A DNA stretch of 64,000 nt from a bacterium (GTDB lineage: Bacteria > Sysuimicrobiota > Sysuimicrobiia > Sysuimicrobiales > Segetimicrobiaceae): contig DATGFS010000042.1 of NCBI GenBank assembly GCA_035308905.1, positions 67,093 to 131,092 of the forward strand, read 5' to 3'. This document shows, one piece after another, positions 1-64,000 of this stretch (positions are counted from its first letter, which is position 1; the number at the start of each line of letters is the position of its first letter). Both the position numbers and the translations under genes were made by a program. The notes under the pieces are model-generated. The model ran no database searches, was not told where the DNA came from, and saw only the letters and a list, made by a program, of their open reading frames with translations.

Positions 1-95
1 ACGCCGCTTTGTGGGCTTGCACGATCGCATTTGTCCCGATTGTTATCGCCCTATTCTATTTGGTGTACTTGTTCTTTCACACGTGGGAGTTCTGA
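1..95 (+). CDS. C-terminal end of a membrane protein (5' end outside window)
   Basis: The frame starting at base 3 is open from the window edge to a TGA at 93-95. It encodes about 30 residues dominated by a single hydrophobic stretch (Ile, Val, Leu, Phe, Tyr) and ends in a short polar tail, HTWEF. This is what the last transmembrane helix of an integral membrane protein looks like. The family cannot be named from so little. It lies on the same strand as the small gene that follows about 50 bases later, so the two could be co-transcribed. Confidence 0.5.
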   Translation, partial: AALWACTIAFVPIVIALFYLVYLFFHTWEF

Positions 96-147
96 CCATA
101 GGGGGTGGCGCCGCATGAGCTTATGACAGCCTGAGGAGGGCGAGCTA

Positions 148-489
148 ATGCGACGCTGGCACGAAGAACTGCCGCTTATGCTTTGTCGGTGGCGCGACGA
201 ACTTCGCAAGCACGGCCTCGATCCCGCCCCGTACCTTGACGCGTACCGATCCGGAGGATCAGCTTCGGTGGGTATCTGTCACTGCGAGAGAGGACCCGGG
301 GTTCTTCGCAAGCGCGATCCTTGGGACTGCGGCCGCCCGCGTTGCGGTCTGTGTCATTGGTCGAAGGTCCACGGCATTCCCGCTCGAGGCAACCGCGATC
401 GATATGCGATGCAGTTTGAGGCGGCGGCGGTCACGGATGGTCTGTTGGCCAATCACGCCGGCCGGCTCGGTCTCGATGCCTTCCGGTAG
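148..489 (+). CDS. Small Cys-rich protein of unknown function
   Basis: The product is 113 aa. The start ATG has a good ribosome-binding site (GAGGAGGG about 8 bases upstream). Residues 44-70 carry a compact set of metal-ligand-like residues, CHC followed by DCGRPRCGLCH, in a basic context (RKRDPWDCG). This resembles the KRDPxDCGxxxCxxCH pattern I recall from small uncharacterised bacterial proteins, which suggests a zinc site. I assign no function. Its 3' end overlaps the degraded tail of the opposite-strand GNAT remnant. Overlapping frames in this stretch are open but lack such a pattern. Confidence 0.55.
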   Translation: MRRWHEELPLMLCRWRDELRKHGLDPAPYLDAYRSGGSASVGICHCERGPGVLRKRDPWDCGRPRCGLCHWSKVHGIPARGNRDRYAMQFEAAAVTDGLLANHAGRLGLDAFR

Positions 490-671
490 AGTTCCTCCCG
501 TGCGTTCGTGGATCTCTGAGAACCCCCGCAACGGTCACTGCTGGCAGCGGCGAGCTCCTTGAAGTCGTATATCCGTGTTTCTTCGACGTTGAAGGTGTCG
601 ATGCGGTTGCTGAGGGACTGAACTTCCCGAGCGTCGGGGTTGACGTCGAGATTGAACTGAAATTGCTCCAT
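453..671 (-). pseudogene. N-terminal remnant of a GNAT-family acetyltransferase
   Basis: Read on the minus strand from the ATG at 671 (GAGGG about 10 bases upstream), the first 40 residues look like a normal protein: a segment with INxxNV-type spacing (NRIDTFNVEETRIYDFKELA). This matches how I remember GNAT N-acetyltransferases of the type that continue with an acidic strand and a WGG motif. After DFKELA (about base 553) the frame changes into low-quality, Ser/Arg-rich sequence and stops, so the acetyl-CoA-binding core is missing. It is best read as a truncated or decayed gene; the family assignment is from memory. Confidence 0.45.
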
Positions 672-779
672 GACTGAGTTCCCTCGGCCGGCTTCGAATC
701 GGAGTCGGGATTTCTAGGGAGTAGTGATTCGACCTGTCACCTCGGGACAAATCGGGGATCGAAGCGAGGAGGTGCGCGC

Positions 780-1676
780 ATGGACGGCGGCGTCCCACAG
801 ACTCCCTTCGCGCTCATATCGGGGAGCGCGGGCTGGGGACTGAAGTTTCCCGACGATCTCGGCGAACCCGGCGTCCGCGTCATCGAGCGCGGGCTGACCT
901 TCAACACGCCGTGGGGACCGACGGCGAACTGGCAGGTTATCGAATGCGACGGCAGCGTCACCGTGGACAGCAGGCCCCGGTTGGCGCTCAACGTCTTCGC
1001 ACACGGCTGGCCGCGCGACACCATCGATCACTCCGTGCACCGAAAGGTGTTCTGGGTGCTGGCTCAAGCCGGCGTCAAGAAGGTCCTGGCCGACAGTACC
1101 TGCGGATCGCTCAACCGGGCGCTGCAGCCGCGAGATTACATCGTCACAAGCGACGTCCTTGATCTGGGCCAGACACCGTACTCGACCCTCCCGGGCCGCT
1201 TTGCGCACCTCTGCCGGGGCGCGCAGTTGTTCTGTCCCAGCCTCATGGGCGCGCTCGAGGCCGTGGCCCGCGAGCTGTGGCCGGCGCCTGCGCGCGTCTA
1301 CGGACGGGCGAACCGGATCGTCGCCGCACATACGTGGGGACCGCGTCTAGAGACCCCCGCCGAAGCGCGGGCGCTTCAGCTGCTCGGCGCCGACGCGGCC
1401 AACCAGAGTATGGCGCCGGAGGCGGGCAACGCACGGGAAATCGGTGCGTGCTTCGTGAGCGGGTCGTACGTCGTCAACTACGTCGACGGCGTCATCCCCG
1501 AGGAGTGGGGTGCGCTCGACACGATCCACGATGAGCTGGGCGCGGTGGCCGCCCGTATCAGTCTTCGAGCCGTCGCCCGCGCAGAGCTCACGCACGCGTG
1601 TGGCTGTGGCATCTATCGGACGGCCCGTCCGAGCAAGTACCGGACGGCCGCACAAGCGGAGCCGGCCGGCCGCTGA
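780..1676 (+). CDS. 5'-methylthioadenosine/purine nucleoside phosphorylase family protein
   Basis: The product is 298 aa, the usual size for the MTAP branch of the PNP/UDP phosphorylase superfamily, whose members cleave (methylthio)adenosine with phosphate. Visible signatures are the N-terminal ISGSAGWGL, a phosphate-site-like segment DHSVHRKVF (about residues 85-93), the STCGSLN loop, a TWGPRLETPAE segment matching the family GPRFET loop (about 185-195), and the ANQSMAPEAGNAREIG segment where the family carries its M-x-x-x-E nucleoside-site motif. The ATG has a strong SD (GAGGAGG, 7-8 bases). It may act in methionine salvage or on another nucleoside; substrate is not decided by sequence. A gamma-glutamyltransferase-like gene follows on the same strand. 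Confidence 0.75.
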   Translation: MDGGVPQTPFALISGSAGWGLKFPDDLGEPGVRVIERGLTFNTPWGPTANWQVIECDGSVTVDSRPRLALNVFAHGWPRDTIDHSVHRKVFWVLAQAGVKKVLADSTCGSLNRALQPRDYIVTSDVLDLGQTPYSTLPGRFAHLCRGAQLFCPSLMGALEAVARELWPAPARVYGRANRIVAAHTWGPRLETPAEARALQLLGADAANQSMAPEAGNAREIGACFVSGSYVVNYVDGVIPEEWGALDTIHDELGAVAARISLRAVARAELTHACGCGIYRTARPSKYRTAAQAEPAGR

Positions 1677-1779
1677 GGTGCCCGAGTCTCCCCCACAGGC
1701 GATCGGCCGTGGGCATCGTATCTCACCTATGGTGGACGGGCGGATCCAACGACGCCGCGAGTCCTCGGTGAGGTGGGCC

Positions 1780-3534
1780 ATGCTGGAATTCATGACCGGG
1801 GCGTCCATCCCGGTCACCGGTGTGACGCAGGGCAGGCCGGAATTTTTGGCCACGAAGCACATCGTCAGCTCCAGCCATTATCTGGCCACGATGGCCGGGC
1901 TGCGGATGTTCGCGCTCGGCGGAAACGCGGCGGACGCGGGTGTGGCCGCCGGGATCGCGCTCAATGTGCTCGAGCGCCACCTGACCGACTTCGGCGGCGT
2001 CGCGCCCATCATGTTTTTCCGGCCCGGAATGCCGCGGCCGGAGACGATCGCCGGGGTGGGATGCTGGCCGCGGCGGCTCACCCTCGAGCGGTACCTCGCC
2101 CGGTACGGCGGCGACATGCCCGTCGGCGCGCCGCGCTATGTGACGCCGGCCGCGCCGGACGCCTGGATGACGGCGTTGGCGCGGTACGGCCGCCTGACGC
2201 TGCGCGAGGTGCTGCGGCCGGCGTGCGACCTGTGCGACGGCTTCCCGGTCTACGGCCGCCTCGCGCGCACGATCGCCGCCTTGGCGTCGCAGCTGCGCGA
2301 ATGGCCGGCGAGCGCGCGGGTCTTCCTGCCCAACGGCCGTCCGCCGCAAGTCGGCGAGGTGCTCGTGCAGCGCGAACTGGGCAGCCTGTTCGGACGGCTG
2401 ATCGACGTGGAGGAGAGCGCCCGGTCGCGCGGACGGGAGGCGGCCATCATGGCCGCCAGGGACGAGGTCTACCACGGCGAGATTGCCCACGCCATCGCCG
2501 CGCACGCCGAGCGGACCGGCAGCGAGCTGGATGCGGAAGACCTGGCGGCATACCGTGTCGCGATGGAGCCGTCGGTCTCGTCGCGGTACCGGGACCTGGA
2601 GGTGCATGCCTGCGGGCCGTGGTCGCAGGGACCGCTCCTGCCGATGATCTTGAACCTGCTCGAGGGCGAACACGTTCGGAGGCTGGGGCAGGGAAGCGTT
2701 GCGCACTTGCACTACCTCATCGAGGCGATCAAAGTCGCGTGCGCCGACCGTGAGGCGTTCTTTGGAGATCCGGCACAGGTCGACGTGCCCATCGCGGGGC
2801 TGCTCGACCCCGAGTACGCGGACGAACGGCGGCGGCTCATCGATCCCGCGCGTGCGTGTCCGCGGCTTCCCCTCCCGGGGGATCCCTGGCGGTACGAGGG
2901 ACGTTCAGGGCCGGCCGGCTACATTCCGGCGCCCGCCGCCGGCGCCGCGCACCCCGATACATCGTTTGTCTGCGCGATGGACGCCGACGGCAACGCCTTC
3001 TGCGCGACGCCGTCCGACCCGGGCATGAGCGCGCCGCTGGTCGAGGACCTCGGCATCATCATCTCGACGCGGGGCGCCCAGTTGTGGACCACACCGGGGC
3101 ATCCCTCGGCCCTGGCACCCCGGAAGCGTCCGCGGCTCACGCCGAACCCGGCCATGCTGCTCGCGTCCGGGCAGGCCGTCATGGCCTTCGGCTGCCCCGG
3201 CGGCGACGCGCAGGTTCAGGCGATGGTCCAGGTGGTGTCCGGCGTTCTGGACTTTGGGATGAACGTCCAGGCGGCGATCGAGGCGCCCCGCGTCGTCTCG
3301 GCCAGCTTCCCCTCGTCGTTTCATCCCCATCCGTACGAGCCCGGCGTGGTCCGCATCGAGGGCCGCATCCCCACGGAAGTCCGGGACGGGCTCGCCGCGC
3401 TCGGCCATACCGTTGAAGCGTTGCCCGACGTCGCGCCGCAAGTGGCCGCCGTCTGCGCGATCCGGCGTCGCGACGGCGGTGTGCTCGAAGGCGGGGCCGA
3501 CCCACGCCGGGAGAGTTACGCCGCCGGGTGGTGA
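1780..3534 (+). CDS. Gamma-glutamyltransferase-family N-terminal nucleophile hydrolase
   Basis: The product is about 584 aa. The frame is open upstream into the phosphorylase gene, so I chose the ATG at 1780 (GAGGTGGG just upstream); 1729 and 1792 are alternatives. Family features are the AGLRMFALGGNAADAGVA opening, which matches the GGNAxDA signature, and a candidate catalytic Thr at about residue 394 in HPDTSFVC, in line with the TTHxS nucleophile Thr. A late GCPGGDAQ motif corresponds to the family's GxPGG. No signal peptide is evident, so it may be cytoplasmic, unlike classical periplasmic GGT. It probably matures by autocleavage before the Thr. Glutathione hydrolysis is only one option; related enzymes act on oxamate, acyl amides and cephalosporins. 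Confidence 0.8.
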   Translation: MLEFMTGASIPVTGVTQGRPEFLATKHIVSSSHYLATMAGLRMFALGGNAADAGVAAGIALNVLERHLTDFGGVAPIMFFRPGMPRPETIAGVGCWPRRLTLERYLARYGGDMPVGAPRYVTPAAPDAWMTALARYGRLTLREVLRPACDLCDGFPVYGRLARTIAALASQLREWPASARVFLPNGRPPQVGEVLVQRELGSLFGRLIDVEESARSRGREAAIMAARDEVYHGEIAHAIAAHAERTGSELDAEDLAAYRVAMEPSVSSRYRDLEVHACGPWSQGPLLPMILNLLEGEHVRRLGQGSVAHLHYLIEAIKVACADREAFFGDPAQVDVPIAGLLDPEYADERRRLIDPARACPRLPLPGDPWRYEGRSGPAGYIPAPAAGAAHPDTSFVCAMDADGNAFCATPSDPGMSAPLVEDLGIIISTRGAQLWTTPGHPSALAPRKRPRLTPNPAMLLASGQAVMAFGCPGGDAQVQAMVQVVSGVLDFGMNVQAAIEAPRVVSASFPSSFHPHPYEPGVVRIEGRIPTEVRDGLAALGHTVEALPDVAPQVAAVCAIRRRDGGVLEGGADPRRESYAAGW

Positions 3535-3550
3535 CGGATAGCGGGCGCGG

Positions 3551-5860
3551 CTACGGACGGTCGTCGCCGGCCGGCGACACCGCGTACCCGGCCGGCGGTT
3601 CCGCGCCAAGCAGGTGGCGGACGAAATAGTCCCACCGGCGCCGCACGAAGTACGGCGAATTCACGCAGCCGTGCGGCTCGCTCGGCAGAATCAGGAGGTC
3701 GAAGTCCCGGTTCGCCTTGATGAGCGCGTCGACGACCTGAAGCGTCGATGCGGGATGGACGTTCTCATCCATCTCCCCGTGCATCAGCAGCAGTCTTCCC
3801 CGGAGCCGGTGCGCCTGCGTGACGTTGGACTGGTCGTGGTAGTGGACGCCGACCGGCAACCCCATGTACCGTTCCACCCACGAGGCTTTGTCCAGGCGGT
3901 GATCGTGGTTCCCCGCCGACGAGACCCCAACTTTGTAGAACTCGGGAAACATGAGCATGGCGCGCAGCGACGCGTAGCCGCCCGCGGAGTGACCGTAGAT
4001 GCCCACGCGATCGGCGTCCAGGTAAGGGTACCGGGCCGCGAGCTGCTTGATGGCCGTCACGTGATCCTCGATTCCGCCGTCACCGAGGTTGCGGTACGAG
4101 CGGTCGGCGAAGACCTTCGAGCGGAACGGCATCCCCATGCCGTCGATCATGACCACGGCGAAGCCGAGTTCGGCCAGCGCCTGCGCGTGCCACACGTCGC
4201 GGAATTTGTTGGGAACCGACGGCGTCGCGGAGAGCCCCGCGAAGGACGTCGGGGCTTGGTTCGTCTGCGGCCCGGCGTAGATGCTGTCCAGGACCGGCAG
4301 CCGCCCGCCGGAGGCGGGGTCGAACCACGACGGACGGAACAGCACCCCGTATACGTCCGTCACCCCGTCCCGGGCCTTCGCGCGAAATCGCTCCGGCGGC
4401 GTCCAGCCGCGCTCGTACAGGCGCTCCGCGTCGCCGCGCTCCAGTTCGCAGATCAGCGCGCCGTCCCGCGACCGAAGGACCGTGACCGGCGGCTGGTCGA
4501 GGCGCGAGTACGTATCGACGAAGCACGCCCCGGATGGGGCGACGTCGATCTGATGCGTCGCGTCTTCCGGCGTCAATAGTTCCGGTTCGCCGCCGTCGAG
4601 GCAGGCGCGGTAGAGATGGTTGAAGTATGGATCGCGCCCCGCCTCGCGGCCCATGGCGCTGAAGTACACATGTCGCGCCCGCTCGTCGACGTGGCACACG
4701 CCGGTGACCGACCACTCTCCGGCCGTGACCTGGCGCCGCAGCGTTCCCTGCTCGCCGCCGTACAGGTAGAGGTGCCCCCATCCATCGCGCTGCGAATACC
4801 ACAGTACCTCCGCGCCCTGGTTGAGCACTTTGATGAGAGGCGGGTTGTGGTGGGCCGGGTGTGGATCGATGCCGGCGTCGCCGCGTTCTTCCACCATCGT
4901 GCGCGACACGCCGGACCCGGGGTCGATAGCGAGGAGCCGGTATGACCGGTAGCCCCGCTCCCGGATCACGGCGTAGATCCGCCGTCCGTCCGGGCTCCAC
5001 CACACCCAGCCGGGCCGCAGCGGCGAGCCATAGGCGCCGTAGTAGAGGAGCGGAATGTGTTCATCCGCCACCGCCCGCGTAGTCGCACTTCCGACGTCTA
5101 CGATGACGAGCGACGCGGTCGGGACATCCTCGTCGCCGGGCAGCGGGTAGGGGTAGGAGTGGAGGGCCGGCCGCCGGCGTCCGTCCCGCGGCACCGACTG
5201 GACCAGGTGGTACAGTCCGCTGCCGCTCGGCTCGCGCCGGAAGGAGAGAAACCGCAGGCTGTCGGGAGCCCACAGCACCGCGGGGGCCGGCGGCGCGTCG
5301 GGCTCGGGGATCCCGGCCGCGCGGAGTGGCGAGCGCAGCGGTGTTCCGTACGCGGACTCGGAGGTGCCGTCCCTGGTCAGCGCCCGGATCTCGCCGGTGT
5401 TGGCGCACTGAACGTGGAGGTTGTGGTCCCGCACGAGCGCGTTCCACCGGCGATCGGGAGAGGCCACCGCATCGGACGGCGCCGCCCGGTGCGCCGGCCG
5501 GCACGTATGATCGCGCAGATCGTACTCCCAACGCGTCTCGCCTACCTCAACGCGGAGCGCGGTGCCCGGTGGAAGGAGCTCGATGCGGTCGAACGGCAGC
5601 GCCGCGGGATCGCACGGTGACCCCGATGCCTGAGACAACGCGGCCGCCAGCCGGGCGGGGTCGAACACCGGTTCCCGCGCCGCCCGCTCCGGATCCACGA
5701 GTACGAATTCGTGGCCCTCGCGGGTGCGGATGCGGTACCAGAACCGTCCGTGCTCGTCGAGCCAGTGCGGCTCGACGGCCGTGCGGAACAGCATGCGGCT
5801 GACGTGCCACGGCAGAAACTGTTCGGCCCGGACGTACCGTTCTACCGGCAGCAGGGGCAT
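3551..5860 (-). CDS. S9 family prolyl oligopeptidase / dipeptidyl peptidase IV-like serine peptidase
   Basis: The product is about 769 aa, the usual size for DPP IV-type S9 peptidases. The first half (about residues 120-520) is a beta-propeller with repeated segments such as WSPDGRRIY; the last 250 residues are an alpha/beta hydrolase. The nucleophile elbow GHSAGG puts Ser at about residue 625, followed by Asp in HGEMDENVHP and His in SEPHGC, completing a triad. The frame extends further upstream, but that part overlaps the promoter of the divergent transporter gene, so I set the start at the ATG ending at 5860; 5914 is possible. It probably removes N-terminal dipeptides from peptides, fitting the adjacent peptide importer. 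Convergent with the gamma-glutamyltransferase-like gene. Confidence 0.85.
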   Translation of the reverse strand: MPLLPVERYVRAEQFLPWHVSRMLFRTAVEPHWLDEHGRFWYRIRTREGHEFVLVDPERAAREPVFDPARLAAALSQASGSPCDPAALPFDRIELLPPGTALRVEVGETRWEYDLRDHTCRPAHRAAPSDAVASPDRRWNALVRDHNLHVQCANTGEIRALTRDGTSESAYGTPLRSPLRAAGIPEPDAPPAPAVLWAPDSLRFLSFRREPSGSGLYHLVQSVPRDGRRRPALHSYPYPLPGDEDVPTASLVIVDVGSATTRAVADEHIPLLYYGAYGSPLRPGWVWWSPDGRRIYAVIRERGYRSYRLLAIDPGSGVSRTMVEERGDAGIDPHPAHHNPPLIKVLNQGAEVLWYSQRDGWGHLYLYGGEQGTLRRQVTAGEWSVTGVCHVDERARHVYFSAMGREAGRDPYFNHLYRACLDGGEPELLTPEDATHQIDVAPSGACFVDTYSRLDQPPVTVLRSRDGALICELERGDAERLYERGWTPPERFRAKARDGVTDVYGVLFRPSWFDPASGGRLPVLDSIYAGPQTNQAPTSFAGLSATPSVPNKFRDVWHAQALAELGFAVVMIDGMGMPFRSKVFADRSYRNLGDGGIEDHVTAIKQLAARYPYLDADRVGIYGHSAGGYASLRAMLMFPEFYKVGVSSAGNHDHRLDKASWVERYMGLPVGVHYHDQSNVTQAHRLRGRLLLMHGEMDENVHPASTLQVVDALIKANRDFDLLILPSEPHGCVNSPYFVRRRWDYFVRHLLGAEPPAGYAVSPAGDDRP

Positions 5861-5913
5861 CGCACCGACGATACCTGGGAGACGGACAATTGTAAATGTC
5901 GCGCCCGCGATCA

Positions 5914-5944
5914 TTGACACGGGCGCCGGCCAACGTGTTATTCT
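5914..5944 (+). promoter_or_regulatory. Sigma70-type promoter for the 6006-9430 transporter operon
   Basis: A perfect -35 hexamer TTGACA lies at 5914-5919. Downstream is an extended -10, TG (5936-5937) one base before TATTCT (5939-5944), with a 19-base spacer; GTTATT at 5937-5942 gives a 17-base alternative. Transcription would start near 5951, leaving a leader of about 55 bases before the SD GGGAGG of the SBP gene. It sits in the divergent gap between the S9 peptidase and the transporter. Confidence 0.5.
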
Positions 5945-6005
5945 TCGTGCGCAACCTGTTCCGGCGATCGGGCGCCGTGTTCGAAGTTGAGCGGGAGGTG
6001 TCGCA

Positions 6006-7559
6006 ATGGGGCTCGTCAGGTGGCGGAAGATCGTTACGCTCTGCGCCGGTGCGGCGCTGGTCGTCGCGGTAGGCTCCGGCGTCGCCTCGCCGGCACAGAC
6101 GCCCGACACGTTGGTGGTCGCGCAAAGCGCCGACCCCGACACGGCCGACCCGCACAAGAGCACCGGCACGGCGACGATGAACGTCCTCATCAATCTCTAC
6201 GACACGCTGGTGCGCCGGGACGCCGACCTGAAACTCCACCCGGGCCTGGCGCTGTCGTGGCGCATGGTGGATCCGACCACCTGGGAGTTCAAACTCCGCC
6301 AGGGCGTCAAGTTTCACGACGGCGAACCGTTCAACGCGCAGGCGGTCAAGTTCTCGTTCGACCGAATGCTAGATCCCAAGACCAAGTGGCCGGGCGCCGG
6401 CGGCCTGCGTCTTATTAAGGCGGTAAGCGCGGTCGACGACTCGACGGTGCGGATCACGACGCAGGCGCCGTGGCCGGCAATGCCGCGGTTCCTCGGGTAC
6501 TATGGGATGATCGTGCCGCCGGGATATCTCAAGCAAAACGGCGAGGAGTCGCTCATCCGCCATCCGGTCGGCACGGGGCCGTACCGATTCGTCCGCTGGG
6601 TCAAGGACGACCGCATGGAGCTCCAGGCCAATCCCGAGTACTGGGGCGGCCGCCCCAAGATCAATCGCGTGGTCTTCCGGGTGATCCCGACGGACGCGCC
6701 GCGGGTCGCGGAGCTGCTCGCCGGGTCGGTGCAGATCATCAACCTCATCCCGCCCGAGTTGTTCAGCCCGATCCAAATCTCGTCGAAGACCAAGCTCGTG
6801 GTGGGCAAGAGCCTCAGCATCTTCTTCGTGATCTACAACCTGGTCAACGTCCCGAAGGACAAGCCGCTGGCCGATCCCAGGGTGCGGCAGGCGATGAACT
6901 ACGCGATCAACCGCGAGGCGATCGTGAAGACCGTGCTGCACGGCGTCGGCGAGCCGGTCGCCACCTTCTGCAGCCAGATCATGGAGGCGTGCGACAAGTC
7001 GGTCCCGCCGTTCGGGTACAACCCGGACCGGGCCCGCGCGCTGCTGCGCGAGGCCGGCTACGCCAACGGCTTCGATTTCACCATCAGCGGGACGAGCGGG
7101 ATCTACCCCGGCGACCGGGACATCGTCCTCGCCGTGGCGGACCAGCTGTCCAAGGTCGGCGTGCGCGCAAAGGTCGACACCCAGGAGATCGGCGTGCAGC
7201 TGCGGGCGGTGTTGGACCGGAAACTGGCCGATGACGGCTGGTTCACCCGGTTCACCGATTTCTTCGGGATCGCGCCGATCATTCCGCTCAGGGCGTTCTA
7301 CTCCACGCCCGGCGAGTGGTCCATCTGGCGGCCCGGCTACCAACCCTTCAACCAGCTGGTCGACGAGGCGCAGGCGGCTCCCGACGAGGCGAAGCTGCGC
7401 GACGCCTCCAAGAAGCTGCAGCTGATGTACAAGGAGCAGGCTCCGGCCATCTCGCTGTTTACCGCGCCCAACGCCTTCGGCATACGCCGCGAGGTGGAGT
7501 TTACACCGCGGCCGGACCTGCTGCTGCCGATGATCGACGCGTCTTGGAACACACAGTAG
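6006..7559 (+). CDS. ABC transporter substrate-binding protein, family 5 (peptide/nickel type)
   Basis: The product is 517 aa. It starts with a Sec-type signal (basic RWRK, then an Ala/Val-rich core, cleavage near ASPAQ), followed by the typical SBP_bac_5 body: an early DPDTADPHKS segment, the LRQGVKFHDGEPFNAQAVKFS motif region near residue 100, and RQAMNYAINREAI near residue 300. Such proteins capture peptides or other small cationic or amphipathic solutes outside the membrane and deliver them to DppBC-like permeases; the two genes that follow encode those. SD GGGAGG lies 7 bases before the ATG. No ATPase genes follow. The ligand cannot be inferred, though the divergent S9 peptidase suggests peptides. 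Confidence 0.9.
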   Translation: MGLVRWRKIVTLCAGAALVVAVGSGVASPAQTPDTLVVAQSADPDTADPHKSTGTATMNVLINLYDTLVRRDADLKLHPGLALSWRMVDPTTWEFKLRQGVKFHDGEPFNAQAVKFSFDRMLDPKTKWPGAGGLRLIKAVSAVDDSTVRITTQAPWPAMPRFLGYYGMIVPPGYLKQNGEESLIRHPVGTGPYRFVRWVKDDRMELQANPEYWGGRPKINRVVFRVIPTDAPRVAELLAGSVQIINLIPPELFSPIQISSKTKLVVGKSLSIFFVIYNLVNVPKDKPLADPRVRQAMNYAINREAIVKTVLHGVGEPVATFCSQIMEACDKSVPPFGYNPDRARALLREAGYANGFDFTISGTSGIYPGDRDIVLAVADQLSKVGVRAKVDTQEIGVQLRAVLDRKLADDGWFTRFTDFFGIAPIIPLRAFYSTPGEWSIWRPGYQPFNQLVDEAQAAPDEAKLRDASKKLQLMYKEQAPAISLFTAPNAFGIRREVEFTPRPDLLLPMIDASWNTQ

Positions 7560-7632
7560 TCCTCCGCCCCGGGCGGACCCGGAGGGACTTCCTGCGGTCG
7601 CCGGCGCCGGGCGCCCGGGGCCGCAACACGCG

Positions 7633-8562
7633 GTGAGCGGCTTTCTGATCCGCCGGCTGGCGCTCTCCGTGAGCGCGATGCTCGGCGTGATCTTGATCGT
7701 GTTCGTCCTGCTGCACGCGACCGGCGACCCCGCCACGCTGCTGGCGCAGCAGGACGCGACGCGTCTCGACATCGAGCGGATCCGGCAGGCCTACGGTCTC
7801 GACCAGCCGCTCGTGGTGCAGTTTGCGCACTTCATCGCGCGGGTTGCCCGAGGCGACCTGGGGTATTCATACCGCCAGGGGTTGCCGGTGACTGCACTGA
7901 TCGGCGAGCGGTTGGGCGCGACCTTCGAGCTGGCGTTCGCCGCGTTCGCGGTGGCGATGTGCCTCGGCGTGGCGGCCGGCATGGTCGCCGCGGCCCGGCG
8001 CGGATCGGGCGTCGATACCGCCGCCATGGCGATGGCGCTCCTCGGCACGAGCATGCCGAGTTTCTGGCTGGGCCTGCTGCTGATCATCGTCTTCGGCGTC
8101 ATGCTGGGCTGGCTGCCGATCTCGGGCTACGGCGGCCTCGACCACCTCGTGATGCCGGCGTTCGTCCTCGGCGGCTTCTACGCGGCGCAGGTCAGCCGCC
8201 TCACGCGCACGAGCATGCTGGAGGTCCTGGCCCAGGACTACATCCGTACCGGCTATGCCAAGGGGCTCGCCGGCCGCGTGGTGCTGTTCAAGCACGCGCT
8301 GCGGAACGCGGCGCTGCCGGTGCTGACGGTACTCGGCCTCAGCTTCGGGCAGATGCTCGGCGGCGCGCTGATCGTCGAGTCGATCTTCGCCTGGCCGGGC
8401 ATGGGCCGTCTCGCGGTCCAGGCCGTCCTGCAGCGCGACTTCCCGATCGTACAGGGCGCGACGATCATGGGCGCGGCCGTATTTCTCGCCGTCAATCTCG
8501 CCGTCGATCTCATCTATGGCTGGGTCGACCCTCGTCTTCGCGGCGCCTCGCAGGGCGCCTGA
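7633..8562 (+). CDS. Peptide-type ABC transporter permease (DppB-like)
   Basis: The product is 309 aa with a GTG start. It has an N-terminal helix after a basic FLIRRLAL segment, a periplasmic loop carrying the family's YGLDQPL...GDLGYSYR region, and about five more membrane segments. The cytoplasmic EAA-like loop that contacts the ATPase is visible as DYIRTGYAKGL followed by KHALRNAALPVLT (about residues 200-230). The end, VDLIYGWVDPRLR, is the standard DppB C terminus. It forms the heteromeric channel with the DppC-like protein, whose start lies 47 bases inside this gene, indicating translational coupling. Confidence 0.9.
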   Translation: MSGFLIRRLALSVSAMLGVILIVFVLLHATGDPATLLAQQDATRLDIERIRQAYGLDQPLVVQFAHFIARVARGDLGYSYRQGLPVTALIGERLGATFELAFAAFAVAMCLGVAAGMVAAARRGSGVDTAAMAMALLGTSMPSFWLGLLLIIVFGVMLGWLPISGYGGLDHLVMPAFVLGGFYAAQVSRLTRTSMLEVLAQDYIRTGYAKGLAGRVVLFKHALRNAALPVLTVLGLSFGQMLGGALIVESIFAWPGMGRLAVQAVLQRDFPIVQGATIMGAAVFLAVNLAVDLIYGWVDPRLRGASQGA

Positions 8563-9430
8563 CCGCACGCGGGCGTCGCTGCTCCGGCGGCTGCTGCGCA
8601 GTCCGTCCGGGGTCGCGGGGGCGACGCTCCTCAGCGTGCTGCTGGTGGCCGCGTTCGGCCTGTCGTTCGTCACGCCCTACAATCCCTCGGCGCAGGACCT
8701 CGGCCTCGCGGTGCGCCCCCCGTCGCTCGCGCGGGTGGACGGCGGCGTGCATCTCCTGGGGACCGATCAATTGGGACGCGACGTCTTCAGCCGCCTCCTG
8801 GTCGGGCTCCGGATCTCGCTGCTGGTGGCCGTCGCGGTGGTGCCGCTCTCGACGCTGCTCGGCCTGGCGGTCGGAATGGTCACGGGCTACCGTGGCGGCT
8901 GGCTCGACGTCGCGCTGATGCGGCTCGTGGACGCGCAACTCTCGATACCCACGCTGCTGCTCACCGTGGCCGTGGTGTGCGTGCTGGGTTCCGGCCTGCT
9001 GCAGATCGTGGTCGTGCTGGTCATCGCCGGGTGGCCGCAGTACGCGCGCGTCGTACGCGCGGAGGTCCTGTCGCTGCGCGAGCGCGAGTTTGCGGCCGCG
9101 GCACGCGCGGTGGGCGCGTCCGACGTCCGTATTCTCGCGCAACATGTGCTCCCAAACCTGGTCCCCACGGTGCTTGTGCTTGCTACGCTGCACCTCCCCG
9201 TGGTGATCATCGCGGAGGCCGCACTGAGCTTCCTTGGCCTGGGCATCCAGCCACCCACGCCCAGCCTCGGACAGATGCTGGGATACTCGCAGGAGATGAT
9301 CTGGCGGGCGTGGTGGATGCCCACTATCCCCGGAGTGGCCATTACGCTCGTGGTGCTGGCGTTCAACCTTACGGGCGACCGTATGCGGGATGTGCTCGAT
9401 CCCCGGCTGCGCGGTCTCGGACCGGTGTGA
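8516..9430 (+). CDS. Peptide-type ABC transporter permease (DppC-like)
   Basis: The product is 304 aa. DppC hallmarks are a cytoplasmic N-terminal tail, a first helix, then LLGTDQLGRDVFSRLLVG (about residues 80-97), and an EAA loop with AAARAVGASDVRIL and QHVLPNL. Near the C terminus come ALSFLGLGIQPPTPSLG and DVLDPRLR. The ATG at 8516 overlaps the upstream permease gene by 47 bases; translation from an internal later start would remove the tail before the first helix. It is the second membrane subunit of the importer. No cognate DppD/DppF-type ATPase gene follows. Confidence 0.9.
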   Translation: MAGSTLVFAAPRRAPDRTRASLLRRLLRSPSGVAGATLLSVLLVAAFGLSFVTPYNPSAQDLGLAVRPPSLARVDGGVHLLGTDQLGRDVFSRLLVGLRISLLVAVAVVPLSTLLGLAVGMVTGYRGGWLDVALMRLVDAQLSIPTLLLTVAVVCVLGSGLLQIVVVLVIAGWPQYARVVRAEVLSLREREFAAAARAVGASDVRILAQHVLPNLVPTVLVLATLHLPVVIIAEAALSFLGLGIQPPTPSLGQMLGYSQEMIWRAWWMPTIPGVAITLVVLAFNLTGDRMRDVLDPRLRGLGPV

Positions 9431-9646
9431 TGACGCCGCCGACGGGGCCCGCTCGAGGTTTCATGTAAGTTTTCTGGAGGATCTCTGTCGCCCCGGCGCC
9501 GTCTGATCGAGCGCGTGAACCGGCATAATACGTATCGCGCCCGATGGCCAACCCGATTGAGCGCGCTCATACTAAGGAGACACCACAAGCCGCGTCGCCT
9601 TGGGCTCCGCGCGGCAGACCGCAATACCGAGAGGGTTTGCAGCGCG

Positions 9647-11596
9647 ATGGCGTCGAGGCACGCGCCGAAGACGGCGGGGAGACAACGAAGAGCGAGTCCG
9701 CGGCGCGTTCCGGCGATGCGTCGCGATCACGGCAAAACGCTGCTCGCCGACGCCGCGGAGCACAGCGTCGGCTTGGTCGGCATGGTCGACTCCCGGGGCT
9801 GCTTTACGTACGTGAACCGCGCGCTCTGCCGGGTGCTGGGGTACACGTCGGAGGAGCTGCTCGGCACGCCGTTCGCGCGTCTCCTGTCGCCGAATATCAG
9901 TGTCAGGAAGCAAAAGGAGATCGTGGCGGGGGTGTTCCGGGACCGCGGATGGACGGGTGAGTGCCTGATCCCGCGTCGCGATGGGACAGATGTTTTGTTT
10001 GAGTTGAGCGTCGGCCCCGTCAAAGGGCCGCGCGGCGAGGTGATTGGCGGGATCGGGTATGCCCGGGACCTCAGCAAGGAAGCGGCGACGAGGGCGGCGC
10101 TCCGGCAGAACGAAGAGCAGTTCCGCCAGCTGACCGAGCACATCCGCGAGGTCTTCTTCGTCAGCACACCCGAGCCGGTCCGCGTTCTCTATCTCAGCCC
10201 GGCCTACGAGGAAATCTGGGGCAGGCCACGCCAGGAGGTGTACGATCGCGCCACGGCGTGGATCGAGTCCATCCATCCGGAGGACCGGGATCGCGTCCTT
10301 CGCGTCTTTGCGCGCCAAAGCGGCGAGACGACCGAGATGGAGTACCGGATCGTCCGGCCCGACGGCGCGGTGCGCTGGATCAACAATCGCAGCTATCCCG
10401 TCCGCGACACGACGGGGGCGTTCTATCGCGTGGTCGGGATCGCGGAAGATATCACCGCACGCAAGCGCACGGAGCAGATATTGGAGGAGGGCCTCGCCCG
10501 CACGCGGGAGGCCCACGCCGAGCTGGCCGTGGCCCTGCGCAGGGCGGAGGCGCAGGCCCTCGACACCGCCCTGTTGACCGAGCTCATCGACGTCGTCCAG
10601 GCATGCCCGACCGTCGACGATGCCTACGCGGTGACGGGCGGCATGCTCGCCAGGTTCTTCCCCGCGCAGCCGGGGGCGCTGTGCGTGATCAGATCCTCCC
10701 GGGACGCCGTTGAGACCGTCGCGGCCTGGGGCGATCGAGCCGTTACGGCGCCGACGTTCGGACCCGACGACTGCTGGGCCCTCCGGCGAGGCAAGCTCCA
10801 CGTCGTCCACGATCCTCATGCGTCGACGCGCTGCGGCCACCTGAGCGACGTCCTGCCCGGGGGCGCGGTGTGCGTACCGCTCGCGGCGCACGGTGAAACC
10901 CTGGGGGTGCTGTGCGTCGAGCGTCGGCCGCGACCGGCCGAGACGGCCGCGGACGGGGCGAAGGACGACGGAGACACCGATGTCCGGCGAGCCGCGGTCG
11001 TGGCGGAGCGGCTCTCCCTGACCCTCGCCAACGTGCAGCTCCGAGAGACCCTCCGGCGACAGTCTATTCGCGATCCGCTCACGGGGTTGTTCAACCGGCG
11101 GTTCATGGAAGAGTCGCTGGAGCGGGAACTGCAGCGGGCCGCGCGGACCCGCGAGCCGGTCACGCTGCTCATGCTCGATCTCGACCACTTCAAGCCGTTC
11201 AACGATACGTACGGGCACCCCGCGGGCGACGCGTTTCTGCGGGCCCTCGGTCAATTCTTGGGCGAGCGGGTGCGGGGCCAGGACCTGGCGTGCCGCTACG
11301 GGGGCGAGGAGTTTCTCGTCATCCTCGTCGGCACGTCCGCCGAGGACGCCCGGCGGCGCGCGGATACGTGGCGCGAGGAGTGTCGCGGCTTGAACGCGCA
11401 ATACGCAGGCCGGAGCCTCGGCGGCGTCACCCTTTCCGTCGGGATCGCAACCTATCCGATCCACGGCGAGAGCGGGGACCGGTTGGTCGCAGCGGCCGAT
11501 CAGGCGCTCTATCGCGCCAAGGCGGCGGGACGGGACCGGGTGCTGGTCGCCGACGCCGGCCCGAGCGTGGAGGCCGCACGGGCGAACTCCGCCTGA
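9647..11596 (+). CDS. PAS-PAS-GAF-like-GGDEF diguanylate cyclase
   Basis: The product is 649 aa from the chosen ATG (GAGAGGG about 10 bases upstream); the frame stays open to 9515, and 9716 is another option. Two PAS/PAC sensor modules (about residues 30-145 and 155-275) show GYTSEELLG and a DITxRKRxE linker. A GAF-like region (about 305-455) follows, then a C-terminal GGDEF domain (about 465-640). The active site reads GGEEF, with an RxxD inhibitory site (RGQD) five residues before it, so it should make cyclic di-GMP with product inhibition. No signal peptide or membrane helix is apparent, so it is a cytosolic sensor. The PAS ligand is unknown. Confidence 0.9.
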   Translation: MASRHAPKTAGRQRRASPRRVPAMRRDHGKTLLADAAEHSVGLVGMVDSRGCFTYVNRALCRVLGYTSEELLGTPFARLLSPNISVRKQKEIVAGVFRDRGWTGECLIPRRDGTDVLFELSVGPVKGPRGEVIGGIGYARDLSKEAATRAALRQNEEQFRQLTEHIREVFFVSTPEPVRVLYLSPAYEEIWGRPRQEVYDRATAWIESIHPEDRDRVLRVFARQSGETTEMEYRIVRPDGAVRWINNRSYPVRDTTGAFYRVVGIAEDITARKRTEQILEEGLARTREAHAELAVALRRAEAQALDTALLTELIDVVQACPTVDDAYAVTGGMLARFFPAQPGALCVIRSSRDAVETVAAWGDRAVTAPTFGPDDCWALRRGKLHVVHDPHASTRCGHLSDVLPGGAVCVPLAAHGETLGVLCVERRPRPAETAADGAKDDGDTDVRRAAVVAERLSLTLANVQLRETLRRQSIRDPLTGLFNRRFMEESLERELQRAARTREPVTLLMLDLDHFKPFNDTYGHPAGDAFLRALGQFLGERVRGQDLACRYGGEEFLVILVGTSAEDARRRADTWREECRGLNAQYAGRSLGGVTLSVGIATYPIHGESGDRLVAAADQALYRAKAAGRDRVLVADAGPSVEAARANSA

Positions 11597-11733
11597 GATC
11601 CGATCGACCGGTCTGCGTCGAGTCACCCGAGGAGCCCCGGCCTGGGGCGAACTTCTCTCACCGGCTTCTCGTATCCACCCAGGGTGTGCACGCACCTGGG
11701 AAAAACGCGATCACTGGATGGGGGAGAAGAGGG

Positions 11734-13662
11734 GTGTTCGCAGTGTGCATTGACCGGCTGTTGAGAATTGTTGCCGGCACCATCCTGATCGGGGCGATCG
11801 CCGCCGGCCTCGCGTCCGTGGCCGGGGCACAAACGGTGGCGCCGTACGTCAAGGTCGTGGTCGACGGCAGCCCCATCTACCTCGACGCGCCGCCCATGAT
11901 CGTCAACGGACGGGTCCTCGTACCGCTTCGCGGCGTCTTCGAGCGGCTCGGCGCGACGGTGATCTGGGATCCGGCATCGCAAACCGTACGCGCGCAGAAC
12001 GGCCCGACCGGCGTCGCGTTGACCATAGGCGCGTCACAGGCGGTCGTCAACGGGCAGCCGCAATCCCTCGACTCCCCGGCATTGCTCGTCGGGGGCCGGA
12101 CGATGGTGCCGCTGCGCTTCATCAGCCAGGCGCTCGGGGCCAACGTCAGTTGGGATGCGGCGACCTACACCGTTCAGATCGCGAGCCAAGGGGCCGCGGC
12201 GCCGCCGGCGACCGTTCCGCCGTCGGTCAGCTACCCGCCGGGACAGGTGCCGCCGGCGCCCTACCCGGGGCAGGCGCCGCCAGCGCCCTATCCCCCGGCG
12301 CCCGCGCCGCAGCCGGCAGTCCAGACGATCACAGGGACGGTCACGCAGGTGAACGCGGCCGTGTATCCGGGACAACTCACCGTGCGGACGCCCGACGGTC
12401 CGACCTACACGTATCAGATTGTCTCCGGCACCACGATCACGCGGGTGAACCCCGCGACCGGTCTCAACGGGCCCGTCGCATTGAGCACGATTCAGGCGGG
12501 TGACGCCGTTGCCGTGACCGGCGATCCAAGCGGGACGGCGCAGAGCGTCCAGGCGCTCAACTATACGCCGGCGCCGCCGGGAGCCCCGACGGTCACGGGC
12601 GCGGTGACGGAGGTGAACGCCTCGGCGTATCCCGGCCGGCTGATCGTTCAAGCGTCGAACGGAACCGTCTACACGTACCAGATCGTCTCGGGCACCACGA
12701 TTACGCGGATGAACACGACGACCGGGGTTGGCGGCCCCGTGCCGTTGAGCGCGATCCAGGCGGGCGACGCGGTGACCGTGGCGGCCGATCCGACGGGGAC
12801 GGCGCAGAACGTTCAGGTGTCGTTTGCCGAGATCACCGGTACGATCGCGTCGGCGGGCGGCAACCAGATCGCCCTGCAGGACGGACAGACGTACATGCTC
12901 GCCCCCACCGCACAGGTGATGCGAGACGGCCAGGTCGTCCCGCCCGCGGCCCTCCTACCGGGCAGCGTGGTGACGCTTCGGGTGAACCCGGCGACGCGCC
13001 TGGTGTACGGCGTGAACCTCCGGCAGGCGGCGGCGCCGGGGGCGATTACCGCGGTTACCGTGACGCCGGCCGGGCGTCAGCTGGTCACGGGCGATGTGAT
13101 GACCGTCGTCGCCGCAGGCCCGGCGCGCGCCACCGCGACCTTCGCGATCGCCGGACTGCGGGCCGGCCTCCCGATGACGGAGTCGGCGACTCAGCCCGGC
13201 ACATATATCGGCACCTACGCGGTGCAGCCGGGCGATGCCGTCGCCAATGGGAACGTGGTGGTCAGCCTCACCGCGCCCAACCGGCAGTTGTTGACCGCAA
13301 CGGCTCCGGCACCGGTGTCGATTTACGCGCCCGCGGCGCCGTCAACGGCCGCCGGGGCCCCGGTGATCGTCAGCCCGGCAGCCGGCAAGGGTGTGACGAC
13401 CCCGTTCACCGTGACGGGCATCGCCCCGCCGGGGTCTCAGGTCAAGGTCACCGCGGACTACGATAAGAACATCATCGGCTTTCACTGGCACGGCACGCTC
13501 GGCGCCCAGACCGTCACCGCGGACGTAAACGGGCATTGGTCGGCGACGTTCACTCAGAAACCTCCGGTGCTGGGTGTGAACCTGACGATCACCGCGGTCC
13601 TCACAGACAACACCGGTGCGGCGCGATCGGCGCCGGCCACCGTTACTACCACGCTGCAGTAG
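11734..13662 (+). CDS. Exported stalk-domain (copper amine oxidase N-terminal-like) repeat protein
   Basis: The product is about 642 aa from the GTG at 11734 (SD in GGGGGAGAAGAGGG). The N terminus is a signal peptide ending near VAGAQ. Residues 35-145 hold the two-part stalk domain with paired motifs NGRVLVPLRGVFERLGA and GGRTMVPLRFISQALGA. A Pro-rich linker (about 150-190) leads into two tandem 80-residue repeats beginning with TGTVTQVN and TGAVTEVN and sharing YTYQIVSGTTITR, plus a third, weaker copy. The C-terminal third contains Ig-like beta domains. This architecture is typical of surface or cell-wall proteins that bind extracellular material. A strong terminator follows directly. Confidence 0.85.
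   Translation: MFAVCIDRLLRIVAGTILIGAIAAGLASVAGAQTVAPYVKVVVDGSPIYLDAPPMIVNGRVLVPLRGVFERLGATVIWDPASQTVRAQNGPTGVALTIGASQAVVNGQPQSLDSPALLVGGRTMVPLRFISQALGANVSWDAATYTVQIASQGAAAPPATVPPSVSYPPGQVPPAPYPGQAPPAPYPPAPAPQPAVQTITGTVTQVNAAVYPGQLTVRTPDGPTYTYQIVSGTTITRVNPATGLNGPVALSTIQAGDAVAVTGDPSGTAQSVQALNYTPAPPGAPTVTGAVTEVNASAYPGRLIVQASNGTVYTYQIVSGTTITRMNTTTGVGGPVPLSAIQAGDAVTVAADPTGTAQNVQVSFAEITGTIASAGGNQIALQDGQTYMLAPTAQVMRDGQVVPPAALLPGSVVTLRVNPATRLVYGVNLRQAAAPGAITAVTVTPAGRQLVTGDVMTVVAAGPARATATFAIAGLRAGLPMTESATQPGTYIGTYAVQPGDAVANGNVVVSLTAPNRQLLTATAPAPVSIYAPAAPSTAAGAPVIVSPAAGKGVTTPFTVTGIAPPGSQVKVTADYDKNIIGFHWHGTLGAQTVTADVNGHWSATFTQKPPVLGVNLTITAVLTDNTGAARSAPATVTTTLQ
12330..12820 (+). repeat. Two tandem 80-codon repeats inside the stalk-domain gene
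   Basis: The stretches beginning near 12330 and 12592 encode two copies of the same module, spaced by about 262 bases. Shared blocks include YTYQIVSGTTITR and IQAGDAV. The DNA stays similar (for example ACGTATCAGATTGTCTC against ACGTACCAGATCGTCTC), which indicates a fairly recent internal duplication. Confidence 0.8.
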
Positions 13663-13691
13663 GCGCCGGGGTCAACGCGCCTCGCCACAAC

Positions 13692-13730
13692 GAAGCCCCG
13701 TCCGGCCGCCGGACGGGGCTTCTGGTTTTT
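13692..13730 (+). terminator. Rho-independent terminator
   Basis: A perfect 14-bp stem (GAAGCCCCGTCCGG at 13692-13705 with its complement at 13709-13722) closes a 3-base loop and is followed by TGG and five Ts (13726-13730). It lies 30 bases after the stalk-domain gene and separates it from the convergent DUF2127 gene. The T-run is present only in the plus direction. Confidence 0.9.
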
Positions 13731-13742
13731 GGTCTGGCGCCG

Positions 13743-14258
13743 TCAGGCCTCGCCGCGCCGGCGCCTCAGGTATTTGCGAATCAGGTACCCCAGGATCAGC
13801 AGATTGATCGACACGGCCACGAACTCCGGCGGCCGGGGATGATGTGCGATGCGCCATCCCTCGACCGGCAGGAAGGCCGCGGTTTCGGCGATCACCAGCA
13901 ATTCCCCCCACGCCGCCTGGATCCAGACGCCGATGGTCTCCGCCGCGAAGACACCCGCCCACAGGACCAGCCCGATGCCGAGCGCGAGCGCCTGATTCGA
14001 CGACAAGTACGGCACGTGCGCGGCGAGCCAGTGCACGACCGCGCTGTGCGCGCCGCGTGACAGCCTTCGCGAAAACGCGACCTGGACGGGATTCTCGCCG
14101 GGATGCCCCCGCAGCACGAACGCGAAGACCGCGCCGGCGACGATCGCCAGCGTGCTGATGCCCTTTTGTACCGCGATGAGAAAGACCGGCCACGGCCTGC
14201 CAAAGAACTCCAGACCGGCGCGCCGGCTACCGGCCGTTGGCGCCGACGTGAGCGTCAA
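13743..14258 (-). CDS. DUF2127 family membrane protein
   Basis: The product is 171 aa with a TTG start at 14258 (uncertain). Four hydrophobic segments are visible. The family pattern is clear in the second half: an ETIGVWIQAAWGELLVI-like block, then a FLPVEGWRI segment and a closing NLLILGYLIRKYL helix, matching my recollection of the E..GLW....WAE and IP.E...  features of DUF2127. No activity is known for the family. The protein ends in a run of arginines (YLRRRRGEA). It lies downstream of the DUF2630 gene on the same strand, and the pair may form a small operon facing the stalk-domain gene. Confidence 0.75.
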   Translation of the reverse strand: MTLTSAPTAGSRRAGLEFFGRPWPVFLIAVQKGISTLAIVAGAVFAFVLRGHPGENPVQVAFSRRLSRGAHSAVVHWLAAHVPYLSSNQALALGIGLVLWAGVFAAETIGVWIQAAWGELLVIAETAAFLPVEGWRIAHHPRPPEFVAVSINLLILGYLIRKYLRRRRGEA

Positions 14259-14276
14259 CGGCGGGCGCGGCGCGGG

Positions 14277-14519
14277 CTATCGAATGTAGCCTTCAACTGT
14301 CTTTTCGTCCCGGACCGCGGCGCCGGACGGGTCGAGACCGGCGGCCCGGCGGGCCTTGCGCTGCTGGAGGAGATCCCAGCACTGATCCAGCGTGACCTGA
14401 AGGTGCCGCAGGCGCTCGCGGTCGGCGTCCGTCGCTTCGCCCGCGGACTCTTTGCGCCAGATCTCGTGTTCCTCGTTCGTCAGCTCGTTAATCCGGTGAA
14501 ACACCGTCTTGTCTTCCAC
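14277..14519 (-). CDS. DUF2630 family protein
   Basis: The product is 80 aa, starting at a GTG (14519) with SD GGGAGG about 7 bases upstream; a longer frame from 14564 is less likely. The sequence is highly charged and helical, with the family's core QVTLDQCWDLLQQRKARR and a GLDP segment, ending in VEGYIR. DUF2630 members are short coiled-coil-like actinobacterial and related proteins of unknown role. It is probably cytoplasmic and co-transcribed with the DUF2127 gene 18 bases downstream. Confidence 0.85.
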   Translation of the reverse strand: MEDKTVFHRINELTNEEHEIWRKESAGEATDADRERLRHLQVTLDQCWDLLQQRKARRAAGLDPSGAAVRDEKTVEGYIR

Positions 14520-14632
14520 CGCGTCGCCTCCCGAGAAGCAGTTCCGTACCTGCCCTTCGATCATACTCCAGTGACGCGCGCCCCGACGGTGAAGCCCTGG
14601 GAGTCTGAGCCTCCGGCCGAGAAGCCCCCTGG

Positions 14633-15610
14633 GTGCCGCACGACCAGGTACGATTCGAGGAGTTCGAGGTAAGCCGGCGCCCCGGCTGCCGCCGGGTGAC
14701 GGCCGCCGTGGACGCGGGTCCCGCGGTCGACCTGCCGGTGATCGCGATCGCGGGCGAGCGCCCGGGACCGGTGTTCGTCGCCGCCGCCGGCGTGCACGGC
14801 GACGAGTACGAAGGTCCCCGGGCGTTGTGGGAGGTCTGCGGCTCGCTGCCGCCGTCGTCGCTGTCGGGGGTGTTCGTGGCCCTGCCGATCTGCAACCCGT
14901 GGGCGTTCGCGGCCGGATCTCGCACGACGCCGGCGCATCTCGACGGCGTCAATCTCGCGCGGACGTTTCCCGGAGATCCGGCCGGTTCTCCGACGCAACG
15001 GCTCGCCGCCGCGCTGCTCGCGTTCGTCCTGCGCCTGCGTCCGTCGCTCTTCCTCGATCTCCACAGCGGCGGGGTGCGGTACCGCTTCCTGCCGGCCGCG
15101 GCGTACCGGCGCGGTCTCGGCGACCCGCAGCGCTCACGGGCGGCCGTGCGCGCATTCGGCGTCCGGAACCTATGGGCCGGCCGCGATCACGCCGGCACGT
15201 TCAATTCCGAGACCGCCCGGCGCGGCATTACGACCGTTGGAAACGAGATGAGCGGCGCCGGAGGGTGTCTCGACGAAGACGTCGCGGCCGATCGCGACGG
15301 CGTCCTCAACCTGATGCGCTGGCTCGGCATGCTCCGCGACCGGCCGGCGCCGGAAGTGACCGGACCGTTCTGGGAGACCACGGAGGTGCCGGCGCCCGCC
15401 GGAGGATACGCGCACATGCGGACGTCCGTGGGCGACGCCGTATCCGGCGGCGCGCCCGTGGCGACGGTGCGGACGCCGTTCGGAGAGATCGCCGGCGAGG
15501 CGTGCGCTCCCTACGACGGCGTGGTCTGGGTCACCCGCCACCTGCGGGTGATCGAAGCCGGGGAGATGATCGTGTCGGTCGCGCAACCGGCGAACGACGA
15601 CCACACGTAG
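14633..15610 (+). CDS. Succinylglutamate desuccinylase/aspartoacylase-family zinc hydrolase
   Basis: The product is 325 aa (GTG start). Zinc ligands are visible as HGDEYEG (His55, Glu58) and DLHS (His144), the standard H-x-x-E...H set of the AstE/ASPA branch of M14. The core alpha/beta fold runs through about residue 230, and the C-terminal 80 residues look like the beta-barrel domain these proteins carry (DAVSGGAPVATV...PYDGVVWV). The family removes acyl groups from N-acyl amino acids or related amides. It abuts, tail to tail, an aminotransferase gene, which would fit an amino-acid-type substrate, but that is context only. Confidence 0.8.
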   Translation: MPHDQVRFEEFEVSRRPGCRRVTAAVDAGPAVDLPVIAIAGERPGPVFVAAAGVHGDEYEGPRALWEVCGSLPPSSLSGVFVALPICNPWAFAAGSRTTPAHLDGVNLARTFPGDPAGSPTQRLAAALLAFVLRLRPSLFLDLHSGGVRYRFLPAAAYRRGLGDPQRSRAAVRAFGVRNLWAGRDHAGTFNSETARRGITTVGNEMSGAGGCLDEDVAADRDGVLNLMRWLGMLRDRPAPEVTGPFWETTEVPAPAGGYAHMRTSVGDAVSGGAPVATVRTPFGEIAGEACAPYDGVVWVTRHLRVIEAGEMIVSVAQPANDDHT

Positions 15611-15615
15611 GCGCG

Positions 15616-16926
15616 CTACGCGAACGCGTCGTCGACGCTCTTTCTCAACAGCCGTCCCAATTCCACGATCTCAGCGTCCGCAATCGTGAGCGGGGGTCCG
15701 ACCAGGATCTGATTCGCGGCCGAGCCCGGAAGCGACCCGCCCGCCGGATAGACAAGGAGCCCGTTGCGTAGGGCCGCCGCGACCACGGCCGGGCCGGCCG
15801 CCGGACCCGGCGCCGAAAACTCCACGCCCCACATCAGCCCGAGTCCCCGCACCTCCGCCACGCGCGGATGCCGGCGCAGCGGGTCAAGTTCGCGTTCGAG
15901 CGCGGCGCCCTTGCGTTTGGCCGCGCGGACGAGGTCGTGCGCCTGAATGTATTCGAGTACCGCGGCCGCGGTGGCGCAGGCCAGCGGGTTGCCGGCATAC
16001 GTGTGCCCGTGGATGAACCGCCCGGACACACGAAGGATCTGGTCGCCGACGCGCTCGTGCGCGACCACCGCGCCGATCGGCACGTATCCCGCGCCGAGCC
16101 CCTTCGCGCAGACCACGAGGTCCGGGACGACGCCCCAGTGATCGATCGCGAATTTGGCTCCGGTTCGCCCGAACCCCGTCATCACCTCGTCGGCGATGAA
16201 CAGCACGTCGTGGCGGTCGCAGATCTCCCGGACGACCCGGAAGTACTCGGGCGGCGGGACGACGGCCGCGTTGGCCGCGCCGGAGAGCGGCTCGGCGATG
16301 AACGCCGCGACGGTGCCGGCGCCCTCGCGTTGGATCGCCGCTTCGAGCGCGGTCGCGCACTCGATCGCGCAGCGGCCGTATTCGAGGCCGTACGGGCAGC
16401 GCCGGCAGTGCACCTCCGGAATCTGAGGAAACGGCAGCAAGAGCGGCTCGTACGGTCCGCGGCGCGCGGCGAACCCGGACAGCGACAGGGCGCCGAGCGT
16501 CGCGCCGTGGTAGCTCGCGCGCTTGCTGATGATCTTGTACTTGGAAGGCCGTCCCGCGTCCACCCAATACTGGCGCGCCATCTTGATCGCCGTCTCCGTC
16601 GCCTCGCTGCCGCCGGACACAAAGAAGACGCGCGAGAGACCCGGCGGCGTGAAGGCGACGACGAGGTCGGCGGCGCGCTCCTGCGCCTCGGTCGTAAACT
16701 CCGACCCGTGCGCGAAGGTGATCTGCCGGAGCTGGCGCTCCATCGCCGCGAGGATCTCGGGGACGCCGTGTCCGAGGTTGACGGCGAGGGGCCCCGACGA
16801 GCCGTCGAGGTACTTGCGGCCCTCCGCGTCGTACACATAGACGCCCTGGCCGCGCACGGCGCGGAGGCGCGGAGCGTCGCTGCGGTGCAGGACGTGGCTT
16901 ACGGTACCCGAGAGCGCGTCGCTCAT
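15616..16926 (-). CDS. Class III PLP-dependent aminotransferase
   Basis: The product is 436 aa, the normal length for the family. Landmarks are the early GxYVYDAEGRKYLDG opening, the SGGSEATETAIKMAR cofactor region (about 104-118), SYHG (about 138-141), the metal/PLP aspartate in ADEVMTGFGRTG (about 245-256), and the Schiff-base lysine at about residue 275 in CAKGLGAGY. A Cys-containing insert (CRRCPYG) near 175 is seen in a subset of family members. It moves an amino group between an omega-amino compound and a keto acid, but the substrate is not readable. It is divergent from the ornithine-cyclodeaminase-like gene. Confidence 0.85.
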   Translation of the reverse strand: MSDALSGTVSHVLHRSDAPRLRAVRGQGVYVYDAEGRKYLDGSSGPLAVNLGHGVPEILAAMERQLRQITFAHGSEFTTEAQERAADLVVAFTPPGLSRVFFVSGGSEATETAIKMARQYWVDAGRPSKYKIISKRASYHGATLGALSLSGFAARRGPYEPLLLPFPQIPEVHCRRCPYGLEYGRCAIECATALEAAIQREGAGTVAAFIAEPLSGAANAAVVPPPEYFRVVREICDRHDVLFIADEVMTGFGRTGAKFAIDHWGVVPDLVVCAKGLGAGYVPIGAVVAHERVGDQILRVSGRFIHGHTYAGNPLACATAAAVLEYIQAHDLVRAAKRKGAALERELDPLRRHPRVAEVRGLGLMWGVEFSAPGPAAGPAVVAAALRNGLLVYPAGGSLPGSAANQILVGPPLTIADAEIVELGRLLRKSVDDAFA

Positions 16927-17040
16927 CGTCGTGTGAATTCAAGGACGCCGCGGGCCTTCCTGTGCGGGCGGCGGAGGACGCGGCCGCGGCATGATGCGGC
17001 GAACGGCGCCGCGAACTGTGTACGTGTGACGGTCTCGTGG

Positions 17041-18042
17041 GTGACCGAGGTCAAGGCCGGACTGGCGCGGGCCGCTGAATACGGCGGCGCGTTCATCGAT
17101 GCGCAGGAGGCGAAGCGGCGCCTGCCGCTCGCGGACGCGGTCGGGCTCGTCCGCGACGCGGTGCTGTGGGAGGCCTCGGGGCGCGTCCTGATGCCGGATG
17201 CCCGGCGCGCGGCCCTGCGCTACAGCGCGCAGGGAGACGGCCCTCGCGTCGCGGCCATCTCGAAGTGCTGCGTGATCCCCGCCCTCGACATCGCGGCGTT
17301 CCGTTTTCTCGGCTCCGTCCTCGGCGACGACCCGGTCCGGTTTCTGCATCTGGTGGGTCTGGAGCGGCGCAATCTGCTCGCCACCATCGACGAGCACCTG
17401 ACCTATCTCGTGCGCATCGCCGCGCTGGCGCTCGTCGTCGCCGAGCACACCGTGCCGGCGCCTGCGCCGGTGATAGGCATGATCGGCGCGGGGCGCCTCG
17501 CCCGCGCGGTGCTCGGCGCGTTCATCGAGTCGGGAAGGGCCGGCGAGATCGTCATCGCCTCGCGCCGGCCGGCGTCCCGGGACCGGCTCGTTCACGACCT
17601 GACGGCGGCCGGTTTCCCGCACGTGACCGCCGTCGACTCCGCGCGCGAGGCCGCGGGCCGCGCCGACTTTCTCGTCTCGGCGACGAACGCCGCATCCCCG
17701 ATCGTCTCCGCCGCATGGGTCAAGCCCGGCGCGACGGTGTACGGGCTCGGCGACGCGGTCGAATTCGCCGACGATCTGCTCGTCCGGCGCGAGCGCGGCC
17801 CGGTGCGTCTCATCGTATCCAACTGGCTTGAGTGCGCGCAGCGCGCGGATTTCCGCCGGCTGATCGACGATGGACGGATCGACCAATCCGACGTCGACGT
17901 CGAACTGTCGGACGTCATCTCGGGCCGGGAGCCGGCGCGGGTGGACCCGCGGGGCGTCGTATGCGTGCGCGCACCGGGTAGTGTGACACTCGACGCGCTG
18001 CTCGGCGCCTGGATTTGCGCCCGCCGCGCCCTCGCCGTATAA
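17041..18042 (+). CDS. Ornithine cyclodeaminase/mu-crystallin family protein
   Basis: The product is about 333 aa from GTG 17041; GTG 17026 is also possible, and upstream codons are open but read antisense to the aminotransferase. A Rossmann nucleotide-binding motif GMIGAGRLARAVL sits near residue 140, followed by a basic strand end (IASRRP) as in NAD(P)-binding members. The LVSATNAASPIV segment (about 215) is typical. Family members include ornithine cyclodeaminase, alanine and opine dehydrogenases and ketimine reductases, so the reaction is uncertain. The following gene on the strand is a cysteine hydrolase 61 bases away, which suggests joint nitrogen metabolism. Confidence 0.75.
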   Translation: MTEVKAGLARAAEYGGAFIDAQEAKRRLPLADAVGLVRDAVLWEASGRVLMPDARRAALRYSAQGDGPRVAAISKCCVIPALDIAAFRFLGSVLGDDPVRFLHLVGLERRNLLATIDEHLTYLVRIAALALVVAEHTVPAPAPVIGMIGAGRLARAVLGAFIESGRAGEIVIASRRPASRDRLVHDLTAAGFPHVTAVDSAREAAGRADFLVSATNAASPIVSAAWVKPGATVYGLGDAVEFADDLLVRRERGPVRLIVSNWLECAQRADFRRLIDDGRIDQSDVDVELSDVISGREPARVDPRGVVCVRAPGSVTLDALLGAWICARRALAV

Positions 18043-18103
18043 CGCATCTCTCCGATAGGGGGCCGGCGACGGTCTGCCGAAGCGAGCCGTGGGAGGGCCG
18101 GAC

Positions 18104-18805
18104 ATGGCGGACGGCGGTCCCTGGAGCGGTATCCTTTCCCCGGACGAAGTTCAGGTCTACGACCGCCTCGGCTACTGGCGTACCTCCCGCGATCCCGGCG
18201 TTGCTCCGGCGCTTGTCCTCGTCGACCTCGAAAATAACTTTACGGGCGACCGGCCCGAGCCCATCCTCGAGAGCATCCGGCGTTACCGATACAGCTGCGG
18301 GCAGCACGCGTGGGAAAGTCTGCCCCACATCCGCCGTCTTCTCGATGCCTCGCGGGCGGCCGGGCTGCCGGTCGTCTACACTCGCGGCGCCGACGATCCC
18401 GAGGACGCGACCCCGGACGAGCGCCGTGACGGCCGGCAGATCGTCCAGGTGGTGGCGCCGGCGGGCGGCGAGCGCGTGTTTGAGAAGCGCGCGGCCAGCG
18501 CGTTCTACGCGGGCGGACTCCTTCAATATCTGGTCCACGCGCACGTCGATACGCTGCTGGTGTGCGGGTGCACGACGAGCGGATGCGTGCGTGCGACCGT
18601 CGTCGACAGCGCCTCGCACGGGTTTCGCACGGTGGTCGTCGCGGAGTGCGTTTTCGACCGGGCCGTGCTGCCGCACCGCGTGAACCTCTTTGACATGGCC
18701 GCCAAGTACGCGGCGGTCTGGTCCCTCGCCGACTCCCTGGAGTGGCTCCGGGCGCGCCCGGGCCTACGGCGTGGGCCACAATCGCGCGCCGCGATCCGCG
18801 GATAG
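18104..18805 (+). CDS. Isochorismatase-like cysteine hydrolase (N-carbamoylsarcosine amidase-like)
   Basis: The product is 233 aa from the ATG at 18104 (GGGAGGG seven bases upstream). The full catalytic triad is present: Asp41 in LVLVDLENNF, Lys128 in VFEKRAASAF and the nucleophile Cys161 in TTSGCVRATVVD. The TTSGCVR motif and length place it nearer N-carbamoylsarcosine amidohydrolase and other C-N hydrolases than true isochorismatases. Such enzymes release ammonia and CO2 from carbamoyl amines or hydrolyse amides. It begins a tightly spaced run of DUF3830 and transporter genes. Confidence 0.8.
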   Translation: MADGGPWSGILSPDEVQVYDRLGYWRTSRDPGVAPALVLVDLENNFTGDRPEPILESIRRYRYSCGQHAWESLPHIRRLLDASRAAGLPVVYTRGADDPEDATPDERRDGRQIVQVVAPAGGERVFEKRAASAFYAGGLLQYLVHAHVDTLLVCGCTTSGCVRATVVDSASHGFRTVVVAECVFDRAVLPHRVNLFDMAAKYAAVWSLADSLEWLRARPGLRRGPQSRAAIRG

Positions 18806-18835
18806 CGCACTCGCGTCACGGTGAAGGAGGCGGGA

Positions 18836-19285
18836 ATGAAGAGGATCGGCATCGAGCTCGACGGCGTCAAGGTGACCGCCGTCCTGTACGAAGACCGGGC
18901 CCCGGTCACGGTCGGTGCGTTGTGGGCGAGCCTGCCGTACGAAGACCGGGTCACGCACGCGAAGTGGTCCGGCGACATGTTCCACGCGAACACCGAGCTG
19001 CCCATTGACGTCGACTACTCGAAGTTTCCGTTCGGAATGGAAAATCCCGTGGGGTTTCAGGCGCCGGGCGAGATCGTGTACCTGCCGGCGATCCGGGAGC
19101 TCGCGATCGCCTATGGGGAAGCCCGGTTCGCCTGGGTAATGGGGGCGATGATGGTCTCGGCGCTGGGCCGGATCGAAGGCGACCTCACCGCGTTCGCCAA
19201 GAAGGCGGAGCGCCTGATGTGGGACGGCGCCATGCTCCTGGTGCTGCGCCGTCTCGACGGCGCGGACGCGGGAGGGGCGCGATGA
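18836..19285 (+). CDS. DUF3830 family protein (cyclophilin-like fold)
   Basis: The product is 149 aa from the ATG with SD AAGGAGG. It shows the family order: an N-terminal strand (RIGIELDGVKVTAVLYED), AP-V-TVGALWASLPYE, a THAKWSGDMF segment, then a FQAPGEIVYLPA strand and YGEARF. I recall DUF3830 members as small cyclophilin-like proteins of unknown activity, often encoded beside transporters and amidohydrolases. No catalytic residue is known. It overlaps the next DUF3830 gene by 4 bases (ATGA), so the two are coupled and could form a heteromer. Confidence 0.7.
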   Translation: MKRIGIELDGVKVTAVLYEDRAPVTVGALWASLPYEDRVTHAKWSGDMFHANTELPIDVDYSKFPFGMENPVGFQAPGEIVYLPAIRELAIAYGEARFAWVMGAMMVSALGRIEGDLTAFAKKAERLMWDGAMLLVLRRLDGADAGGAR

Positions 19286-19683
19286 AGCGGATCGTGGTGG
19301 AGTTCGAAGACCACGCCTTCGAGGCCGTGCTCCTCGACGAGCAGGCGCCGATCATCTGCAACAACATCTGGAACGCCCTGCCGCTCGAGGGACCGGTGAC
19401 CAACACGAAGTGGAGCGGCGACATGCTGCGGCTGTGGGTCCAGATCCCCGAGCCGCCGGAGCGTGAGAACATGTCGCAGCTGCAGAACCCCGGCGATATC
19501 ATATTTTTACCGAAGTGGAACGGCCTGCGCTTCGTCTACGGACAGGCGCGGATGCAGGGCCCGAGCGGTGCGCACCCCACGCCGCTCGTCGGCCGGATGC
19601 TCGGCGGCGTCGCCGAGCTGGCGGCGCTCGGCAAGCGGGTGGAGTGGGAAGGCGCCAGGACGGTGCGGGTGCGCCGGGCCTAA
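19282..19683 (+). CDS. DUF3830 family protein, second copy
   Basis: The product is 133 aa; the ATG overlaps the previous stop. It aligns with its neighbour along its length: VEFEDHAFEAVLLDEQAP, the NTKWSGDMLRLW segment in place of THAKWSGDMF, and NPGDIIFLP in place of APGEIVYLP, then a VYGQARM. It is most like the second half of the fused protein encoded at 24146 (both read VTNTKWSG), while the first copy is most like the first half of that fusion. This supports two subfamilies that work as a pair. Confidence 0.7.
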   Translation: MKRIVVEFEDHAFEAVLLDEQAPIICNNIWNALPLEGPVTNTKWSGDMLRLWVQIPEPPERENMSQLQNPGDIIFLPKWNGLRFVYGQARMQGPSGAHPTPLVGRMLGGVAELAALGKRVEWEGARTVRVRRA

Positions 19684-19715
19684 CCGTGACCCGGGGGACG
19701 GCCGGCTTCAATTAC

Positions 19716-21281
19716 ATGGTTGCCGGCTGCACGTCGGCCGGGCCCCGCGGCCTGACGCGGCGCGGCCTGCTGAGAAGCGGCGCGGGCGCGGCGGCCGCGC
19801 TCATCGGCGGCGGCCGGAGGACACCTGCCGCGGCGCAGACGCCCGGAATGCTGCGGATCGCCCGCGGTGCGGACGCGCGGAGTCTCGATCCGCACATCAA
19901 CGCCCGGCTCTACGACCGCATGGTGCTGTACACGCTGTACGAGCCGCTGATCGACGCGGACAGCGAGGGCCGTTTCTTTCCGGTGCTCGCGAAATCGTGG
20001 GACGTCGGGTCCACGGGCCTCGTGGTGACGTTCCACCTGCGGTCCGGCGTCGTCTTCCACGATGGGACGCCGTTCACCGCGGAGACCGTGAAGTGGAACA
20101 TCGAGCGGGTGTTGGATCCGGCGACGGGCTCGGAGCACCGCACACGGTTCGAAGGCATCATCCAGGGCGTCCAGGCCGCCGACGCGACGACGGTGCGGAT
20201 CTATCTCACGCGGCCGTATCCGCCGCTCTTCTCCGAACTTACAGATAGGCCCGGCCTCATGGTGTCGCCGGCGGCGGTCAAGAAATTCGGCCGGGACTTC
20301 GGCCGCAACCCCGTCGGGACGGGAGCGTTCCGGTTCGTGGATTGGATCCAGGGCAACCGGGTCGTGGTCCAGCGCAGCGAGCAGTACTGGAACCGCCGGG
20401 CGATCCGGTCGGCGGGCATCACCTTCACGGATTTTCCCGAGCCGGCCGTCGCGGACGCGCGCCTTCGGGGCGGGGATCTCGACGTCGTCGCGCTGGAGGG
20501 GCTCCCGGCGGACGACGTCCTCGCGTTCCAGAAGCAGCCCGCCTACCGGGTGGTGCTGAGCCCCGCGTACCGCTGGGAAGCGATTCAGATGAAAGTGGAT
20601 GTGCCGCCGTTCGACAACCGCAACCTGCGCCAGGCGATCATGTACGGGATCAACCGCGAGCAGATCCGCACGGTGATCTACCGCGGGCTGGGAAAGGCGA
20701 CCGGGAAGTTCTTCCACGAAGGCTGGTGGCAGGATCCATCCTACAACGGGCCGGCCTACAACCCCGATCTCGCGAAGCAGCGCCTCAGGGAGTCGGGATA
20801 TCTCGACCGGCCGGCGCCGCTGCTGCTCTACGTCCTGTCCAGCCAGGTGCCCCTCGGCGAGATGGCGCAGGCGCAGCTCGCCGCGATCGGCCTCCGGACG
20901 AACATCCGGCTGGTGTCGGAGCGGGACCAGTACCCGATGGTGCTGCGCGGCGAGATCCCCTTCACGATCCCCGAGACGTGGACGCCGCGGGTCGATCCCC
21001 ACGGCCTGAGCTACATCCTCTGGCACTCCAAGGGCTACGCCAACAGCTCGCACTACCGCAATCCCCAGGTGGACAAGCTGCTGGACGACGCGTCGGCGAC
21101 GTACGACACGAAGACGCGCACGAAATTGTACCGGCAGGCGGAGCGGCTGATCGTGGACGACGCGTCCTACGTCTTCTACTACGCGGCGCCGGATTACGCC
21201 CTCATGCGCCGGCAGGTCCGCGGCTTCCGCTACGGCTTCGATCTCATGCCGCGGGTCGCGGAGGCCTGGGTCGAAGGCTGA
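19716..21281 (+). CDS. ABC transporter substrate-binding protein, family 5, Tat-exported
   Basis: The product is about 521 aa from ATG 19716; GTG 19686 would add 10 residues. A twin-arginine signal (TRRGLLRSGAG followed by an Ala/Gly core and AAAQ) precedes the SBP_bac_5 body. Family blocks include SLDPHINARLYD, HLRSGVVFHDGTPF near residue 110 and RQAIMYGINREQI near 310. It is translationally linked to the DUF3830 pair upstream and to the permease downstream (TGATG overlap). Tat export implies folding or cofactor binding before export, or simply lineage habit; another SBP here also has a Tat motif. Ligand unknown. Confidence 0.85.
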   Translation: MVAGCTSAGPRGLTRRGLLRSGAGAAAALIGGGRRTPAAAQTPGMLRIARGADARSLDPHINARLYDRMVLYTLYEPLIDADSEGRFFPVLAKSWDVGSTGLVVTFHLRSGVVFHDGTPFTAETVKWNIERVLDPATGSEHRTRFEGIIQGVQAADATTVRIYLTRPYPPLFSELTDRPGLMVSPAAVKKFGRDFGRNPVGTGAFRFVDWIQGNRVVVQRSEQYWNRRAIRSAGITFTDFPEPAVADARLRGGDLDVVALEGLPADDVLAFQKQPAYRVVLSPAYRWEAIQMKVDVPPFDNRNLRQAIMYGINREQIRTVIYRGLGKATGKFFHEGWWQDPSYNGPAYNPDLAKQRLRESGYLDRPAPLLLYVLSSQVPLGEMAQAQLAAIGLRTNIRLVSERDQYPMVLRGEIPFTIPETWTPRVDPHGLSYILWHSKGYANSSHYRNPQVDKLLDDASATYDTKTRTKLYRQAERLIVDDASYVFYYAAPDYALMRRQVRGFRYGFDLMPRVAEAWVEG

Positions 21282-22228
21282 TGTGGCGCTACACGCTGCG
21301 GCGGGTCCTCATTCTTATCCCGACCATGCTGGTCGTCACGCTCGGCATCTTCGTGTTGATGCGCACCGCGGTGAAGGGAGATCCGGCGCTGTACCTGATG
21401 GGGCACGAGGCGACGCTCCAGCAGGCCGCCGCGGCGCGGACGCGCCTGGGACTCGACCGGCCGGTCCTGGTGCAGTACGCGGCGTGGCTGCGGCGCCTCG
21501 GCGCGCTCGACCTCGGCCGGTCGTTTGAATACCCGATCGACGTCCGGTCGGCGCTGGCCGGACGGCTGCCGGCGACCGTGGAACTGGCCGGCCTCGCCAC
21601 GCTGCTGGCGCTCGCGGTCGCGATCCCGGCCGGGATGTTCATCACGATCGCCCGCGACACGCCGGCCGGACGGCTGGTGCGCGCGCTGCTGGTCGCGGGC
21701 ATCTGCGTGCCCAACTTCTGGCTCGGCATGCTGCTCATCTATCTGTTCAGCGTGAAGCTGCACTGGCTGTCCGGCGGCGCCTACACCCCGCTCGGGGAAA
21801 ATCCGGGCCGCAATCTCGCGTCGATGATCCTCCCGGCGGTCAGTCTCGCGGCGTTCTACGGCGCCGCGTGGGCCCGCTACCTCAGCTCCGCGCTCGCCGA
21901 CGTACTGCACGGCGACTACATCCGGGTCGCGCGCGCGAAGGGACTCGTCGAGCGGACCGTGCTGTTCAAGCACGCGCTCCGCAACGCGTTGATACCGGTC
22001 GTGACGATCGTCGGACAGAACATTCCGTTCATGCTCGCCGGCGCGGTGATCGTCGAGGTCGTGTTCAGCCTGCCGGGCGTCGGCCGGCTGTTCAGTGACG
22101 CGATTCAGTCGCGCGACTACCCGGTGGTACAGGGCGCGGTGCTGCTCGTCACGGCCGCCGTCGTCGCGAGCAGCCTCGCCGTCGACCTGACGTACGGGAT
22201 GCTCGATCCCCGCATCAAGTACGACTGA
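21281..22228 (+). CDS. Peptide-type ABC transporter permease (DppB-like)
   Basis: The product is 315 aa; its ATG overlaps the SBP stop by one base. The pattern is standard DppB: MWRYTLRRVLILIPTM first helix, LGLDRPVLVQYAAWL, about six membrane helices, an ATPase-contact loop DYIRVARAKGL with KHALRNALIPVVT, and a DLTYGMLDPRIKY end. It pairs with the DppC-like gene eight bases downstream to form a channel for whatever the Tat-exported binding protein captures. Confidence 0.9.
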   Translation: MWRYTLRRVLILIPTMLVVTLGIFVLMRTAVKGDPALYLMGHEATLQQAAAARTRLGLDRPVLVQYAAWLRRLGALDLGRSFEYPIDVRSALAGRLPATVELAGLATLLALAVAIPAGMFITIARDTPAGRLVRALLVAGICVPNFWLGMLLIYLFSVKLHWLSGGAYTPLGENPGRNLASMILPAVSLAAFYGAAWARYLSSALADVLHGDYIRVARAKGLVERTVLFKHALRNALIPVVTIVGQNIPFMLAGAVIVEVVFSLPGVGRLFSDAIQSRDYPVVQGAVLLVTAAVVASSLAVDLTYGMLDPRIKYD

Positions 22229-22235
22229 CCCCGCC

Positions 22236-23102
22236 GTGCGGCGCCGCCTCGCGCGTCACCTCGCCACCCCGGCCGGAGCCGCCCTCGGCGCGGCCGTGCT
22301 TCTGCTGGTGGCCGCGGCGTGCGTCCCGCGCCTCCTCAGCGCCTACGACCCGCTGCAGATCCAGGGCGGCCAGAGCCTGCAGCCGCCGGGACCGGACCAC
22401 CCGCTGGGCACCGACCTGCTCGGCAAAGACGTGCTGACCCAGATCGTCTACGGCACCCGTACCACCCTCGTTATCGCCGCGGGCGCAGTCGCGATGAGCC
22501 TGCTGGCCGGCACGCTGATCGGGCTCGTCTCGGGATTCTGGGGCGGCACCCTGCTCGACGAGTGCCTGATGCGGCTCATCGACGCGCTCTACATCTTCCC
22601 CGACCTCATTCTCGCGCTGACGATCGTGGCGATCCTCGGGCCCGAGCACCTCGAGAGCGTGGTGGTCGCGCTCGCGGTCGGGCACATCCCGGCGTACGCG
22701 CGTCTCGTCCGGGGACGGGTGCTGTCGCTGCGCGAAGCCGAGTTCGTCGCCGCCGCGCGGAGCGTCGGCGCGTCCGCGCGCCGCATCCTCGGCCGCCACG
22801 TGCTGCCCCAGACGAGCGACGTGATCGTGGCGCGGTCGGTGATCGGGTTCTCCGGGATCATCCTCTCGGAGTCGGCGCTCAGCTTCCTCGGCCTGGGCGT
22901 CCAGCCGCCCACGCCGAGTTGGGGCCGCATGCTGCGGGACGGCTTCCAGTATCTCGCGACGGCGCCGTGGGTGGCGCTGGCCCCGGGGGCGGCCGTCTTC
23001 GCGGCCGTGTTCGTGTTCAATCAGGCCGGCGAGCTGATCCGGGACCTCCTGGATCCGCACACGATCACGGCCCGCGCCGCGTCCGCGCGGGTGAGGGCGT
23101 GA
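22236..23102 (+). CDS. Peptide-type ABC transporter permease (DppC-like)
   Basis: The product is 288 aa (GTG start). It has a short N-terminal tail and first helix, LGTDLLGKDVLTQIVYG (about residues 66-82), the coupling loop AAARSVGASARRIL followed by RHVLPQT, and the closing ALSFLGLGVQPPTPSWG and LLDPHT. It completes the second membrane subunit of the 19716-23102 importer. The next gene, an LLM oxidoreductase, starts two bases after its stop, so imported substrate and oxidation are probably linked. Confidence 0.9.
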   Translation: MRRRLARHLATPAGAALGAAVLLLVAAACVPRLLSAYDPLQIQGGQSLQPPGPDHPLGTDLLGKDVLTQIVYGTRTTLVIAAGAVAMSLLAGTLIGLVSGFWGGTLLDECLMRLIDALYIFPDLILALTIVAILGPEHLESVVVALAVGHIPAYARLVRGRVLSLREAEFVAAARSVGASARRILGRHVLPQTSDVIVARSVIGFSGIILSESALSFLGLGVQPPTPSWGRMLRDGFQYLATAPWVALAPGAAVFAAVFVFNQAGELIRDLLDPHTITARAASARVRA

Positions 23103-23104
23103 CG

Positions 23105-24109
23105 ATGCACGTCGGGGTCGGGTTTCCGGGCTGCCGCGAGGGCACCGCGTACCCGGTCGGGTTCGTGCGGCCGGAAGATCTCGCCGCGGTGGCCACGCGC
23201 GCGGAGGAGCTCGGCTACTACTCCATCTGGTCGAACGATCATCTGACCACGCCGCACGGGGTGAGCGCCACGCAGGCGGAGATCCCGAATTTCTACGAGC
23301 CGGTCGTCACGTACGCCACGTTCGCCAACATCACCGAGCGCCTCAGGTTCATGCTCGGCGTGATCACGCTGCCGCAGCGCGACGTGGTGCTGCTGGCCAA
23401 GCAGGTCGCCACGCTCGACCGGCTGACCGGCGGCCGCGTCATGCTCGGCGTCGGGCTCGGCGCCTACCGCGAGGAATTCGAGGCCGTCCACCCGGGGCTC
23501 AAGGGCGCTCACCGCGGCACGATGGTGGAGGAGGGGATCGAAGGCCTGCGCCGCCTGTTCGCCGACGAGCGCGCGAGTTTCACCGGCCGGTACGTGCGGT
23601 TCGAAGGCGTCGAACTGGCGCCGAAGCCCAGCCAGCGTCCGTTTCCGATCTACGTCACGGCGCACGCCTCCTCTGGCCTCGAGCGCGCCGGACGGCTCGG
23701 CGACGGCCTGATCGTCGCGGCCCGCTCTCCCGACCAAACGCGGCGCGAGTGGGCGGAGGTCCGGCGGGCGGCGGAGGTTCACGGCCGCGATCCCGGGGCG
23801 CTCAGCCTGCACGTGCAGACGTGGCTGGCGTTCGGCGATTCGACGCGGGAGGCGGAGGAGCGGGTGCTGCGGTCCCAGCACTTTCGCCGCATGGCCGCGG
23901 GAGACCGCCGACGCACCGACGAGGAGCGCCTTTCGGAGTATCGTGCCGGCAACCTGCTCGGGACGCCGTCCGCGGTGGCCGAGCAAGTCAAGGCGCTTCG
24001 GGCCGCCGGGGCGTCGCACCTCGGGATCATCCTCTTGGCCGACAGCATGGAGGAGCTCCTGGCGGACATGGAGGTGTTCGCGAGAAAGGTCGTTCCGGCG
24101 ATCGGATAG
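23105..24109 (+). CDS. LLM-class flavin-dependent oxidoreductase
   Basis: The product is 334 aa, normal for luciferase-like monooxygenases. It opens with a strand HVGVGFPG, then WSNDHLTTP, and has the family block RLTGGRVMLGVGLGAYREEFEA (about residues 108-130) and FPIYVTAHASSGLERAGRLGDGLIVA (about 178-203). These enzymes use FMN or F420 and act on aldehydes, sulfonates, amines or heterocycles. The sequence alone does not choose between cofactors. Encoded between a peptide-type permease and a DUF3830 fusion, it likely acts on the transported compound. Confidence 0.85.
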   Translation: MHVGVGFPGCREGTAYPVGFVRPEDLAAVATRAEELGYYSIWSNDHLTTPHGVSATQAEIPNFYEPVVTYATFANITERLRFMLGVITLPQRDVVLLAKQVATLDRLTGGRVMLGVGLGAYREEFEAVHPGLKGAHRGTMVEEGIEGLRRLFADERASFTGRYVRFEGVELAPKPSQRPFPIYVTAHASSGLERAGRLGDGLIVAARSPDQTRREWAEVRRAAEVHGRDPGALSLHVQTWLAFGDSTREAEERVLRSQHFRRMAAGDRRRTDEERLSEYRAGNLLGTPSAVAEQVKALRAAGASHLGIILLADSMEELLADMEVFARKVVPAIG

Positions 24110-24145
24110 GACACAGTCACGCATCTGGCGAGGGGGAGGGGACCT

Positions 24146-25021
24146 GTGGCGCGGATGGAGATCGTGTTGGGCGACGAGGTGTTTGGCGCGACGCTGTCCG
24201 AGGAGGCGGCGCCGAAGACGGCCGCGGCGGTGCTGAAGGCGCTGCCGTTCGAGGGCCGGGCGGTGCACGCGCAGCTGAGCGGCGACATGTTCCGGATGTT
24301 CGAGCACGCGCCGATTCCGATCGAGGAGACGGAGAACAAGCAGGCGTTTCAGGCGCCCGGCGAGATCGTCTACTATCCTCCGATCAAGGAGATCGCGATC
24401 GCCTACGGCACGGCGCGGTTTCGGGGCACCGCGGGCTTCCTCTATCTCACACCGCTCGGATTCATCGACGAGCAGGACCTGCCGCGCCTCGCCAAGACGG
24501 CGGAGCGTCTGATGTGGGACGGCTCGAAGCGGATTCAGTTTCGCCGGGCCGAGGGCGCCGCGGCCCCGGCCGGCCGGACAGCCGAGGCGGGCCGCCGGCA
24601 GATCGAGATCGACGTGGACGGCGTCACCGTGACGGCGTCGCTGCTCGACGCGACCGCGCCGAAGACCGCGGAGGCGCTGTGGGCTGCCCTGCCGCTCAAG
24701 GGCCGCGTCACGAACACGAAGTGGAGCGGCCAGATGCTGCGGTTTTGGGGCGGCGACGGCGAGCTCGGGCAGGTGCCGATCCGGCTCGAAGCGGCGGAAA
24801 ACGGCCAGGAGCTGCACTGGCCCGGCTATCTCTACTACCATCCGGCGTACCGCGGCCTGCGGCTGTGCTACGGGCAGGCGCAGCAGAGCGGGCCCGCGAC
24901 CGTGTCCCATCTGACCCCGCTCGCCCGCCTCACGGGCGATTGGAACGCGTTCCGCGCGAAAGCGTCCGCGATCATGTTCGAGGGCGCCAAGACGATGACG
25001 ATCCGAAAGAAGGAGCGATAG
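24146..25021 (+). CDS. Fused protein with two DUF3830 domains
   Basis: The product is 291 aa (GTG start behind GGGGGAGGGG). Residues 1-140 and 150-291 are each a full DUF3830 module. Module 1 has AVHAQLSGDMFRMF and FQAPGEIVYYPP, like the protein at 18836. Module 2 has VTNTKWSGQMLRFW and YLYYHP, like the protein at 19282. A 10-residue Ala/Gly-rich linker joins them. The fusion reproduces the order of the separate upstream pair, which argues that the two types form a functional heterodimer. Codon use matches the neighbours. Confidence 0.75.
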   Translation: MARMEIVLGDEVFGATLSEEAAPKTAAAVLKALPFEGRAVHAQLSGDMFRMFEHAPIPIEETENKQAFQAPGEIVYYPPIKEIAIAYGTARFRGTAGFLYLTPLGFIDEQDLPRLAKTAERLMWDGSKRIQFRRAEGAAAPAGRTAEAGRRQIEIDVDGVTVTASLLDATAPKTAEALWAALPLKGRVTNTKWSGQMLRFWGGDGELGQVPIRLEAAENGQELHWPGYLYYHPAYRGLRLCYGQAQQSGPATVSHLTPLARLTGDWNAFRAKASAIMFEGAKTMTIRKKER

Positions 25022-25025
25022 GCGG

Positions 25026-25442
25026 ATGCGGAAGATCACCGTGGATCTCGACGGAGTCCGCGCGGAGGGCGAGTTGTGGGACGACCGGGCGCCGAAGACG
25101 GTGGCCGCGCTCCTCCCGCACCTGCCGATTACCGACCGGACGATCCACGTGCGCTGGTCCGGCGCCGCCTGGCGCACGGAGAAGAACTACCCGCTCAAGG
25201 TCGGCGAGGTCGAGAACCGGGCGACGTGGCTCGAGCCCGGCGACATCATCTACTACGACGCTCCGGAGCACCAACTGTTCAAGGTCGCGTTCATCTACGG
25301 CGTGAGCCAGTGGCGCGAGCCGAAGGGCGAGCTCTACGTCGCGCGCATCGGCAAGATCACGGAGAACCTCGATCCGTTCATCAAGACCTGCGAACAGGTG
25401 CTGTTTCAGGGGCCGAAGGCCGTGGCGATTCGGCTCGCGTGA
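25026..25442 (+). CDS. DUF3830 family protein, additional copy
   Basis: The product is 138 aa, starting 4 bases after the fused gene with its SD (AAGGAG) inside the end of that gene. The family pattern is ITVDLDGVRAEGELWDD, APKTVAALLPHLP, then TIHVRWSGAAW (closest of all the copies to the family HVRWSGE consensus I remember) and LEPGDIIYYDAP. It lies directly before an SBP gene, so each peptide-type importer in this region is preceded by DUF3830 genes. Confidence 0.75.
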   Translation: MRKITVDLDGVRAEGELWDDRAPKTVAALLPHLPITDRTIHVRWSGAAWRTEKNYPLKVGEVENRATWLEPGDIIYYDAPEHQLFKVAFIYGVSQWREPKGELYVARIGKITENLDPFIKTCEQVLFQGPKAVAIRLA

Positions 25443-25491
25443 TGCGGTCCGCATCGAAGGAGACGAGGCGTAGTTCAGGGAGGGGGAGCGT

Positions 25492-27033
25492 ATGAGACGC
25501 CGGGAGTTTCTGCGCACGACCGCGGCCGCCGCGGCCGGATACGCGCTGGCGAGAGGCGGCGCACTTCGCGGGGCCGAGGCGGCGGCCGCGCCGCAGCGGG
25601 GCGGGACGCTCCGCGTCGGGTGGATTCCCAACGCGCACACGCTCGACCCGCACTACTCCGTGGACTTCGCGGAGCGGCACGTCATGTACGCGATTTACAA
25701 CAACCTGGTCGCGGTCAACCCGTCCTTCGAGATCGTGCCGGAGCTGGCCCGATCGTGGAAGATCGAGCCAAACGGCAAGGTGGTCACGTTTCAGCTGCAG
25801 CCGGGCGTGAAGTTCCACGACGGCACGCCCTGCGACGCGGCCGCGGTCAAGTGGAACATGGACTTCATCCTGGCCCCGGCCAACAACTCGCCGATGGGCA
25901 AGCTCATCGGCCCCTTCATGGCGGGCGTCGAGGCGACCGGCCCCACCACCGTGGTCTTTCACACGAAGGAGCCGTATCCCGGGCTGCTGGCCGCGCTCGC
26001 GGAGCGGCCAGGCTTCATGGTCTCTCCGGCCGCCTGGCAGAAGTCCGGGCGGGATCTCGGGCGCCGGCCGGTCGGCACGGGGCCGTTCGAGTTCGTGGAG
26101 TGGGTGTCGGACGACCACGTTACCTTGAAGCGCTTTGCGGGCTACTGGGACCAGGGCAAGCCATACCTCGACGGCATCGTCTACCGGATCATCCCTGATC
26201 CGGCGGTGCGCGGGACGATGGTGCGGACCGGTGAGCTCGACACCGCGAGCTCGCCCGACCCGAAGGACATCCCCGGTCTCGAGCACGCCCAGAACGTAAA
26301 GGTGATCACAGAGAACCCGTCCGGGCACTGGTGGGCGACGCAGTGGCGCGTGGACCGGCCGCCGTTCAACAACAAGGCGCTCCGCCAGGCGATCGCCTAC
26401 GGCGTGGACCGGGAGGAGTTCGTCAAAGTCATGCTGGGCGGCCGCGGGACGGTCGCGAAGGGCCCGACGCCGTCCAACGTCTGGTGGTACAACGACAGCG
26501 TCAAGGGCTACACCTACGACCCGGCCAAGGCCAAGAGTCTGCTCGCCGAGGCCGGCCACCCGGGAGGCTTCTCCGCCGAATTCGCCACGGACAACACGCC
26601 GCTTGGGCTGCAGTTCGCCGAGCTGCTGCAGCAGCAGCTCAAGAAGGTCAACGTCAACATCACGATCAACCCGGTCAATCCGTCCGACATGTACCAGCAG
26701 GTGCTGGCCGCCAAGTTGAATTGGGCGCGGACGGACTGGACACTCCGCGGCGACCCCGACGGCCTGCTGAGGATCCTGTTCTACACCGGCAACTTCGCCA
26801 ACTCGACGGGCTACTCGGGCGTCGACCGCCTGCTCCGCGACGCGAGCTCGACCTACGACCGCGGGGTTCGGAAGAAGGTCTACGGCGAGATCGAGCAGAC
26901 CGTGATCAACGACGCGCCGTACGTCTGGATCTTCTACGTGCCGGAGTACGCGCCGACGCGCACCCCGGTGCAGAACTTTGCCTGGATCCCGGACTCCGTG
27001 CCGCGCTACCGCGACCTGTGGATCGCCAAGTGA
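25492..27033 (+). CDS. ABC transporter substrate-binding protein, family 5, Tat-exported
   Basis: The product is 513 aa (ATG with SD GGAGGGGGAG). Its N terminus MRRREFLRTTAAAAAG is a textbook twin-arginine signal, with cleavage probably near AEAAAA. The mature part shows TLDPHYSVDFAERH, QLQPGVKFHDGTP near residue 105 and RQAIAYGVDREEF near 300, as in SBP_bac_5 proteins. It heads the second importer of this cluster; the two permease genes follow at 27054 and 27995. Substrate unknown. Confidence 0.9.
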   Translation: MRRREFLRTTAAAAAGYALARGGALRGAEAAAAPQRGGTLRVGWIPNAHTLDPHYSVDFAERHVMYAIYNNLVAVNPSFEIVPELARSWKIEPNGKVVTFQLQPGVKFHDGTPCDAAAVKWNMDFILAPANNSPMGKLIGPFMAGVEATGPTTVVFHTKEPYPGLLAALAERPGFMVSPAAWQKSGRDLGRRPVGTGPFEFVEWVSDDHVTLKRFAGYWDQGKPYLDGIVYRIIPDPAVRGTMVRTGELDTASSPDPKDIPGLEHAQNVKVITENPSGHWWATQWRVDRPPFNNKALRQAIAYGVDREEFVKVMLGGRGTVAKGPTPSNVWWYNDSVKGYTYDPAKAKSLLAEAGHPGGFSAEFATDNTPLGLQFAELLQQQLKKVNVNITINPVNPSDMYQQVLAAKLNWARTDWTLRGDPDGLLRILFYTGNFANSTGYSGVDRLLRDASSTYDRGVRKKVYGEIEQTVINDAPYVWIFYVPEYAPTRTPVQNFAWIPDSVPRYRDLWIAK

Positions 27034-27053
27034 CCGGCGTGTTCTGATTCCTC

Positions 27054-27998
27054 GTGGCGCGGTACATCGTCCAGCGCCTGCTCGCCATCATCCCGATGGC
27101 CGTGCTGCTCACCGCCGCGGTCTTCGCGCTGGTCCACGTCTTTTTGGGCGATCCCGTGGTATTGATGCTCGGCCGGGAAGCGGATCCGGAGACGGCGCAG
27201 CGGCTGCGCCATGAGCTTGGGCTGGACCGGCCCCTCTACGTCCAGTACGCGGACTGGCTCTCGCACGCCGCGCGGGGGGATCTCGGCCGGTCCCTGCGGG
27301 ACCGGGTGCCGGTGGCGCGCGCGGTCGAGGAACGCCTGCTCGTGACGGGGGAACTGACGCTCCTGGCGATGGCCGTCGCGCTCGCCGCGGCGCTCGCCCT
27401 CGGCACCGCCGCGGCCGTCCGCGCCGGAAGCGCCGTGGATTTCGCCGTCTCCGGCTTTTGCATCGCCGGTGTGACGCTCCCCAACTTTCTGGTGGGGATC
27501 GTGCTGATCTTTCTCTTCGCGCTGACCCTGCGCTGGCTGCCGAGCGGCGGATACGCGCCGCCGCTTACACAGCCGCTCGAAAACCTGCGGCTCATGATCC
27601 TGCCGACCGCCACCCTGAGCCTCGCCTACATCGGATTTCTGAGTCTCGTCTTGAAATCGAGCCTCAAGGACGCCCTGCGCGCGCCGTACGTGCAGACGGG
27701 CCGCGCCAAGGGCATCACCGAGCGGCGGGTGCTCGTGCGCCACGTGCTGCGCAACTCGCTCATCCCGGTGCTGAGCGTGCTGGGCGTCGAGGTCGGGCGG
27801 CTGTTCGGCGGCGCCGTCATCACAGAGACAATCTTCGCCCTGCCGGGCGTCGGGCGGCTCCTCGTCGACTCGATTCTGGGGCGCGACTTTCCCGTGATCC
27901 AGGCGGTGGTCGCGCTGCTCACTTTCGGCGTGCTGATCGTCAACCTGTGCGTGGACCTTGCCTACGGGTGGCTCGATCCACGCGTGACGTACCAGTGA
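27054..27998 (+). CDS. Peptide-type ABC transporter permease (DppB-like)
   Basis: The product is 314 aa (GTG start, 20 bases after the SBP gene). Family features are YIVQRLLAIIPMAV, HELGLDRPLYVQYADWL, the coupling loop YVQTGRAKGI with RHVLRNSLIPVLS (about residues 205-240), and a CVDLAYGWLDPRVTYQ end. About six membrane helices are visible. The DppC-like gene starts inside its last codons (GTGA overlap). Confidence 0.9.
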   Translation: MARYIVQRLLAIIPMAVLLTAAVFALVHVFLGDPVVLMLGREADPETAQRLRHELGLDRPLYVQYADWLSHAARGDLGRSLRDRVPVARAVEERLLVTGELTLLAMAVALAAALALGTAAAVRAGSAVDFAVSGFCIAGVTLPNFLVGIVLIFLFALTLRWLPSGGYAPPLTQPLENLRLMILPTATLSLAYIGFLSLVLKSSLKDALRAPYVQTGRAKGITERRVLVRHVLRNSLIPVLSVLGVEVGRLFGGAVITETIFALPGVGRLLVDSILGRDFPVIQAVVALLTFGVLIVNLCVDLAYGWLDPRVTYQ

Positions 27999-28876
27999 GT
28001 TCGAACGCGGCGGTCGTTGGCCGGCCCGCGGCGGGCCGGCCGCGACGGACGACGTCGCGGTGGCGCCGGGTGCTCCGCAACCGTCCCCTGGTCGTGGGCG
28101 GGTGCCTTGCCGGCATCGCGGTCGCGATGGCTCTGCTGGCGCCGCTGCTCGCGCCCTACGATCCGCTGACCTACCATCCGGATCACACGCTCGAGGGCCC
28201 GAGCCGCGCCTTTCTCCTCGGCACGGACAACCTGGGGCGGGACACGCTGAGCCAGGATATCTACGGCGCGCGCATCTCGCTTGCCGTCGGCTCCGCCGCC
28301 GTGCTGCTGGGCATCGTCGTGGGCGTGCCGTGGGGGCTCGTCAGCGGCTTTCTCGGCGGGCGGTTCGACTACGTGATGATGCGGCTCGCGGACGTCGCCC
28401 TTGTCTTCCCGTCGCTCGTACTGGCGCTCGTGATCCGCGCGTTCCTGGGTTCGAGCCTGCTCAACGTCATCGTCGCGCTCGGCGTCACGATCACGCCGGG
28501 CCTCGCGCGTGTGACGCGCGGCGAGGTGCTGAGCATCCGGTCGCGCGACTTCGTCGTCGCCGCGGTCGCAACCGGGGCCAGCACCACACGGATTCTGGCG
28601 CGGCACATCGTGCCGAACATCCTCGATCTCATCGTGGTGCTCGGCACGGCCGGCATGGGCGGCGCGATCCTGACCGAGGCCAGCCTCTCGTTCCTCGGCT
28701 TCGGCACCCCGCCGCCCGCGCCGAGCTGGGGGCGCATGCTGCGCGAGGGGTACGCGTACCTCCTGATCACGCCGTGGATCTCGCTCAGCGCCGGGGTCGC
28801 GATCTTCATCGCGGTGCTCGGATTCTATCTCGCCGGCGAGGGCGCCCGGCGGCTGCTGCATCGCGAGCGCACCTGA
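27995..28876 (+). CDS. Peptide-type ABC transporter permease (DppC-like)
   Basis: The product is 293 aa from GTG 27995, which overlaps the upstream stop by 4 bases; the frame is open further upstream but only as a shadow of the DppB-like gene. It shows LLGTDNLGRDTLSQDIYG (about residues 70-87), AAVATGASTTRIL with RHIVPNI as the ATPase-contact loop, and ASLSFLGFGTPPPAPSWG. It is the second membrane subunit of the 25492-28876 importer. No ATPase gene follows; a nitrilase-family gene does. Confidence 0.9.
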   Translation: MSSNAAVVGRPAAGRPRRTTSRWRRVLRNRPLVVGGCLAGIAVAMALLAPLLAPYDPLTYHPDHTLEGPSRAFLLGTDNLGRDTLSQDIYGARISLAVGSAAVLLGIVVGVPWGLVSGFLGGRFDYVMMRLADVALVFPSLVLALVIRAFLGSSLLNVIVALGVTITPGLARVTRGEVLSIRSRDFVVAAVATGASTTRILARHIVPNILDLIVVLGTAGMGGAILTEASLSFLGFGTPPPAPSWGRMLREGYAYLLITPWISLSAGVAIFIAVLGFYLAGEGARRLLHRERT

Positions 28877-28953
28877 GGGGAAGCGGCCGGAGGTCCCGCG
28901 CCGGACAGAGCGAAGCGAGACGGCAAGGACGGCACTTAAACCGGAGGTCCGGC

Positions 28954-29829
28954 ATGCGCGTTGCGCTGTGTCAGCTCGTCTCATCCCCAACGAAATCCGA
29001 GAACCTCAACGCCGCGGTCGACGCGATCCGTGAGGCCAAGCGCCGTGGCGCGGACGTCGCCCTGCTGCCCGAGGTCTACATGGCGTTCCTTCATCCCGAG
29101 GATCCCACCACGGCCGCCGCCGTCGCCGAGCCGGTGGACGGGCCGTTTGTCTCGGGGCTCGCCGCGGAGGCGCGGGCGCAGCACCTCTACGTCGGCTGCG
29201 GCCTCTGGGAGCAGGTACCGGGCGAGCGGGAGCGGGCGTTCAACACGACGGTGCTCCTCGGTCCCGACGGCCGCCTCGTGCTGGCCTACCGGAAGACGCA
29301 TCTCTACGACGCCTTCGGCTATCGCGAGTCGGACCGGATCGTGGCGGGTTCCGAACCGCCGGGCGTGGTGCGCACGCCGCTCGGGACCTTCGGCCTGCTG
29401 GTGTGCTACGAGCTGCGTTTTCCGGAGCTCACCCGGCGCCTCGCGCTGGCCGGCGCCGACGTGCTGCTGCTTCCGGCCGCGTGGATCGCCGGCCCTCTGA
29501 AAGAAGCGCACTGGACGACACTCATTCAGGCGCGGGCGATTGAAAACACGATCTTCGTCGCCGCGGCCAATCAGACGGGCAACATGAGCACCGGCCGCAG
29601 CATGCTGGTCGATCCGATGGGCGTCGCCGTTGTCGACGGCGGGGAAGAGGCCGGCGTGCTCGCCGGCGACATCGACCTCGCGCGCATCGCGAGAGTCCGG
29701 GAGAAGCTGCCACTTTTGTCCCACCGCCGGGAGGCGCTGTATGCGCTGCCGGTCGACGCTGTGCCTGCGGCGCGATCCAACGATGCGGCGGCAGGGACAG
29801 CGAAGCCGGCCGTGGGGGCCCGCCGGTAG
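28954..29829 (+). CDS. Nitrilase-superfamily carbon-nitrogen hydrolase
   Basis: The product is 291 aa from an ATG with SD CCGGAGG. The catalytic triad is complete: Glu40 in LLPEVY, Lys114 in YRKTHLYD and Cys151 in LLVCYELRFPE. The RKTHLYD and CYELRFPE forms are those of the carbon-nitrogen hydrolase branch (omega-amidase or carbamoylase-like) rather than true nitrilases. It probably cleaves an amide or N-carbamoyl bond in a compound brought in by the upstream importer. The last 20 residues are a low-complexity Ala-rich tail. Confidence 0.85.
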   Translation: MRVALCQLVSSPTKSENLNAAVDAIREAKRRGADVALLPEVYMAFLHPEDPTTAAAVAEPVDGPFVSGLAAEARAQHLYVGCGLWEQVPGERERAFNTTVLLGPDGRLVLAYRKTHLYDAFGYRESDRIVAGSEPPGVVRTPLGTFGLLVCYELRFPELTRRLALAGADVLLLPAAWIAGPLKEAHWTTLIQARAIENTIFVAAANQTGNMSTGRSMLVDPMGVAVVDGGEEAGVLAGDIDLARIARVREKLPLLSHRREALYALPVDAVPAARSNDAAAGTAKPAVGARR

Positions 29830-29921
29830 TCCGACTCGGCCTCGCGATTCGCGCCGCCGAGCTGCGGGACGAGGAACTGGCGCTCGCCCGCCGGCTCGGC
29901 TATGATGCCGTCGAGATCAGC

Positions 29922-30686
29922 ATGGACGGCACCGGCCTCATCTTCGGCGGCCGGCTCCATCCCGAGCGCCTCCGCGAGGCGCTGCGCGCGTTCGCCGGGC
30001 ACCCGTTCAGCTATTCGGTGCACAGTCCGAGCAGCCTCGATCTGCGCGACCGGCGCAACCGCGAGGCGCAGCTGGACCTCGCGCGCGCCGCGCTGCGGTT
30101 CAGCCGGGAGGTCGGCGCCCGCGTGCTGGTGATCCACTTCGAGCAGCAGAGCCGCGATCGGGAGGACGAGGCTGCGTTCACCGACGCGATTCTGCGTCTT
30201 TCCGACGAGGCCGGCGACGTGCTGCTCGGCGTCGAGAACATCGAAGTCGAGCGGGTCGACCCCGTGGTGGAGCGCGTCCGCGAGATCGGCCGGCCGAACG
30301 TGATCATGACCTTCGACGTGGGGCACGCGGCGCTCGCCGCCGCCCAGTTCGGCTTCGATCTGATGGACGCGATCCGGGCGGCGCGCCCCGTGGTCGGGCA
30401 CCTGCACGTGAACGACAACTTCGGACGCTACGATCCGCTCCGCCTCGAGAACTTTACGCTCTACCGCACGCAGACGCCGGCCGACACGTTTCCGCTCGGG
30501 AAGGGTGATCTGCATCTGCCGGTCGGCTGGGGCGCCCTCCCGCTCGACCGCGCGTTCGAGGCCCTGCGGGGCTACCGCGGTACGGTGATTCACGAATACC
30601 GGCACCGCCTTTTTCCGGCCACCGTGGAGGCCGACTTCGCCCGGCTGCGCGCTCTCGTGGACACGATCGACGAGCGCGCCCGTTAA
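29922..30686 (+). CDS. TIM-barrel sugar phosphate isomerase/epimerase-family protein
   Basis: The product is 254 aa from the first ATG. Similarity to the family appears to extend about 30 codons upstream (RLGLAIRAAELRDEELALARRLGYDAVEIS from about 29829), but no ATG, GTG or TTG lies in frame there, so the true start is unclear. Metal-ligand-like positions of the AP-endonuclease-2 fold are visible: HFEQQS, GVENIEV, FDVGHAA and HLHVNDN, with HEYRHR at the end. Such proteins isomerise or epimerise keto sugars or act as lyases. It closes the 18104-30686 cluster. Confidence 0.8.
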   Translation: MDGTGLIFGGRLHPERLREALRAFAGHPFSYSVHSPSSLDLRDRRNREAQLDLARAALRFSREVGARVLVIHFEQQSRDREDEAAFTDAILRLSDEAGDVLLGVENIEVERVDPVVERVREIGRPNVIMTFDVGHAALAAAQFGFDLMDAIRAARPVVGHLHVNDNFGRYDPLRLENFTLYRTQTPADTFPLGKGDLHLPVGWGALPLDRAFEALRGYRGTVIHEYRHRLFPATVEADFARLRALVDTIDERAR

Positions 30687-30782
30687 GAATCGCACGCCGG
30701 CGGATTGAGAAAAAGGGTGGCGGCGACGCGGCCCGAATTGGCCGGATGCACAGCGGGCCACATGCGAACAAGGGGGTGGAGG

Positions 30783-31148
30783 GTGGCCAAGTTTCTCATC
30801 GTGAGCTCGGTTGGTTCCCAGGATCCCACGCGGGCAAGCCTTCCGTTCCATATCGCCGTGAACGGCGCGGTTCCCGCCGGGCACGAGTGCGGGATTGCGT
30901 TCACCGGTGATGCGACCGACCTCCTGAAGCGAGACGTCGCCGGAGCCGTCCGCGGCGTCGGCGTGCCGGCGCTGGCCGATCTTCTCGCAGGATGCGCCCA
31001 AAAGGGCGTTCGGTTCTACGTGTGAAAAGGGTGTGCCGAGGCCCGTGGGGTCTCGCAGCAGCACCTCGAAGGATATCCAGCGCAGTTCATCACGCCGCCG
31101 GACCTTGCGCGGTTGACGGTCGAGGCGGATCGGGTGCTGACGTTCTGA
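30783..31148 (+). CDS. DsrE-family selenoprotein with Sec-x-x-Cys motif (in-frame UGA at 31023-31025)
   Basis: The product is 121 aa if the in-frame TGA at 31023-31025 is read as selenocysteine. Start GTG 30783 has AGGGGG six bases upstream. The N-terminal half has DsrE traits: KFLIVSS, FHIAVNGAVPAGHECGIAF and a GVGVPALADLL block. The frame continues after the TGA as KGCAEARGVSQQHLEGYP for 40 more codons of normal composition to a TGA at 31146-31148, and DsrE proteins normally have Cys or another redox residue at the interrupted site. The result is a U81-K-G-C84 redox motif. A SECIS-like hairpin follows. It is probably a small cytosolic redox protein; partner unknown. It lies 35 bases before an SBP gene. 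Confidence 0.8.
31034..31060 (+). promoter_or_regulatory. Bacterial SECIS-like hairpin of the DsrE selenoprotein
   Basis: CGAGGCCC (31037-31044) pairs with GGGTCTCG (31048-31055; one G-U pair) around a 3-base loop GTG. Outside it TGC (31034-31036) pairs with GCA (31058-31060) across a two-base CA bulge. The loop begins 19 bases after the UGA. This fits the known bacterial SECIS rules (small G-containing loop 16-37 bases downstream) and mirrors the grdB hairpin at 61629. Confidence 0.75.
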
Positions 31149-31183
31149 ACGGAAGGCGAAATCCTGAAGGGGGGTGGAACTTC

Positions 31184-32332
31184 GTGAGACGGCATAGCAA
31201 GATGCGCGTGCTGGTTCCCGGGCTGCTGGCTCTGGCGGTAGCCGTCGTGCTCGTCCCGGTGTCGGCGCCACGCGGCGCAGGCGCCGCCGCGCCGGTGACC
31301 CTCAACGTCTACATCAACGGCGACACGAATATCTTCGATCTCTGGAGCAAGTCGTTGCTCCCGGCGTTCAGCAAGCGCTACCCACAGTACCGTACCAACA
31401 TGGTCGGTTTGATGCACGGTAATGGTTGGGAAGGCGTGCTTGAAAAGCTCATCGCCGCCAAACGCGTGGGGCGGACGACCGATGTGGACCTCTGGGAGAC
31501 CGATCCGTCGATCGTCCAGCAAGGCCTAGCTGACGGCCTCTGGGTCAAGCTGACTGACAAGCTAGTTTCGAACCTCACCAAGGTACCGGCCGCCAAGCTC
31601 GCGGCGACGGACGGGTTCGGCGCGCCGTATCGTGGATCATCGGTTGTGATCGGCTACAACAGCCAGTTCGTGAAAAACCCCCCGAAGACGTTCGACGAAC
31701 TCGTCGCGTGGATCAAGGCGAATCCCGGCAAGTTCACATACTGCGACCCGAACACCGGCGGGTCGGGGCAGGCGTTCGTCGCCGCGGCAATCTATCATTA
31801 CGCGAGCGCGGAGAAGTACGCGGGCAAGGCCTACGATGCCAAGGAAGAGGCCGCATGGGAGCCGGCGTGGAAGTTGCTCCGCGACCTGCAGCCGGCGATG
31901 TACAACAACGGGTTCCATCCGAACGGCAACGTCGCCGTGCTGCAGCTCCTCGGCCAGCAGAACATCTACATAGCCCCGGTGTGGTCGGATATGGGCCTGG
32001 ACTTCTACAAGCGCGACCTCGTGCCCAAGACCGTGAAGTACGAGCAGATCTCCCCGCCGCTGTTCGGCGGGGACTCGACCGTCACGCTGCCGTCGCTCTC
32101 CGCGCACCTCGAGGGCGCGCTCACGCTCCTCAACTGGCTGCTGACCCCCGAGGCGCAGCAGCTCGTGATCTCGCAGGTGTCCGGTTATCCTGGTGTGGAC
32201 TGGAAGTACATGCCGGCGGTGGTCCGCAAGCAGTTCGCGGACGTCGCGAAACCGTACTCGCCGTTGCCCAACGCCAAGTATCTCGCGGATCTGAAGCTGC
32301 TCTGGCACGATCGGGTGGCGGCCGGACAGTAG
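31184..32332 (+). CDS. ABC transporter substrate-binding protein, spermidine/putrescine-iron type
   Basis: The product is 382 aa from GTG 31184 (run of six Gs 9 bases upstream); ATG 31202 is an alternative. A Sec signal peptide ends near GAGAAA. The mature part has the SBP type 2 layout: TLNVYINGD start, DVDLWETDPS, an APYRGSSVVIGYNS hinge-like strand, NPPKTFDEL, GGSGQAFV and a late AHLEGALTLLNWLLTPEAQQ. It heads a complete importer with two permeases and an ATPase. Ligand class could be polyamine, iron complex, phosphonate or thiamine-like. Confidence 0.85.
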   Translation: MRRHSKMRVLVPGLLALAVAVVLVPVSAPRGAGAAAPVTLNVYINGDTNIFDLWSKSLLPAFSKRYPQYRTNMVGLMHGNGWEGVLEKLIAAKRVGRTTDVDLWETDPSIVQQGLADGLWVKLTDKLVSNLTKVPAAKLAATDGFGAPYRGSSVVIGYNSQFVKNPPKTFDELVAWIKANPGKFTYCDPNTGGSGQAFVAAAIYHYASAEKYAGKAYDAKEEAAWEPAWKLLRDLQPAMYNNGFHPNGNVAVLQLLGQQNIYIAPVWSDMGLDFYKRDLVPKTVKYEQISPPLFGGDSTVTLPSLSAHLEGALTLLNWLLTPEAQQLVISQVSGYPGVDWKYMPAVVRKQFADVAKPYSPLPNAKYLADLKLLWHDRVAAGQ

Positions 32333-32345
32333 ACGGGCCCCGCGC

Positions 32346-33239
32346 ATGACGGTCGGCGCCGGGGGTCGCCGCGAAGCCGCGCCGATGCAACTTCGCGGGG
32401 ATAGAGTGCGGCAGGGAGTACTGGGACTCGCCCTGGTGCTCCCACCGCTGCTTGTGCTCGCGTGCCTCGTCGCGCTGCCGGCCGTCACCGCCGTGATCGA
32501 GACGTTGACGCCGGCCGGGGGCGGCGGTCCGACCCTCGCGAACTACGCTCGCGTCCTCGCCGCCCGCACGCTGCGCGTTGACATCGTGTTCACGGTCGGC
32601 ATCACCCTCGTCTCCGTCGCGGTCGTCTTCGCGCTCAGCTACCCGCTGGCGCTGTACCTGCGATTTTCCCGCGGCCGCGCGGCGCGAGTTTTCGGCGTGC
32701 TGTTCGTCGTGCCGCTGTTCGTGCCGGTCGTCATCGCCTCGTTCGCGATGATCACGTTTCTCGTCAATCACGGCCTGGTCTCGACGCTCCTATACCGGGC
32801 CGGGGTGCGCGCGTTTCCCCGCCTCGTCTACAACGGGACTGGCATCATGCTGACCCAGGTGTGGGTCAACATCCCGTTCGCCGTGCTGATCCTCGGCGCG
32901 GGACTCCAGGCCATCGACGACGCGCTGATCGACGGCGCGCGCGACGTGGGCGCCGGTCCGCTGCGCACCTTCTTGTCGATCATCCTGCCGCTCAATGCCG
33001 TGCCGACGATGATCGCGCTCACCCTGTTGTTCATCGGCGTCTTCGGCTCGTTTACGATTCCGTACCTCGTCGGCGGCAACGCGCCGGCGATGCTCGGCGT
33101 GACGATGACGAACTACCTCACCCAGTACCTGCGGCGCACCGAAGCCGTCACCATCGCGGTGCTGGCGTTTCTAATCGCGTCGGTTGTGGGGGCGGTGTAC
33201 GTGGCGAGCGTCAGCCGCCGCGAGCGGGGCGCCGCGTGA
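32346..33239 (+). CDS. ABC transporter permease (PotB-like)
   Basis: The product is 297 aa. About six membrane helices are visible. The coupling loop reads DDALIDGARDVGAGPLRTFLSIILPLNAVP (about residues 193-222), the form used by PotB/CysT-type permeases. The YARVLAARTLRVDIVFT region precedes the second helix, as in that group. It starts 13 bases after the SBP gene and overlaps the next permease gene by 4 bases, so the three are expressed together. Confidence 0.9.
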   Translation: MTVGAGGRREAAPMQLRGDRVRQGVLGLALVLPPLLVLACLVALPAVTAVIETLTPAGGGGPTLANYARVLAARTLRVDIVFTVGITLVSVAVVFALSYPLALYLRFSRGRAARVFGVLFVVPLFVPVVIASFAMITFLVNHGLVSTLLYRAGVRAFPRLVYNGTGIMLTQVWVNIPFAVLILGAGLQAIDDALIDGARDVGAGPLRTFLSIILPLNAVPTMIALTLLFIGVFGSFTIPYLVGGNAPAMLGVTMTNYLTQYLRRTEAVTIAVLAFLIASVVGAVYVASVSRRERGAA

Positions 33240-34063
33240 CCGGCGTCCTCTGGCCCTGGGCCGCGGCCGTGTTCCGCCGGGCGGTCGGGGCGGCCGCGCT
33301 GCTGGCGCTGGCGTCGTTCATCCTCGGCCCGCTGCTGACGCTCCTGGTCTGGGCGTTCGCCGGGACGTGGCTGTTTCCGAATCTGTTGCCGGAGTTCTCG
33401 CTGCGGTGGTGGACGTTCGTGCTCGGGAACGCCGACGTCGGCAAGGCGATCCGGATGAGCCTGCTGAGCGCGCCGACGGCGACACTCATCTCGGCGGTCA
33501 TCTGCATCCCCGCCGCGTACGCGTTCGCGCGGCTCGAGTTTCCGGCGAAGCGGGCGCTGCTGCTCTCGTTCCTGAGCGCGAACGCCTTTCCGAAGATCGG
33601 GCTCTACGTCAGCATCGCCACGCTTCTGTACCGGCTCGACCTTATGGACACATTTACGGGCGTCGTGCTGATCCAGCTCGTCAACACGCTCTTGTTCATG
33701 ATCTGGATTCCGACCGGCACGTTTCGCGGCATCAACCGCAATCTGGAAGAGGCGGCGCGCGACGCGGGCGCCGGACCGCTGCGCACCTTCTTCCAGATCA
33801 CGCTGCCGATCGCGCTCCCCGGCATCATCGTGGCGGGCCTGTTTGCCTTCATCGCCGCGTTCGACGAGGCGCAGGGGACGCTCATCGTGGGGACGCCCAA
33901 CCACATGACGATGCCGGTGCTGATGTACAACCTGGTGTTGAGCTACCCGCAGCCGGTTGGCGCGGTGTTTTCGATTCTGCTGTCGCTGCCGTCGCTCGTG
34001 CTGCTCCTCTTCGCGCAGCGCTATCTCCGCGCCGGCTACCTCGCGGCCGGGTACAGCCTGTGA
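33236..34063 (+). CDS. ABC transporter permease (PotC-like)
   Basis: The product is 275 aa from GTG 33236, overlapping the PotB-like stop (GTGA). It has six membrane helices and the EAA loop in full form: NLEEAARDAGAGPLRTFFQITLPIALPGII (about residues 165-195). The periplasmic start includes FSLRWWTFVLGN. It forms the heterodimeric channel with the preceding protein and would dock to the ATPase encoded next. Confidence 0.9.
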   Translation: MTGVLWPWAAAVFRRAVGAAALLALASFILGPLLTLLVWAFAGTWLFPNLLPEFSLRWWTFVLGNADVGKAIRMSLLSAPTATLISAVICIPAAYAFARLEFPAKRALLLSFLSANAFPKIGLYVSIATLLYRLDLMDTFTGVVLIQLVNTLLFMIWIPTGTFRGINRNLEEAARDAGAGPLRTFFQITLPIALPGIIVAGLFAFIAAFDEAQGTLIVGTPNHMTMPVLMYNLVLSYPQPVGAVFSILLSLPSLVLLLFAQRYLRAGYLAAGYSL

Positions 34064-34101
34064 GTCTCGTACCGGCCGGCGCGTCGGGCCGGGAGCGCCT
34101 G

Positions 34102-35211
34102 ATGGCACGCCTCGACCTCGTCGGGCTCAGCAAGCGCTTCGGCCCGCACACGGCGGTCCGCGACCTCACGCTCGAGGTCCGGGAGGGCGAGCTGATGTGC
34201 CTGCTCGGCCCGTCGGGGTGCGGCAAGACGACGACGCTGCGCATGATCGGCGGATTCGAGACCCCGGACGCCGGCGACATCCGGATCGACGGCCGCAGCG
34301 TCGTGGCACTGCCGCCGGAGCGCCGGCCCACGGCGATGGTCTTTCAACGCTACAACCTGTGGCCGCACATGACGGTCGAGGGCAACATCGCGTTCGGGCT
34401 GCGCCTCCGGCGCCTGCCGCACGCGCAGGTCGACGCCAAGGTGCGCGACGTCCTCGCTCTCGTCGGCCTGCCCGACGTCGGCCGGAAATATCCCCATCAG
34501 CTCTCGGGCGGCCAGCAGCAGCGGGTCGCGGTTGCCCGCGCGCTCGTCCTCGAGCCGCAGCTGCTCCTCCTCGACGAGCCGTTCAGCAACCTCGACGCGC
34601 GTCTCCGCGTCCACATGCGGGAGGAGGTCAAGCAGCTCCAGCGCGAGATCGGCATCACGACCGTCTTCGTCACGCACGATCAGGAAGAGGCACTGACGAT
34701 CGCGGACCGGATCACGGTCATGCACGACGGCGTGGCGGAGCAGGTCGATACGCCGTCCAGCCTGTACGCCAACCCGCGCACGCTCTTCGTCGCCGACTTC
34801 ATCGGCACGATGAACGTGATGCCCGCGCGGGTGCGCCGCGCCGAGCGCGTCGTCGCCGCCGGGCCGTGGCACCTGCCGCTGCCGGATCCGGCGTGGCCGG
34901 ACGGAGCCGAGGTGAGCCTGGCCGTCCGGCCGGAGGATCTCATCATCGATCCCGCGGGTGCGGCGGCTCACGTGCGCCGCGTGATGAATCTCGGACACTA
35001 CCTGCAGGTGCTCGCGGACGTCCCGGGCGTCGGGGCGGTGCGGCTGTTCACCGACAAGGAGGCGCCGCCGGGAGAAGGCCAGCAGATCGGCGTGCGCATC
35101 GCGCGGGCGCTCCTGTTCAAAGACGGCCGGCCGGTGGAGGTGGGGCAGCCCGCCGTGGAAGCTGAGCCGGCTCCGGCCGCGCCGCAGGGGACGGGCCTCG
35201 ACGGGCGGTGA
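34102..35211 (+). CDS. ABC transporter ATP-binding protein (PotA/UgpC-like)
   Basis: The product is 369 aa from ATG 34102 (SD GGGAG); GTG 34060 would overlap the upstream gene. All ATPase motifs are intact: Walker A GPSGCGKT (about 36-43), Q-loop FQRYN, signature LSGGQQQR, Walker B LLLLDEP and switch THDQEEA. The C-terminal third is a TOBE/MOP-like regulatory barrel containing LAVRPEDL. It energises the 31184-34063 importer. Since PotA/UgpC-like ATPases can be shared, it might also serve others, but not the Dpp-type permeases, which use a different ATPase class. Confidence 0.9.
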   Translation: MARLDLVGLSKRFGPHTAVRDLTLEVREGELMCLLGPSGCGKTTTLRMIGGFETPDAGDIRIDGRSVVALPPERRPTAMVFQRYNLWPHMTVEGNIAFGLRLRRLPHAQVDAKVRDVLALVGLPDVGRKYPHQLSGGQQQRVAVARALVLEPQLLLLDEPFSNLDARLRVHMREEVKQLQREIGITTVFVTHDQEEALTIADRITVMHDGVAEQVDTPSSLYANPRTLFVADFIGTMNVMPARVRRAERVVAAGPWHLPLPDPAWPDGAEVSLAVRPEDLIIDPAGAAAHVRRVMNLGHYLQVLADVPGVGAVRLFTDKEAPPGEGQQIGVRIARALLFKDGRPVEVGQPAVEAEPAPAAPQGTGLDGR

Positions 35212-36509
35212 AGGCGACGCCGGTCGCGCGCCTCGAGCGCGGAGGGATCCTCACTTACGAATTCACGCTGCCTTCGCCGGGCGAGGCATGGGCATCGCTC
35301 ACCCTCGCGGCGCCTGGGACGTCGTGGGCGCGCGGCGAAACGGCGGTGGCGTCTCTCGAGATCGACGGCGGCGATACCCAGCAATTGGTCCTGGCCGGCG
35401 CGGACGAGCCGGTGGAATACGCGCGGCTCCTCGGGCGGCTCTCCGCCGGGCCGCACCAGGTCGCCGTGCGGTTCGACGCGGCGCTCTCCGCGGCGGGGGC
35501 CGCCGTGCTCGAGTGCCACGCGCTGCGCACCCACGCCGTCGCCGATGACGAGGGCGGCGCATTCGTGTGGCGGCACGCGCCGGTGCTGCACTACCGGGCC
35601 CTCGACGGTCCGCTGGACGGTCTCTCGACCGACACGCCGCTGCTGCTCTTCTACCGGCCCGTCCAGACGCCGGAGGGTCGGGGCGTCGAGTACCACGTCA
35701 TCAACAGCCATGAGGACGCCGGCACCGATCTCACCGGCCTGCTGGCCGTCTGGGGCCATACCACGGACATCGAATGGGTATTTCGCATCGTGCGGGACGC
35801 CTGCGGCCGTATCGTGCGGGAGGAGTTTCAGGGTCCGGAACACGTGACGCGGCCCTTTCGCGGCCCGCGGGCGCTGGGCGGGCATCCGGTGCTGCAGGCG
35901 TCGACCCGCAACGGCATGGTGACGGACCGGATCACCTGTCCGTACCGCGTCGCGCTGGCGCCGGCGATCGCACAGCCGCACGGCGAGCCGCGCGAGGGCG
36001 TCCAGTACCGCTTCCCGTGGATTCAGCGCGTGAGCAGCCTCGAAGTGGTGCGCCAGGAACATCTGGACGGCACATCGCACGCGGCGGCGGACGCGCCGGC
36101 CGATCCCCGCGCGTACGCGTATCTGCAGTTCAAACGCGATTCGGACGCCGTGGCGGTGCCGCTTGAGGCGCTCGTCAGGATTCGCGGCGCCTGGCACGGA
36201 TCGGCGTGGGGCCGCGCGGATCTCGCCATGCGCGGAGACGACGCGGAGAGCACCGCCGTCAAGCTGCCGCCGGGCGCCGGCGACGGGGACGTCGAGGCGA
36301 TCGCGATCCGCGCGATCGAGCCGCGGTCGCAGGGCGTGACGGTGCGCTTCGTGCGGGCGTACTGTCTCGACGACGAGTATCGTCCTCGGACGCCGTTCGC
36401 CGTGCCGGCCGACGGGCGGCCGGCAACCATGAAATCGACGCCCGAGAGCCCGGCCGCCCGCGCGCTAACGGCCGCCGCGCCGGAGGCGACGATGTGGACG
36501 CGGCCGTGA
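35208..36509 (+). CDS. Uncharacterised protein at the end of the PotABCD-like operon
   Basis: The product is 433 aa (GTG start overlapping the ATPase stop by 4 bases, so clearly part of the operon). I do not recognise the family. It has no signal peptide or membrane segment. Two parts can be seen. Residues 1-110 are beta-rich with a carbohydrate-binding look (YEFTLPSPGEAWASL, GPHQVAVRFDAAL). Residues 115-410 are rich in aromatic and acidic residues (GVEYHVINSHEDAG, WGHTTDIEWVFRI, RYRFPW-type blocks). The last 35 residues are low complexity. Given its position, it may process the solute imported by this transporter. Confidence 0.65.
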   Translation: MKATPVARLERGGILTYEFTLPSPGEAWASLTLAAPGTSWARGETAVASLEIDGGDTQQLVLAGADEPVEYARLLGRLSAGPHQVAVRFDAALSAAGAAVLECHALRTHAVADDEGGAFVWRHAPVLHYRALDGPLDGLSTDTPLLLFYRPVQTPEGRGVEYHVINSHEDAGTDLTGLLAVWGHTTDIEWVFRIVRDACGRIVREEFQGPEHVTRPFRGPRALGGHPVLQASTRNGMVTDRITCPYRVALAPAIAQPHGEPREGVQYRFPWIQRVSSLEVVRQEHLDGTSHAAADAPADPRAYAYLQFKRDSDAVAVPLEALVRIRGAWHGSAWGRADLAMRGDDAESTAVKLPPGAGDGDVEAIAIRAIEPRSQGVTVRFVRAYCLDDEYRPRTPFAVPADGRPATMKSTPESPAARALTAAAPEATMWTRP

Positions 36510-36528
36510 CGAGCGCGCGCGGCGCCGC

Positions 36529-37356
36529 CTACCGCGGGGCCCGCAGCCGCGCGAGCGACTCGCGCAGGTAGCCGTCCACGATGCCGGCCGACCGCGCGTC
36601 TTTGATCGGCCGGAAGGGGTCCGGACCGGGGGCGGTCATTTCCAGGACCAGCGCGCCTTCATAGCGTACCTCGCGCAACGCGGCGAGGCAGGCGTCGAGG
36701 TCGAGGTGCCCTCGTCCCAGGGCCTCGCGATTAGTGTCCGCGATGTGGACGTGCCATACCTTCGACCCCGCGGCGCGGATCGCGCCGGGGATCGTGCGCT
36801 CCTCGATGTTGGCGTGGAACAGATCGAGCGTCAGCCCGACCCACGGTGAGCCGACGGCGTCGAGATAGGCGAGGGCCGCCTCGACCGACGTGACGAGATA
36901 GGTCTCGTATCGATTGATCGGCTCGACCGCGAGCCGCACCCGCAAGCGCTCCGCTTCGTGCGCGGCCGCCCGCATCGCCTCCACCGACCAGTGCCACTCG
37001 TCGTCGCGGTCGGCGAGCGGCGCGAGGCGCGTTTCCCCGGACGGGAGCATCTGCACGAGCGGCGCCCCGATCTCGGCGGCAAAGCGGAGGCACCGGCCAA
37101 CGTACGCGACCGCGTCCGCGCGTACCGCGGCGTCGGGGTGGGCGAGGTCTCGGCGGGTCTCGGGCGATTTGCAGGAAGCCGTCAGCGCCACGGGCGCCAG
37201 CCGGTGGCGCGCGAGGACCGTCCGCACCTCCGCGGGCTCGAACTGGTCCGGCTCGCCCGGCAGTTCGACCGCGTCGCAGCCGGCCGCGGCGATGCGCGCG
37301 AGCGTCTCCGCGAGCGGTGCCTCCCCGTAGATCCAGGTGCACGCGCCGAGGATCAT
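36529..37356 (-). CDS. TIM-barrel sugar phosphate isomerase/epimerase (IolE/IolI/Hyi-like)
   Basis: The product is 275 aa from ATG 37356, which overlaps the upstream stop (ATGA). Metal-binding positions of the AP-endonuclease-2-type barrel are visible: VELPGEPDQF, LAVEPINRYET (Glu, about 150), LTLDLFHANIEE (Asp/His, about 185) and VWHVHIADTNRE, then LEMTAPG. Family members include inosose dehydratase/isomerase and hydroxypyruvate isomerase. It ends the long minus-strand operon that also contains inositol-phosphatase-like and two dehydrogenase genes, so a polyol or inositol-type substrate is plausible. Confidence 0.85.
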   Translation of the reverse strand: MILGACTWIYGEAPLAETLARIAAAGCDAVELPGEPDQFEPAEVRTVLARHRLAPVALTASCKSPETRRDLAHPDAAVRADAVAYVGRCLRFAAEIGAPLVQMLPSGETRLAPLADRDDEWHWSVEAMRAAAHEAERLRVRLAVEPINRYETYLVTSVEAALAYLDAVGSPWVGLTLDLFHANIEERTIPGAIRAAGSKVWHVHIADTNREALGRGHLDLDACLAALREVRYEGALVLEMTAPGPDPFRPIKDARSAGIVDGYLRESLARLRAPR

Positions 37357-38051
37357 GCGCGGCGCCCCGGCGCCGGGGCGGTCTTCGGGCCGATGACGAC
37401 GACGGCGAGCGCGGCGATGTTCATGTCGTTGCGGGATGGACGCAGCCGCTGAATCTCCACGGCGTGGGTGTCCGCGAGCGCCGCCACGCCGACGGTGGGA
37501 CGGCCGTCGGGCCGCGCGACGGGCCGGCCGTGGTTCGTGCCGTAGAGCAGCAGCTCCAGGCCGAGGGGTTCGTGGGCGCCGGCAAACAGGTCGTCCGCGC
37601 CGGCGTATTCGGCGGTCCGGCCGCAGTACGGGCATTCGTCCACGTACGGGTGGAGGGGATGCTCGTCCTCGACTTCGTAGTGCACGCTCCCGGCCAGCCG
37701 GAAATACGGGCCCGCCCGCTCCTGCCGCTGCTGCCGGAGCGCGACGTAGTAGTAACGGATGTGCAGATCGTGCGCGTGGTTGCGGGCGGGGTCGGCGGCG
37801 TCCCGCCACGGCTGCAGTCCGCGGAGCCGCGCCTGCGCGTCCGAGGCCTCGGGCGGCTTGTAGCGTCCGAAGTCGTTCACGATCCCGGCGCGATCGCGCA
37901 GCCATCCGGTCACGAACGCCACGGCGTCGCCGTGCGCCCCGACGACGGCGTCGTGCACGTAGAACCACACGTTCGGATAACTCGGCGGCTCGAAGACCGA
38001 GCGCGGCGGAAGGTCGAAAGCCGTCTTTGGGTGGCTGGGGCCGCCGGTCAC
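37353..38051 (-). CDS. Uncharacterised protein with a CPYC motif
   Basis: The product is 232 aa from GTG 38051, overlapping the phosphatase stop by 4 bases. The frame is open further upstream, but that part is a shadow of the phosphatase gene. I do not recognise the family. The protein is soluble, with many aromatic, His and Asp residues: NVWFYVHDAVVGAHGDAV, HAHDLHIRYYYVALRQQ and ECPYCGRTAEY, the last a possible half zinc site or redox pair. The C terminus (NDMNIAALAVVVIG) is hydrophobic but short. Its conserved place within the polyol-type operon suggests a metabolic or accessory role. Confidence 0.6.
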   Translation of the reverse strand: MTGGPSHPKTAFDLPPRSVFEPPSYPNVWFYVHDAVVGAHGDAVAFVTGWLRDRAGIVNDFGRYKPPEASDAQARLRGLQPWRDAADPARNHAHDLHIRYYYVALRQQRQERAGPYFRLAGSVHYEVEDEHPLHPYVDECPYCGRTAEYAGADDLFAGAHEPLGLELLLYGTNHGRPVARPDGRPTVGVAALADTHAVEIQRLRPSRNDMNIAALAVVVIGPKTAPAPGRRA

Positions 38052-38812
38052 GGCGACTCGCGAAGCGCCGCAATCAGCGCAGCGTGGAGGCGGCCGTTCG
38101 ACGCCACGATCGCGCGGCCGTCCAGGTGAAGCCGGCCGCCGTCGAGACCGGACACGGCGCCGCCGGCCTCCTCGACGAGAATGCTGCCGGCGGCCATGTC
38201 CCAGGCCGGGAGCCCGTCCTCCCAAAAGGCGTCCGCGCGTCCCGCCGCCACCTGGGCCATGTCGACGAGCGCGGCGTTGGGGCTGCGCATCTCCGCCACC
38301 TGCTCGGCGACGCGCACGAACCGCTGCGTCCGGATCCGGTTCGCGCACAGCCCCCGATCGATCGACGTAAAGACGCAGCTCTCGCCGAGCGGCGCCGTCT
38401 CGGAGACGCGAATCGGCCGGCCGTTGAGGGTGGCGCCGCCGCTCCGCGCCGCCGCGAAGAGCTCGTCCGTCATCGGCGCGTAGACGACGCCGAGCTCGAC
38501 GTCGTCGTCCGTCGCGAGGGCGACGGCCACGCCGAACCAGGGCAGATGCCGGATGAAGTTGCCCGTGCCGTCGAGGGGATCAACGATCCACCGGCGTCCC
38601 CGCGCCGCACCGCCCGCTTCCTCCGACAGCACCGGGATGCCGGTCGGCCGGAGATGCGAGAGAATCGCGGCTTCGCTGGCGAGATCCGCCTCGGAGACGG
38701 GTCCGGCGCCCGCCGCCTTCATCACGATCCGCCCGGGACTGCCGAAACGCCCGCGCAGGATGGTCCCGCCGGCCCGCGCCGCGGCGACCGCGACGTCGAG
38801 AAGCGCGGTCAC
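38048..38812 (-). CDS. Inositol monophosphatase-family phosphatase
   Basis: The product is 254 aa (GTG start, 4-base overlap with the GDPD gene). Lithium-sensitive phosphatase signatures are clear: a metal-site Glu pair in VLSEEAGG (64-65), WIVDPLDGTGNF (Asp78, Asp81; the family usually has DGTTNF) and the second motif WDMAAGSILVEEAGG (about residues 207-221). It removes phosphate from inositol-1-phosphate, or related sugar or nucleotide phosphates, with Mg2+. Next to a glycerophosphodiester phosphodiesterase, it could finish the breakdown of glycerophosphoinositol-like compounds. Confidence 0.9.
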   Translation of the reverse strand: MTALLDVAVAAARAGGTILRGRFGSPGRIVMKAAGAGPVSEADLASEAAILSHLRPTGIPVLSEEAGGAARGRRWIVDPLDGTGNFIRHLPWFGVAVALATDDDVELGVVYAPMTDELFAAARSGGATLNGRPIRVSETAPLGESCVFTSIDRGLCANRIRTQRFVRVAEQVAEMRSPNAALVDMAQVAAGRADAFWEDGLPAWDMAAGSILVEEAGGAVSGLDGGRLHLDGRAIVASNGRLHAALIAALRESP

Positions 38813-39576
38813 GGCACGCCGCCCACGGCCGCCCGGATCGCGGCGACGGCCATCGCGGGATCGTCGCTCTCGAGCACGTCGAGCCCCCAGGCGAGCAGGC
38901 GCGCCGCGTCCTCGGGGCGTTCGAGGGTTGTCAGCGCCGCCACCTCCGCGGTGTGGAGCGCGGCGACGTCCTCCGGAAGGGCGAACTGGGGCTCGAGCGA
39001 CACCAGCGCCGCCCCCGTCGCGCGCGCGGCGCCCACAGGGTCCGCGAGGCGCGCGTTGTAGATCATCTCGATCGCCCAGCCGGGGCGCCGCCGCTTGATG
39101 TCACGGAGCACGACGTGGTCGAAGCCCGCCGGGACGACATGGTCGGCCGAGGCGGTCTCGTCGATCAGCTCCACGGTCCGCTCGACGAGCGGGACGTCCC
39201 GGAACGGGTAGTTCTTGAGCTCCACGAGCAGCACGAGCTTCCCGCGGGCCCAGGCGACGACCTCGCGCAGCGTCGGCACGCGCTCGCCGCGGAACGCGTC
39301 CGCGAACCAGGCGCCCGCGTCGAGGCCGCGGATCTCCTCGAGCGTCATCTCCTCGACGGAGCCGCGGCCGGTGGTCGTCCGGTTTACCGTACGGTCGTGC
39401 ATCAGGACGACGTGCCCGTCGCGCGTGAGCCGCACGTCGATCTCCGCGAGCGTCGCCCCGTCCCGCCACGCCGCGTCGAGCGCGGCCAGCGTGTTTTCCG
39501 GCGCCTTCGACGAGGCGCCGCGATGCGCCGACACGTGCGGCGCGCCCCGCCGGCTGCGCAGAAACTCAGGCGGCAC
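38809..39576 (-). CDS. Glycerophosphodiester phosphodiesterase family protein
   Basis: The product is 255 aa with no signal peptide, so it is the cytosolic UgpQ-like type. Active-site landmarks are SAHRGASSKAPENT (His18-Arg19), AEIDVRLTRDG (Glu and Asp metal ligands, about 44-46) and VLMHDRTVNRTTTG (His, about 59), followed by LVELKNYP (Glu, about 118). It would split a glycerophosphodiester into glycerol-3-phosphate and an alcohol. It directly follows the permease genes, as ugpQ follows ugp transporters, and precedes the inositol-phosphatase-like gene. Confidence 0.9.
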   Translation of the reverse strand: MPPEFLRSRRGAPHVSAHRGASSKAPENTLAALDAAWRDGATLAEIDVRLTRDGHVVLMHDRTVNRTTTGRGSVEEMTLEEIRGLDAGAWFADAFRGERVPTLREVVAWARGKLVLLVELKNYPFRDVPLVERTVELIDETASADHVVPAGFDHVVLRDIKRRRPGWAIEMIYNARLADPVGAARATGAALVSLEPQFALPEDVAALHTAEVAALTTLERPEDAARLLAWGLDVLESDDPAMAVAAIRAAVGGVP

Positions 39577-39585
39577 GGACGTCCC

Positions 39586-40431
39586 TCACATCTTCCCGAG
39601 GCCGGCGGCGAGGTACTCCTGCTTGAGCGCCCGCTCGGCGACGAAGAGAAACACGATCGTCGGCGCGAGCAGCACGATCGTGACGACCGCGGCGTAGGTG
39701 AAGATCTGCGACCGCCCGCCCAGATAGGCGAACAGGAGCACCGGCAGCGTGCGCACGTCCGGGCTGCCGACGATGAAGGTCAGCACGAACTCCTCCATGC
39801 TGCCGATGAACGTGAACACGCCGCCGGCAAAGAGCCCCGGCACGACGAGGGGGATCAGCACGCGCCACGCCGTGCTGAGCGGTCCGGCGCCGAGATTGCG
39901 CGCGGCGTCGATGAGGTCCTGGGGGACGGCCTCGAACGTCGCCGTCACGATGCGGATCATGAACGGCAGCACCACGACGGTCTGGACGAGGATGACCCCG
40001 AGCATCGTGTGCTCCAGGCCGATCCGGATGAAGACCGAGCCGAGCCCGGTCGCGATCACGATGCCCGGCATGATGATCGGCGCCAGCACGAGGAACTCGA
40101 TCGCCCGGCGGAAGGGGACCGGCCGGCGGCCGAGCGCGTAGCCGGTCGGCAGCGCGAGGGCCGCACACAGCGCGGTGACGATGGGCGCGATCGTGAAGCT
40201 GGCGATCGCGGCGTCGCCCATCTCCGGCACGGAGAACATCGCCCGCCAGTTCGCGAGCGACAGGCTCGGCGGCACGAGGTTCGGCGGGAACCATCCCGCC
40301 CGGGGATTCACCAGCGACCAAAGAACGCCCACGGCCAGCGGCACGATCAAGCCGACCAGGGCCAGGCTGAAGAACAGCCCCGCGAGGAGCCACGGGAATG
40401 CGCGGGACGGAAAGGCGCCGGTCCGCGTCAC
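39586..40431 (-). CDS. ABC transporter permease (PotC-like)
   Basis: The product is 281 aa from GTG 40431, overlapping the stop of the other permease gene; the same frame is open for 600 codons upstream but only as a shadow. It has six helices and the coupling loop VPQDLIDAARNLGAGPLSTAWRVLIPLVVPG (about residues 170-200). The N-terminal region carries SLSLANWRAMF typical of PotC/ThiP-type permeases. It forms the channel with the 40428-41330 product. The GDPD gene starts ten bases further on. Confidence 0.9.
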   Translation of the reverse strand: MTRTGAFPSRAFPWLLAGLFFSLALVGLIVPLAVGVLWSLVNPRAGWFPPNLVPPSLSLANWRAMFSVPEMGDAAIASFTIAPIVTALCAALALPTGYALGRRPVPFRRAIEFLVLAPIIMPGIVIATGLGSVFIRIGLEHTMLGVILVQTVVVLPFMIRIVTATFEAVPQDLIDAARNLGAGPLSTAWRVLIPLVVPGLFAGGVFTFIGSMEEFVLTFIVGSPDVRTLPVLLFAYLGGRSQIFTYAAVVTIVLLAPTIVFLFVAERALKQEYLAAGLGKM

Positions 40432-41330
40432 CGCACGCCCGCCCCGCGTCCCTGCACGAGCCGGTAGTACAGGAACAGCACGAGGCCCGAGGCCAGCGTC
40501 AACACCGCGCCGAGCGCGGAGGCGAGCGCCCAGTTCGCATGGTCCATCATCTCGATCTGCATGATCACCGGCAGTGCGGTCGGGTAGGCCGATTCGAGCA
40601 GCGAGGGCACGGCGAAGGCCCCGAACACCTGAATGAAGACCAGCAGCGTGGCGGCGGAGATCCCGGACAGCGACAGCGGCACGGTGACGTGCCGGAACAC
40701 CGCCCACGGCGACGCGCCCAGGTTGCGGGCGGCGTCCAGGATGTCGAGCGGGATCGACGCCATCACGGCGGAGATGATGACCATCATGAACGGCACGTTG
40801 TGCCAGACGAGGACCAGGATGACGCCCCAGCCCCAGCGGTCGTAGACGAGGCGCGGCCAGGCCCACCCCCAGTGAAACACCAGCCGGGCGAGGATGCCGC
40901 CGGGGCCGATCAGGCTCAGGATCAGGAAGGCCGCGACGAGGCTCGGCACGACGAGCGGGATCTTGTACAGCACGCTGATAAGCAGGCGTCCGGGGAACCG
41001 GATCTGCATCAGCGCGCTGAACAGGAGGGCGGTCGCGAGGCTGATCAGGGTGGACGCGACGCCGAGCCAGAGGCTGAAGAAGAACCCGTCGCGGTACTGC
41101 GGCTCGGCCCAGAACTGACCGTAGTACTCCCAGGTGAAGCGCGAGGCCTGGCCGACCGCGGCGAGCCCCACGCTCCGGAGGAACACCTGCGCGAGCGGGA
41201 TGACGAGAAACAGCGCGAGGAAGCCGACGCCGGGCGCGAGCAGCAGCAGGGTGATCCAGTTGTCGCGCCGCCGCCGCGCCGCGAGGCGCGAGCCGTCGAG
41301 GGCGAGCGAGGCCGGGAGCACCTCGGCCAC
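40428..41330 (-). CDS. ABC transporter permease (PotB-like)
   Basis: The product is 300 aa (GTG start). About six membrane helices follow a 25-residue basic cytoplasmic tail. The ATPase-contact loop is IPLDILDAARNLGASPWAVFRHVTVPLSLSGI (about residues 198-229). It starts 3 bases after the ATPase stop and overlaps the next permease by 4 bases. Together with the ATPase and SBP it makes a complete importer of the spermidine/iron/glycerophosphodiester class. Confidence 0.9.
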   Translation of the reverse strand: MAEVLPASLALDGSRLAARRRRDNWITLLLLAPGVGFLALFLVIPLAQVFLRSVGLAAVGQASRFTWEYYGQFWAEPQYRDGFFFSLWLGVASTLISLATALLFSALMQIRFPGRLLISVLYKIPLVVPSLVAAFLILSLIGPGGILARLVFHWGWAWPRLVYDRWGWGVILVLVWHNVPFMMVIISAVMASIPLDILDAARNLGASPWAVFRHVTVPLSLSGISAATLLVFIQVFGAFAVPSLLESAYPTALPVIMQIEMMDHANWALASALGAVLTLASGLVLFLYYRLVQGRGAGVR

Positions 41331-41333
41331 CCC

Positions 41334-42383
41334 TCAGCGCTCCCGGATGACGGCGGGCGCCTCCGGCAGCACCAGGCTCACCGTGTCGCCGATCCGGTGC
41401 GCCGGCTCGCCGGGCTGCTGCACGCGGAGCCGCACGTCCTTCACGCTGATGACGTAGTCGGTGATGGATCCGAGGTAGGCAGCCTGCTGGACCGCGCCGG
41501 TGAGACAGTTCACGCCGCCCGTGCCGATGCGGATGTCCTCCGGGCGGAAGGACAGCGTCACCGCGTCGCCGCTGGCCAGCCGGTCGGCGCACGCCATCTG
41601 GAGCGGCCCCATCGGAGTCTCGGCGACGTACCGGCCGCCCTCCGCGCCGGCGACCGTGGCCTCGATCAGGTTGGCGATGCCGAGGAACTCCGCGGTCACC
41701 CGGGCCCGCGGCCGCCGGTACACGTCCTGCGGCGCGCCGACCTCGACGACCCGGCCCCGGTCCATCACGACGATCCGGTCGGAGAGGACGAGCGCCTCGG
41801 CCTGGTCGTGGGTCACGTAGACGGTGGTGATCCGGAGCCGCTGCTGCAGGGTCCGCAGCTCGAGCCGCAGGCGCTCCCGCAGCTTCGCGTCGAGGTTGCT
41901 GAGCGGCTCGTCGAAGAGGAGGACCTTGGGGCGCGTCACGACCGCGCGGGCGACCGCGACGCGCTGCTGCTGGCCGCCCGACAGCGCCCGCGGGTACCGG
42001 TCCCCGAGCCCGCCCAGCTCCACCATCGCCAGGGCGTCGGCGACGCGCGTCCGCCGCTCCTCCGCGGGCACGCGCCGCATCCGCAGGCCGAAGCCGACGT
42101 TCTCGGCGACGGTCATGTGCGGGAACAGCGCGTACGATTGAAACACCATCGCGGTCTCGCGCCGGTGCGCCGGCAGATGGTGCACGGGCCGGCCGTCGAT
42201 GAGGACCTCGCCGGCGTCGGGGTCGAGCAGGCCGGCGATGATGCGCAGCGTCGTCGTCTTCCCGCACCCCGAGGGACCCAGGATGGTGAGAAACTCTCCA
42301 TCCCGGGCCTCGAGATACACGTCCCGCACGGCGGCCGTGGGCCCGTAGGCCTTGGTTACGCCGCGCAGTTCGACCTGTGCCAC
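41334..42383 (-). CDS. ABC transporter ATP-binding protein (PotA/FbpC/UgpC-like)
   Basis: The product is 349 aa. ATPase motifs are complete: GPSGCGKT (about 36-43), FQSYALFPHMTV, LSGGQQQR, LLFDEPLSNLD and VTHDQAEA. The C-terminal TOBE region includes LSFRPEDIRIG. It starts one base after the stop of the SBP gene. It is the motor of the 39586-43626 importer and closely resembles the 34102 ATPase, so the two may have arisen by duplication. Confidence 0.9.
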   Translation of the reverse strand: MAQVELRGVTKAYGPTAAVRDVYLEARDGEFLTILGPSGCGKTTTLRIIAGLLDPDAGEVLIDGRPVHHLPAHRRETAMVFQSYALFPHMTVAENVGFGLRMRRVPAEERRTRVADALAMVELGGLGDRYPRALSGGQQQRVAVARAVVTRPKVLLFDEPLSNLDAKLRERLRLELRTLQQRLRITTVYVTHDQAEALVLSDRIVVMDRGRVVEVGAPQDVYRRPRARVTAEFLGIANLIEATVAGAEGGRYVAETPMGPLQMACADRLASGDAVTLSFRPEDIRIGTGGVNCLTGAVQQAAYLGSITDYVISVKDVRLRVQQPGEPAHRIGDTVSLVLPEAPAVIRER

Positions 42384-42384
42384 C

Positions 42385-43626
42385 CTACTGGAGAATCTGC
42401 CGGACGAAGATCGCGACCGCCGCGTTCGAGACCACGCCGTTGATCCGCGTCCGCGTCCGTTCGTGGTACATCGCGTCGGGCAGGAGGAACGGCGCCATAT
42501 TGGCCGGGATGTGCCCGCGGGTCTTGAGGGTGAGCCGCGCCGTCCGGCTGCCGGTCTGCTCCAGCTTGTCGATCTGCACTTTGTCCCCCATCAGAAAGTC
42601 CGCCAGCAGCAGCGACGCCTCGAGCTTCTGCGTCCCCGCGACGACAATCATCGCGTCCCCGTCGCCCACTTCCCCGCTGGCCAGCATGTGGGGGTGCACG
42701 GACGGCGGCACGAGCCCCTTCGATGCCAGCGTGTAGAGGTCGTCCTCCCACACGGTCGCGACGTAGGCGGTGTTGTTCGCCAGGGCCTGGACGGACGCTT
42801 CGTTGCCGTTCGTGAACGTGACGTACGGCTTCAGCTTCTTGAAGTAGTCGATGACGGGCGGCATACAGTTCGCGGCGATCGCCTGCGCCTGCGCGTCGCT
42901 GATCCCGTACGAATACAGATCCTTCCTGCACTGGGGCGCGAACGCGAGCAGCGCGCTCTCGAGGAAGCCGGACCCGCTGCCGCCGTGGTTGGGCGGCGTG
43001 AGCGCGACTTTGCCGGAGTGGCTGCGCGCGAAGTCGTACAGCGCGGCGAACGTGTCCGGCGGCTTCGAGACGAACTGGCTGTTGTACGCGACGACCGTCT
43101 GGTTCCGGTGGAACGGCAGGGCCGTGCCGCCGTGCAGGTAGCCGCGCGACTCGCGGGCGACCGACGGATCGACGTCGCGGGCGTTGGGCAGGAGGTCGAC
43201 CAGCGCGATGTTGGCGACCAGTCCCGCGCCGGTCATCAGCCGGACGTTGTTGTTGGGCAGGAAGAACACGTCCGCCGACGGCGGCTTGCCGGCCTGGTGC
43301 TCGGCGATCAATTGCTGCGTCGCCGCGTCGCCGTCCACGCAGACGTGCTTCACCCCGACCCCGCTGGACCGGCCCCAGTCCGCGACTTCTTTGGCCAGCA
43401 ATTCGCACAGCGTGTCCGCGAAGTCGTAGAAGACGATGTTCTGGCCCCGCGCGGCGGGTCCGAGCATCCTGTCGAAATTGTCGCGCGTCAGCGCGCGCAG
43501 GTCTATGCGGCTCTGCACGTTGAAGGCGCCGCCGCTCACCGGGTTGATCGCCCACGCCGCAGGATACACCGAGACCAGCAGGCCGATCACAAGCAAGGCC
43601 ACCACGATCCCGCCGAACCGTCTCAT
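42385..43626 (-). CDS. ABC transporter substrate-binding protein, type 2
   Basis: The product is 413 aa from ATG 43626 (SD GGAGGGAG; a longer start at 43656 overlaps that SD). The N terminus is a signal peptide (MRRFGGIVVALLVIGLLV, cleavage near AWA). The mature protein begins NPVSGGAFNVQSR and contains VVAYNSQFVSKPPDTFAAL and NHGGSGSGFLESALLAF, which match the type-2 SBP layout of the 31184 protein. Four cysteines, unusual for an SBP of this kind, suggest disulfides (LCELL, HVCVD, PQCRK, ANCMP). It feeds the permeases encoded downstream. Confidence 0.85.
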   Translation of the reverse strand: MRRFGGIVVALLVIGLLVSVYPAAWAINPVSGGAFNVQSRIDLRALTRDNFDRMLGPAARGQNIVFYDFADTLCELLAKEVADWGRSSGVGVKHVCVDGDAATQQLIAEHQAGKPPSADVFFLPNNNVRLMTGAGLVANIALVDLLPNARDVDPSVARESRGYLHGGTALPFHRNQTVVAYNSQFVSKPPDTFAALYDFARSHSGKVALTPPNHGGSGSGFLESALLAFAPQCRKDLYSYGISDAQAQAIAANCMPPVIDYFKKLKPYVTFTNGNEASVQALANNTAYVATVWEDDLYTLASKGLVPPSVHPHMLASGEVGDGDAMIVVAGTQKLEASLLLADFLMGDKVQIDKLEQTGSRTARLTLKTRGHIPANMAPFLLPDAMYHERTRTRINGVVSNAAVAIFVRQILQ

Positions 43627-43659
43627 CGTCTCCCTCCTCCGTCCGTTGCTCCTCACAGC

Positions 43660-44643
43660 TTACGCGCCGGGCACCGGCTCCCGCCGCCCGTCCGCGCGCA
43701 GGCTCCGGTACGCGGCGTCGATGACCGCGATGCTGTGGAACGCGTCGTCTACGGTGACCGGCGGCCGGCCCTCGCCCAGACATGCGTCGACGAAGGCCCG
43801 GTCCTCGGCGACGTAGCCGAGGGCGGTGACCTCGTCAGGCGAGGGGAAGACCTGCCACGCCGCGCCGGGCGTCTCGCGCGTCGAGTGGCGCGCCCGGTCC
43901 ATATCCGCGGACTCGAGGAGCGCGTGGTCGCCGTAGAGCTCGACCCGCTCCGTCGGCTTGGCCCACGACGCGTGCCCGCAGGTGGTGAGGGCGACCGGCC
44001 GCCCGCCGTCGCACTCCAGCAGCAGCGCGATGTCGTCGTGGTCCGGGTAGCAGCTTTGGCGGCCGAGCGCCGACACCGCGTGCACCGGGCCGACAAGCCA
44101 CGCCACGAGATCGATCATGTGGACCGCGCAGTCGTAGAGAAACCCGCCCGTCAGCGACGCGTCGACGTACCACGCCGGGGTCAGCATGTCGCCGTCGGTG
44201 ATCTTGGCGTTCGCCGAGAAGGGGGCGAACCTGCCCGCGACCTGTTCCTTGAGATAGCGGTAGGCCGGCGCGAACCGCCGGTTGAAGCCCATCTGATACA
44301 GCCGTCCGGTGCGGCGCACGGCGGCGGCCACGCGCCGCGCCTCGTCCAGCGCCGTCGCCATCGGCTTCTCGGAGAACACGTGCAGTCCGTGATCCAGCGC
44401 GTCGATGACGACCGCGCCGTGGAAGGCGTTCGGCAGCGTGACGTACACGGCGTCCGCGCCCGCCTCGGCGAGGTCTCCGACCGTCCGGCACGCCCGCGCG
44501 CCGAACGGCTCCGCGGCCCCGCGGGCGGCCGCTTCGACGTTGTCCGCGACCCCGACGATCGACACGCGCGCGTCGCGGGACAGCGCCTCGAGGTGCCGCC
44601 GGCCCATGGCGCCGGCGCCGACCAGTCCGACCCTTACCGGCAC
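43660..44643 (-). CDS. Gfo/Idh/MocA-family NAD(P)-dependent oxidoreductase
   Basis: The product is 327 aa (GTG start). A Rossmann motif GLVGAGAMGRRHLEAL opens the protein; the family catalytic EKP appears as FSEKPMATAL (about residue 92), and later comes YDCAVHMIDLVAWLVG, holding the conserved Asp/His pair used in hydride transfer. Substrates in the family are sugars, inositols and amino sugars. It is encoded beside a second member of the family and a DegT-type aminotransferase, the set expected for inositol or amino-cyclitol oxidation and transamination. Confidence 0.9.
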   Translation of the reverse strand: MPVRVGLVGAGAMGRRHLEALSRDARVSIVGVADNVEAAARGAAEPFGARACRTVGDLAEAGADAVYVTLPNAFHGAVVIDALDHGLHVFSEKPMATALDEARRVAAAVRRTGRLYQMGFNRRFAPAYRYLKEQVAGRFAPFSANAKITDGDMLTPAWYVDASLTGGFLYDCAVHMIDLVAWLVGPVHAVSALGRQSCYPDHDDIALLLECDGGRPVALTTCGHASWAKPTERVELYGDHALLESADMDRARHSTRETPGAAWQVFPSPDEVTALGYVAEDRAFVDACLGEGRPPVTVDDAFHSIAVIDAAYRSLRADGRREPVPGA

Positions 44644-44668
44644 GCCGCTCCCCCCTGATGCACCCCGC

Positions 44669-45832
44669 CTACCGTGTCCCTTCCGATCCGGCCTGGAACG
44701 GCGCGGGCAGCGGCGGCACGGCGATCCGCCGCCCGGTCTCCGCCGCCGAGAGCAGGGCGTCGCAGACTAGCGCGCAGGCCAGGCCGTCCGCGAACGTGGC
44801 CCCGGCCGCGGGTCCGCCGGCGCCCGTCACTCGGCGGACGAGCTCCTCGAGTTGGTGGACGAAGCCGCTTTCCCAGCCGAGCGTGTGCCCCGGCGGCCAC
44901 CACCGGCCGCCGTACGGATGGGTGCGCTCGGTCACCAGGACGTCGGCGAGGCCGCGCGCGTCCCCGTCCCCGTGATACACCCGCAGCTCGTTCAGGCGCT
45001 CGAGGTCCCAGACCACGGTGCCGCGGTCGCCGTTGAGCTCGAAGGTGAACAGGTTCTTGCGGCCCGGACACATGCCGCTCGCTTCGAGCGTGCCGACGGC
45101 GCCGCTTTGAAACTCGAGGGTCCCGACGACGGCGTCCTCGACGGTGACGGGCGCCCGGCCCGCGCCGCGCGGCCGCTCGGCGACGAACGTCCGCGTGGCC
45201 GCCGTGACCGCGGTAATCGGCCCCGCGAGCGCGAGCGCCAGGTCGAGCGGATGCGCCGCCAGGTCGCCGATGACGCCGCTGCCCGCCAGTTCGCGGTCGT
45301 GGCGCCATCCCCACGGGGCGCGCGGATCGAGCAGCGAGTCGTCGCTGTAGCGGCAGCGGAAGTGGTAGAGGCGGCCCAGCTCGCCGGACTCGACCATGCG
45401 GCGGGCGAGCAGCACCGCGGGCATGAACCGGTAATTGAAGCCGGTCATCGCGACGCGCCCGCTGTCGCGTGCGGCGCGCGCCATCTCCGCCGCTTCCCGA
45501 GCCGTCCGGCCCAGCGGCTTTTCGCACAGCACGGCTTTGCCGGCGCGCAGCGCGGCGACGCTCGGGGCCGCGTGCAGGTCGTTCGGCGCCGCGTTGATCA
45601 GCACGTCGACGCCCGGATCGTCGACGAGCGCCTGCCACGCCGTCGCGGCCCGCTCGGCGCCGTAGCGCCGGGCCGTCTCTTCGACCGCGTCGCGCGTCCG
45701 GCCGCACAGCGCGACGAGGCGCAGCGGCGCCGGCGCGTCCGGAAAGAGCTCGCCGTGGCGCCGTACCGCGGCGAGGTGGGCCTTGGCGACCCCCGTGTAG
45801 CCGAGGATCGCGACGCCGAGCGGCCGCGCCAT
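44669..45832 (-). CDS. Gfo/Idh/MocA-family oxidoreductase, second member
   Basis: The product is 387 aa. It has a nucleotide-binding start GVAILGYTGVAKAHLAAV, where the family glycine pattern is altered (GYTGVAK for GxGxxG), the catalytic CEKPLGRT (about residue 98) and a GDLAAHPLDLALALAG segment with Asp/His. GFNYRFMPAV is typical of the inositol-dehydrogenase-like branch. It is shorter in identity to the 43660 protein than a recent duplicate would be. It begins one base after the DegT gene ends. Confidence 0.85.
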   Translation of the reverse strand: MARPLGVAILGYTGVAKAHLAAVRRHGELFPDAPAPLRLVALCGRTRDAVEETARRYGAERAATAWQALVDDPGVDVLINAAPNDLHAAPSVAALRAGKAVLCEKPLGRTAREAAEMARAARDSGRVAMTGFNYRFMPAVLLARRMVESGELGRLYHFRCRYSDDSLLDPRAPWGWRHDRELAGSGVIGDLAAHPLDLALALAGPITAVTAATRTFVAERPRGAGRAPVTVEDAVVGTLEFQSGAVGTLEASGMCPGRKNLFTFELNGDRGTVVWDLERLNELRVYHGDGDARGLADVLVTERTHPYGGRWWPPGHTLGWESGFVHQLEELVRRVTGAGGPAAGATFADGLACALVCDALLSAAETGRRIAVPPLPAPFQAGSEGTR

Positions 45833-45833
45833 C

Positions 45834-47111
45834 CTAGCTCAGGGCGTGCGAGACTTTGCGGATCGCCCGCACGATGTCGGCCTCGTCGCGCTCGGTCATG
45901 AGCGGGTGCAGGTCGATGTGGATCGCGCGCCGGAGGAGATCGTCGCTCCGCGGGAACATGCCCTTTTCGAGCCGCGCGCGGCCGCGGTAGTGGGGGCACT
46001 CCCACGAACAGTGCCGCTCCGAGAACATGCGGCGTTCGATGATCTGGTCGAAGTGATAGTAGACGTGCTGGCCGCTGTCCCAGGCCACGGTGTTGCGGAT
46101 GCCCTCGGCGTTGAGGGCGGCGCTGAAGGCGCGGGTGTGCTCACCGGTCGGCAGGAAGAACATCAGCGTGGCGCCGGTGTCGCCGTCCGGGTCCGGCAGC
46201 GGCCGCGGCGTGAGGCCGGGCACGCCGGTCAGCCCGTCGAGGATCGTCCGCTTGTGCGCCCGCATGCGCTCGATGATGCCCTCCATCCGCCCGAGCTGCA
46301 CGAGGCCGATCGCGCCGGTGATCTCGCTCATCCGGAAGTTGAGGCCGATCATCAGCGGGTTGGCGCCGGGCAGCGTTTCGTCGAGCTCCTGCATGCGCGC
46401 CGACCCCTGGTCGTGGAAGCGCACCGCGCGGTCGTAGAGCGCGGCGTTCTGGGTCACCACCACGCCGCCCTCGCCCGTGGTGATCACCTTGTGGTACTGC
46501 ATGCTGAAGGCGCCGAGATCGCCAAACGTGCCGAGCCGCCTGCCCCGATACCGCCCGCCGACCGCCTGCGCCGTGTCCTCGACGATGCGGAGCCGGTGCC
46601 GCCGGGCGGTCTCGAGGATCGGCGCCATGTCGGCGCCGGCCCCGCGCATGTGCACCGGGAGAATCGCCTTGGTCGCGGGCGTGACCGCGGCTTCGAGCGC
46701 GCGCGGGTCCATGTTCAGGCTCTCGTCGATGTCGACGAACACGGGCACCGCGCCGAGGATCACAACGGCGTTGATCGTGGCGATCCACGTGTAGGTCGGG
46801 ACGATGACCTCGTCGCCCGGCCCCACACCGAGGGCCGCGAGCGCCGTGATGAGCGCGGCCGTGCCCGACGTCACCCCGACCGCGTGGCGCGCGTCCATCG
46901 CGCGCGCGAACGCGTGCTCGAACTCCACGACCTTCCCGAGCGGCTTCGGACCGTAGTGGCGGAAGAGGCTCTGGCTGTCGAGCACCTCCATCACCGCGGC
47001 CTTTTCCTCCGCGCCGATCAGCAGGCCTCCGGGATAGCCGGGCAGGAGCGGTTCGGTGCGAACCGGGGTTCCGCCGTCGACTGCCAGCCGCTCGCCGGTG
47101 GTTCTGCTCAT
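45834..47111 (-). CDS. DegT/DnrJ/EryC1/StrS-family PLP aminotransferase
   Basis: The product is 425 aa. Fold type I landmarks are GVTSGTAALITALAALGVGPGDEVIVP (about 79-105), the cofactor Asp in VEDTAQAVGG (Asp179) and the PLP lysine at residue 208 in FSMQYHKVITTGEGG. Related enzymes aminate keto sugars and keto-inositols such as scyllo-inosose. Its stop lies close to the Gfo/Idh/MocA gene and its start overlaps the lacI gene by 4 bases, so it is the first enzyme of the LacI-controlled operon. Confidence 0.9.
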   Translation of the reverse strand: MSRTTGERLAVDGGTPVRTEPLLPGYPGGLLIGAEEKAAVMEVLDSQSLFRHYGPKPLGKVVEFEHAFARAMDARHAVGVTSGTAALITALAALGVGPGDEVIVPTYTWIATINAVVILGAVPVFVDIDESLNMDPRALEAAVTPATKAILPVHMRGAGADMAPILETARRHRLRIVEDTAQAVGGRYRGRRLGTFGDLGAFSMQYHKVITTGEGGVVVTQNAALYDRAVRFHDQGSARMQELDETLPGANPLMIGLNFRMSEITGAIGLVQLGRMEGIIERMRAHKRTILDGLTGVPGLTPRPLPDPDGDTGATLMFFLPTGEHTRAFSAALNAEGIRNTVAWDSGQHVYYHFDQIIERRMFSERHCSWECPHYRGRARLEKGMFPRSDDLLRRAIHIDLHPLMTERDEADIVRAIRKVSHALS

Positions 47112-48196
47112 GGTCTGCCTCCCGTGGTGCCTCGAATGATGAGCTCGTTTGCGACCGTGGTGATGGGCCGCGCCGCCCGGTCTCCCGCGACGAGGCCGAG
47201 GAGGATCCTGGCCGCCGTCGCCCCCATCACGTCCTTGCGTATTCGGACGGTCGTCAACGGCGGGTCGGTCGTCGCCGCGAGCTCGATGTCGTCCATGCCC
47301 ACGACCGAAAGGTCGTGCGGAATCCGGAGTCCCGCCGCGCCCGCGGCGCGCATGACGCCGAGCGCCTGCTTGTCGGTGACCGCGAAGATCGCGGACGGAC
47401 GGTCGGCCAGCGCCAGCAGCTCTCCGGAGCGGCGGAAGGCGGCGTCCGCGTCGACGGGGGTCACGGCCTCGAGGGCCGGATCGCGCTCGAGCCCGGCGTC
47501 CCGCAGCGCCGCGGCGTAGCCGCTCTGCGTCTCCCGGCCGAACGGATAATCGACCGCGGCGCCGACGAAGCCGATGCGCGTGTGGCCGAGGTCCACGAGG
47601 TGCCGGGTGGCCGCGTAGGCGCCGCCGGCGTTGTCGTTGACCACCGCGGGCGCGCCGACCCCCGGCACGAAGTTGTCGAGGATCACGACGGGGACGCCGG
47701 CCCCGAGGGCCACGCGCACCCAGCGGGCCTCAACGACGCCGGCGACGAGGATGCCGTCCACTTCGCGCGCCTGCGCCATCTCGACGAAGGGCGGGGCGGC
47801 GGAGGATGGGCGCAGCGGGGGCGCGATCAGCATCCGCACCCCGACCTCCTCGAACACGCTGCCCACCCCGGCGAGGACGGCGCGGTAGAAGAGATCCGAG
47901 AAGATGCCGGTCATGTTGAGCCCCGGCACGATCGCGACGGAGTTGGAGCGGCCCAGCTTGAGCCGGCGGGCCGCGGCGTTCGGCGTATACCGCAGCCGGC
48001 GCGCGGCCTCGCGCACGCGCTGGCGGGTCACGGTGCTGATCCGAGCGCGGCCGTTGAGGGCCTGGGAGGCGGTCGGCAGCGAGACGCCGGCCAGGCGGGC
48101 CACGTCGCGCAGGCTGCTCGCCGAACCGGACCGCCCGAGGACCCGGGGCCGTCGGGCCGGAGAAGCCTTGCTCTTGCGCGTCGCCACGCGGGCCAC
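47108..48196 (-). CDS. LacI-family transcriptional regulator
   Basis: The product is 362 aa (GTG start). The N-terminal helix-turn-helix SLRDVARLAGVSLPTASQALNG followed by RVREAARRLRYTPNAAARRL and the hinge is the LacI DNA-binding unit, here after a basic 27-residue extension. The rest is a periplasmic-binding-protein-like sensor with IGFVGAAVDYPFG and a closing VVGMDDIELAATTDPPLTTVR. It probably binds the 18-bp palindrome at 48261, which overlaps its own promoter, and a near-copy at 59050. The inducer is unknown but could be a sugar or polyol. Confidence 0.9.
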   Translation of the reverse strand: MARVATRKSKASPARRPRVLGRSGSASSLRDVARLAGVSLPTASQALNGRARISTVTRQRVREAARRLRYTPNAAARRLKLGRSNSVAIVPGLNMTGIFSDLFYRAVLAGVGSVFEEVGVRMLIAPPLRPSSAAPPFVEMAQAREVDGILVAGVVEARWVRVALGAGVPVVILDNFVPGVGAPAVVNDNAGGAYAATRHLVDLGHTRIGFVGAAVDYPFGRETQSGYAAALRDAGLERDPALEAVTPVDADAAFRRSGELLALADRPSAIFAVTDKQALGVMRAAGAAGLRIPHDLSVVGMDDIELAATTDPPLTTVRIRKDVMGATAARILLGLVAGDRAARPITTVANELIIRGTTGGRP

Positions 48197-48237
48197 GGCT
48201 ACACCGGCACCGTTACACGAAGACGCCGCACGCCCCC

Positions 48238-48266
48238 ATTGTGCGGACCCCGGGCCCGTTTGTCAA
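48238..48266 (-). promoter_or_regulatory. Promoter of the lacI-led minus-strand operon
   Basis: On the minus strand TTGACA (complement of 48261-48266) and CACAAT (complement of 48238-48243) are separated by 17 bases. Transcription would start near 48230, about 35 bases before the GTG of lacI. The -35 box lies inside the operator, so repressor binding would block it. Confidence 0.6.
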
Positions 48267-48278
48267 ACCGATTTGACA
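48261..48278. promoter_or_regulatory. LacI-type operator between lacI and the divergent FAD oxidoreductase operon
   Basis: TGTCAAACCGATTTGACA is a palindrome with two perfect 7-base arms and a central CG step, the form bound by LacI-family regulators. It lies 65 bases upstream of lacI and about 150 bases before the plus-strand gene at 48427. Confidence 0.75.
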
Positions 48279-48426
48279 GGAGTTTGCCGGAATCGGCCCG
48301 AATCGTCTGCCCCACATCGTTCGCACGATCAGACATTCGCCCCCCGCCGTCCGGCAGCGCCTCGCGCTTCCGTCCCGGCGGCCACGCAGCAGCCGCTGCC
48401 GCGTTAGGCGTTGGAGGTGCGGGCTC

Positions 48427-49872
48427 TTGCCAGCACGGCCTCTGGGTTCGGGACAGGTGGTCGAGGCGGCCCGGGATCTCCCGGTCGCGCACGAGACCGA
48501 TGTCCTCGTTGTCGGCGGCGGCATCGCCGGCGTCATGGCGGCCCTCGCCGCCGGCCGGACCGGCGCGCGGACGCTCCTCGTCGAGCGTTTCGGCTCCCTC
48601 GGCGGTACCGGCACCGCGGCGATGATGAACCTGTTCTACGTGCCGTACGCCGCGTCGCGGGGTCTCGTCCGCGAGCTGTTCGACCGGCTCATCGCCCGGG
48701 ACGGCGCGATCCCCGGCGAGTTCGTCGTCTACGACCCCGAGCTCTACAAGGTCACAGCTTTGGAGATGCTGGCGGAAGCGGGCGTCCGCGTGCTGCTGCA
48801 CACGTTCGTCAGCGACGTCGTGATGGACGGTCGCGATCTGCGGGGCATCGTCGCCGAGAACAAGTCCGGGCGCCAGGCGATCCTGAGCCGCATCACCGTG
48901 GACGCGAGCGGCGACGCGGACATCGCCGCGCGCGCCGGCGCGCCGTACATCAAGGGGCGCGAGCGGGACGGCAAGATGCGGCCGATGACGCTCATCTTCC
49001 GGATGGGCGGCGTGGACGTCCCGCGGCTCGTGGACTACGTGCGCACGCACCCCGAGGACTTTTCGCCCGATCCGCTCCAGTGCATGCTCGATCTCGAGCA
49101 TCAGATGATCCGCGTCTTCGGCTTCTTCAAGCTCGTCGAGGAGGCGAAGGCGCGCGGCGAGCTGTGGCCGGACTGCTACTACTTCCGCGTCGAGTCGGTC
49201 CTGCCGGACCGCGGCGTCCTCACCGTCAACGCGACGCGCGTCTACGGCGTGGACGGGACCAACGCCGAGGACCTGTCCCGCGCGGAGATCGAGACGCGGC
49301 ACCAGATGATCCAGCTCGCGAACTGGGCGCGCGCGCGCGTGCCGGGCTTCGAGCGTTCGTTCATCCTCGACTCCGCGAACACGATCGGCGTCCGCGAGAC
49401 GCGCCGCATCCGGGGCGAGTACCTCATGACCGAGGAGGACATCCTCGCCGGGCGGCACTACGACGACGTCGTCGGGGTCGACGCGAACCAGCAGAACCCG
49501 CGCCAGCAGGGCGGGCACCCGCCGGACGGGCAGGAAGGCGGGCCGCAGGACGTGGAGGCGCGGGAGCTCGTGGCCCGGATGTTCGTCTACGAGATTCCGT
49601 ACGGGTGCCTCCTGCCGCGGGAGGTGGACGGCCTGCTCGTCGCCGGCCGCTGCATCTCCGTCGACCACCACGCCGACGTGTACACGCGCAACCAGGGAAC
49701 GGCGATGGCGACCGGCGTCGCCGCGGGCGTCGCCGGTGCGCTCGCCGCCCGCGCCGGCGTGCCGCCGCGGGCGGCCGACGTCCGCGCGGTGCAGCGCGAG
49801 CTGACCCGTCTCGGCGTCGATCTCGAGCTGCTGCGGCGCCTCGGCCCGTCGCCGGCGTCGCTCGAGGTCTGA
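48427..49872 (+). CDS. FAD-dependent oxidoreductase (FAD_oxidored family), first of a pair
   Basis: The product is about 481 aa; the first available start is TTG 48427. The dinucleotide-binding motif VLVVGGGIAGVMAALAAG (about residues 26-43) ends in the ribose-binding Glu of LLVERFG. The family's repeated features follow: VDASGDADIAARAG (about 158-171), LTVNATRVYGVDGTN, IGVRETRRIRGEYLMTEED and a late GLLVAGRCISVDHHADVY flavin-contact block. A Gln/Gly-rich insert sits near 350. Members oxidise or reduce poorly known substrates and are often found in sugar-acid or aromatic pathways. It is divergent from lacI and probably controlled by it. Confidence 0.85.
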   Translation: MPARPLGSGQVVEAARDLPVAHETDVLVVGGGIAGVMAALAAGRTGARTLLVERFGSLGGTGTAAMMNLFYVPYAASRGLVRELFDRLIARDGAIPGEFVVYDPELYKVTALEMLAEAGVRVLLHTFVSDVVMDGRDLRGIVAENKSGRQAILSRITVDASGDADIAARAGAPYIKGRERDGKMRPMTLIFRMGGVDVPRLVDYVRTHPEDFSPDPLQCMLDLEHQMIRVFGFFKLVEEAKARGELWPDCYYFRVESVLPDRGVLTVNATRVYGVDGTNAEDLSRAEIETRHQMIQLANWARARVPGFERSFILDSANTIGVRETRRIRGEYLMTEEDILAGRHYDDVVGVDANQQNPRQQGGHPPDGQEGGPQDVEARELVARMFVYEIPYGCLLPREVDGLLVAGRCISVDHHADVYTRNQGTAMATGVAAGVAGALAARAGVPPRAADVRAVQRELTRLGVDLELLRRLGPSPASLEV

Positions 49873-49880
49873 GGCCCGCG

Positions 49881-51290
49881 ATGCGCGTGCGGCCGGAAGT
49901 GGACGTGCTCGTCTGCGGCGGCGGGACGGCCGGCGCCGTCGCCGCGATCGCCTCCGCGCGGACCGGCGCGCGGACCGTCCTCGTCGAACAGTACGGCAGC
50001 GTCGGCGGGATGGCCTCGACCGGGATGTCGTTCCTCGGCGTGAGCGACGCCTCGGGCCGCCGCGCGCTCGGCGGAATCGGGGCGGAGCTCCTGGCGCGCC
50101 TCGCGGACGCGGGCGCCGCGTTCGAGGACCGCCCCGACAAGCAGGTCGGCTCCGTCACCGTCGCGGATCCGGTCGCGCTTCAGCAGACGCTGTTGGAGAT
50201 GCTGCTCGACGCCGGCGTGGAGTTTCTGCTCCACACGTTCTGCGTCGACGCGGTGACCGAGGGCCCGCGCGTGCGCGGGATCCTCGCGGCCAACAAGGGC
50301 GGTCTCGAGACCGTCCTCGCGCAGGTGGTCGTCGACGCGACCGGAGACGCCGACGTCGCCGCCCGCGCGGGGGGGCGGTTCGTCGTCGGCCGGGCCGACG
50401 ACGGGTTGACGCAGCCCGTGACCCGGATCTTCCGGGTCTGCGACGTGGACGTCGAGGAGATGCTGGCGTACTTGAAAGCGAACCCCGGCGAGATGGACCT
50501 GCCGGAGCGCTGGGACGGCGGAGCGGGGTACACCGCCCAGGATCTCGCCGCGCAGTCGATCGTGATGGACGCCTATCCCTCGCTCGTGGCCGCGGCCCGG
50601 CGGGCCGGCGAGCTGTCCGTGCCGCGGGACCGCATCGGCGTCGAGACGGGGCCCGTGCCGGGCGTTGTGACGATCAACGCGACCCGTGTCCACGGCGTCG
50701 ACGCGACCGATCCGGACGCGTTGAGCCGCGCGGAGATCGAGACGCAGCGCCAGATGTTCGAAATCTTGAAATTCCTCCGGCGGCGCGTGCCCGGGTTCCG
50801 CAAGGCCCGGCTGCTCGACTCCGCCTACCAGGTCGGTGTCCGCGAGTCGCGGCACGTCGCCGGCGACTACGTCCTCACCCTCGACGAGGTGCTGTCGGGC
50901 GCGGATTTTCCCGATACGGTCGCCCGCGGCGCGTACCCGCTCGATCTGCACGATCTTCGTCCGGGCGCCCAGGTGCTCGGCGCCCGGGTCGGCGGCGGCG
51001 GCGTGACGCTGCGGCGCATCGAGTACTCCTACGGGATTCCGCTGCGGTGCCTGCTCCCGGTGGGCCTCGACGGCCTCGTGGTGGCCGGCCGGGCGATCTC
51101 CGCGACGCACGAGGCCGCGGGCTCGGTTCGGGGCCAGGGTGTCTGCATGGCGACCGGGCACGCCGCGGGGACGATCGCCGCGATGAGCGCCGCCGCGGGG
51201 ACGGCGCCGCGCGGGCTCACGGCGCCCGCCGTCCAGAAGACCTTGCGCGCACAGCACGCCGTCCTGGACGCCGCGGTCCCGGCCTCATGA
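49881..51290 (+). CDS. FAD-dependent oxidoreductase, second of a pair
   Basis: The product is 469 aa from ATG 49881, eight bases after the first gene. It is a paralogue of its neighbour: VLVCGGGTAGAVAAIASARTG, LLVEQYGSVGG-like ribose contact, VDATGDADVAARAGG, VTINATRVHGVDATD, VGVRESRHVAGDYVLTLDE and GLVVAGRAISATHEAAG. It is closer to the 59169 protein in the first motif (both read GGGTAG and IASARSG/TG). Two tandem copies suggest a heterodimer or two consecutive steps. Cytoplasmic; no signal peptide. Confidence 0.85.
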   Translation: MRVRPEVDVLVCGGGTAGAVAAIASARTGARTVLVEQYGSVGGMASTGMSFLGVSDASGRRALGGIGAELLARLADAGAAFEDRPDKQVGSVTVADPVALQQTLLEMLLDAGVEFLLHTFCVDAVTEGPRVRGILAANKGGLETVLAQVVVDATGDADVAARAGGRFVVGRADDGLTQPVTRIFRVCDVDVEEMLAYLKANPGEMDLPERWDGGAGYTAQDLAAQSIVMDAYPSLVAAARRAGELSVPRDRIGVETGPVPGVVTINATRVHGVDATDPDALSRAEIETQRQMFEILKFLRRRVPGFRKARLLDSAYQVGVRESRHVAGDYVLTLDEVLSGADFPDTVARGAYPLDLHDLRPGAQVLGARVGGGGVTLRRIEYSYGIPLRCLLPVGLDGLVVAGRAISATHEAAGSVRGQGVCMATGHAAGTIAAMSAAAGTAPRGLTAPAVQKTLRAQHAVLDAAVPAS

Positions 51291-51438
51291 CCGGGCCGGG
51301 CCGCGCCAAGGGAGGCACGTCGAGGTGGGAAGGGAGGGACACCGCCGCGCGGAGCTGTTGATCGCGTACGCCGCACCACGGCGGGGCCGGATCGGTACGC
51401 CGGCCCGCCTAGATCATCAGGGGGAGGGGATCACGCGT

Positions 51439-52833
51439 ATGTTGCGTCAGCCACGATACCGGGTCGCCGCGACCGTGTTTGCGATGTTGCTCGTAGCGGT
51501 GCTCGTCACGGGCTCGCTGCCCCAGACGTCGCGCGCTCAGAGCATGACCACGCTTACGTTCCTGGGGCCCGACTTCGACGAGTGGGTCGCGTTCGTCAAG
51601 GTGGCGAACGAGATCGGCAAGCCGATGGGTATCCAGATCAAGCCGGAGTACCTGCCTTGGGACAACGTCTTCCAGAAGGCGCTGATCGACTACAAGTCCG
51701 GCGTGAAGACGTGGGACTATGTCTACGTCTACAACACTTGGATCCCCGGGCTCGCCGCGGCCAAAGCGGTCATCCCGATTGACGACCTGATGACGACGCC
51801 CGCGGCGAAAAAGGCGGTGGCGCCGGAGGACTTCATCAGCCTGACCACAGTCGGCCTCCAGTTCCAGAACAAGCTGTGGGCGATGCCGATGCTGGCCGCC
51901 CCGTACATGATGGGGTACCGGACCGACCTGTTCGCCGATCCGACCGAGAAGAAAGCGTTTCAGGCCAAGTACGGCTACCCGCTCGCCGTTCCGCAGACCT
52001 ATAAGCAGCTGATGGACGTGGCGCAGTTCTTCACGCGCAAGGCCGGCGCGACGCTGATGGGCAAGCCGCTCGACCAGGACTTCTACGGCGTCGTCATGGC
52101 GAACAAGAGCGGCGGCTTCCTGTTCCACCGGTACGAGCACATCCTCGTCGCGTTCGGCGGGGACCTGATCTACGACCCCAAGACCATGCAGCCGACGGTG
52201 AACTCGCCGCAGAGCATCGCCGCGGCCAAGTACTACGTCGCCCTGCACAAGTACATGGAGCCCGGGAGCGAGTCGCTGACCGGCGGCGGCGCCGAGCGCA
52301 TCATGGCGTCCGGCCGCGGCGCGATCGCGATGGACGCCCTCGACAACATGCTGTCGGTGCTGCCGGTGGCGAAGCTCTCCAAGATCGTCGGCAAGGTCAG
52401 CTACACCCTGCTGCCGACGCAGGTCGCGAGCCGGCCCCACGCCAACGTCGGCGACGCGAACGGCCTCGCGATCTACGCGCTGACCCAGCACAAGGCCGAG
52501 GCGTTCAAGCTGGCCACGGCCGTGCTGAACACGCAGGGGACCAAGCAGGTGATGAAGGAGTACCCTGCGCTGATTCCCATGCGCTCGTCGGTGATCAAGG
52601 ATCCGGAGGTGCGCACGAACTATCCGAACGTGTTCAACGCGATGAGCAGCTTCATCAACGGCAAGCCGTACACGACGTTCATCCCGCCGCTCAAGGAGTG
52701 GGTCCAGGCCCAGGATATCTACGAGCAGGCGCTGTCGGCCGCGATGTCGGGCCAGCAGTCCGTGGAGGACGCGCTCAGCGGCGCCCAGGCCAAGGTGGTA
52801 GACTTCTTCAAGCGGCAGGGCTACGTTAAGTAA
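51439..52833 (+). CDS. ABC transporter substrate-binding protein, sugar type (family 1)
   Basis: The product is 464 aa from ATG 51439 (SD GGGGGAGGGG). A signal peptide ends near SRAQS. The mature protein shows the extracellular sugar-binding layout: TLTFLGPDFDEW, WDYVYVYNTWIPGLAAA, IPIDDLM, LWAMPMLAAPYMMGYRTDLF (about residues 150-170), NKSGG, and a C-terminal QQSVEDALSGAQAKVVDFFKRQG typical of family-1 SBPs. The two permease genes follow after a stable hairpin. No ATPase follows; the UgpC-like ATPases at 34102 or 41334 could serve. Confidence 0.9.
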   Translation: MLRQPRYRVAATVFAMLLVAVLVTGSLPQTSRAQSMTTLTFLGPDFDEWVAFVKVANEIGKPMGIQIKPEYLPWDNVFQKALIDYKSGVKTWDYVYVYNTWIPGLAAAKAVIPIDDLMTTPAAKKAVAPEDFISLTTVGLQFQNKLWAMPMLAAPYMMGYRTDLFADPTEKKAFQAKYGYPLAVPQTYKQLMDVAQFFTRKAGATLMGKPLDQDFYGVVMANKSGGFLFHRYEHILVAFGGDLIYDPKTMQPTVNSPQSIAAAKYYVALHKYMEPGSESLTGGGAERIMASGRGAIAMDALDNMLSVLPVAKLSKIVGKVSYTLLPTQVASRPHANVGDANGLAIYALTQHKAEAFKLATAVLNTQGTKQVMKEYPALIPMRSSVIKDPEVRTNYPNVFNAMSSFINGKPYTTFIPPLKEWVQAQDIYEQALSAAMSGQQSVEDALSGAQAKVVDFFKRQGYVK

Positions 52834-52850
52834 CCGCCTAATGCGGCGCC

Positions 52851-52890
52851 GGAGGGCCGCCGTCCGCCTCACGGCGGGCGGCGGCCTTCC
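52851..52890 (+). other. Intercistronic stem-loop between SBP and permease genes
   Basis: An 18-bp stem (52851-52868 with 52873-52890, two G-U pairs) closes a TCAC loop and has no T-run after it. Such hairpins after SBP genes commonly protect the SBP mRNA or reduce read-through, giving more binding protein than permease. Starts 18 bases after the SBP stop. Confidence 0.65.
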
Positions 52891-52914
52891 GACCGGCGTC
52901 TTTCGGAGCGCGCG

Positions 52915-53814
52915 ATGGGAATGAAGTGGGCGGTCCTCGGCAGCGGGCGGTTCTATTTCTGGTTGATGACGGTGCCCGCCGTGCTCTACGTGGTCGTGTG
53001 GCGGCTGGCCCCCGCGGTCTACACGTTGTGGCTCGGCCTGCACACGTACAACATCGTGTACGACAACGCGCCGCGCTGGAACCATCTGGCGAACTTCGTC
53101 CAGATCGCGCGCGACGGCGCGCTCCGCCAGTCGCTGGGACTCTCCGCGAAATTCGGCCTCATCGCCACGGCCGCCGAGGTGCTGATCGGACTCGCCGCGG
53201 CGATGTTCTTCGACACCGACCCGCCGGGACGGAACCTGCTGCTCGGCGTCTTCCTGCTGCCGATGATCATGGCGCCCGTCGTGGTCGGCACGGCCTGGGG
53301 CACGTTGTTCGACCGGACGGTCGGCTACATCCCCTACGTCCTGCACCTGCTGCACGTCCCGCAGCCGGATTGGATGGCGACGCCGGGGACGGCGATGTTC
53401 GCCCTGCTGGTCGCGGACGCGTGGGAGTGGACGCCGCTTGTGACGCTCCTGCTGTTCGCGTCGCTGCAGGCCATCCCGCGCGAGCACTTCGAGGCCGCGC
53501 GCGTGGACGGCGCCTCGGGATGGCAGCTGTTCCGCCGGATCATCCTCCCGCAGGTCACGGGCATGGTGCTCGTCGCCGCCGGCCTTCGCCTCATGGACGC
53601 GTTTCTCGAACTCGACAAGGTGTTCGTCATGACCGGCGGCGGCCCGGGCTCGTCGACACAGTTCGTGAGCATGTTCGTGTACAAGCAGGCGTTCCAGTTC
53701 TACGAGCTGGGATACGCGTCGGCCGTGATCACGGTGCTCCTGGCCGTCCTCGGCGCCGCCTACTGGCTCTATCTGCGCAGCTACTACCGGGCCCTCGGGG
53801 CGGCGAACCTGTAA
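52915..53814 (+). CDS. Sugar-type ABC transporter permease (MalF/UgpA-like)
   Basis: The product is 299 aa. Six hydrophobic helices are visible. The coupling loop reads IPREHFEAARVDGASGWQLFRRIILPQVTGMV (about residues 182-213), the EAA form of MalF-type sugar permeases. The DLMDAFLELDKVFVMTGGGPGSSTQ-like region (LRLMDAF...TGGGPG) near 230 is diagnostic for this group. The stop overlaps the next start (TAATG). Confidence 0.9.
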   Translation: MGMKWAVLGSGRFYFWLMTVPAVLYVVVWRLAPAVYTLWLGLHTYNIVYDNAPRWNHLANFVQIARDGALRQSLGLSAKFGLIATAAEVLIGLAAAMFFDTDPPGRNLLLGVFLLPMIMAPVVVGTAWGTLFDRTVGYIPYVLHLLHVPQPDWMATPGTAMFALLVADAWEWTPLVTLLLFASLQAIPREHFEAARVDGASGWQLFRRIILPQVTGMVLVAAGLRLMDAFLELDKVFVMTGGGPGSSTQFVSMFVYKQAFQFYELGYASAVITVLLAVLGAAYWLYLRSYYRALGAANL

Positions 53815-54725
53815 TGGACGCGCGCGAGCTGGCCCCGCGCGAAGGCGAAGCGGACGTGCTGCTCCGGCCGGCGGCCCGCGCGCGTGCGCGCGTCCGCGAC
53901 CGCTCGGCGGCCGCCGCCCGCCGCGCCCGCTGGCAGATCGCGGGCATCATCGCGCTGCTGGCCTGGACGCTGCCGCCGTTTCTCTACCTCGTCATGCTGT
54001 CCATCAAGCCCGAGCGGATTCTGATCGACCGGTCGGCGCTGTTCTTCGTCCCGACGTTCGAACGGTACACCGACTTTGTCGCGAGCGGCCTGGCGGGGCC
54101 GATTTGGACGAGTCTGATCACGTCCACGCTGGGCGCCCTCGGCACCGTCGTGCTGGCCGGCCTCGCGGCAATGACGTTTCGGTTCCTGGATTTCAAGGCC
54201 AAGACGGTGCTCTTTCTGCTGATCCTGCTGCCGCGGATGTTCCCGCCCGTGACGACGCTGATTCCCATTCAGCTGACGCTGAAGGCGATGGGCCTCATCG
54301 ATACCAAGACCGCGCTCGTCATCCTGTTCATCGGGTTCGAGATCCCGCTGGCGATGTGGGTGCTGCACACCTTCCTCGCGGACGTGCCGCGGGAGCTCGC
54401 CGAAAGCGCGGCGCTGGACGGCGCTTCGCTCCCGGCGATCGTGCTGAAGATCCTGTTGCCGCTGGCCGGCCCCGGACTGCTCGCCGCCTTCATCCTCGCC
54501 TTCATCTTCAACTGGAACGAATTTCTATTTCCCTTGATCGTGACGAGCTTCAACGCGCGCACCGGCTCCGTGGCGATCATGAGCTTCACCGCCGGCTACA
54601 AGAAGCTGCAGTGGGGCGCGCTGGCCACGCTCGGCGTGATCATGACGATCCCCGTGGTGCTGTTCGTGCTGGCGTTCCGGCAGTCGCTGGTCCGCGGCTT
54701 CACCGCGGGCGCGCTCAAAGGCTGA
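53814..54725 (+). CDS. Sugar-type ABC transporter permease (MalG/UgpE-like)
   Basis: The product is 303 aa. It has a long, Arg-rich cytoplasmic tail (about 40 residues), then six helices. Motifs are RFLDFKAKT, LPRMFPPVTTLIP, the EAA loop PRELAESAALDGASLPAIVLKILLPLAGPG (about residues 195-224) and FNWNEFLFPLIVT, all typical of MalG-type proteins. It partners the preceding permease. The next gene, a peptide-type SBP, follows after 25 bases, so both importers may be one transcript. Confidence 0.9.
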   Translation: MDARELAPREGEADVLLRPAARARARVRDRSAAAARRARWQIAGIIALLAWTLPPFLYLVMLSIKPERILIDRSALFFVPTFERYTDFVASGLAGPIWTSLITSTLGALGTVVLAGLAAMTFRFLDFKAKTVLFLLILLPRMFPPVTTLIPIQLTLKAMGLIDTKTALVILFIGFEIPLAMWVLHTFLADVPRELAESAALDGASLPAIVLKILLPLAGPGLLAAFILAFIFNWNEFLFPLIVTSFNARTGSVAIMSFTAGYKKLQWGALATLGVIMTIPVVLFVLAFRQSLVRGFTAGALKG

Positions 54726-54750
54726 GACGTCGACGACCCGGAGGGAGACG

Positions 54751-56331
54751 ATGGCGAACGGAGGCACACGCACCGAAGCCGATCCGCGCGGCCTGACCCG
54801 GCGGCGGCTGCTCGCGCTCACCGCGGGGGCCGCGGCGGGCGCGGCGCTGCCGGCCGGCGGCCTGTTCGACCGCCGCGTGCTGGCGGCCGCGGAGAAGCGC
54901 GGCGGAACCCTGACCGTCGGCGTGAACACCGATCTCGTGTCGCTCGATCCCAACGACATCGTGTTCGCCAACGTGCCGATGTTCTTCCAGGTCTACAACT
55001 ACTTGGTCAAGTACACCACGACGCTGCAGGCCCGTCCGGACCTCGCCGAGTTCTGGGACGCGGCGAAGGACGGCATGAGCGTCGTGTTCCGCCTCCGCGA
55101 CGGGGTGCGGACGCATTCCGGCGGCACCTTCGGCGCCGACGCGCTGATCGCCAATTTCCGCCGCACCAAAGACAAGGCCACCGGCGGGGGACTGTTCAGC
55201 CGCCTCGGCGACTGGGAAGCCGCCGACCGGCTCGACGCGAGAACGGTGCGGTTCCGGTTCGCCCATCCGCATCCCGACTACCTGGCCCAGATCGCCCGGT
55301 GGGGCATGGTGGACCCGGCGTCGTTCGCGACCGTGCGGAACAAGGGCGGCGGGACCGGACCCTTCCGCGTGCAGGAGTGGGTGCCGGGCGACCACGTCAC
55401 CTTCGCCCGCTTCGACGGCTACTGGCAGCAGGGGCTGCCGCTGCTCGACCGCGTGGTCTGCCGCGTGTTTTCGGATCCGCAGGCGCTCGAGAACGCCTTC
55501 CAGGCCGGGACGGTCGACGTCGCGCACACGATCGTCAACAAGGACGTCGCGCGCCTCAGGCAGGCCGGGTTCCAGATCGCGCCCGCGCCGGTGCCGAACG
55601 AGTACTACGTGCTCGTCATCAACACGCGCAAGCCGCCGCTCGACAACATCAAGGTCCGTCAGGCGATCCAGCTCCTGGTGGACCGCGCTACGGTGGTGCG
55701 CACGGTGCTCGGCGGCGTCGGCCGGCCGGTCGCGCAGATGGTGACGCCCGCCTCGCCGGGCTACGATCCGAAGCTGGACGCCGAGTACGGGTACAATCCG
55801 GCGAAGGCGAAGCAGATCCTCGCGTCCGCGGGCATCGGCCGCGGCGTGCGGCTGAACTTCCTCACGTCTACGAGCACCCCGGAGCTGCCGCAGATCGCGC
55901 AGATCATCCAGGCGGATCTCCGGCAGGCCGGCCTCGACGCGAACATCACGATCCACGAGCCGGCCCAGTACTTTCCGCCCTACTTCGCCGGCAACTTCGA
56001 TCTCAGCCTCTCGTTCCTCACGCTGGCGACCATCGATCCGACGGACTTCACCATCAGTTCGGCGTTCCGCACGGACGGGACGAACCCGGCGTGGATCCAG
56101 ACCGGGCCGCCGCGCGAATACGTCGACGGCCTGCTCGGCCTCAACACGACCTTCGACATGCGGGAGCGGTGGACGCGGCTGCGCGCGGTGATCCGCTACA
56201 TCCTGGATCAGGCGTGGGCCGTGCCGGTGGCGCTGCGGCTCCCCACCTACGGCCTCGCGAAGCCGGTGGCCGGGTTCGACGTCGATCCGCAGATGCTGAT
56301 CCAGCTGAAGGGGACCTGGCTGAACCGCTAG
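54751..56331 (+). CDS. ABC transporter substrate-binding protein, family 5, Tat-exported
   Basis: The product is 526 aa. A twin-arginine signal (LTRRRLLALTAGAAAG, about residues 16-31) precedes a mature protein with TVGVNTDLVSLDPNDIVF, FRLRDGVRTHSGGTF near residue 115 and RQAIQLLVDRATV near 310. It is the fourth peptide-type SBP in the window. It begins an operon with a creatininase-family amidohydrolase placed between it and the two permease genes, an arrangement that hints at an amide- or lactam-containing ligand. Confidence 0.85.
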   Translation: MANGGTRTEADPRGLTRRRLLALTAGAAAGAALPAGGLFDRRVLAAAEKRGGTLTVGVNTDLVSLDPNDIVFANVPMFFQVYNYLVKYTTTLQARPDLAEFWDAAKDGMSVVFRLRDGVRTHSGGTFGADALIANFRRTKDKATGGGLFSRLGDWEAADRLDARTVRFRFAHPHPDYLAQIARWGMVDPASFATVRNKGGGTGPFRVQEWVPGDHVTFARFDGYWQQGLPLLDRVVCRVFSDPQALENAFQAGTVDVAHTIVNKDVARLRQAGFQIAPAPVPNEYYVLVINTRKPPLDNIKVRQAIQLLVDRATVVRTVLGGVGRPVAQMVTPASPGYDPKLDAEYGYNPAKAKQILASAGIGRGVRLNFLTSTSTPELPQIAQIIQADLRQAGLDANITIHEPAQYFPPYFAGNFDLSLSFLTLATIDPTDFTISSAFRTDGTNPAWIQTGPPREYVDGLLGLNTTFDMRERWTRLRAVIRYILDQAWAVPVALRLPTYGLAKPVAGFDVDPQMLIQLKGTWLNR

Positions 56332-56341
56332 GAGGGCGGCG

Positions 56342-57166
56342 ATGCCGGCTGGTCCCGTCAGGGGGGAGACGGACGTGGAGATCCGCTACGAACTGATGCG
56401 GCCGCAGGACATCGTCGCCGCGCGCCGGCGGGCGCCGATCGCCTACCTGCCGATCGGCCCGATGGAGTGGCACGGGCCGCACATGGCCGTCGGTATGGAC
56501 ATGCTGCACGCGCACACGATGGCGCTCGAGGCGGCGCGCAAGGCCGGCGGGGTCGTCCTGCCGCCGCTGCCGCTCGGCACCGAGACCTATACGGACGCGG
56601 AGCGCCTCCGGCACCGCGGCTTCAGCGGGACCGAGCGCATCTACGGGATGGACTATCCGGGCTTCGCGCTGCCGAGCCTGTACATCGAGGAGAGCGCGTT
56701 CGCGCTGATCGTGCGCGAGGTGGTCCGCGGGCTGAAGCGCCAGGAGTTCAAGGTGATCGCGCTCGTGAACGGCCACGGCGCCCAGAACCACCGGAACACG
56801 CTCACGCGCGTGGCGACGGAAACGACGGAGCCGGGCCGCGCGACCGTCCTGCTCGCGGGGTACCTCTACGACGGTCGGTACCGCGAGCACGCGGCGATCG
56901 GCGAGACGTCGTACCTGCTCGCGTACCATCCCGAGGCCATCGACCTCGCGGCGCTGCCCGCGCTGCCGGAGCCGCTCGGGTACCGGGACTTCGGCATCCT
57001 CGATCGCCAGACCGTCGTCGGCGAGCCCACCCCGGACTTTACCGTGGCCGCGGAACACGATCCGCGCCGGGCCACCGCCGAACGGGGCCGCGACGACGTG
57101 GCCTACGAGTCCGATCAGATCGCCCGGAGGGTCAGCGAGGCGCTCGCCGCGCTCGAGCGGACGTAG
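56342..57166 (+). CDS. Creatininase-family amidohydrolase
   Basis: The product is 274 aa. The metal-site signatures are PIGPMEWHGPHMAVGMDMLHA (Glu and His ligands near residues 41-43, Asp near 51; the family usually reads EQHG, here EWHG) and LVNGHGAQN (about residues 140-148), plus Glu in AAIGETSYLLA. Family members hydrolyse creatinine, cyclic amides and formamide-type bonds. Its place between an SBP and its permeases, ten bases after the SBP gene, suggests it opens a ring or amide in the transported compound. Confidence 0.85.
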   Translation: MPAGPVRGETDVEIRYELMRPQDIVAARRRAPIAYLPIGPMEWHGPHMAVGMDMLHAHTMALEAARKAGGVVLPPLPLGTETYTDAERLRHRGFSGTERIYGMDYPGFALPSLYIEESAFALIVREVVRGLKRQEFKVIALVNGHGAQNHRNTLTRVATETTEPGRATVLLAGYLYDGRYREHAAIGETSYLLAYHPEAIDLAALPALPEPLGYRDFGILDRQTVVGEPTPDFTVAAEHDPRRATAERGRDDVAYESDQIARRVSEALAALERT

Positions 57167-57175
57167 GCGGGGGCC

Positions 57176-58135
57176 ATGGCGGCCGGCGGGCTGGGACGCT
57201 ACCTGGCGCGGCGGGGCATCGAGGCCGCGTTCACCCTGTTTCTCGCGTCCGTGCTGGTCTTTGCCATGGTGGCCGCGCTGCCGGGGGATCCGGCGCAGGT
57301 CATTCTCGGGGACCGCGGCACCCCCGACCAGCTGCGCGCCCTGCGGGCGTATCTCGGCCTGGACCGGCCGCTCCCGCTGCAGTACGGGGGGTGGATCGTC
57401 CGGATCGCGCACGGCGATCTCGGGCATTCGCTCATCAACGGCGCGCCGGTGGCCGGGCTCGTCGGGCGCGCCCTGCCGCTGACGCTGCAGCTCTCGCTGT
57501 GGGCGTTCGCCGTGGTCGTGCTGATCGCGTTTCCCGCGGGCATGTTCGCGGCCACGCGGCCGCGGTCGCCGCTCGCGGCCGCGCTGCGCTGGTACCACGG
57601 ATGGGCCCTGGCCGTGCCGGTGTTCTGGCTCGGGGCGATCCTGTCGTGGTACTTCGGCGTAGTCCTGAAATGGCTGCCGCCCTCGGGGTTCGTCGGCCTC
57701 GCGGAGAGCCCGTCCGGGTGGGCGCGCAGCCTCGTGCTGCCGGGCGTCACGCTCGGCCTCGGCGTCGGCTCGGTGATGGCGCGCTTCGTGGAGGCGTCGC
57801 TCGGCGACGTGCTGTCGAACGACTACGTGCGCACGGCGCGCGCGAAGGGCCTGCCGGGACGTGCGGTGGTGTGGCGGCACGCGCTCGGCAACGCGCTCAT
57901 TCCGATCGTCACCGTGCTCGGCATCCAGGCCGGGTTCTTCATCGGCGGGGCCGTGATCACGGAGGCCGTGTTTGCGATTCCGGGGCTCGGCAGCATGCTG
58001 TGGCGCTCGATCCTGACGCGCGACTATCTGGTGACGCAGTCGGTGATCCTCGTCGGCATCGCGGCGTTCGTCGTGATCAATCTCTGCACTGACGCGCTCT
58101 ACGGCCTGCTCGATCCGCGGGTGCGGTATCAATGA
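57176..58135 (+). CDS. Peptide-type ABC transporter permease (DppB-like)
   Basis: The product is 319 aa. Features are an N-terminal RYLARRGIEAAFTLF helix, YLGLDRPLPLQYGGWI, a DYVRTARAKGL coupling loop with RHALGNALIPIVT (about residues 215-245), and CTDALYGLLDPRVRYQ at the end. About six membrane helices. It begins 10 bases after the creatininase-family gene and pairs with the DppC-like protein encoded next. Confidence 0.9.
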   Translation: MAAGGLGRYLARRGIEAAFTLFLASVLVFAMVAALPGDPAQVILGDRGTPDQLRALRAYLGLDRPLPLQYGGWIVRIAHGDLGHSLINGAPVAGLVGRALPLTLQLSLWAFAVVVLIAFPAGMFAATRPRSPLAAALRWYHGWALAVPVFWLGAILSWYFGVVLKWLPPSGFVGLAESPSGWARSLVLPGVTLGLGVGSVMARFVEASLGDVLSNDYVRTARAKGLPGRAVVWRHALGNALIPIVTVLGIQAGFFIGGAVITEAVFAIPGLGSMLWRSILTRDYLVTQSVILVGIAAFVVINLCTDALYGLLDPRVRYQ

Positions 58136-58160
58136 CGGGCGCCGCGTTCCCGGCGCGCCG

Positions 58161-59027
58161 ATGACGGTGTCGGCGAGGGCGCTCGCGGGCAATCACGCCC
58201 CTCTCCGCGCCCGGGCGGCGCGGCGCGCGCGGGTCCCGGACGCGGGCGCCGTCTTCCTGATCGCGATCGCGGCCGCGGCCGCCGCCGCTCCGCTCCTCGC
58301 GCGGTACGGGCCGACGGACATGAGCAAAGAGACAGTGCTCGCGCTGCCGTCGTGGAGCCACCTCGCGGGCACGGACCAGTTCGGGCGGGACATCCTCAGC
58401 CGTCTCTTGTACGGCGCCCGGATCGCGCTCGCGATCGGCGTCGGGTCGACCGCGGTCGCCGCGGTGTGCGGGGTGCCGCTCGGCCTCTGGACGGGCTTCA
58501 AAGGCGGCGCCGTGGACGCCGCCGCGATGCGGACCGTGGATACGCTCCTCGCGATCCCCCCGGTGCTGCTCGCGATGGCGCTCGTGGCCGCGGTGGGGCC
58601 GGGGTCGGTGAACGCCGGCGTGGCGATCGCGATCGTCGGCCTGCCGCAGTTCGCGCGGATCGCCCGGGCCGGCGTGCTGACGCACCGCGAGATGGAGTAC
58701 GTGGAGGCGTCGGTCGCCGCGGGCGCGCGCGACGCCCGGATCGTCTTTCGCACCATCCTACCGAACGTGCTCTCGCCGGTGCTGGTCCAGATCCCCATCG
58801 GCGTGTCCCGCGCCATCCTGCTCGAGGCGAGCCTGAGCTTTCTCGGCCTCGGGACCCAGCCGCCGCAGCCCTCCTGGGGACTGATGATCAGCGAGAGCCG
58901 CGAGTACATGTACGCCGCGCCGTGGTACGGCATCTTCCCGGGCCTCCTGATCGCGTTGACCGTGCTCGCGTTGAACCACGCGGCGGACCGGGTACGGGCC
59001 CGCTGGAGCCCTGATCGGGCGCGCTAA
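58161..59027 (+). CDS. Peptide-type ABC transporter permease (DppC-like)
   Basis: The product is 288 aa. It has a 35-residue cytoplasmic tail, a first helix rich in Ala, then LAGTDQFGRDILSRLLYG (about residues 69-86), the coupling loop SVAAGARDARIV with RTILPNV, and ASLSFLGLGTQPPQPSWG. It completes the 54751-59027 importer; again no ATPase gene follows. The next feature downstream is the operator-promoter of the grd-like operon. Confidence 0.9.
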   Translation: MTVSARALAGNHAPLRARAARRARVPDAGAVFLIAIAAAAAAAPLLARYGPTDMSKETVLALPSWSHLAGTDQFGRDILSRLLYGARIALAIGVGSTAVAAVCGVPLGLWTGFKGGAVDAAAMRTVDTLLAIPPVLLAMALVAAVGPGSVNAGVAIAIVGLPQFARIARAGVLTHREMEYVEASVAAGARDARIVFRTILPNVLSPVLVQIPIGVSRAILLEASLSFLGLGTQPPQPSWGLMISESREYMYAAPWYGIFPGLLIALTVLALNHAADRVRARWSPDRAR

Positions 59028-59049
59028 CGCGGCGCGGGGGTGCGGATTT

Positions 59050-59067
59050 TGCCAAATCGGTTTGACT
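59050..59067. promoter_or_regulatory. Second LacI-type operator, upstream of the FAD/grd-like operon
   Basis: TGCCAAATCGGTTTGACT matches the reverse complement of the 48261 operator at 16 of 18 positions. It overlaps the -35 box of the promoter beside it and lies about 100 bases before the ATG at 59169. Confidence 0.7.
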
Positions 59068-59091
59068 ACCGGCGCCGCCGTGTCCCATAAT
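59062..59091 (+). promoter_or_regulatory. Promoter of the FAD/grd-like operon
   Basis: TTGACT (59062-59067) and CATAAT (59086-59091) are separated by 18 bases. Transcription would start near 59098, giving a leader of about 70 bases. The -35 box is inside the operator, the classic geometry for repression. Confidence 0.65.
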
Positions 59092-59168
59092 TGCGGCGAT
59101 GCGGCGCGGCGGGGCGCTCGGGCCGCCGGGCCCGCGTCCGGACTGCCGTGCCTGCGGGGGGACGCCGG

Positions 59169-60563
59169 ATGAGATTCTTTGGGCATGCCGACGTGATCGT
59201 CGTCGGGGGCGGGACCGCCGGCATCGTCGCGGCGATCGCCAGCGCGCGAAGCGGCGCGCCGACGCTGCTCGTGGAGCAGTCGAGCGGTCTCGGCGGGACG
59301 AGTACCAGGGGTCTCATGAACTGCTTCGTGACCTTTCACGACGCCGGAGGCCGCCAGGCCGTTCGCGGCATCGCCCAGGAGATCGTGGACCGGCTGGTCC
59401 GGGCGGGCGGCTCGGCCGGGCACACCGCGGATACGATGGGTGAATGCGTGACGCGCGTCCTCTTCGACCCGTTCGTGCTCGGCAACGTGCTGTTCGAGAT
59501 GGCGGGGGAGGCGGGCGTCGAGCTGCTGCTGCACAGCAGCGTCGTCGACGTGCTGATGGACGGCGACCGGCTGAAGGGGCTGGTGCTGCACAACAAGGGC
59601 GGGCTGCAAGTTGCGACGTGCGGTGTGTGCATCGACGCGAGCGGCGACGGGGACGTGGCGGCGGCCGCCGGCGCGCCGTTCGAGAAGGCGGCGCGCGGAG
59701 AGCTGCAGCCGATCACGCTGATGTACCGCCTCGGCGGCGTGGACATCGACCGGTGGGCCGATTTCGTCCGCGGGCGGCCGCGGGAGTTCGAGATGACGCG
59801 CGTGCCCGACGATCCGCGCGCGGAAGGGCTCGGGATCATGAGCCTGACGTATTTTCAGCCGTTCCGGGACGCGGTGCGGGCCGGGGAGCTGCCCCGCGGA
59901 ATCTCCGGCGAGCAGGTGTGGCTCTTGTGCGGACGCGAGGAGGCGCGGCAGGGCGTCGTGACGGTCAACGGCACGCGGGTGGAAGGCCTCGACGGGACGA
60001 ACCCGCGCGAGCTGACCCGCGCCGAGGCGGACGCCCGGCGCCAGGCCGCCGGGCTCAGCGCGTGGCTCCGCGGCCGCATGCCGGGGTTCGAGCAGTGCTA
60101 CATCTACCAGACCGCGCAGCAGCTCGGCGTGCGCGAGACCCGGCGCATCGTCGGCGACTACATGCTGACTGAAGACGACGTCTTGTCGGCGCGGGCGTTC
60201 GAGGACGCGATCGCGAAAGGATCCACCCCCATCGACATCCACGGCGGCGCCGACGCCGGCGGCGAGAACTACTGGATCAAGACCACCGACTTGGGCATTA
60301 TGGCGTACGATATCCCGTACCGGTGCCTCGTGCCGCGCAACGTGGAGCAGCTGCTCGTCGCGGGCCGGTGCATCTCGACCACCCATAAGGCCCACGGCGC
60401 GACGCGCATGCAGCCGGTGTGCATGGCGACCGGGCAGGCCGCCGGCACCGCGGCGGCGCTCGCCGCCGCGCGCGCGGTGCCGCCGCGCGCGATCGACGTC
60501 CGCCACCTGCAGGACGCGTTGATCCAGGCCGGCCAGGTGATTCGCGAAGACCAAATGGTGTGA
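59169..60563 (+). CDS. FAD-dependent oxidoreductase of the FAD_oxidored family, in the grd-like operon
   Basis: The product is 464 aa from ATG 59169 (GGGGGG about 9 bases upstream). The dinucleotide site is VIVVGGGTAGIVAAIASARSG (about residues 9-29 with LLVEQ after it). Later blocks are IDASGDGDVAAAAG, VTVNGTRVEGLDGTN, LGVRETRRIVGDYMLTEDD and LLVAGRCISTTHKAHGATRMQP. It is the third paralogue of this family in the window. It is encoded ten bases before the grdB-like gene under a promoter carrying a LacI operator, so it could pass electrons to or from the reductase or prepare its substrate. Confidence 0.85.
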   Translation: MRFFGHADVIVVGGGTAGIVAAIASARSGAPTLLVEQSSGLGGTSTRGLMNCFVTFHDAGGRQAVRGIAQEIVDRLVRAGGSAGHTADTMGECVTRVLFDPFVLGNVLFEMAGEAGVELLLHSSVVDVLMDGDRLKGLVLHNKGGLQVATCGVCIDASGDGDVAAAAGAPFEKAARGELQPITLMYRLGGVDIDRWADFVRGRPREFEMTRVPDDPRAEGLGIMSLTYFQPFRDAVRAGELPRGISGEQVWLLCGREEARQGVVTVNGTRVEGLDGTNPRELTRAEADARRQAAGLSAWLRGRMPGFEQCYIYQTAQQLGVRETRRIVGDYMLTEDDVLSARAFEDAIAKGSTPIDIHGGADAGGENYWIKTTDLGIMAYDIPYRCLVPRNVEQLLVAGRCISTTHKAHGATRMQPVCMATGQAAGTAAALAAARAVPPRAIDVRHLQDALIQAGQVIREDQMV

Positions 60564-60572
60564 GGCGATAGG

Positions 60573-61907
60573 ATGGACGCTCACGGGTTGCGGGTGGTTC
60601 ATTACATCAACCAGTTCTTCGCGGGGATCGGCGGCGAAGAGCGCGCCGACACGCCGCCGGCCGTCAAGGACGGCCCGGTCGGTCCCGGACGGGCGATCCA
60701 GGCCGCCCTCGGTTCGCACGGCGCCGTGGCCTCGAGTATGGTCTGCGGCGACAGCTACTTCAACGAGCGGATCGACGCGGCCGGCGAGGCGGTGCGCGCG
60801 TGGCTCGGCGCGCAGCGGCCCGACGTGGTGATCGCGGGCCCGGCGTTCGCCGCGGGCCGGTATGGGCGCGCCTGCGTCGAGGTGTGCCGCATCGCCGCGG
60901 ATCTCGGGATTCCCGCCGTCACCGGCATGCACCCCGAGAATCCCGGGCTGTTGATGTACCGGGAGGCGTACGTCGTGCCGACCGCCGGCAACGCGGCGGG
61001 CATGGCCGCGGCGCTCGGCGCGATCGTGCCGCTCGCCCGCAAGCTCGGCGCGGGGCTCCCGGTCGGACCGGCGGAGGACGAGGGCTACCTGCCGCGCGGC
61101 ATCCGGCGGCCCGGAGCGCGGGCGCTGCCCGGGGCGCGGCGGGCCGTCGATATGCTCGTCGCCAAGCTCGGCGGGACGCCGTTTCGCACCGAGCTCCCGG
61201 TCGAAGGCTACGAAGCCGTGGCGCCCGCGCCGCCCGTCGCGGACATGCCCCACGCGACGATCGCGGTGGTGACGACCGGCGCGATCGTGCCGAAGGGCAA
61301 TCCGGACCACCTCAAGCGGTGCAGCGAGACGCGGTGGCAGCGCTACGAGCTGGAGGGGCGGACGCGCCTCGAGCCGGACGAGTTCGAGTGCGTCCACGGC
61401 GGCTTCTACAACGTCCCGGCGTCGGAGAACCCGAACGTCGTGCTGCCGCTGGACGCGCTGCGGGAGCTCGAGCGCCGCGGCCTCTTCGCGCGGCTCGCCG
61501 ACTTCTACTGCACCACGACCGGCAACGACCAGCGGTTCGCGGACTGCGTGCGCAACGGCAAGGAGATCGCGGAGCTGCTCTGGCAGGAGCGGATCGACGG
61601 CGTGCTGCTCGTCGCGACCTGAGGGTCGTGCAATCGTTGCGGCGCAACGATCAGCAAAGAGATCGAGCGGCGGCGGATCCCGGTGGCCGTGATCAGCGCG
61701 CTGCCGCCGCTGGCGATGCAGGCCGGCGCGAACCGCGTCGTGCAGGGGGTCAAGATCGAGCACGTCTGCGGGGACCCGGCGCTGCCGGCGGAGGAGGACG
61801 GGGAGGTGCGCCGGCGCCTCGTGGAGCGCGGGCTGCGGGCGCTCGGGACCGCGGTGGAGCGTCCCACGCTCTTCGAAGGGGACGGCACGATGGTGACGGC
61901 GCGGTGA
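60573..61907 (+). CDS. grdB: GrdB-like selenoprotein (glycine/sarcosine/betaine reductase component B), in-frame UGA at 61620-61622
   Basis: The product is 444 aa if the TGA at 61620-61622 is read as selenocysteine; without it the protein would end at 349. Start ATG has GAGG eight bases upstream. GrdB features run across the UGA: VHYINQFFAGIGGEERAD, IAGPAFAAGRYG, VTGMHPENPG, GYLPRGIRR, IVPKGNPDH, then VLLVATUGSCNRCGATISKEIER, matching my memory of the TSTUGTCTRCG Sec site. U350 with Cys353 and Cys356 forms the redox centre that attacks the C-N bond of the substrate. The frame continues to 61907 with normal family sequence. It overlaps grdE by 4 bases. Component B specificity (glycine, sarcosine, betaine or another amine) is not decided here. 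Confidence 0.9.
61629..61656 (+). promoter_or_regulatory. Bacterial SECIS-like hairpin of grdB
   Basis: ATCGTTGC (61633-61640) pairs perfectly with GCAACGAT (61644-61651) around loop GGC. TGC (61629-61631) pairs with GCA (61654-61656) across an internal A/CA loop. The loop starts 18 bases after the UGA, as expected for a SelB-recognised element inside the coding sequence. Confidence 0.8.
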
Positions 61908-63253
61908 CGGCGTCGATGAACCTGACCGTGGGGACGTTTCCCGTCCGCGAGGTGGCCTTCGGCGCGCCGGCGGGATGGCGGGACGGGCGCCTCGTCGTCG
62001 ACGCGGACCGCGTCGCGGCGCTCGTGCGCGAGGACCGCCGCATCCGGCGCGTCGCGGTGGATCTCGTTCAGCCGGGAGAGGCGGCGCGGATCGTGCAGGT
62101 GCGCGACGTGATCGAGCCGCGGGTCAAGGTGGAGGGGCCCGGCCACACCTACCCCGGCATCTGCGGCCACGCACCGGACACCGTGGGCGACGGCGTCACG
62201 CACCGCTACGCCGGCCTCGGCGTGCTGATCGCGTCCGAGGCGCTGCCCCACATCCGGCGCACGGTCAGCGCGGCCACCGACAGCCTGATCGACATGTCCG
62301 GGCCCGGCGCCGTCACCGTGTACAGCACGCTGCGCTACGTCGCCCTGACCATCGAGACGCTGCCGGACCTCGATCTCACCTCGTGGAACGACGCGCTGCG
62401 CGGGGCCGCCCACCGCGTCGCGGCCGACCTCGCGGAGCTCGTGCGCGCCCAGACGCCGCCGGAACGGCGCGCGTACCTCCTGGCGCCGCCCGCCGCGGGA
62501 CGCCCGCGGGTCGTGCACGTGCACACGCTCAACGCCTCGATGGTCCCGGGGATCGGCACCGGCATCTATGGGTACACGCAGCACGCCCTGCCGGTGCTGC
62601 TGCACCCGAACGAGATCCTCGACGGGGCGATCGCCGGCGACGCCGTCGTCACCTATCCCGGGAAGTGCACCTGGCTGCACGTGAACAACCCGGCGCTCGG
62701 CGCGCTGTACGAGCGCGACGGGACGGATCTCGCCTGGCTCGGCTCGATCATCTCGCGCACGCGGTGGGGCGGGCTCGACGAGAAGCGCCTCAGCGCGTAC
62801 CAGACCGCCAAACTGGCCGCGATGCTCGGCGCCGACGGCGCGCTCGTCACCTGGAACCACGGCGGCAACGATCTCCTCGAAGTGATGATGACGATTCAAA
62901 GCCTCGAGCGCGCGGGCATCAAGACGACGTTCCTCACGATCGAGTCGGACATCAAGGTGGTGCGGATGACGCCGGCGCTCGCGGAGACCGGCACCTCGGA
63001 ACCGCCGCTCTTGTTCAGCGTGCCGGAGGCCGACGCGATCGTCAGTACCGGGACCCTCGCCCCCGCCGACCCGCTGCCGGCGATGCCGCGGGTGATCGGC
63101 GGGCGGGACGTCGTGTTCGATCAGGAGCGCCCCGACGTCCGCACCCCCGCGGCCGGGCCGCTGGATCTCGAGGCGGTGTCGGGCGCATACTCGCCGATCT
63201 TCGGGCACTTCGACAACTACGGTCTGGGGCGCCAGAGCTACCTTGACTACTGA
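61904..63253 (+). CDS. grdE: GrdE-like reductase component B alpha/beta subunit, processing cysteine not conserved
   Basis: The product is about 449 aa from GTG 61904 (4-base overlap with grdB); ATG 61916 is possible. GrdE landmarks: VRDVIEPRVKVEGPG (about residues 67-80), DTVGDGVTHRYAG, LIDMSGPGA, LHPNEILDGAI, HVNNPALGALYERDG and TTFLTIESD. In classical GrdE the precursor is cut before a Cys in a GNCVSAC segment to make a pyruvoyl group. Here the aligned segment reads GDAVVT (Asp246-Ala247) and the nearest Cys is 255, eight residues away. Either the subunit is not processed, or cleavage occurs elsewhere. This comparison is from memory. Confidence 0.85.
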   Translation: MTASMNLTVGTFPVREVAFGAPAGWRDGRLVVDADRVAALVREDRRIRRVAVDLVQPGEAARIVQVRDVIEPRVKVEGPGHTYPGICGHAPDTVGDGVTHRYAGLGVLIASEALPHIRRTVSAATDSLIDMSGPGAVTVYSTLRYVALTIETLPDLDLTSWNDALRGAAHRVAADLAELVRAQTPPERRAYLLAPPAAGRPRVVHVHTLNASMVPGIGTGIYGYTQHALPVLLHPNEILDGAIAGDAVVTYPGKCTWLHVNNPALGALYERDGTDLAWLGSIISRTRWGGLDEKRLSAYQTAKLAAMLGADGALVTWNHGGNDLLEVMMTIQSLERAGIKTTFLTIESDIKVVRMTPALAETGTSEPPLLFSVPEADAIVSTGTLAPADPLPAMPRVIGGRDVVFDQERPDVRTPAAGPLDLEAVSGAYSPIFGHFDNYGLGRQSYLDY

Positions 63254-64000
63254 GGGCGCGAGGCCGGTCTCGAACGGCGTCCGGCCCGTCGTCCGCGCGG
63301 CGCGGTTTGCGATGGCCCATACCCCCGCGCTGATCGCGGCCGGCTCGAAGCCGCGGCGGGAACTCGCCGTGCGCGGGGCGGCGGAGCGCGAAGCCCTTCT
63401 CAGGCACCTGCGGTCGTTCGAGGACGCCGTGCGGTATCCGCCGCACCAGGTGATGCTCGGCGCGCTCCCGCCCGAGGCGCTGTGGGGGATTCCGAGGCCG
63501 TGGCATGACCGGCCGGTGGACGGAGCGCGGGCGGAGGGCCCCGGCGGCCGGATGCTCGACGAGATGGAGTTCTACGCGTGGCTGGCTCGGGCGGATGCGG
63601 CGAGCCTGCTCTATGTCACCCCGGAGTTCGCGCGGACGCTGCAGCACTTCGGCGCGCCCGAGCGGATCCAGACGATGACAGCCCCCGGCCTGGCGCGGGC
63701 GGTGGAGCGCGGCGCCGAGCCCCTGCGGCGCACGCCCGACGAGACGGTCGGTGCCGTCGTCCCCGCGCACGAGCAGGACGAGTCGCTCGCGGCGCCGGTG
63801 CTGCTGGAGAACCTCGCGGCCAAGGTCACCGGCGGGCTCGCTCTGCGGGCGCTCCTCGACGCGGTCGACTCGGACACTCCCGTCGACTACCTGATTGGAT
63901 GCGGCGAGGAAGCGGTAGGCGATCGGTATCAGCGCGGGGGCGGCAACCTGGCAAAAGCGATGGGAGAGCTCGCCGGCGTCCGGACCGCCGGGGCGTCGGA
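63243..64000 (+). CDS. grdC: GrdC-like reductase component C subunit beta (3' end outside window)
   Basis: An open frame runs from TTG 63243 (11-base overlap with grdE) to the window edge, 252 codons. It matches GrdC as I remember it: RAARFAMAHTPALI near the start, LRSFEDAVRYPPHQVMLGAL, GIPRPWHDRPV, EMEFYAWL, GAVVPAHEQDESLAAPVLLENLAAKVTGGLAL and DYLIGCGEEAVGDRYQRGGGNLAKAMGELAGV. GrdC is a thiolase/FabH-like subunit that with GrdD turns the Se-carboxymethyl intermediate into acetyl phosphate. Its active-site region lies beyond the edge. Its presence shows the operon is not just an isolated grdB/E pair. Confidence 0.85.
   Translation, partial: MTTEGARPVSNGVRPVVRAARFAMAHTPALIAAGSKPRRELAVRGAAEREALLRHLRSFEDAVRYPPHQVMLGALPPEALWGIPRPWHDRPVDGARAEGPGGRMLDEMEFYAWLARADAASLLYVTPEFARTLQHFGAPERIQTMTAPGLARAVERGAEPLRRTPDETVGAVVPAHEQDESLAAPVLLENLAAKVTGGLALRALLDAVDSDTPVDYLIGCGEEAVGDRYQRGGGNLAKAMGELAGVRTAGAS

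Follow-up and report, generated by a model that had tools for sequence, protein, structure and literature searches.

A DsrE-like selenoprotein with selenocysteine (Sec) in a UxxC motif was described from the Sargasso Sea in 2005, with two sequences there and one in sequenced genomes (PMC1088965), and another was reported from Desulfovibrio vulgaris in 2006 (PMC1794560). In the GOS data of 2008, the group DsrE 2 comprised 19 Sec and 15 Cys sequences and the group DsrE 1 two Sec sequences (PMC2398784). A 2026 review lists the PF02635 UxxC selenoprotein family as 'predicted with high confidence', its biological function being largely uncharacterised (PMC13188914). An example record is WP_014524487.1 of D. 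vulgaris. Among Cys-containing proteins of this fold, DsrE binds sulfane sulfur at Cys78 and passes it onward (PMC3397948), and the first Cys of DsrE3A (PDB 3MC3) corresponds to the established DsrE active site (PMC4175335). YedF consists of a SirA/TusA-like and a DsrE-like part with a CGxC motif and has been tied to selenium metabolism (PMC5322559).

The gene described here lies in a 64,000-nucleotide stretch of DNA, called the window throughout, and is a new member of this already described, functionally uncharacterised family of DsrE-like UxxC selenoproteins. Judged by the published definitions, it shares with the earlier members the Pfam DsrE domain, Sec in UxxC, a downstream SECIS and its origin in bioinformatic prediction; it differs in coming from Ca. 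Sysuimicrobiota and in being part of a large clade that showed no Cys form. The original prediction had announced a previously hidden selenoprotein, adding that such proteins might have been proposed before. This reservation was justified by all four publications on the selenoprotein family cited above. The word hidden suits the window gene itself, which is left as a truncated ORF that no NCBIfam model reaches, but not the family, published in 2005-2008. What we add is the Sec clade without an observed Cys form, together with recurrent partner genes of the TusA/YedF-like and Sec-containing ArsM-like types.

The reading frame runs on the forward strand from a GTG at 30783 to a TGA at 31146-31148 and encodes 121 amino acids, with an in-frame TGA as codon 81 (31023-31025) and 40 further codons before the terminal TGA, exactly as first claimed. 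The start agrees with the MAK... N-terminus of relatives, and the purine-rich aagggggtggagg directly 5′ of it (30770-30782, forward strand) is by its sequence a likely ribosome-binding site. As had been anticipated, gene calling with table 11 ends the ORF at codon 81 and yields a truncated product, and in NCBIfam 20.0 no model reaches the Sec-DsrE group above its cut-off. When codon 81 is translated as U, however, the PF02635 domain continues unbroken across the TGA (residues 3-121, E 4.6e-15), scoring 56.3 bits against a gathering threshold of 22.7 and covering positions 2-116 of the 116 in the profile; all 40 members of the family alignment match PF02635 as well (E <= 0.001). Sec81 forms the motif UKGC with Cys84 (31032-31034, forward strand), the putative resolving cysteine, and both residues are invariant in 40/40 aligned Sec-DsrE proteins. 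The window gene and six Sysuimicrobiota relatives (39-78% identical) each contain one TGA, at the identical codon in all seven, and the 40 codons beyond it are conserved in every close relative. Comparison with the relatives L024-L027 showed that substitutions downstream of the TGA fall mostly on third codon positions (4/2/19 against L024 and 5/3/21 in a further case), and upstream of it the third positions likewise gather most of the differences, which indicates that both parts are under constraint at the protein level.

The genome of the host, an uncultured soil bacterium (4.0 Mb, 97.3% complete), encodes the whole Sec pathway, bearing out the expectation that UGA can be decoded as Sec in this organism. 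It contains selA (547 bits, cut-off 268), selB (333 bits including a neighbouring match, cut-off 242) and tRNA-Sec (68.7 bits, cut-off 47), all three on one contig, as well as selD (389 bits; G000:C3:79138-80058, L018). The selD gene has an in-frame TGA of its own, so that the selenophosphate synthetase probably contains Sec as well. Within the phylum, selA exceeds its cut-off in 33 of 43 genomes, and relatives of the window protein were found in 11 of the 43 by protein search. The window also holds the second selenoprotein gene named by the original prediction, a GrdB (glycine/betaine/sarcosine reductase selenoprotein B) of 444 amino acids at 60573-61907 on the forward strand (TIGR01918, 446 bits, cut-off 65), with Sec350 encoded by the TGA at 61620-61622 in the motif UGSCNRC. 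Like Sec-DsrE, it has a UxxC motif (UGSC) and its own SECIS-like hairpin of matching geometry, but the two are unrelated in fold and function; the GrdB gene is not part of the Sec-DsrE operon and serves as context for Sec decoding. The machinery and this Sec-type GrdB together lead one to expect that UGA is decoded as Sec in the host cell. Two further GRDB matches exist in the host genome (C28 and C64), and the one on C28 also has UGTC after TGA.

A SECIS-like hairpin downstream of the TGA was likewise part of the original prediction. It is found at 31038-31054 on the forward strand and consists of GAGGCCC (31038-31044), a GTG loop (31045-31047) and GGGTCTC (31048-31054), giving a 7-bp stem in which nucleotides 16-22, counted from the U of UGA, pair with 26-32; C31037 and G31055 could form an eighth pair. 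Among 93 non-redundant sequences in register, 94.3% of the positions are paired as expected, compared with 28.9-64.2% when the partners are slid by 1-3 nt and 87.1% (maximum 88.8%) when synonymous codons are shuffled among the sequences. Pair 18-30, which like the other pairs 16-18/30-32 and 21-27 was unconstrained by the search pattern, is formed in 93/93 sequences by GC, CG, UG or UA and exceeds every other column pair in corrected mutual information. The codons for Ala-Arg-Gly within the hairpin are also strongly biased, GCC being used in 83/93, CGT in 82/93 and GGG in 86/93 sequences, whereas outside the hairpin the same genes use them for 45%, 9% and 22% of those amino acids; homologues of non-Sec type have mostly CGC and GGC at the Arg and Gly codons. 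Such a bias, together with compensatory changes beyond the synonymous control, argues for selection on the RNA and not on the protein alone. Judging from this covariation, the hairpin 3′ of codon 81 is a true bacterial SECIS.

To look beyond the phylum, we scanned GTDB contigs with a DNA pattern containing TGA, because a Cys back-translation cannot encode this codon. Of the 79 stretches recovered, 77 belong to the DsrE family by profile; the other two, L070 and L073, were chance matches. According to the database labels of the MAGs concerned, the 77 records span about ten phyla: Chloroflexota, Dormibacterota, Thermomicrobiota, Acidobacteriota, Actinomycetota (including Ca. Aquicultor), Myxococcota, Thermodesulfobacteriota, Planctomycetota, Pseudomonadota, SAR324 and Sysuimicrobiota. 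No relatives were found in the viral collection searched. The selA gene scored above its cut-off in 32 of 35 Sec-DsrE genomes tested, as against 1 of 14 control genomes. Since the GTDB pattern itself demanded a TGA, a profile search of 400 Chloroflexota genomes provides the fairer test of this codon. Among the matches listed, 41 had an in-frame TGA, 40 of them a single one and one two, and none had TAA or TAG in frame. In L174 (G173:C74), a DsrE frame interrupted by TGA twice, one of these codons belongs to UxxC and the other lies within a short insertion near the N-terminus.

The next homologues in the Chloroflexota search have open frames with either a Ser-type motif (SGMS) or CxxC at the UxxC site. 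The Cys forms (CGAC, CGTC, CSPC and CGPC; L161-L168, L171-L173) have their motif exactly at the position of UxxC, which agrees with the claim that the TGA stands where a redox Cys is expected. The proposed search for Cys-containing relatives that match beyond the TGA thus had a positive outcome, with CGACTKPRGI aligning to UKGCAEARGV. In a tree of 120 rows, the Sec rows are explained by a single label change and the Cys rows are grouped together elsewhere, although the Sec group has weak support (63/65) and the alignment itself is short. Two members from Desulfobacterales, L064 and L105, are placed among the Sec sequences. No Cys ortholog occurs inside the Sec group within the sampled sequences, which is a property of the sample and not a proof. 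Close to the Sec clade lies another group of DsrE sequences (L029, L154-L160, L169, L170), which has Ser at the motif positions, typically SGMS, and apparently lacks the catalytic residues; at L089 the Sec and Ser types are both found within 8 kb.

If the TGA were a true stop, as a table-11 gene caller takes it to be, the locus would be a truncated gene of 80 amino acids or a pseudogene followed by a frame that is open by chance. This we regard as very improbable, given that the identical TGA and the 40 downstream codons are conserved across many phyla, that purifying selection acts downstream, that the SECIS covaries and that the genome has the Sec machinery. Readthrough would be equally expected had UGA been reassigned throughout the genome, for instance to Trp or Gly. 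The terminal codon varies between TGA, TAG and TAA in the homologues and the internal one is always TGA, a constancy that rests on homologue searches not requiring TGA, which implies readthrough at codon 81 and termination at codon 122. UGA thus terminates the Sec-DsrE gene and also neighbouring genes, the residue that homologues have at the site is Cys and neither Trp nor Gly, and the host has a complete Sec pathway; reassignment is therefore rejected as extremely improbable. From the machinery, the conservation and the SECIS together we predict that the UGA at codon 81 is, almost certainly, decoded as Sec by the SelA, SelB, tRNA-Sec and SelD of the host under direction of the SECIS.

An AlphaFold2 model of all 121 residues, built from a 40-row alignment, has a pLDDT of 98 and a pTM of 0.91; in it, Sec81 is the last residue of a central beta strand (77-81) that leads into a helix (82-87). 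The best PDB matches by Foldseek are YchN (1jx7), 3pnx, 3mc3, DsrEFH (2hy5) and TusBCD (2d1p), with E values from 3.6e-07 to 2.9e-05, and sequence alignment puts Sec81 opposite the conserved Cys of 3mc3, YchN and 3pnx. Via the 3MC3 alignment, Sec81 occupies the position of the persulfide-carrying Cys78 of DsrE/TusD and is the predicted active site. The resemblance to DsrE of DsrEFH and TusD of TusBCD thus concerns the fold and this position; Sec-DsrE has Sec for Cys and an additional Cys84 completing UxxC, and its gene is not accompanied by dsrF/dsrH or tusB/tusC, none of which is a neighbour at the window locus. Among solved structures, DsrE3A (SSO1125 in 3MC3; also known from Metallosphaera cuprina) is the best full-length sequence match (E 8.9e-08 with the family profile), its YVC being aligned with the YVU of Sec-DsrE, and it has in common with some Sec loci a TusA partner. 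DsrE3A, however, has Cys-x7-Cys (PMC4175335) and Sec-DsrE U-x2-C. With YedF there is a likeness where a Sec-DsrE gene follows a TusA gene, a split version of the TusA plus DsrE arrangement, but Sec-DsrE is not fused and has Sec instead of Cys. Membership of the window protein in YedF was rejected, as it lacks an N-terminal SirA/TusA domain and the YedF models (TIGR03527/PRK11018) match none of the 40 Sec-DsrE members at E <= 0.001.

At the window locus itself, the gene lying 96 bp upstream encodes a sugar-isomerase-like TIM barrel and the other side is occupied by an ABC-transporter cluster, with neither TusA nor another conserved partner among the neighbours, so that any function has to be deduced from homologues of other subclades. 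Elsewhere in the window, a pair of adjoining genes for DUF3830 (cyclophilin-like) proteins at 24146-25439 lies upstream of a peptide-type ABC transporter. The only TusA of the host genome follows a second DsrE gene, whose active-site position has one Cys only (YACSMM), on contig C66 (G000:C66; L123, L190). A TusA/YedF-like gene is found on the same strand about 10-110 bp upstream of Sec-DsrE at seven Sec loci (L055, L056, L059, L064, L105, L111 and L030/L040 of G023, the last from the genus of the window). One such TusA had YedF as its best NCBIfam match, although its 62.4 bits fall short of the cut-off (79), and the pair of TusA and Sec-DsrE could possibly represent a split YedF. We found no paper on such a pair among titles and abstracts dealing with DsrE, selenocysteine, TusA or glycine reductase. 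The second recurrent partner is an ArsM-like methyltransferase, present on the same strand at seven Sec loci (L060, L076, L090, L118, L121, L141, L174) and four Cys loci (L161, L164, L167, L173). Where its critical codon is readable this is TGA in 9/10 genes (DLWTG-U-IAGALL), usually with a hairpin, L167 having Cys; the TGA genes lie near Sec DsrE at all seven Sec loci and near Cys DsrE at L161 and L173. Beside Sec-DsrE they make two adjacent selenoprotein genes, and their UxxG corresponds to the motif given for Sec arsenite methyltransferase, a recognised selenoprotein. Partners of either kind, with small ones surveyed by homology, are linked at only ~14 of the 93 non-redundant Sec loci. Most of the large clusters of neighbouring genes were discarded because they reflected no more than synteny or antisense frames in Dormibacterota-type genomes that are close relatives of one another.

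Taken as a whole, the data are best explained by a genuine DsrE/DsrF-family selenoprotein, a reading we consider very probable. The recurrent TusA/YedF-like and Sec-containing ArsM-like partners suggest chalcogen or metalloid handling, and the most likely mechanism, to which we would give an even chance, is a chalcogen-relay/reductase step in the handling of sulfur, selenium or a metalloid. The Sec81 selenolate would take sulfane, or another chalcogen, from a TusA/YedF-type carrier, and formation of a Sec81-Cys84 selenenylsulfide would then release the bound chalcogen reductively, since the UxxC pair should make a Sec-bound chalcogen releasable in this way. The same selenoprotein might instead be a general thiol-disulfide or peroxide reductase, thioredoxin-like and carrying no chalcogen. 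UxxC is indeed a classic thiol-redox motif, DsrE-like proteins were placed among thiol-dependent redox proteins in 2005 (PMC1088965), and a sulfur-relay partner is absent at most loci; yet the fold and the Cys position are those of persulfide carriers and the recurrent TusA/YedF-like partner is a chalcogen carrier and not a reductase, leaving this a minority possibility. Somewhat less probable still is a role in arsenic or selenium detoxification together with the Sec-containing ArsM-type methyltransferase, Sec81 and Cys84 binding or reducing the metalloid. As half of the partners are ArsM-like and not TusA, the physiological substrate may be arsenic or selenium instead of sulfur, and the high proportion of ArsM-like genes with TGA fits such a role; against it, the pair is absent at the window locus and in close relatives, and the best ArsM-like match of the host genome (C38:54877-55398) has no in-frame TGA in its aligned part. 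Beyond the relay mechanism itself, we propose only tentatively, and with more doubt than conviction, that Sec-DsrE might be the selenium-dependent core of a chalcogen/metalloid pathway widespread among uncultured bacteria of soil, the subsurface and the sea, in which its partner from the same operon would be a split YedF-like TusA or a Sec-ArsM, and that the clade might require Sec.

What makes the finding interesting is how broad the Sec clade is and which partner genes accompany it, rather than the window locus. For 20 years DsrE-like selenoproteins have stood on lists, as a handful of sequences with no function. This locus shows that they form a real family, which is common among uncultured members of Chloroflexota, Dormibacterota, Sysuimicrobiota and other phyla; standard gene calling truncates its genes, and the use of selenium by soil and subsurface lineages is undercounted. 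If it is true that the clade needs Sec, this would contrast with the published picture of Sec/Cys mixtures, and the TusA/YedF-like or ArsM-type neighbours in some genomes provide testable substrates for Sec-DsrE.

Follow-up and report, generated by a model that had tools for sequence, protein, structure and literature searches.

A GrdD-less class of selenocysteine-containing Grd operons in Sysuimicrobiota, with a GrdC that may deliver its acyl group to coenzyme A

Acetyl phosphate is the established product of glycine reductase and its relatives, and the means by which they conserve energy. In the described mechanism protein B binds the substrate, protein A acquires a carboxyalkyl selenoether through selenocysteine (Sec) chemistry, and component C, composed of GrdC and GrdD, takes the acyl thioester and yields acetyl phosphate (PMC13188914, PMC10298544, PMC9908766). 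The peptide 242–266 of Clostridioides difficile GrdE has a pyruvoyl group, derived from Cys, at its N-terminus (PMC9908766), and the Cys in question is reported to be absent from the betaine-type GrdI and the fluoroacetate-type FarE (PMC10838667). GrdB-family selenoproteins outside the clostridia, including those of Chloroflexota and deep-branching phyla, have already been published (PMC9751293), so that finding a Sec-containing GrdB beyond the clostridia is, taken alone, no novelty. The interest of the locus described here lies in its GrdD-less class, more than in the Sec-containing GrdB. Such a class is not reported in the literature that we searched, a search with most subscription journals outside its scope and no proof of absence elsewhere.

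The DNA analysed, called the window throughout, is a stretch of 64,000 nucleotides from a genome of the Sysuimicrobiota (CSP1-3), an uncultured soil phylum. Its nearest named relatives are metagenome-assembled genomes (MAGs) labelled 'Terrabacteria group bacterium ANGP1', which NCBI places in Candidatus Sysuimicrobiota, formerly CSP1-3. The paper on the phylum describes facultative anaerobes, proposes the reductive glycine pathway for them and reports pta and ack to be absent in all its MAGs; glycine reductase, grd and selenium are unmentioned in its main text (PMC11604079).

The selenocysteine codon of grdB

60573..61907, plus strand: grdB-family gene for selenoprotein B (444 aa, Sec350); frame read through the TGA and profile matches
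61620..61622, plus strand: TGA codon read as Sec, motif ATUGSCNRCG; relatives, dN/dS and Sec machinery
61633..61651, plus strand: SECIS-like hairpin with an 8-bp stem and a 3-nt GGC loop; compensatory changes in relatives

Positions 60573–61907 encode a single 444-aa protein once the TGA at 61620–61622 is translated, and both family profiles run across this codon. TIGR01918 matches residues 7–435 with 446 bits (cut-off 65.45) and the Pfam family GRDB (PF07355) matches with 401.9 bits (cut-off 22; E 3.5e-120), so that the gene is a full-length member of the GrdB family by both curated cut-offs. As in that family, the Sec lies in a UxxCxxC motif and is accompanied by a SECIS and by the Sec machinery. 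GrdB relatives were found in 14 of the 43 genomes of the phylum searched, each of those covering the position having TGA at the same codon, and TGA occupies the Sec codon in all 99 GrdB copies alignable there, from Bacillota to Chloroflexota, Rokubacteria and Deltaproteobacteria. Against relatives of 70–90% identity, dN/dS of grdB is 0.17–0.36 over the 94 codons downstream of the TGA and 0.16–0.33 upstream; as judged by these ratios, the frame beyond the TGA is under purifying selection.

The hairpin occupies bases 14–32, counting from the T of the TGA, and four of its pairs have changes on both sides among 23 distinct sequences. Double-change cells numbered 18 against a shuffled mean of 3.5 and the covariation score was 0.333 against 0.113, with 0 of 500 shuffles as high in either measure. 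Given the shared ancestry of the sequences and the coding nature of the region, this count should not be taken as an exact probability. Sliding the partner strand gave scores of at most 0.106, and these controls point the same way as the shuffles. The window had no match to Rfam at gathering thresholds, and the SECIS was assessed by covariation instead. In the window's genome, a 5.3-kb stretch of contig C33 holds selA (547 bits), selB and selC, the gene of tRNA-Sec(UCA), and selD lies on contig C3. The selD gene (L123; G000:C3:79138-80058) has an in-frame TGA and probably encodes a selenoprotein itself. Further matches to the tRNA-Sec model on contigs C10, C22 and C34 were rejected as ordinary tRNAs by ARAGORN.

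The Sec reading of the TGA is about as firm as sequence can give. TGA is a stop in the standard code, but an ordinary stop followed by a remnant of 94 codons is scarcely credible beside the TGA in 99 of 99 relatives, the purifying selection beyond it, the covarying SECIS and the full Sec machinery. The original prediction, of a Sec codon in a GrdB-family gene, of one continuous GrdB frame on either side of it and of the residue motif ATUGSCNRCG, is thus borne out on each point. Sister genes with a real stop at the codon and a genome devoid of Sec machinery had been named beforehand as findings that would speak against it; no covering relative has such a stop, and tRNA-Sec(UCA), selA, selB and selD are all present.

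The grdBECA operon, its surroundings and its substrate

61904..63253, plus strand: grdE/grdG-family gene (component B partner) lacking the pyruvoyl-precursor Cys (Ala247); profiles and alignment
63243..64000, plus strand, continuing beyond the window to ~64706: grdC (component C beta); profile
~64703-65170, plus strand, outside the window (L004:5796-6263): grdA with its own Sec TGA; profile
59177..60563, plus strand: FAD_oxidored-family gene immediately preceding grdB, in a frame open from 59091; Pfam, also in G028
58161-59027, plus strand: DppC-type gene; Pfam
57176-58135, plus strand: DppB-type gene; Pfam
56342-57166, plus strand: creatininase-family gene; Pfam
54751-56331, plus strand: SBP5 gene; Pfam
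51325..54725, plus strand: SBP_bac_1-type solute-binding protein and two permeases; adjoins grdBECA in most clade relatives
48427..49872, plus strand: second FAD_oxidored-family gene; upstream in the loci of five relatives
47108-48196, minus strand: LacI regulator, in the divergent block 44669..48196
45834-47111, minus strand: DegT/DnrJ aminotransferase, in the same block
44669-45832, minus strand: Gfo/Idh/MocA gene, in the same block

The operon has the order grdB-grdE-grdC-grdA, with grdB first and grdE (61904–63253) overlapping its stop. grdC matches the component C beta profile with 506.6 bits (cut-off 450), and grdA matches the profile of Sec protein A with 177.3 bits (cut-off 130) and has its own TGA in CFVU, a codon that is TGA in 68 of 68 GrdA copies examined. 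The same gene order is kept in clade relatives, at 67–95% identity, wherever the contig is long enough. Sec protein B (GrdB and its GrdE-type partner), Sec protein A (GrdA) and GrdC are in this way shown, at the level of sequence, to be encoded in one operon. The gene had been presented beforehand as a GrdB-like gene, with the advice to look downstream for grdD, grdA and thioredoxin genes. Its place in the GrdB family stands, with the correction that it is not isolated and belongs to a grdBECA operon; grdA is indeed found downstream, together with grdE and grdC, and neither grdD nor a thioredoxin gene is adjacent.

Two further GrdB paralogues are encoded in the window's genome, on contigs C28 and C64. 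The C28 cluster (L006:12082-19901) comprises an enoyl-CoA hydratase gene, grdB, grdC, grdA, a GrdG-like gene and an ADP-forming acyl-CoA-ligase-like gene, and another GrdE-like frame begins at the contig end. The C64 paralogue (L002; G000:C64:28470-29771, minus strand) adjoins a GrdG-like gene and a spermidine/putrescine-type ABC transporter; it reads UGTGTRSG, with the Sec kept and both following Cys lost, as reported for the fluoroacetate protein FarB. Variation was also seen in other genomes. In G028, one GrdB orthologue (G028:C11, L144:12129-16153) is split by a frame change and its grdE and grdC matches are also broken, and a second, intact grdBECA lies ~20 kb from the broken copy. A contig labelled Gemmatimonadetes (L043, QHUL01000001.1) carries a Sysuimicrobiota-type grdBECA whose GrdC groups with that of G021, and it was probably mis-binned or transferred. 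A Chloroflexota locus (L050:10001-18174) has three adjacent GrdB-GrdE pairs without a local grdA or grdC, which suggests several substrate modules feeding one shared core.

Kept near grdBECA in the phylum are the SBP_bac_1-type transporter and the FAD_oxidored gene. An enolase-superfamily gene of the MR/MLE type (79–90% identical, six genomes), a zinc dehydrogenase gene and a Gfo/Idh/MocA gene occur at varying distance. The block of SBP5, creatininase-family and DppBC genes (54751..59027) is found in the same form only in G023, G028 and G033 and looks like a later addition. The divergent block at 44669–48196, upstream of the FAD_oxidored gene, is amino-sugar- or aminocyclitol-like. Overall the context has the flavour of polyol, amino-sugar or sugar-acid breakdown, too loose to name a substrate. 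The LacI gene (47108–48196, minus strand) and the FAD oxidoreductases are real, and the original prediction is upheld in its description of a lineage of high GC content, rich in transporters, for which Stickland fermentation is not known. The contrast that it drew with clostridial operons also holds, although it had been placed in the transporters and the FAD enzyme and resides chiefly in three other features: GrdD is absent, GrdE has lost the pyruvoyl Cys and GrdC is of a different class.

The pyruvoyl-forming Cys is aligned in the GrdE of 39 of 39 loci of the GrdD type, and Ala247 stands in its place in the window GrdE, which therefore departs from the glycine and sarcosine types. The Cys is also replaced in Chloroflexota-type GrdE, and alignment shows it to be absent too from the betaine-type partner of Enterococcus; it is kept in three genomes of one family of the phylum, f2 (L152–L154), and in L119. 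Structure searches yielded no solved structure related to GrdB and none convincingly related to GrdE. The window GrdB falls below the glycine reductase equivalog TIGR01917 (413 vs 602.2 bits) and lacks the published glycine motif (PMC9751293), which 38 of 40 GrdD-containing loci match. For the sarcosine type, GrdF reaches 451.7 vs 800 bits and GrdG 177.8 vs 780, and the sarcosine (GrdF) motif (PMC9751293) is absent from the window GrdB. The betaine profile GrdH gives 381 vs 775 bits, although the missing pyruvoyl Cys does agree with a betaine-type partner, and the fluoroacetate reductase profile FarE gives 76.2 vs 675 bits. The substrate thus appears to be neither clearly glycine nor clearly sarcosine. 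A route from creatinine to sarcosine, suggested by the creatininase-family gene upstream and by GrdF as the best-scoring subtype, was rejected: the creatininase-family protein scores 64 bits, far under the creatininase cut-off of 235, the sarcosine motif is missing from GrdB, and the gene block is missing from many relatives. A Pfam tally over rough gene calls found no recurrent partner among GrdB neighbours in Chloroflexota, Rokubacteria, Acidobacteria and other phyla, so that it gave no pointer to a substrate.

Absence of GrdD and two classes of GrdC

Component C alpha (GrdD) is a part of the complete Grd reductase complex that the window's genome lacks. With a cut-off of 350, the best GrdD match there scores 21.5 bits, a level also reached by control genomes without Grd and read as housekeeping PlsX. 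GrdD is above cut-off in none of the 43 genomes of the phylum and in none of 11 other non-Bacillota Grd genomes tested, which are bins of Chloroflexota, Rokubacteria, Acidobacteria, Deltaproteobacteria and one labelled Gemmatimonadetes, with completeness not given; both Bacillota control genomes have it. At the level of loci, GrdD directly follows GrdC in 41 of the Bacillota type; the 16 GrdD-less loci whose sequence continues for 2.9 kb or more downstream never have it next to GrdC. An assembly gap is an unlikely cause, because the window's genome is 97.3% complete and many genomes agree. The acetate kinase family (PF00871) has no match in the window's genome, which therefore lacks this element of Stickland-type energy conservation, and is absent above cut-off from 12 of the 14 GrdB genomes of the phylum; the remaining two, G028 and G033, have an acetate-kinase-family gene.

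The absence of GrdD is accompanied by a separate class of GrdC. In a tree of 59 GrdC proteins, built by a quick method and containing some long branches, 42 of the GrdD type are split from 17 others by a branch with 100% SH-aLRT support; the sequences were drawn from the 80 top-scoring matches to an alignment centred on Sysuimicrobiota and are not a census. The window GrdC has V225, R228, Y229, K255, C258, K294, H373, H427 and A431 (P0003 numbering). Differences between the classes, GrdD-less before GrdD-type, are V225/C, R228/M, Y229/N, K255/R, K294/N, H373/Q and A431/G, and Cys258 and His427 are invariant in both. One GrdD-less sequence, L119, is an exception with Gln at position 373. GrdD and GrdD-type GrdC residues go together in Acetoanaerobium noterae, Enterococcus gilvus and a gammaproteobacterium, Photobacterium DA100; as these organisms lie outside the set used for the signature, they are an outside check, of this one class only. 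The GrdC on a Calditrichales contig (L095, JAJGRE010000002.1) falls inside a Lutispora/Gracilibacteraceae branch and the GrdE there is 88% identical to that of Lutispora, which points to transfer or contamination. No GrdC relatives were found in viral contigs.

A model of a GrdC of the GrdD-less class (L042; pLDDT 90) has a thiolase fold, with MvaS as best match, including its CoA-bound, Cys-acetylated form (Z 22.2, rmsd 3.9 over 282 residues). At the sequence level, GrdC matches KAS III around the active-site Cys (E 1.5e-5), and the class-specific His373 falls within the loop where KAS III has its catalytic His. A weak alignment puts Glu371 of GrdC, not His373, at that catalytic His, and as this is the sole KAS III alignment at the loop, a clean triad of Cys258, His373 and His427 is not claimed.

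Fate of the acyl group and comparison with known systems

By analogy with the Grd mechanism, GrdB and GrdE would bind an alpha-substituted carboxylic acid, which need not depend on the pyruvoyl carbonyl, given a GrdE without the corresponding Cys. The Sec would attack the alpha carbon, the leaving group would depart and the carboxyalkyl group would end on the Sec of GrdA, where cleavage of the selenoether would form an acyl thioester on component C. Since GrdD and, in the window's genome, acetate kinase are missing, we infer that the acyl group on Cys258 could be handed to CoA by GrdC itself, with acyl-CoA and not acetyl phosphate as product. We therefore favour, as probable, that these Grd selenoenzymes are a variant lacking GrdD in which GrdC would pass its acyl group to CoA. 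The C28 cluster, which places grdBCA beside genes of CoA-ester metabolism (enoyl-CoA hydratase, acyl-CoA-ligase-like), counts for acyl-CoA as the product. GrdD-dependent GrdC has the thiolase fold, the Cys and the second His as well, so these features alone are no proof of CoA transfer, and we count the Glu371 alignment, Gln373 of L119 and the acetate-kinase-family gene of G028 and G033 against it.

Hydrolysis of the acyl thioester on GrdC to the free acid, by which an electron-accepting substrate would be removed or used and the thioester energy not conserved, is an unlikely alternative. It would make both GrdD and acetate kinase unneeded, acyl-CoA synthetases of the phylum could activate the acid afterwards (PMC11604079), and the fold of GrdC is common to many acyltransferases; yet a GrdC of thiolase fold that is conserved across several phyla and has basic residues specific to its class would be elaborate for a hydrolase, and on C28 grdBCA is combined with CoA-ester enzymes. 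Quite improbable in our judgement is a canonical-like Grd system making acyl phosphate, in which a non-homologous phosphotransacylase or the housekeeping PlsX would take the place of GrdD. No replacement gene occurs within the operon of any relative, acetate kinase is missing from the window's genome, pta is reported absent from the phylum (PMC11604079), and the GrdC residues shift together with the absence of GrdD, which suggests a changed partner or acceptor. What such a system could draw on are the weak PlsX-like GrdD matches in the window's genome and the controls, the family active-site Cys retained in GrdC, and the acetate-kinase-family gene in two Grd genomes of the phylum.

Returning to transfer to CoA, its extension to a whole class is put forward more tentatively. 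The GrdD-less class of Sysuimicrobiota, Chloroflexota and Deltaproteobacteria might couple Sec-dependent reductive cleavage of alpha-substituted acids directly to acyl-CoA via a dedicated GrdC, bypassing acetyl phosphate, and in family f2 it might convert glycine to acetyl-CoA as the last step of the reductive glycine pathway. Operons of the order GrdG-GrdB-TrxR-GrdC-GrdA in three f2 genomes (L152, L153 and L154 in G011, G008 and G010, respectively) have no GrdD, a near-glycine GrdB motif, a pyruvoyl-type GrdE and a TrxR-like gene inside, and are candidates for glycine reduction tied to that pathway. If the product is acyl-CoA, the class would provide a direct, Sec-dependent entry to central carbon metabolism in lineages reported without pta and ack. 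The GrdD-less class occurs across soil, groundwater and marine phyla and is marked by its own GrdC residues, which offer a simple means to separate the classes; when metagenomes are read, grd genes unaccompanied by grdD should not be annotated as ATP-yielding reduction of glycine or betaine.

The system shares with the clostridial GrdABCDE, GrdFG and GrdHI systems the GrdA, GrdB, GrdC and GrdE families and their association in operons, the Sec positions in GrdA (CFVU) and GrdB (UxxCxxC) and a SECIS after the TGA. Unlike them, it has no GrdD and a GrdC of a distinct class, its genome is without acetate kinase, and its GrdB does not match the clostridial substrate motifs; GrdE without the pyruvoyl Cys resembles the betaine type and differs from the clostridial glycine and sarcosine types. 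In its predicted fold, GrdC is like the HMG-CoA synthase MvaS and KAS III/FabH, but it is a member of the Grd component C family with an additional N-terminal region, and no condensation reaction is proposed for it. With FarB and FarE of Cloacibacillus (PMC10838667) the locus has in common a variant protein B, made of a Sec-containing GrdB relative and a non-pyruvoyl GrdE relative. Unlike FarB, which is reported without them (PMC10838667), the window GrdB keeps both Cys after the Sec; its GrdE lies far below the FarE cut-off, and the operon has its own grdC and grdA.

Follow-up and report, generated by a model that had tools for sequence, protein, structure and literature searches.

Two in-frame UGA codons lie 30 kb apart in the 64,000-nucleotide stretch of DNA analyzed here (the window), and each is followed by a hairpin with an 8-bp stem, a three-base loop with G first, a CA bulge, and an outer TGC/GCA pair. 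A preliminary description read this likeness as a lineage-specific SECIS model, conserved by covariation rather than by copying. Here, we ask whether both UGAs encode selenocysteine (Sec), and whether their hairpins share an architecture peculiar to this lineage or only the features common to bacterial SECIS (bSECIS) elements.

Two probable selenoprotein genes and the Sec machinery

The genes concerned and the neighbors of the second one are as follows.

30783..31148, + strand: DsrE-like selenoprotein gene (GTG start, 121 aa, Sec81 in U-K-G-C), true stop TGA 31146-31148
31023..31025, + strand: very probable Sec-encoding UGA of the DsrE-like gene, UGA-aligned in 7 genomes of the family
59091..60563, + strand: FAD-dependent oxidoreductase gene, directly upstream of grdB (PF12831, E 1.4e-120)
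60573..61907, + strand: GrdB-type reductase selenoprotein B gene (Sec350 in U-G-S-C-N-R-C), true stop TGA 61905-61907
61620..61622, + strand: very probable Sec-encoding UGA of the GrdB-type gene, UGA in all GrdB homologues aligned over the site
61916..63253, + strand: component B alpha-subunit gene of GrdE/GrdG type (PF09338, E 2.6e-76; NF040793, 178 bits)
63243..64000, + strand, continuing past the window end: component C beta-subunit gene (NF040746, 506.6 bits, above cut-off)

The GrdB-type gene belongs to the GrdB family: it contains UxxCxxC and matched TIGR01918 at 446.2 bits (cut-off 65.45) and PF07355 with an E value of 3.5e-120. It shares the U-G-S-C-N-R-C motif and the UGA position with the GrdB/GrdF selenoprotein B of glycine, sarcosine, and betaine reductases, and its SECIS core, CGTTGC-GGN-GCAACG, is identical to that of clostridial GrdB. 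Its scores against the substrate-specific equivalogs GrdF, GrdB, and GrdH (451.8, 413.1, and 381.1) were below the respective cut-offs (800, 602.2, and 775); therefore, no substrate is assigned. Distant GrdB/PrdB-like proteins with 22-26% identity and a UGA in U-P-x-C-[NH] were seen in other genomes (loci L055, L056, and L057).

The surrounding genes stand in an operon-like order: FAD oxidoreductase, GrdB, the GrdE/GrdG-type alpha subunit (the downstream partner of grdB), component C beta, and GrdA. The grdA gene lies directly past the window end (locus L212), carries its own in-frame UGA, and matched NF040748 at 177.5 bits, above the cut-off. Upstream in the grd operon (window 54751-64000 and beyond) are a creatininase-family gene and a peptide/nickel-type ABC transporter, and the genome holds three copies of grdB and two of grdA. 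Sysuimicrobiota is a soil phylum and a reported user of the reductive glycine pathway. The main text of its main genome paper mentions neither selenoproteins nor Grd (PMC11604079), and the operon suggests amino-acid or N-methyl amine reduction, a capacity undescribed for the phylum in that paper.

The DsrE-like gene, read through its UGA, gives a DsrE/DsrF-like product. Its PF02635 match spans the UGA (E 4.6e-15; 56.3 bits against a cut-off of 22.7) and the Sec of UxxC aligns to Cys, which places the gene in the DsrE-like selenoprotein family (PF02635 with UxxC; PMC1088965, PMC13188914). It has the fold family, the UxxC motif, and a bSECIS behind the UGA in common with known members, but the members here are new, occur in Segetimicrobiaceae, and adjoin an ABC transporter gene set. 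Relatives with an in-frame UGA were 72-78% identical. The site is UGA in seven Segetimicrobiaceae genomes and Cys (TGC/TGT) in most of the more distant homologues, and these Cys-type genes had no comparable hairpin at spacing 19. A DsrE search in nine genomes of another phylum returned only two homologues, both without an internal stop.

The genome (4.0 Mb, 81 contigs) encodes SelA, SelB, SelD, and tRNA-Sec, the full set expected of an organism that uses bSECIS elements: selA (547 bits), selB (333 bits), and the tRNA-Sec gene are clustered on contig C33, and selD, itself with an in-frame UGA, is on contig C3. Because homology runs through each UGA, each UGA is conserved in relatives, and this machinery is present, both UGAs are very probably Sec codons, and the hairpins downstream are of SECIS type, as first proposed.

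Across the genome, we counted at least nine probable Sec sites, namely three GrdB, two GrdA, two formate dehydrogenases (FDH), SelD, and DsrE. Six of the nine (DsrE, GrdB1, GrdB3, both FDH, and SelD) combine an 8-bp stem and a three-base loop that starts with G, the loop lying at spacing 33 in SelD; the GrdB2 stem is 7 bp long. By the same criteria, no clear bSECIS was found at the two GrdA sites (L165 and L171; TGA at 1621), so a simple bSECIS model fails to account for every Sec site here. In contrast, GrdA in genomes of family f6 (L160-L162) has an 8-bp stem, a GGA loop, and spacing 23. Both GrdA paralogues (L165 and L171) also show a strong hairpin approximately 165 nt behind the Sec codon (1788-1820; 17-21 bits with the covariance model R1 described below), which is probably a by-product of coding sequence. 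In most genomes of the order, the SelD gene (L284; relatives L271-L283) probably encodes a selenoprotein itself, and the SelD genes looked at show an 8-bp stem, a G-first three-base loop, and spacing 33.

Hairpin geometry and the lineage-specific model

The two hairpins occupy the following positions.

31034..31060, + strand: SECIS hairpin of the DsrE-like gene (stem 31037-31044/31048-31055, loop 31045-31047)
61629..61656, + strand: SECIS hairpin of the GrdB-type gene (stem 61633-61640/61644-61651, loop 61641-61643)

The preliminary description had the geometry right: coordinates, stem lengths, loops, spacings, bulges, and outer pairs all match the window sequence. The DsrE hairpin has 8 bp (one G-U), a GTG loop starting after 19 nt from the UGA, a 3' CA bulge (31056-31057), and an outer TGC (31034-31036) paired with GCA (31058-31060); its fold energy is −23.1 kcal/mol over 42 nt. 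The GrdB hairpin has 8 bp, a GGC loop starting after 18 nt, CA at 61652-61653, and an outer TGC (61629-61631) paired with GCA (61654-61656), with −12.4 kcal/mol over 42 nt. In the latter, an unpaired A (61632), a detail missing from that account, faces the CA bulge, so that the outer pairs of the two hairpins are one position out of register.

Published bSECIS limits, whose prototype is the E. coli formate dehydrogenase elements, are a loop of 3-9 nt with G in the first two positions, a stem of 4-16 bp, and 16-37 nt from UGA to loop (PMC13188914); as an energy criterion, we used MFE <= −7.5 kcal/mol. Both hairpins fall within these values in loop G (GTG and GGC), stem (8 bp each), spacing (19 and 18 nt), and energy (−23.1 and −12.4 kcal/mol), and they resemble the consensus in the 3-nt G-first loop, the 8-bp stem, and the 18-19 nt spacing. 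What they add to the consensus, the outer TGC/GCA and the CA bulge, is not conserved and therefore lies outside the element. Since the core is inside every published limit and the GrdB core is common to other phyla, the architecture is not lineage-specific.

Could the SelB of Sysuimicrobiota nevertheless read a composite of CA bulge, outer TGC/GCA helix, and core? The composite is present in both window hairpins and is rare at random (10 of 127,880 positions, or approximately 0.1 expected after TGAs, a count that is only descriptive because the two examples themselves supplied its criteria), and the CA bulge with the three outer pairs occurred in 6 of the 14 distinct Sysuimicrobiota GrdB sequences against none of the 64 from elsewhere. 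However, these features are missing in the other 8 GrdB sequences of the phylum and in 6 of its 7 DsrE sequences, where pairing of the outer helix reaches only 43% of cells. They are also absent from the six additional Sec sites compared in this genome (GrdB2, GrdB3, two FDH, and two GrdA), and the register of the outer pairs differs between the two hairpins. The outer TGC of the GrdB hairpin encodes the Cys of UxxC and is found in nearly all members, and the outer GCA falls in Ser-Lys codons, which vary. A lineage-specific class is thus already largely refuted, and we regard it as very improbable.

The covariance-model scan that the preliminary description had proposed did not rescue the idea. 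We built a model (R1) from the lineage's GrdB and DsrE hairpins, based on a mixed alignment of loop-centered families (A5), as MAFFT could not align the two hairpins alone; pair counts from A5 were not taken as evidence of covariation because the hairpin itself set the register. In the genome, R1 gave three matches above 30 bits (GrdB1, DsrE, and GrdB3), and matches from 21 bits down were not behind Sec codons. With filters off, GrdB2 scored 24.3 bits, and the FDH and GrdA sites were at background or absent. Across 43 genomes from the order, every one of the 21 matches scoring at least 30.4 bits was a GrdB or DsrE Sec site known from protein searches. Of the weaker matches, 26 were inspected, and none had a UGA 18-20 nt ahead of it within an extended gene; these were ordinary hairpins. 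As R1 retrieves only GrdB and DsrE, it recognizes two gene families and not a SECIS class.

The CA bulge and TGC/GCA shared by the two hairpins are a local coincidence. A variant confined to part of Segetimicrobiaceae, in which the outer helix and two-base bulge stabilize the SECIS or are sensed by SelB, is just as improbable as the lineage-wide class; under it, the features may have arisen locally, as a refinement, in one DsrE gene and in the GrdB genes of some genera.

Chance expectation and selection on the stems

In the window (70% GC), we compared TGAs with all positions; hairpin statistics for the genome draw on the window together with 92 kb of its other loci. A loose bSECIS definition (>=6 bp) was satisfied after 24% of TGAs and likewise at 24% of all positions; therefore, it has no discriminating power in DNA this GC-rich. 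Under stricter criteria (8-bp stem, 3-nt loop with G first, spacing 18 or 19), a hairpin followed 2 of the 1310 window TGAs, precisely the two discussed here, and occurred at 72 of 127,880 positions, which corresponds to approximately 0.7 expected after TGAs; these counts, too, are descriptive, as the criteria came from the same two hairpins. In the 92 kb, which were partly picked for holding Sec sites, 5 of 1773 TGAs satisfied the 8-bp, G-first criteria: three probable Sec codons (GrdB3 and both FDH) and two that are not such codons. No such hairpin followed the terminal UGAs of the two window genes, where the best stems had 5 and 7 bp and a different spacing. Other TGAs flanked on either side by coding-like frames (41336 and 25793 on the − strand, 60561 on the + strand) likewise had no 8-bp hairpin. 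Those at 41336 and 60561, considered as Sec candidates, look like ordinary gene junctions in the list of open reading frames. A scan of the window at Rfam gathering thresholds gave no match, but it is uninformative because RF00031 was likewise silent in every control genome.

In 79 distinct GrdB sequences, other phyla included, core pairs 1-5 were paired in all 79 and pair 6 in 70, and CGTTGC-GGN-GCAACG was near-invariant in Clostridia, Synergistota, Chloroflexota, and Coprothermobacter. A GrdB paralogue of the same genome (L059) has A-T in place of T-A with pairing kept, and in another GrdB (L148) several pairs are altered together with pairing retained. The stem also uses codons that are rare in this genome (CGT, 2.7% of Arg; GCA, 1.2% of Ala), and its length exceeded a synonymous-codon null in which protein and codon usage were fixed (P = 0.001; P < 0.01 in 63 of the 79 GrdB sequences). 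In DsrE, for which seven Sec sequences were on hand, both sides of pairs 5 and 6 change in more distant members, with compensatory swaps in L070 (G-C to C-G and A-U to U-A); the single-sequence codon-null test was weak (P = 0.02-0.10). These compensatory changes inside each family indicate that the stems of both hairpins are maintained at the RNA level. The proposed conservation by covariation therefore stands within each family. It does not hold between the two genes, which are non-homologous and whose likeness is that of the bSECIS consensus.

A further, very improbable reading takes the hairpins for coding by-products at 70% GC, with the UGAs either recoded through some other element or acting as true stops before fragments. 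It can draw on the frequency of loose hairpins behind TGAs and on a DsrE stem only marginally above the codon null, but it is opposed by the UGAs and downstream homology kept across species, the full set of Sec machinery genes, the compensated rare-codon stem of GrdB, and the paired swaps of DsrE.

Two ordinary bSECIS elements and their implications

We conclude that this Segetimicrobiaceae bacterium (Sysuimicrobiota, CSP1-3) very probably has two genuine but ordinary bSECIS elements in the window, one in each of two unrelated selenoprotein genes. By homology with the E. coli system, SelB carrying Sec-tRNA(Sec) would bind the small hairpin, in which the exposed G of the loop would sit 18-19 nt behind the UGA, and would deliver selenocysteine at that UGA in place of release factor 2. 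The core shared by the two hairpins would then reflect the general demands of bacterial SelB. From homology, we infer such SelB binding and Sec insertion at both UGAs.

The unsupported idea of a lineage-specific model is a warning against building a scanner from two examples. The GrdB stem, in turn, offers a clear case of coding sequence that retains rare codons for RNA structure. Finally, the analysis supports two selenoprotein genes that gene callers would truncate, and both are new members of known selenoprotein families in a little-studied phylum.

Follow-up and report, generated by a model that had tools for sequence, protein, structure and literature searches.

What does a selenocysteine (Sec)-dependent reductase do when its GrdE-like subunit lacks the known site of pyruvoyl formation? 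Glycine reductase, described as dependent on pyruvoyl and selenium in anaerobes that ferment amino acids, is the reference system, and both the location of its substrate-binding carbonyl and the role of the GrdE pyruvoyl are still debated (PMC9908766, PMC10298544). In Clostridioides difficile GrdE, the Asn-Cys bond is cut and the pyruvoyl was located at residue 242 by mass spectrometry (PMC9908766). The window studied here, a 64,000-nucleotide stretch of DNA from an uncultured bacterium, encodes at 61904–63253 on the plus strand a GrdE-like subunit (PF09338) of 449 residues with Asp246-Ala247 where the processed Asn-Cys sits. A sequence-only reading had described this substitution and had proposed a reductase that lacks the pyruvoyl and could act on tertiary or quaternary amines by another route, or on a different compound class. 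Its premise that GrdE is cleaved at Asn-Cys to yield a pyruvoyl agrees with the mass spectrometry, but the premise of a Schiff base between this pyruvoyl and the substrate is unsettled (PMC9908766, citing Andreesen 2004).

The reading frame is intact, running from a GTG start at 61904 to a stop codon at 63251–63253, with an alternative ATG start at 61916. The GTG overlaps the stop codon of the upstream grdB (TGA, 61905–61907), as in translational coupling. PF09338 (Gly_reductase) is the sole Pfam match of the protein (E = 2.7e-76, 257 bits, cut-off 22), and its closest named relatives in a scan of one genome per species are MAGs labelled Terrabacteria group bacterium ANGP1. A predicted model is confident (pLDDT 88.9, pTM 0.91); a sequence search of solved structures found no relative (best E 0.03, an unrelated regulator), and Foldseek with the predicted model found no significant fold match (best E 0.026, TM 0.16).

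To locate the processing site, we aligned the protein with canonical GrdE proteins of its own phylum (L011, L012). The loop reads SGNCVSACDKHTTYHHLNNP in the canonical proteins and AGDAVVTYPGKCTWLHVNNP in the window protein, and because the alignment is gap-free, the Asn-Cys of GrdE corresponds to Asp246-Ala247 within Gly245-Asp246-Ala247-Val-Val-Thr (GDAVVT, encoded by 62636–62653). Across the loop core, GNCVSACDK in same-phylum GrdE stands against GDAVVTYPG in the window protein, so that the second conserved GrdE cysteine falls at Tyr251. As a positive control, GrdE beside classical GrdB carried Gly-Asn-Cys in 28/28 distinct genes, which account for all 34 readable loops (34/34; six were read from two overlapping loci). 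Residue 246 is Asp in each of the 14 members of the window clade, which share 73–96% identity with the window protein, and residue 247 is Ala except for Met in three of them. The Asp-Ala pair at the processing site is neither chance nor a sequencing artefact, and the substitution described earlier was confirmed.

Neither Cys255 nor any other cysteine aligned with the processing position. Cys255 lies eight residues downstream of it; it is present in 13 of the 14 clade members, with Ile in L033, and is not common to other subclades. The gap-free alignment and the Ile in L033 rule it out as the processing residue. Cys87 is replaced by Ser in two members, and no column holds Cys in all 14. Thr250 alternates with Gly and Thr256 with Ser within the clade, and a Ser- or Thr-derived pyruvoyl within the loop is ruled out by the lack of an invariant Ser or Thr. 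These comparisons support the conclusion that the window subunit cannot generate a pyruvoyl from Cys at the known position.

The partner gene encodes a GrdB-like selenoprotein (PF07355; 60573–61907, plus strand; 444 residues) whose frame is broken by one TGA at 61620–61622, read as Sec350 in the motif VAT-U-GSCNRCG, and which retains UxxCxxC. Among the 79 nearest loci, every GrdB match spanning the Sec site has TGA there. After the UGA, a SECIS-like hairpin lies at 61633–61651 on the plus strand (stem ATCGTTGC / GCAACGAT, loop GGC); its eight base pairs are perfect, and taken alone it barely exceeds shuffles (z −1.5). Across 94 distinct relatives, the stem columns are 93% paired versus 80% in column shuffles (0/500 as high), counts inflated in part by shared ancestry and coding constraint, and sliding the stem partner gives at most 57%. 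The loop is GGN in 94/94, and the stem covaries through two-sided changes (T-A to A-T, C-G to T-A, G-C to T-A), which argue for a genuine SECIS. The genome also encodes tRNA-Sec (68.7 bits) and SelB (311.8 bits), within 4 kb of each other on contig 33.

The serine of the GrdB STUG motif has been put forward as a possible source of formylglycine, that is, of the never-located carbonyl (PMC10838667). GrdB partners of Cys-bearing GrdE read ST-U in 20/20, whereas window-clade GrdB matches read AT-U in 16/16, so this serine is missing; across the wider radiation of relatives described below, both kinds occur (about 50 AT, 21 ST). With the Cys of the GrdE-like subunit and the Ser of GrdB both missing, the window clade is left without either candidate carbonyl source.

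The remaining components are in place downstream. A GrdC-like component C beta subunit (NF040746) starts at 63243 on the plus strand and runs past the window end at 64000, with its stop near 64706 if counted on; when complete, it scores 506.6 bits (cut-off 450). The grdA gene follows outside the window (contig 42, 131795–132262), with an in-frame TGA in QCFV-U-TSAGAMDL. No hairpin in the 42 nt after this UGA was better than shuffles, and the case for Sec in GrdA is therefore homology plus conservation of the TGA. In L033 (17445–19798), about 6 kb separate GrdA and GrdC from grdB-grdE, and a thioredoxin-like gene stands between them. A single GrdD profile (NF040747) gave no match above its cut-off in any of the genomes tested from the radiation, the window genome included; it did so in G359 (579.6 bits), and G043 has a partial GrdD at a contig end. 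The weak matches in the window and radiation genomes (18–31 bits) resemble those in control genomes such as E. coli and are presumably PlsX. Two genomes of the same phylum with Cys-bearing GrdE (G008, G011) and one with a true betaine GrdH (G091) likewise show no GrdD that passes the cut-off; divergent GrdD may therefore escape the profile, or GrdD may be a separate trait. The absence of GrdD from the window genome is thus only suggestive.

We then asked how widespread the Cys-less form is. A search across 84,980 species, each represented by one genome, returned 506 relatives, of which the nearest 79 loci were kept; none of their readable loops holds Asn-Cys, in a sample that was picked by likeness to the window and does not give the overall frequency of Cys-less forms. 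In a quick tree of 141 proteins with an arbitrary root, the 20 Cys-bearing GrdE come together with the 13 GrdI in one supported group (99), in which GrdI is nested as a group of its own (100). The window clade (14 rows, support 100) sits among 102 Cys-less rows opposite the GrdE/GrdI side. Because the root is arbitrary, the tree is silent on whether Cys was lost or gained. The Cys-less rows span Chloroflexota including SAR202, Rokubacteria, Entotheonella and Myxococcota, and come also from Nitrospinota, Binatota, Actinomycetota and Acidobacteriota. Judged from these sequences, the novelty is one of scale: more than 100 Cys-less relatives in an apparent radiation apart from both GrdE and GrdI. 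We found no description of this branch in open-licence full text, and we know of no biochemistry for its members.

One Deltaproteobacteria/Myxococcota genome (G047; L096, L107–L135) has 27 GrdE-like and 20 GrdB-like matches, an unusually large expansion of one selenoenzyme family, and Asn-Cys is absent from all its loops that were read. In the window's own genome, contig 28 (L005 8972–16394, L007) carries a second grdB-C-A-E cluster with the GrdE-like loop GNHHIAADR, in which Asn is kept and Cys lost, followed by an ADP-forming acyl-CoA synthetase-like gene and another GrdE-like gene cut at the contig end. Contig 64 (L006 8470–10323, L010) carries a third GrdB with UGA (LPAT-U-GTGTRSG, UxxCxxC not kept), a partial GrdE-like gene at the contig end and a dipeptide-type ABC transporter nearby. 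In a related genome (L034 8671–12754 and L023), a near-identical cassette has grdB, grdE and grdC each split into at least two frames, as pseudogenes or assembly errors.

GrdE-like subunits without the pyruvoyl site are already known, because betaine GrdI loops read Gly-Ser-Phe or Gly-Ser-Tyr with no processing Asn-Cys in 13/13 (those beside GrdH genes above the curated betaine cut-off) and FarE of fluoroacetate reductase, like GrdI, is reported to be without both cysteines (PMC10838667). The earlier proposal of a pyruvoyl-less reductase therefore holds as far as a Cys-derived pyruvoyl at the known site would be impossible, but GrdI, FarE and the more than 100 relatives mean that such an enzyme would not be unusual. 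The companion proposal of another substrate route or class gains by analogy with GrdI (betaine) and FarE (fluoroacetate), in which a Cys-less subunit goes with substrates needing no Schiff base.

These precedents are themselves rival identities, and their fit must be weighed. Betaine cannot form a Schiff base and needs none, and GrdI shares with the window protein the missing Asn-Cys and a Sec-containing partner, which would suit a betaine-type (GrdI/GrdH) reductase from a different phylum whose substrate is glycine betaine or some other quaternary ammonium compound. However, the partner GrdB reaches 297.4 bits on betaine GrdH against a cut-off of 775, GDAVVTYPG is unlike the GrdI loop GSFMPCSSK, GrdI clusters with Cys-bearing GrdE (99) and the window clade elsewhere, and the nearby transporters are of carbohydrate and dipeptide type, so we regard this identity as unlikely. 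A tertiary or quaternary amine, as first suggested, is a possible substrate that nothing singles out. A FarE/FarB-like reductase splitting carbon-halogen bonds of fluoroacetate or other haloacids is a still poorer fit and very improbable: the GrdE-like FarE of Cloacibacillus is reported to be in the same state as the window protein, with no processing cysteines and no proprotein, but the window protein scores 76.2 bits on the FarE model (NF053623; cut-off 675), FarB reportedly has no CxxC whereas the window GrdB keeps UxxCxxC, and there is no radical SAM gene among the annotated neighbours. The best NCBIfam match, sarcosine reductase GrdG (NF040793, 177.8 bits), lies under its cut-off of 780, and the D-proline reductase proprotein PrdA, which is processed at Cys421 to give a pyruvoyl and works without GrdA and GrdC, is a distant homologue (TIGR04480, 20.4 bits versus 700). 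Betaine, sarcosine, fluoroacetate and proline reductase identities thus all fall far below curated cut-offs. With GrdE of C. difficile and C. sticklandii the window system has in common PF09338, a Sec-containing GrdB partner and GrdA and GrdC neighbours; it differs in Asp-Ala for Asn-Cys, in an identity of only ~34–36% to the phylum's own canonical GrdE and in the undetected GrdD.

Two further explanations concern the subunit rather than the substrate. Serine is the pyruvoyl source in other pyruvoyl enzymes, and the clade comes close to conserving Cys87 and Cys255, so some residue other than the usual Cys might still yield a pyruvoyl or another carbonyl; the lack of an invariant Cys column, the variation at Thr250 and Thr256 and the restriction of Cys255 to this subclade make this highly doubtful. 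That the protein is a degenerate, inactive GrdE paralogue has the slimmest chance of all: the processing residue is gone and a second copy in the related genome (L034) is broken into two frames, but orthologues in many genomes are intact and strongly conserved, with UGA, SECIS and operon partners kept. The intact orthologues rule out a pseudogene reading of the window gene.

Clues to the substrate come from the plus-strand genes upstream. A FAD_oxidored (PF12831) protein is encoded directly upstream of grdB (59091–60563), preceded by two permeases of a dipeptide/nickel-type ABC transporter (57176–59027; 57176–58135 and 58161–59027), a creatininase-family amidohydrolase (PF02633, 56342–57166) and a dipeptide/nickel-type solute-binding protein (54751–56331). 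Farther upstream lie a carbohydrate-type ABC transporter (51325–54725), with its binding protein at 51325–52833 (PF01547), a permease at 52915–53814 and a second permease ending at 54725, and two more FAD_oxidored (PF12831) proteins (48457–51245; 48457–49872 and 49881–51245). Homologues of the carbohydrate-type transporter directly precede grdB-grdE-grdC in L027, L029, L030 and L031, with grdA also present where the contig reaches, and in L029 and L031 the transporter is itself preceded by a FAD_oxidored homologue of 48457–49872. Relative to the L029/L031 layout, the window has the dipeptide-type transporter, the creatininase-family hydrolase and a further FAD_oxidored gene inserted; outside the window, this second ABC system together with the creatininase was found only in L034. 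In L028 and L032, Gfo/Idh oxidoreductase genes take the transporter's place; L028 also has DegT and LacI there, and enolase-superfamily genes farther off. On the minus strand, the window itself holds two Gfo/Idh oxidoreductases, a DegT-type aminotransferase and a LacI-type regulator (43660–48196), homologues of which lie directly upstream of grdB in L028. The conserved carbohydrate-type transporter and FAD oxidoreductase genes point, with low confidence, to a polar alpha-substituted acid, perhaps sugar-linked, as the substrate; the operon's ABC transporter probably brings it into the cell.

Taken together, we favor, with a probability of about 0.7, a reading in which the window protein is the non-selenoprotein subunit of protein B in a Sec-dependent reductase of the glycine/betaine/sarcosine superfamily, working as a carbonyl-free, unprocessed chain on substrates with a good leaving group on the alpha-carbon. 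In the chemistry proposed for this superfamily (Andreesen 2004, as cited in later papers), the GrdB selenolate displaces a leaving group on the alpha-carbon, GrdA takes over and reduces the carboxymethyl-type group, and component C releases the acyl. For the window enzyme we infer the cleavage state, chemistry, step order and product as follows. The GrdE-like protein would remain a single chain, with no proprotein stage and no pyruvoyl, and the selenolate of Sec350 in GrdB would attack, with no Schiff base, the alpha-carbon of a carboxylate whose leaving group is intrinsically good, giving a Se-carboxyalkyl selenoether. GrdA would then take the group over through its Sec and reduce it at the cost of a thiol donor, and GrdC would accept the acyl group; since GrdD was undetected, the group may end up on CoA or another thiol and not on phosphate. 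With no carbonyl to assist, the leaving group would have to be good in itself, as are trimethylamine in betaine and fluoride in fluoroacetate. This expected need is drawn from precedent, and a carbonyl could come from elsewhere via an unfamiliar route.

The shared loss of the pyruvoyl site implies that the window enzyme and its more than 100 relatives probably reduce compounds other than free glycine. More tentatively, and with the odds somewhat against it, uncultured bacteria of soil, groundwater and ocean may hold a large branch of Sec reductases that lack GrdD and have a carbonyl cofactor in neither subunit of protein B. Such enzymes would cleave the alpha C-X bond of carboxylates that are not free amino acids but perhaps sugar-linked, and would hand the acyl group on from GrdA via GrdC to a thiol, with no acetyl phosphate formed. 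Annotations of 'glycine/sarcosine/betaine reductase' in Chloroflexota, Rokubacteria and similar groups should not be taken as evidence of glycine reduction. More than 100 natural Sec-dependent relatives without the processing Cys, many also without the Ser beside Sec, would allow a direct test of whether these enzymes need a carbonyl.
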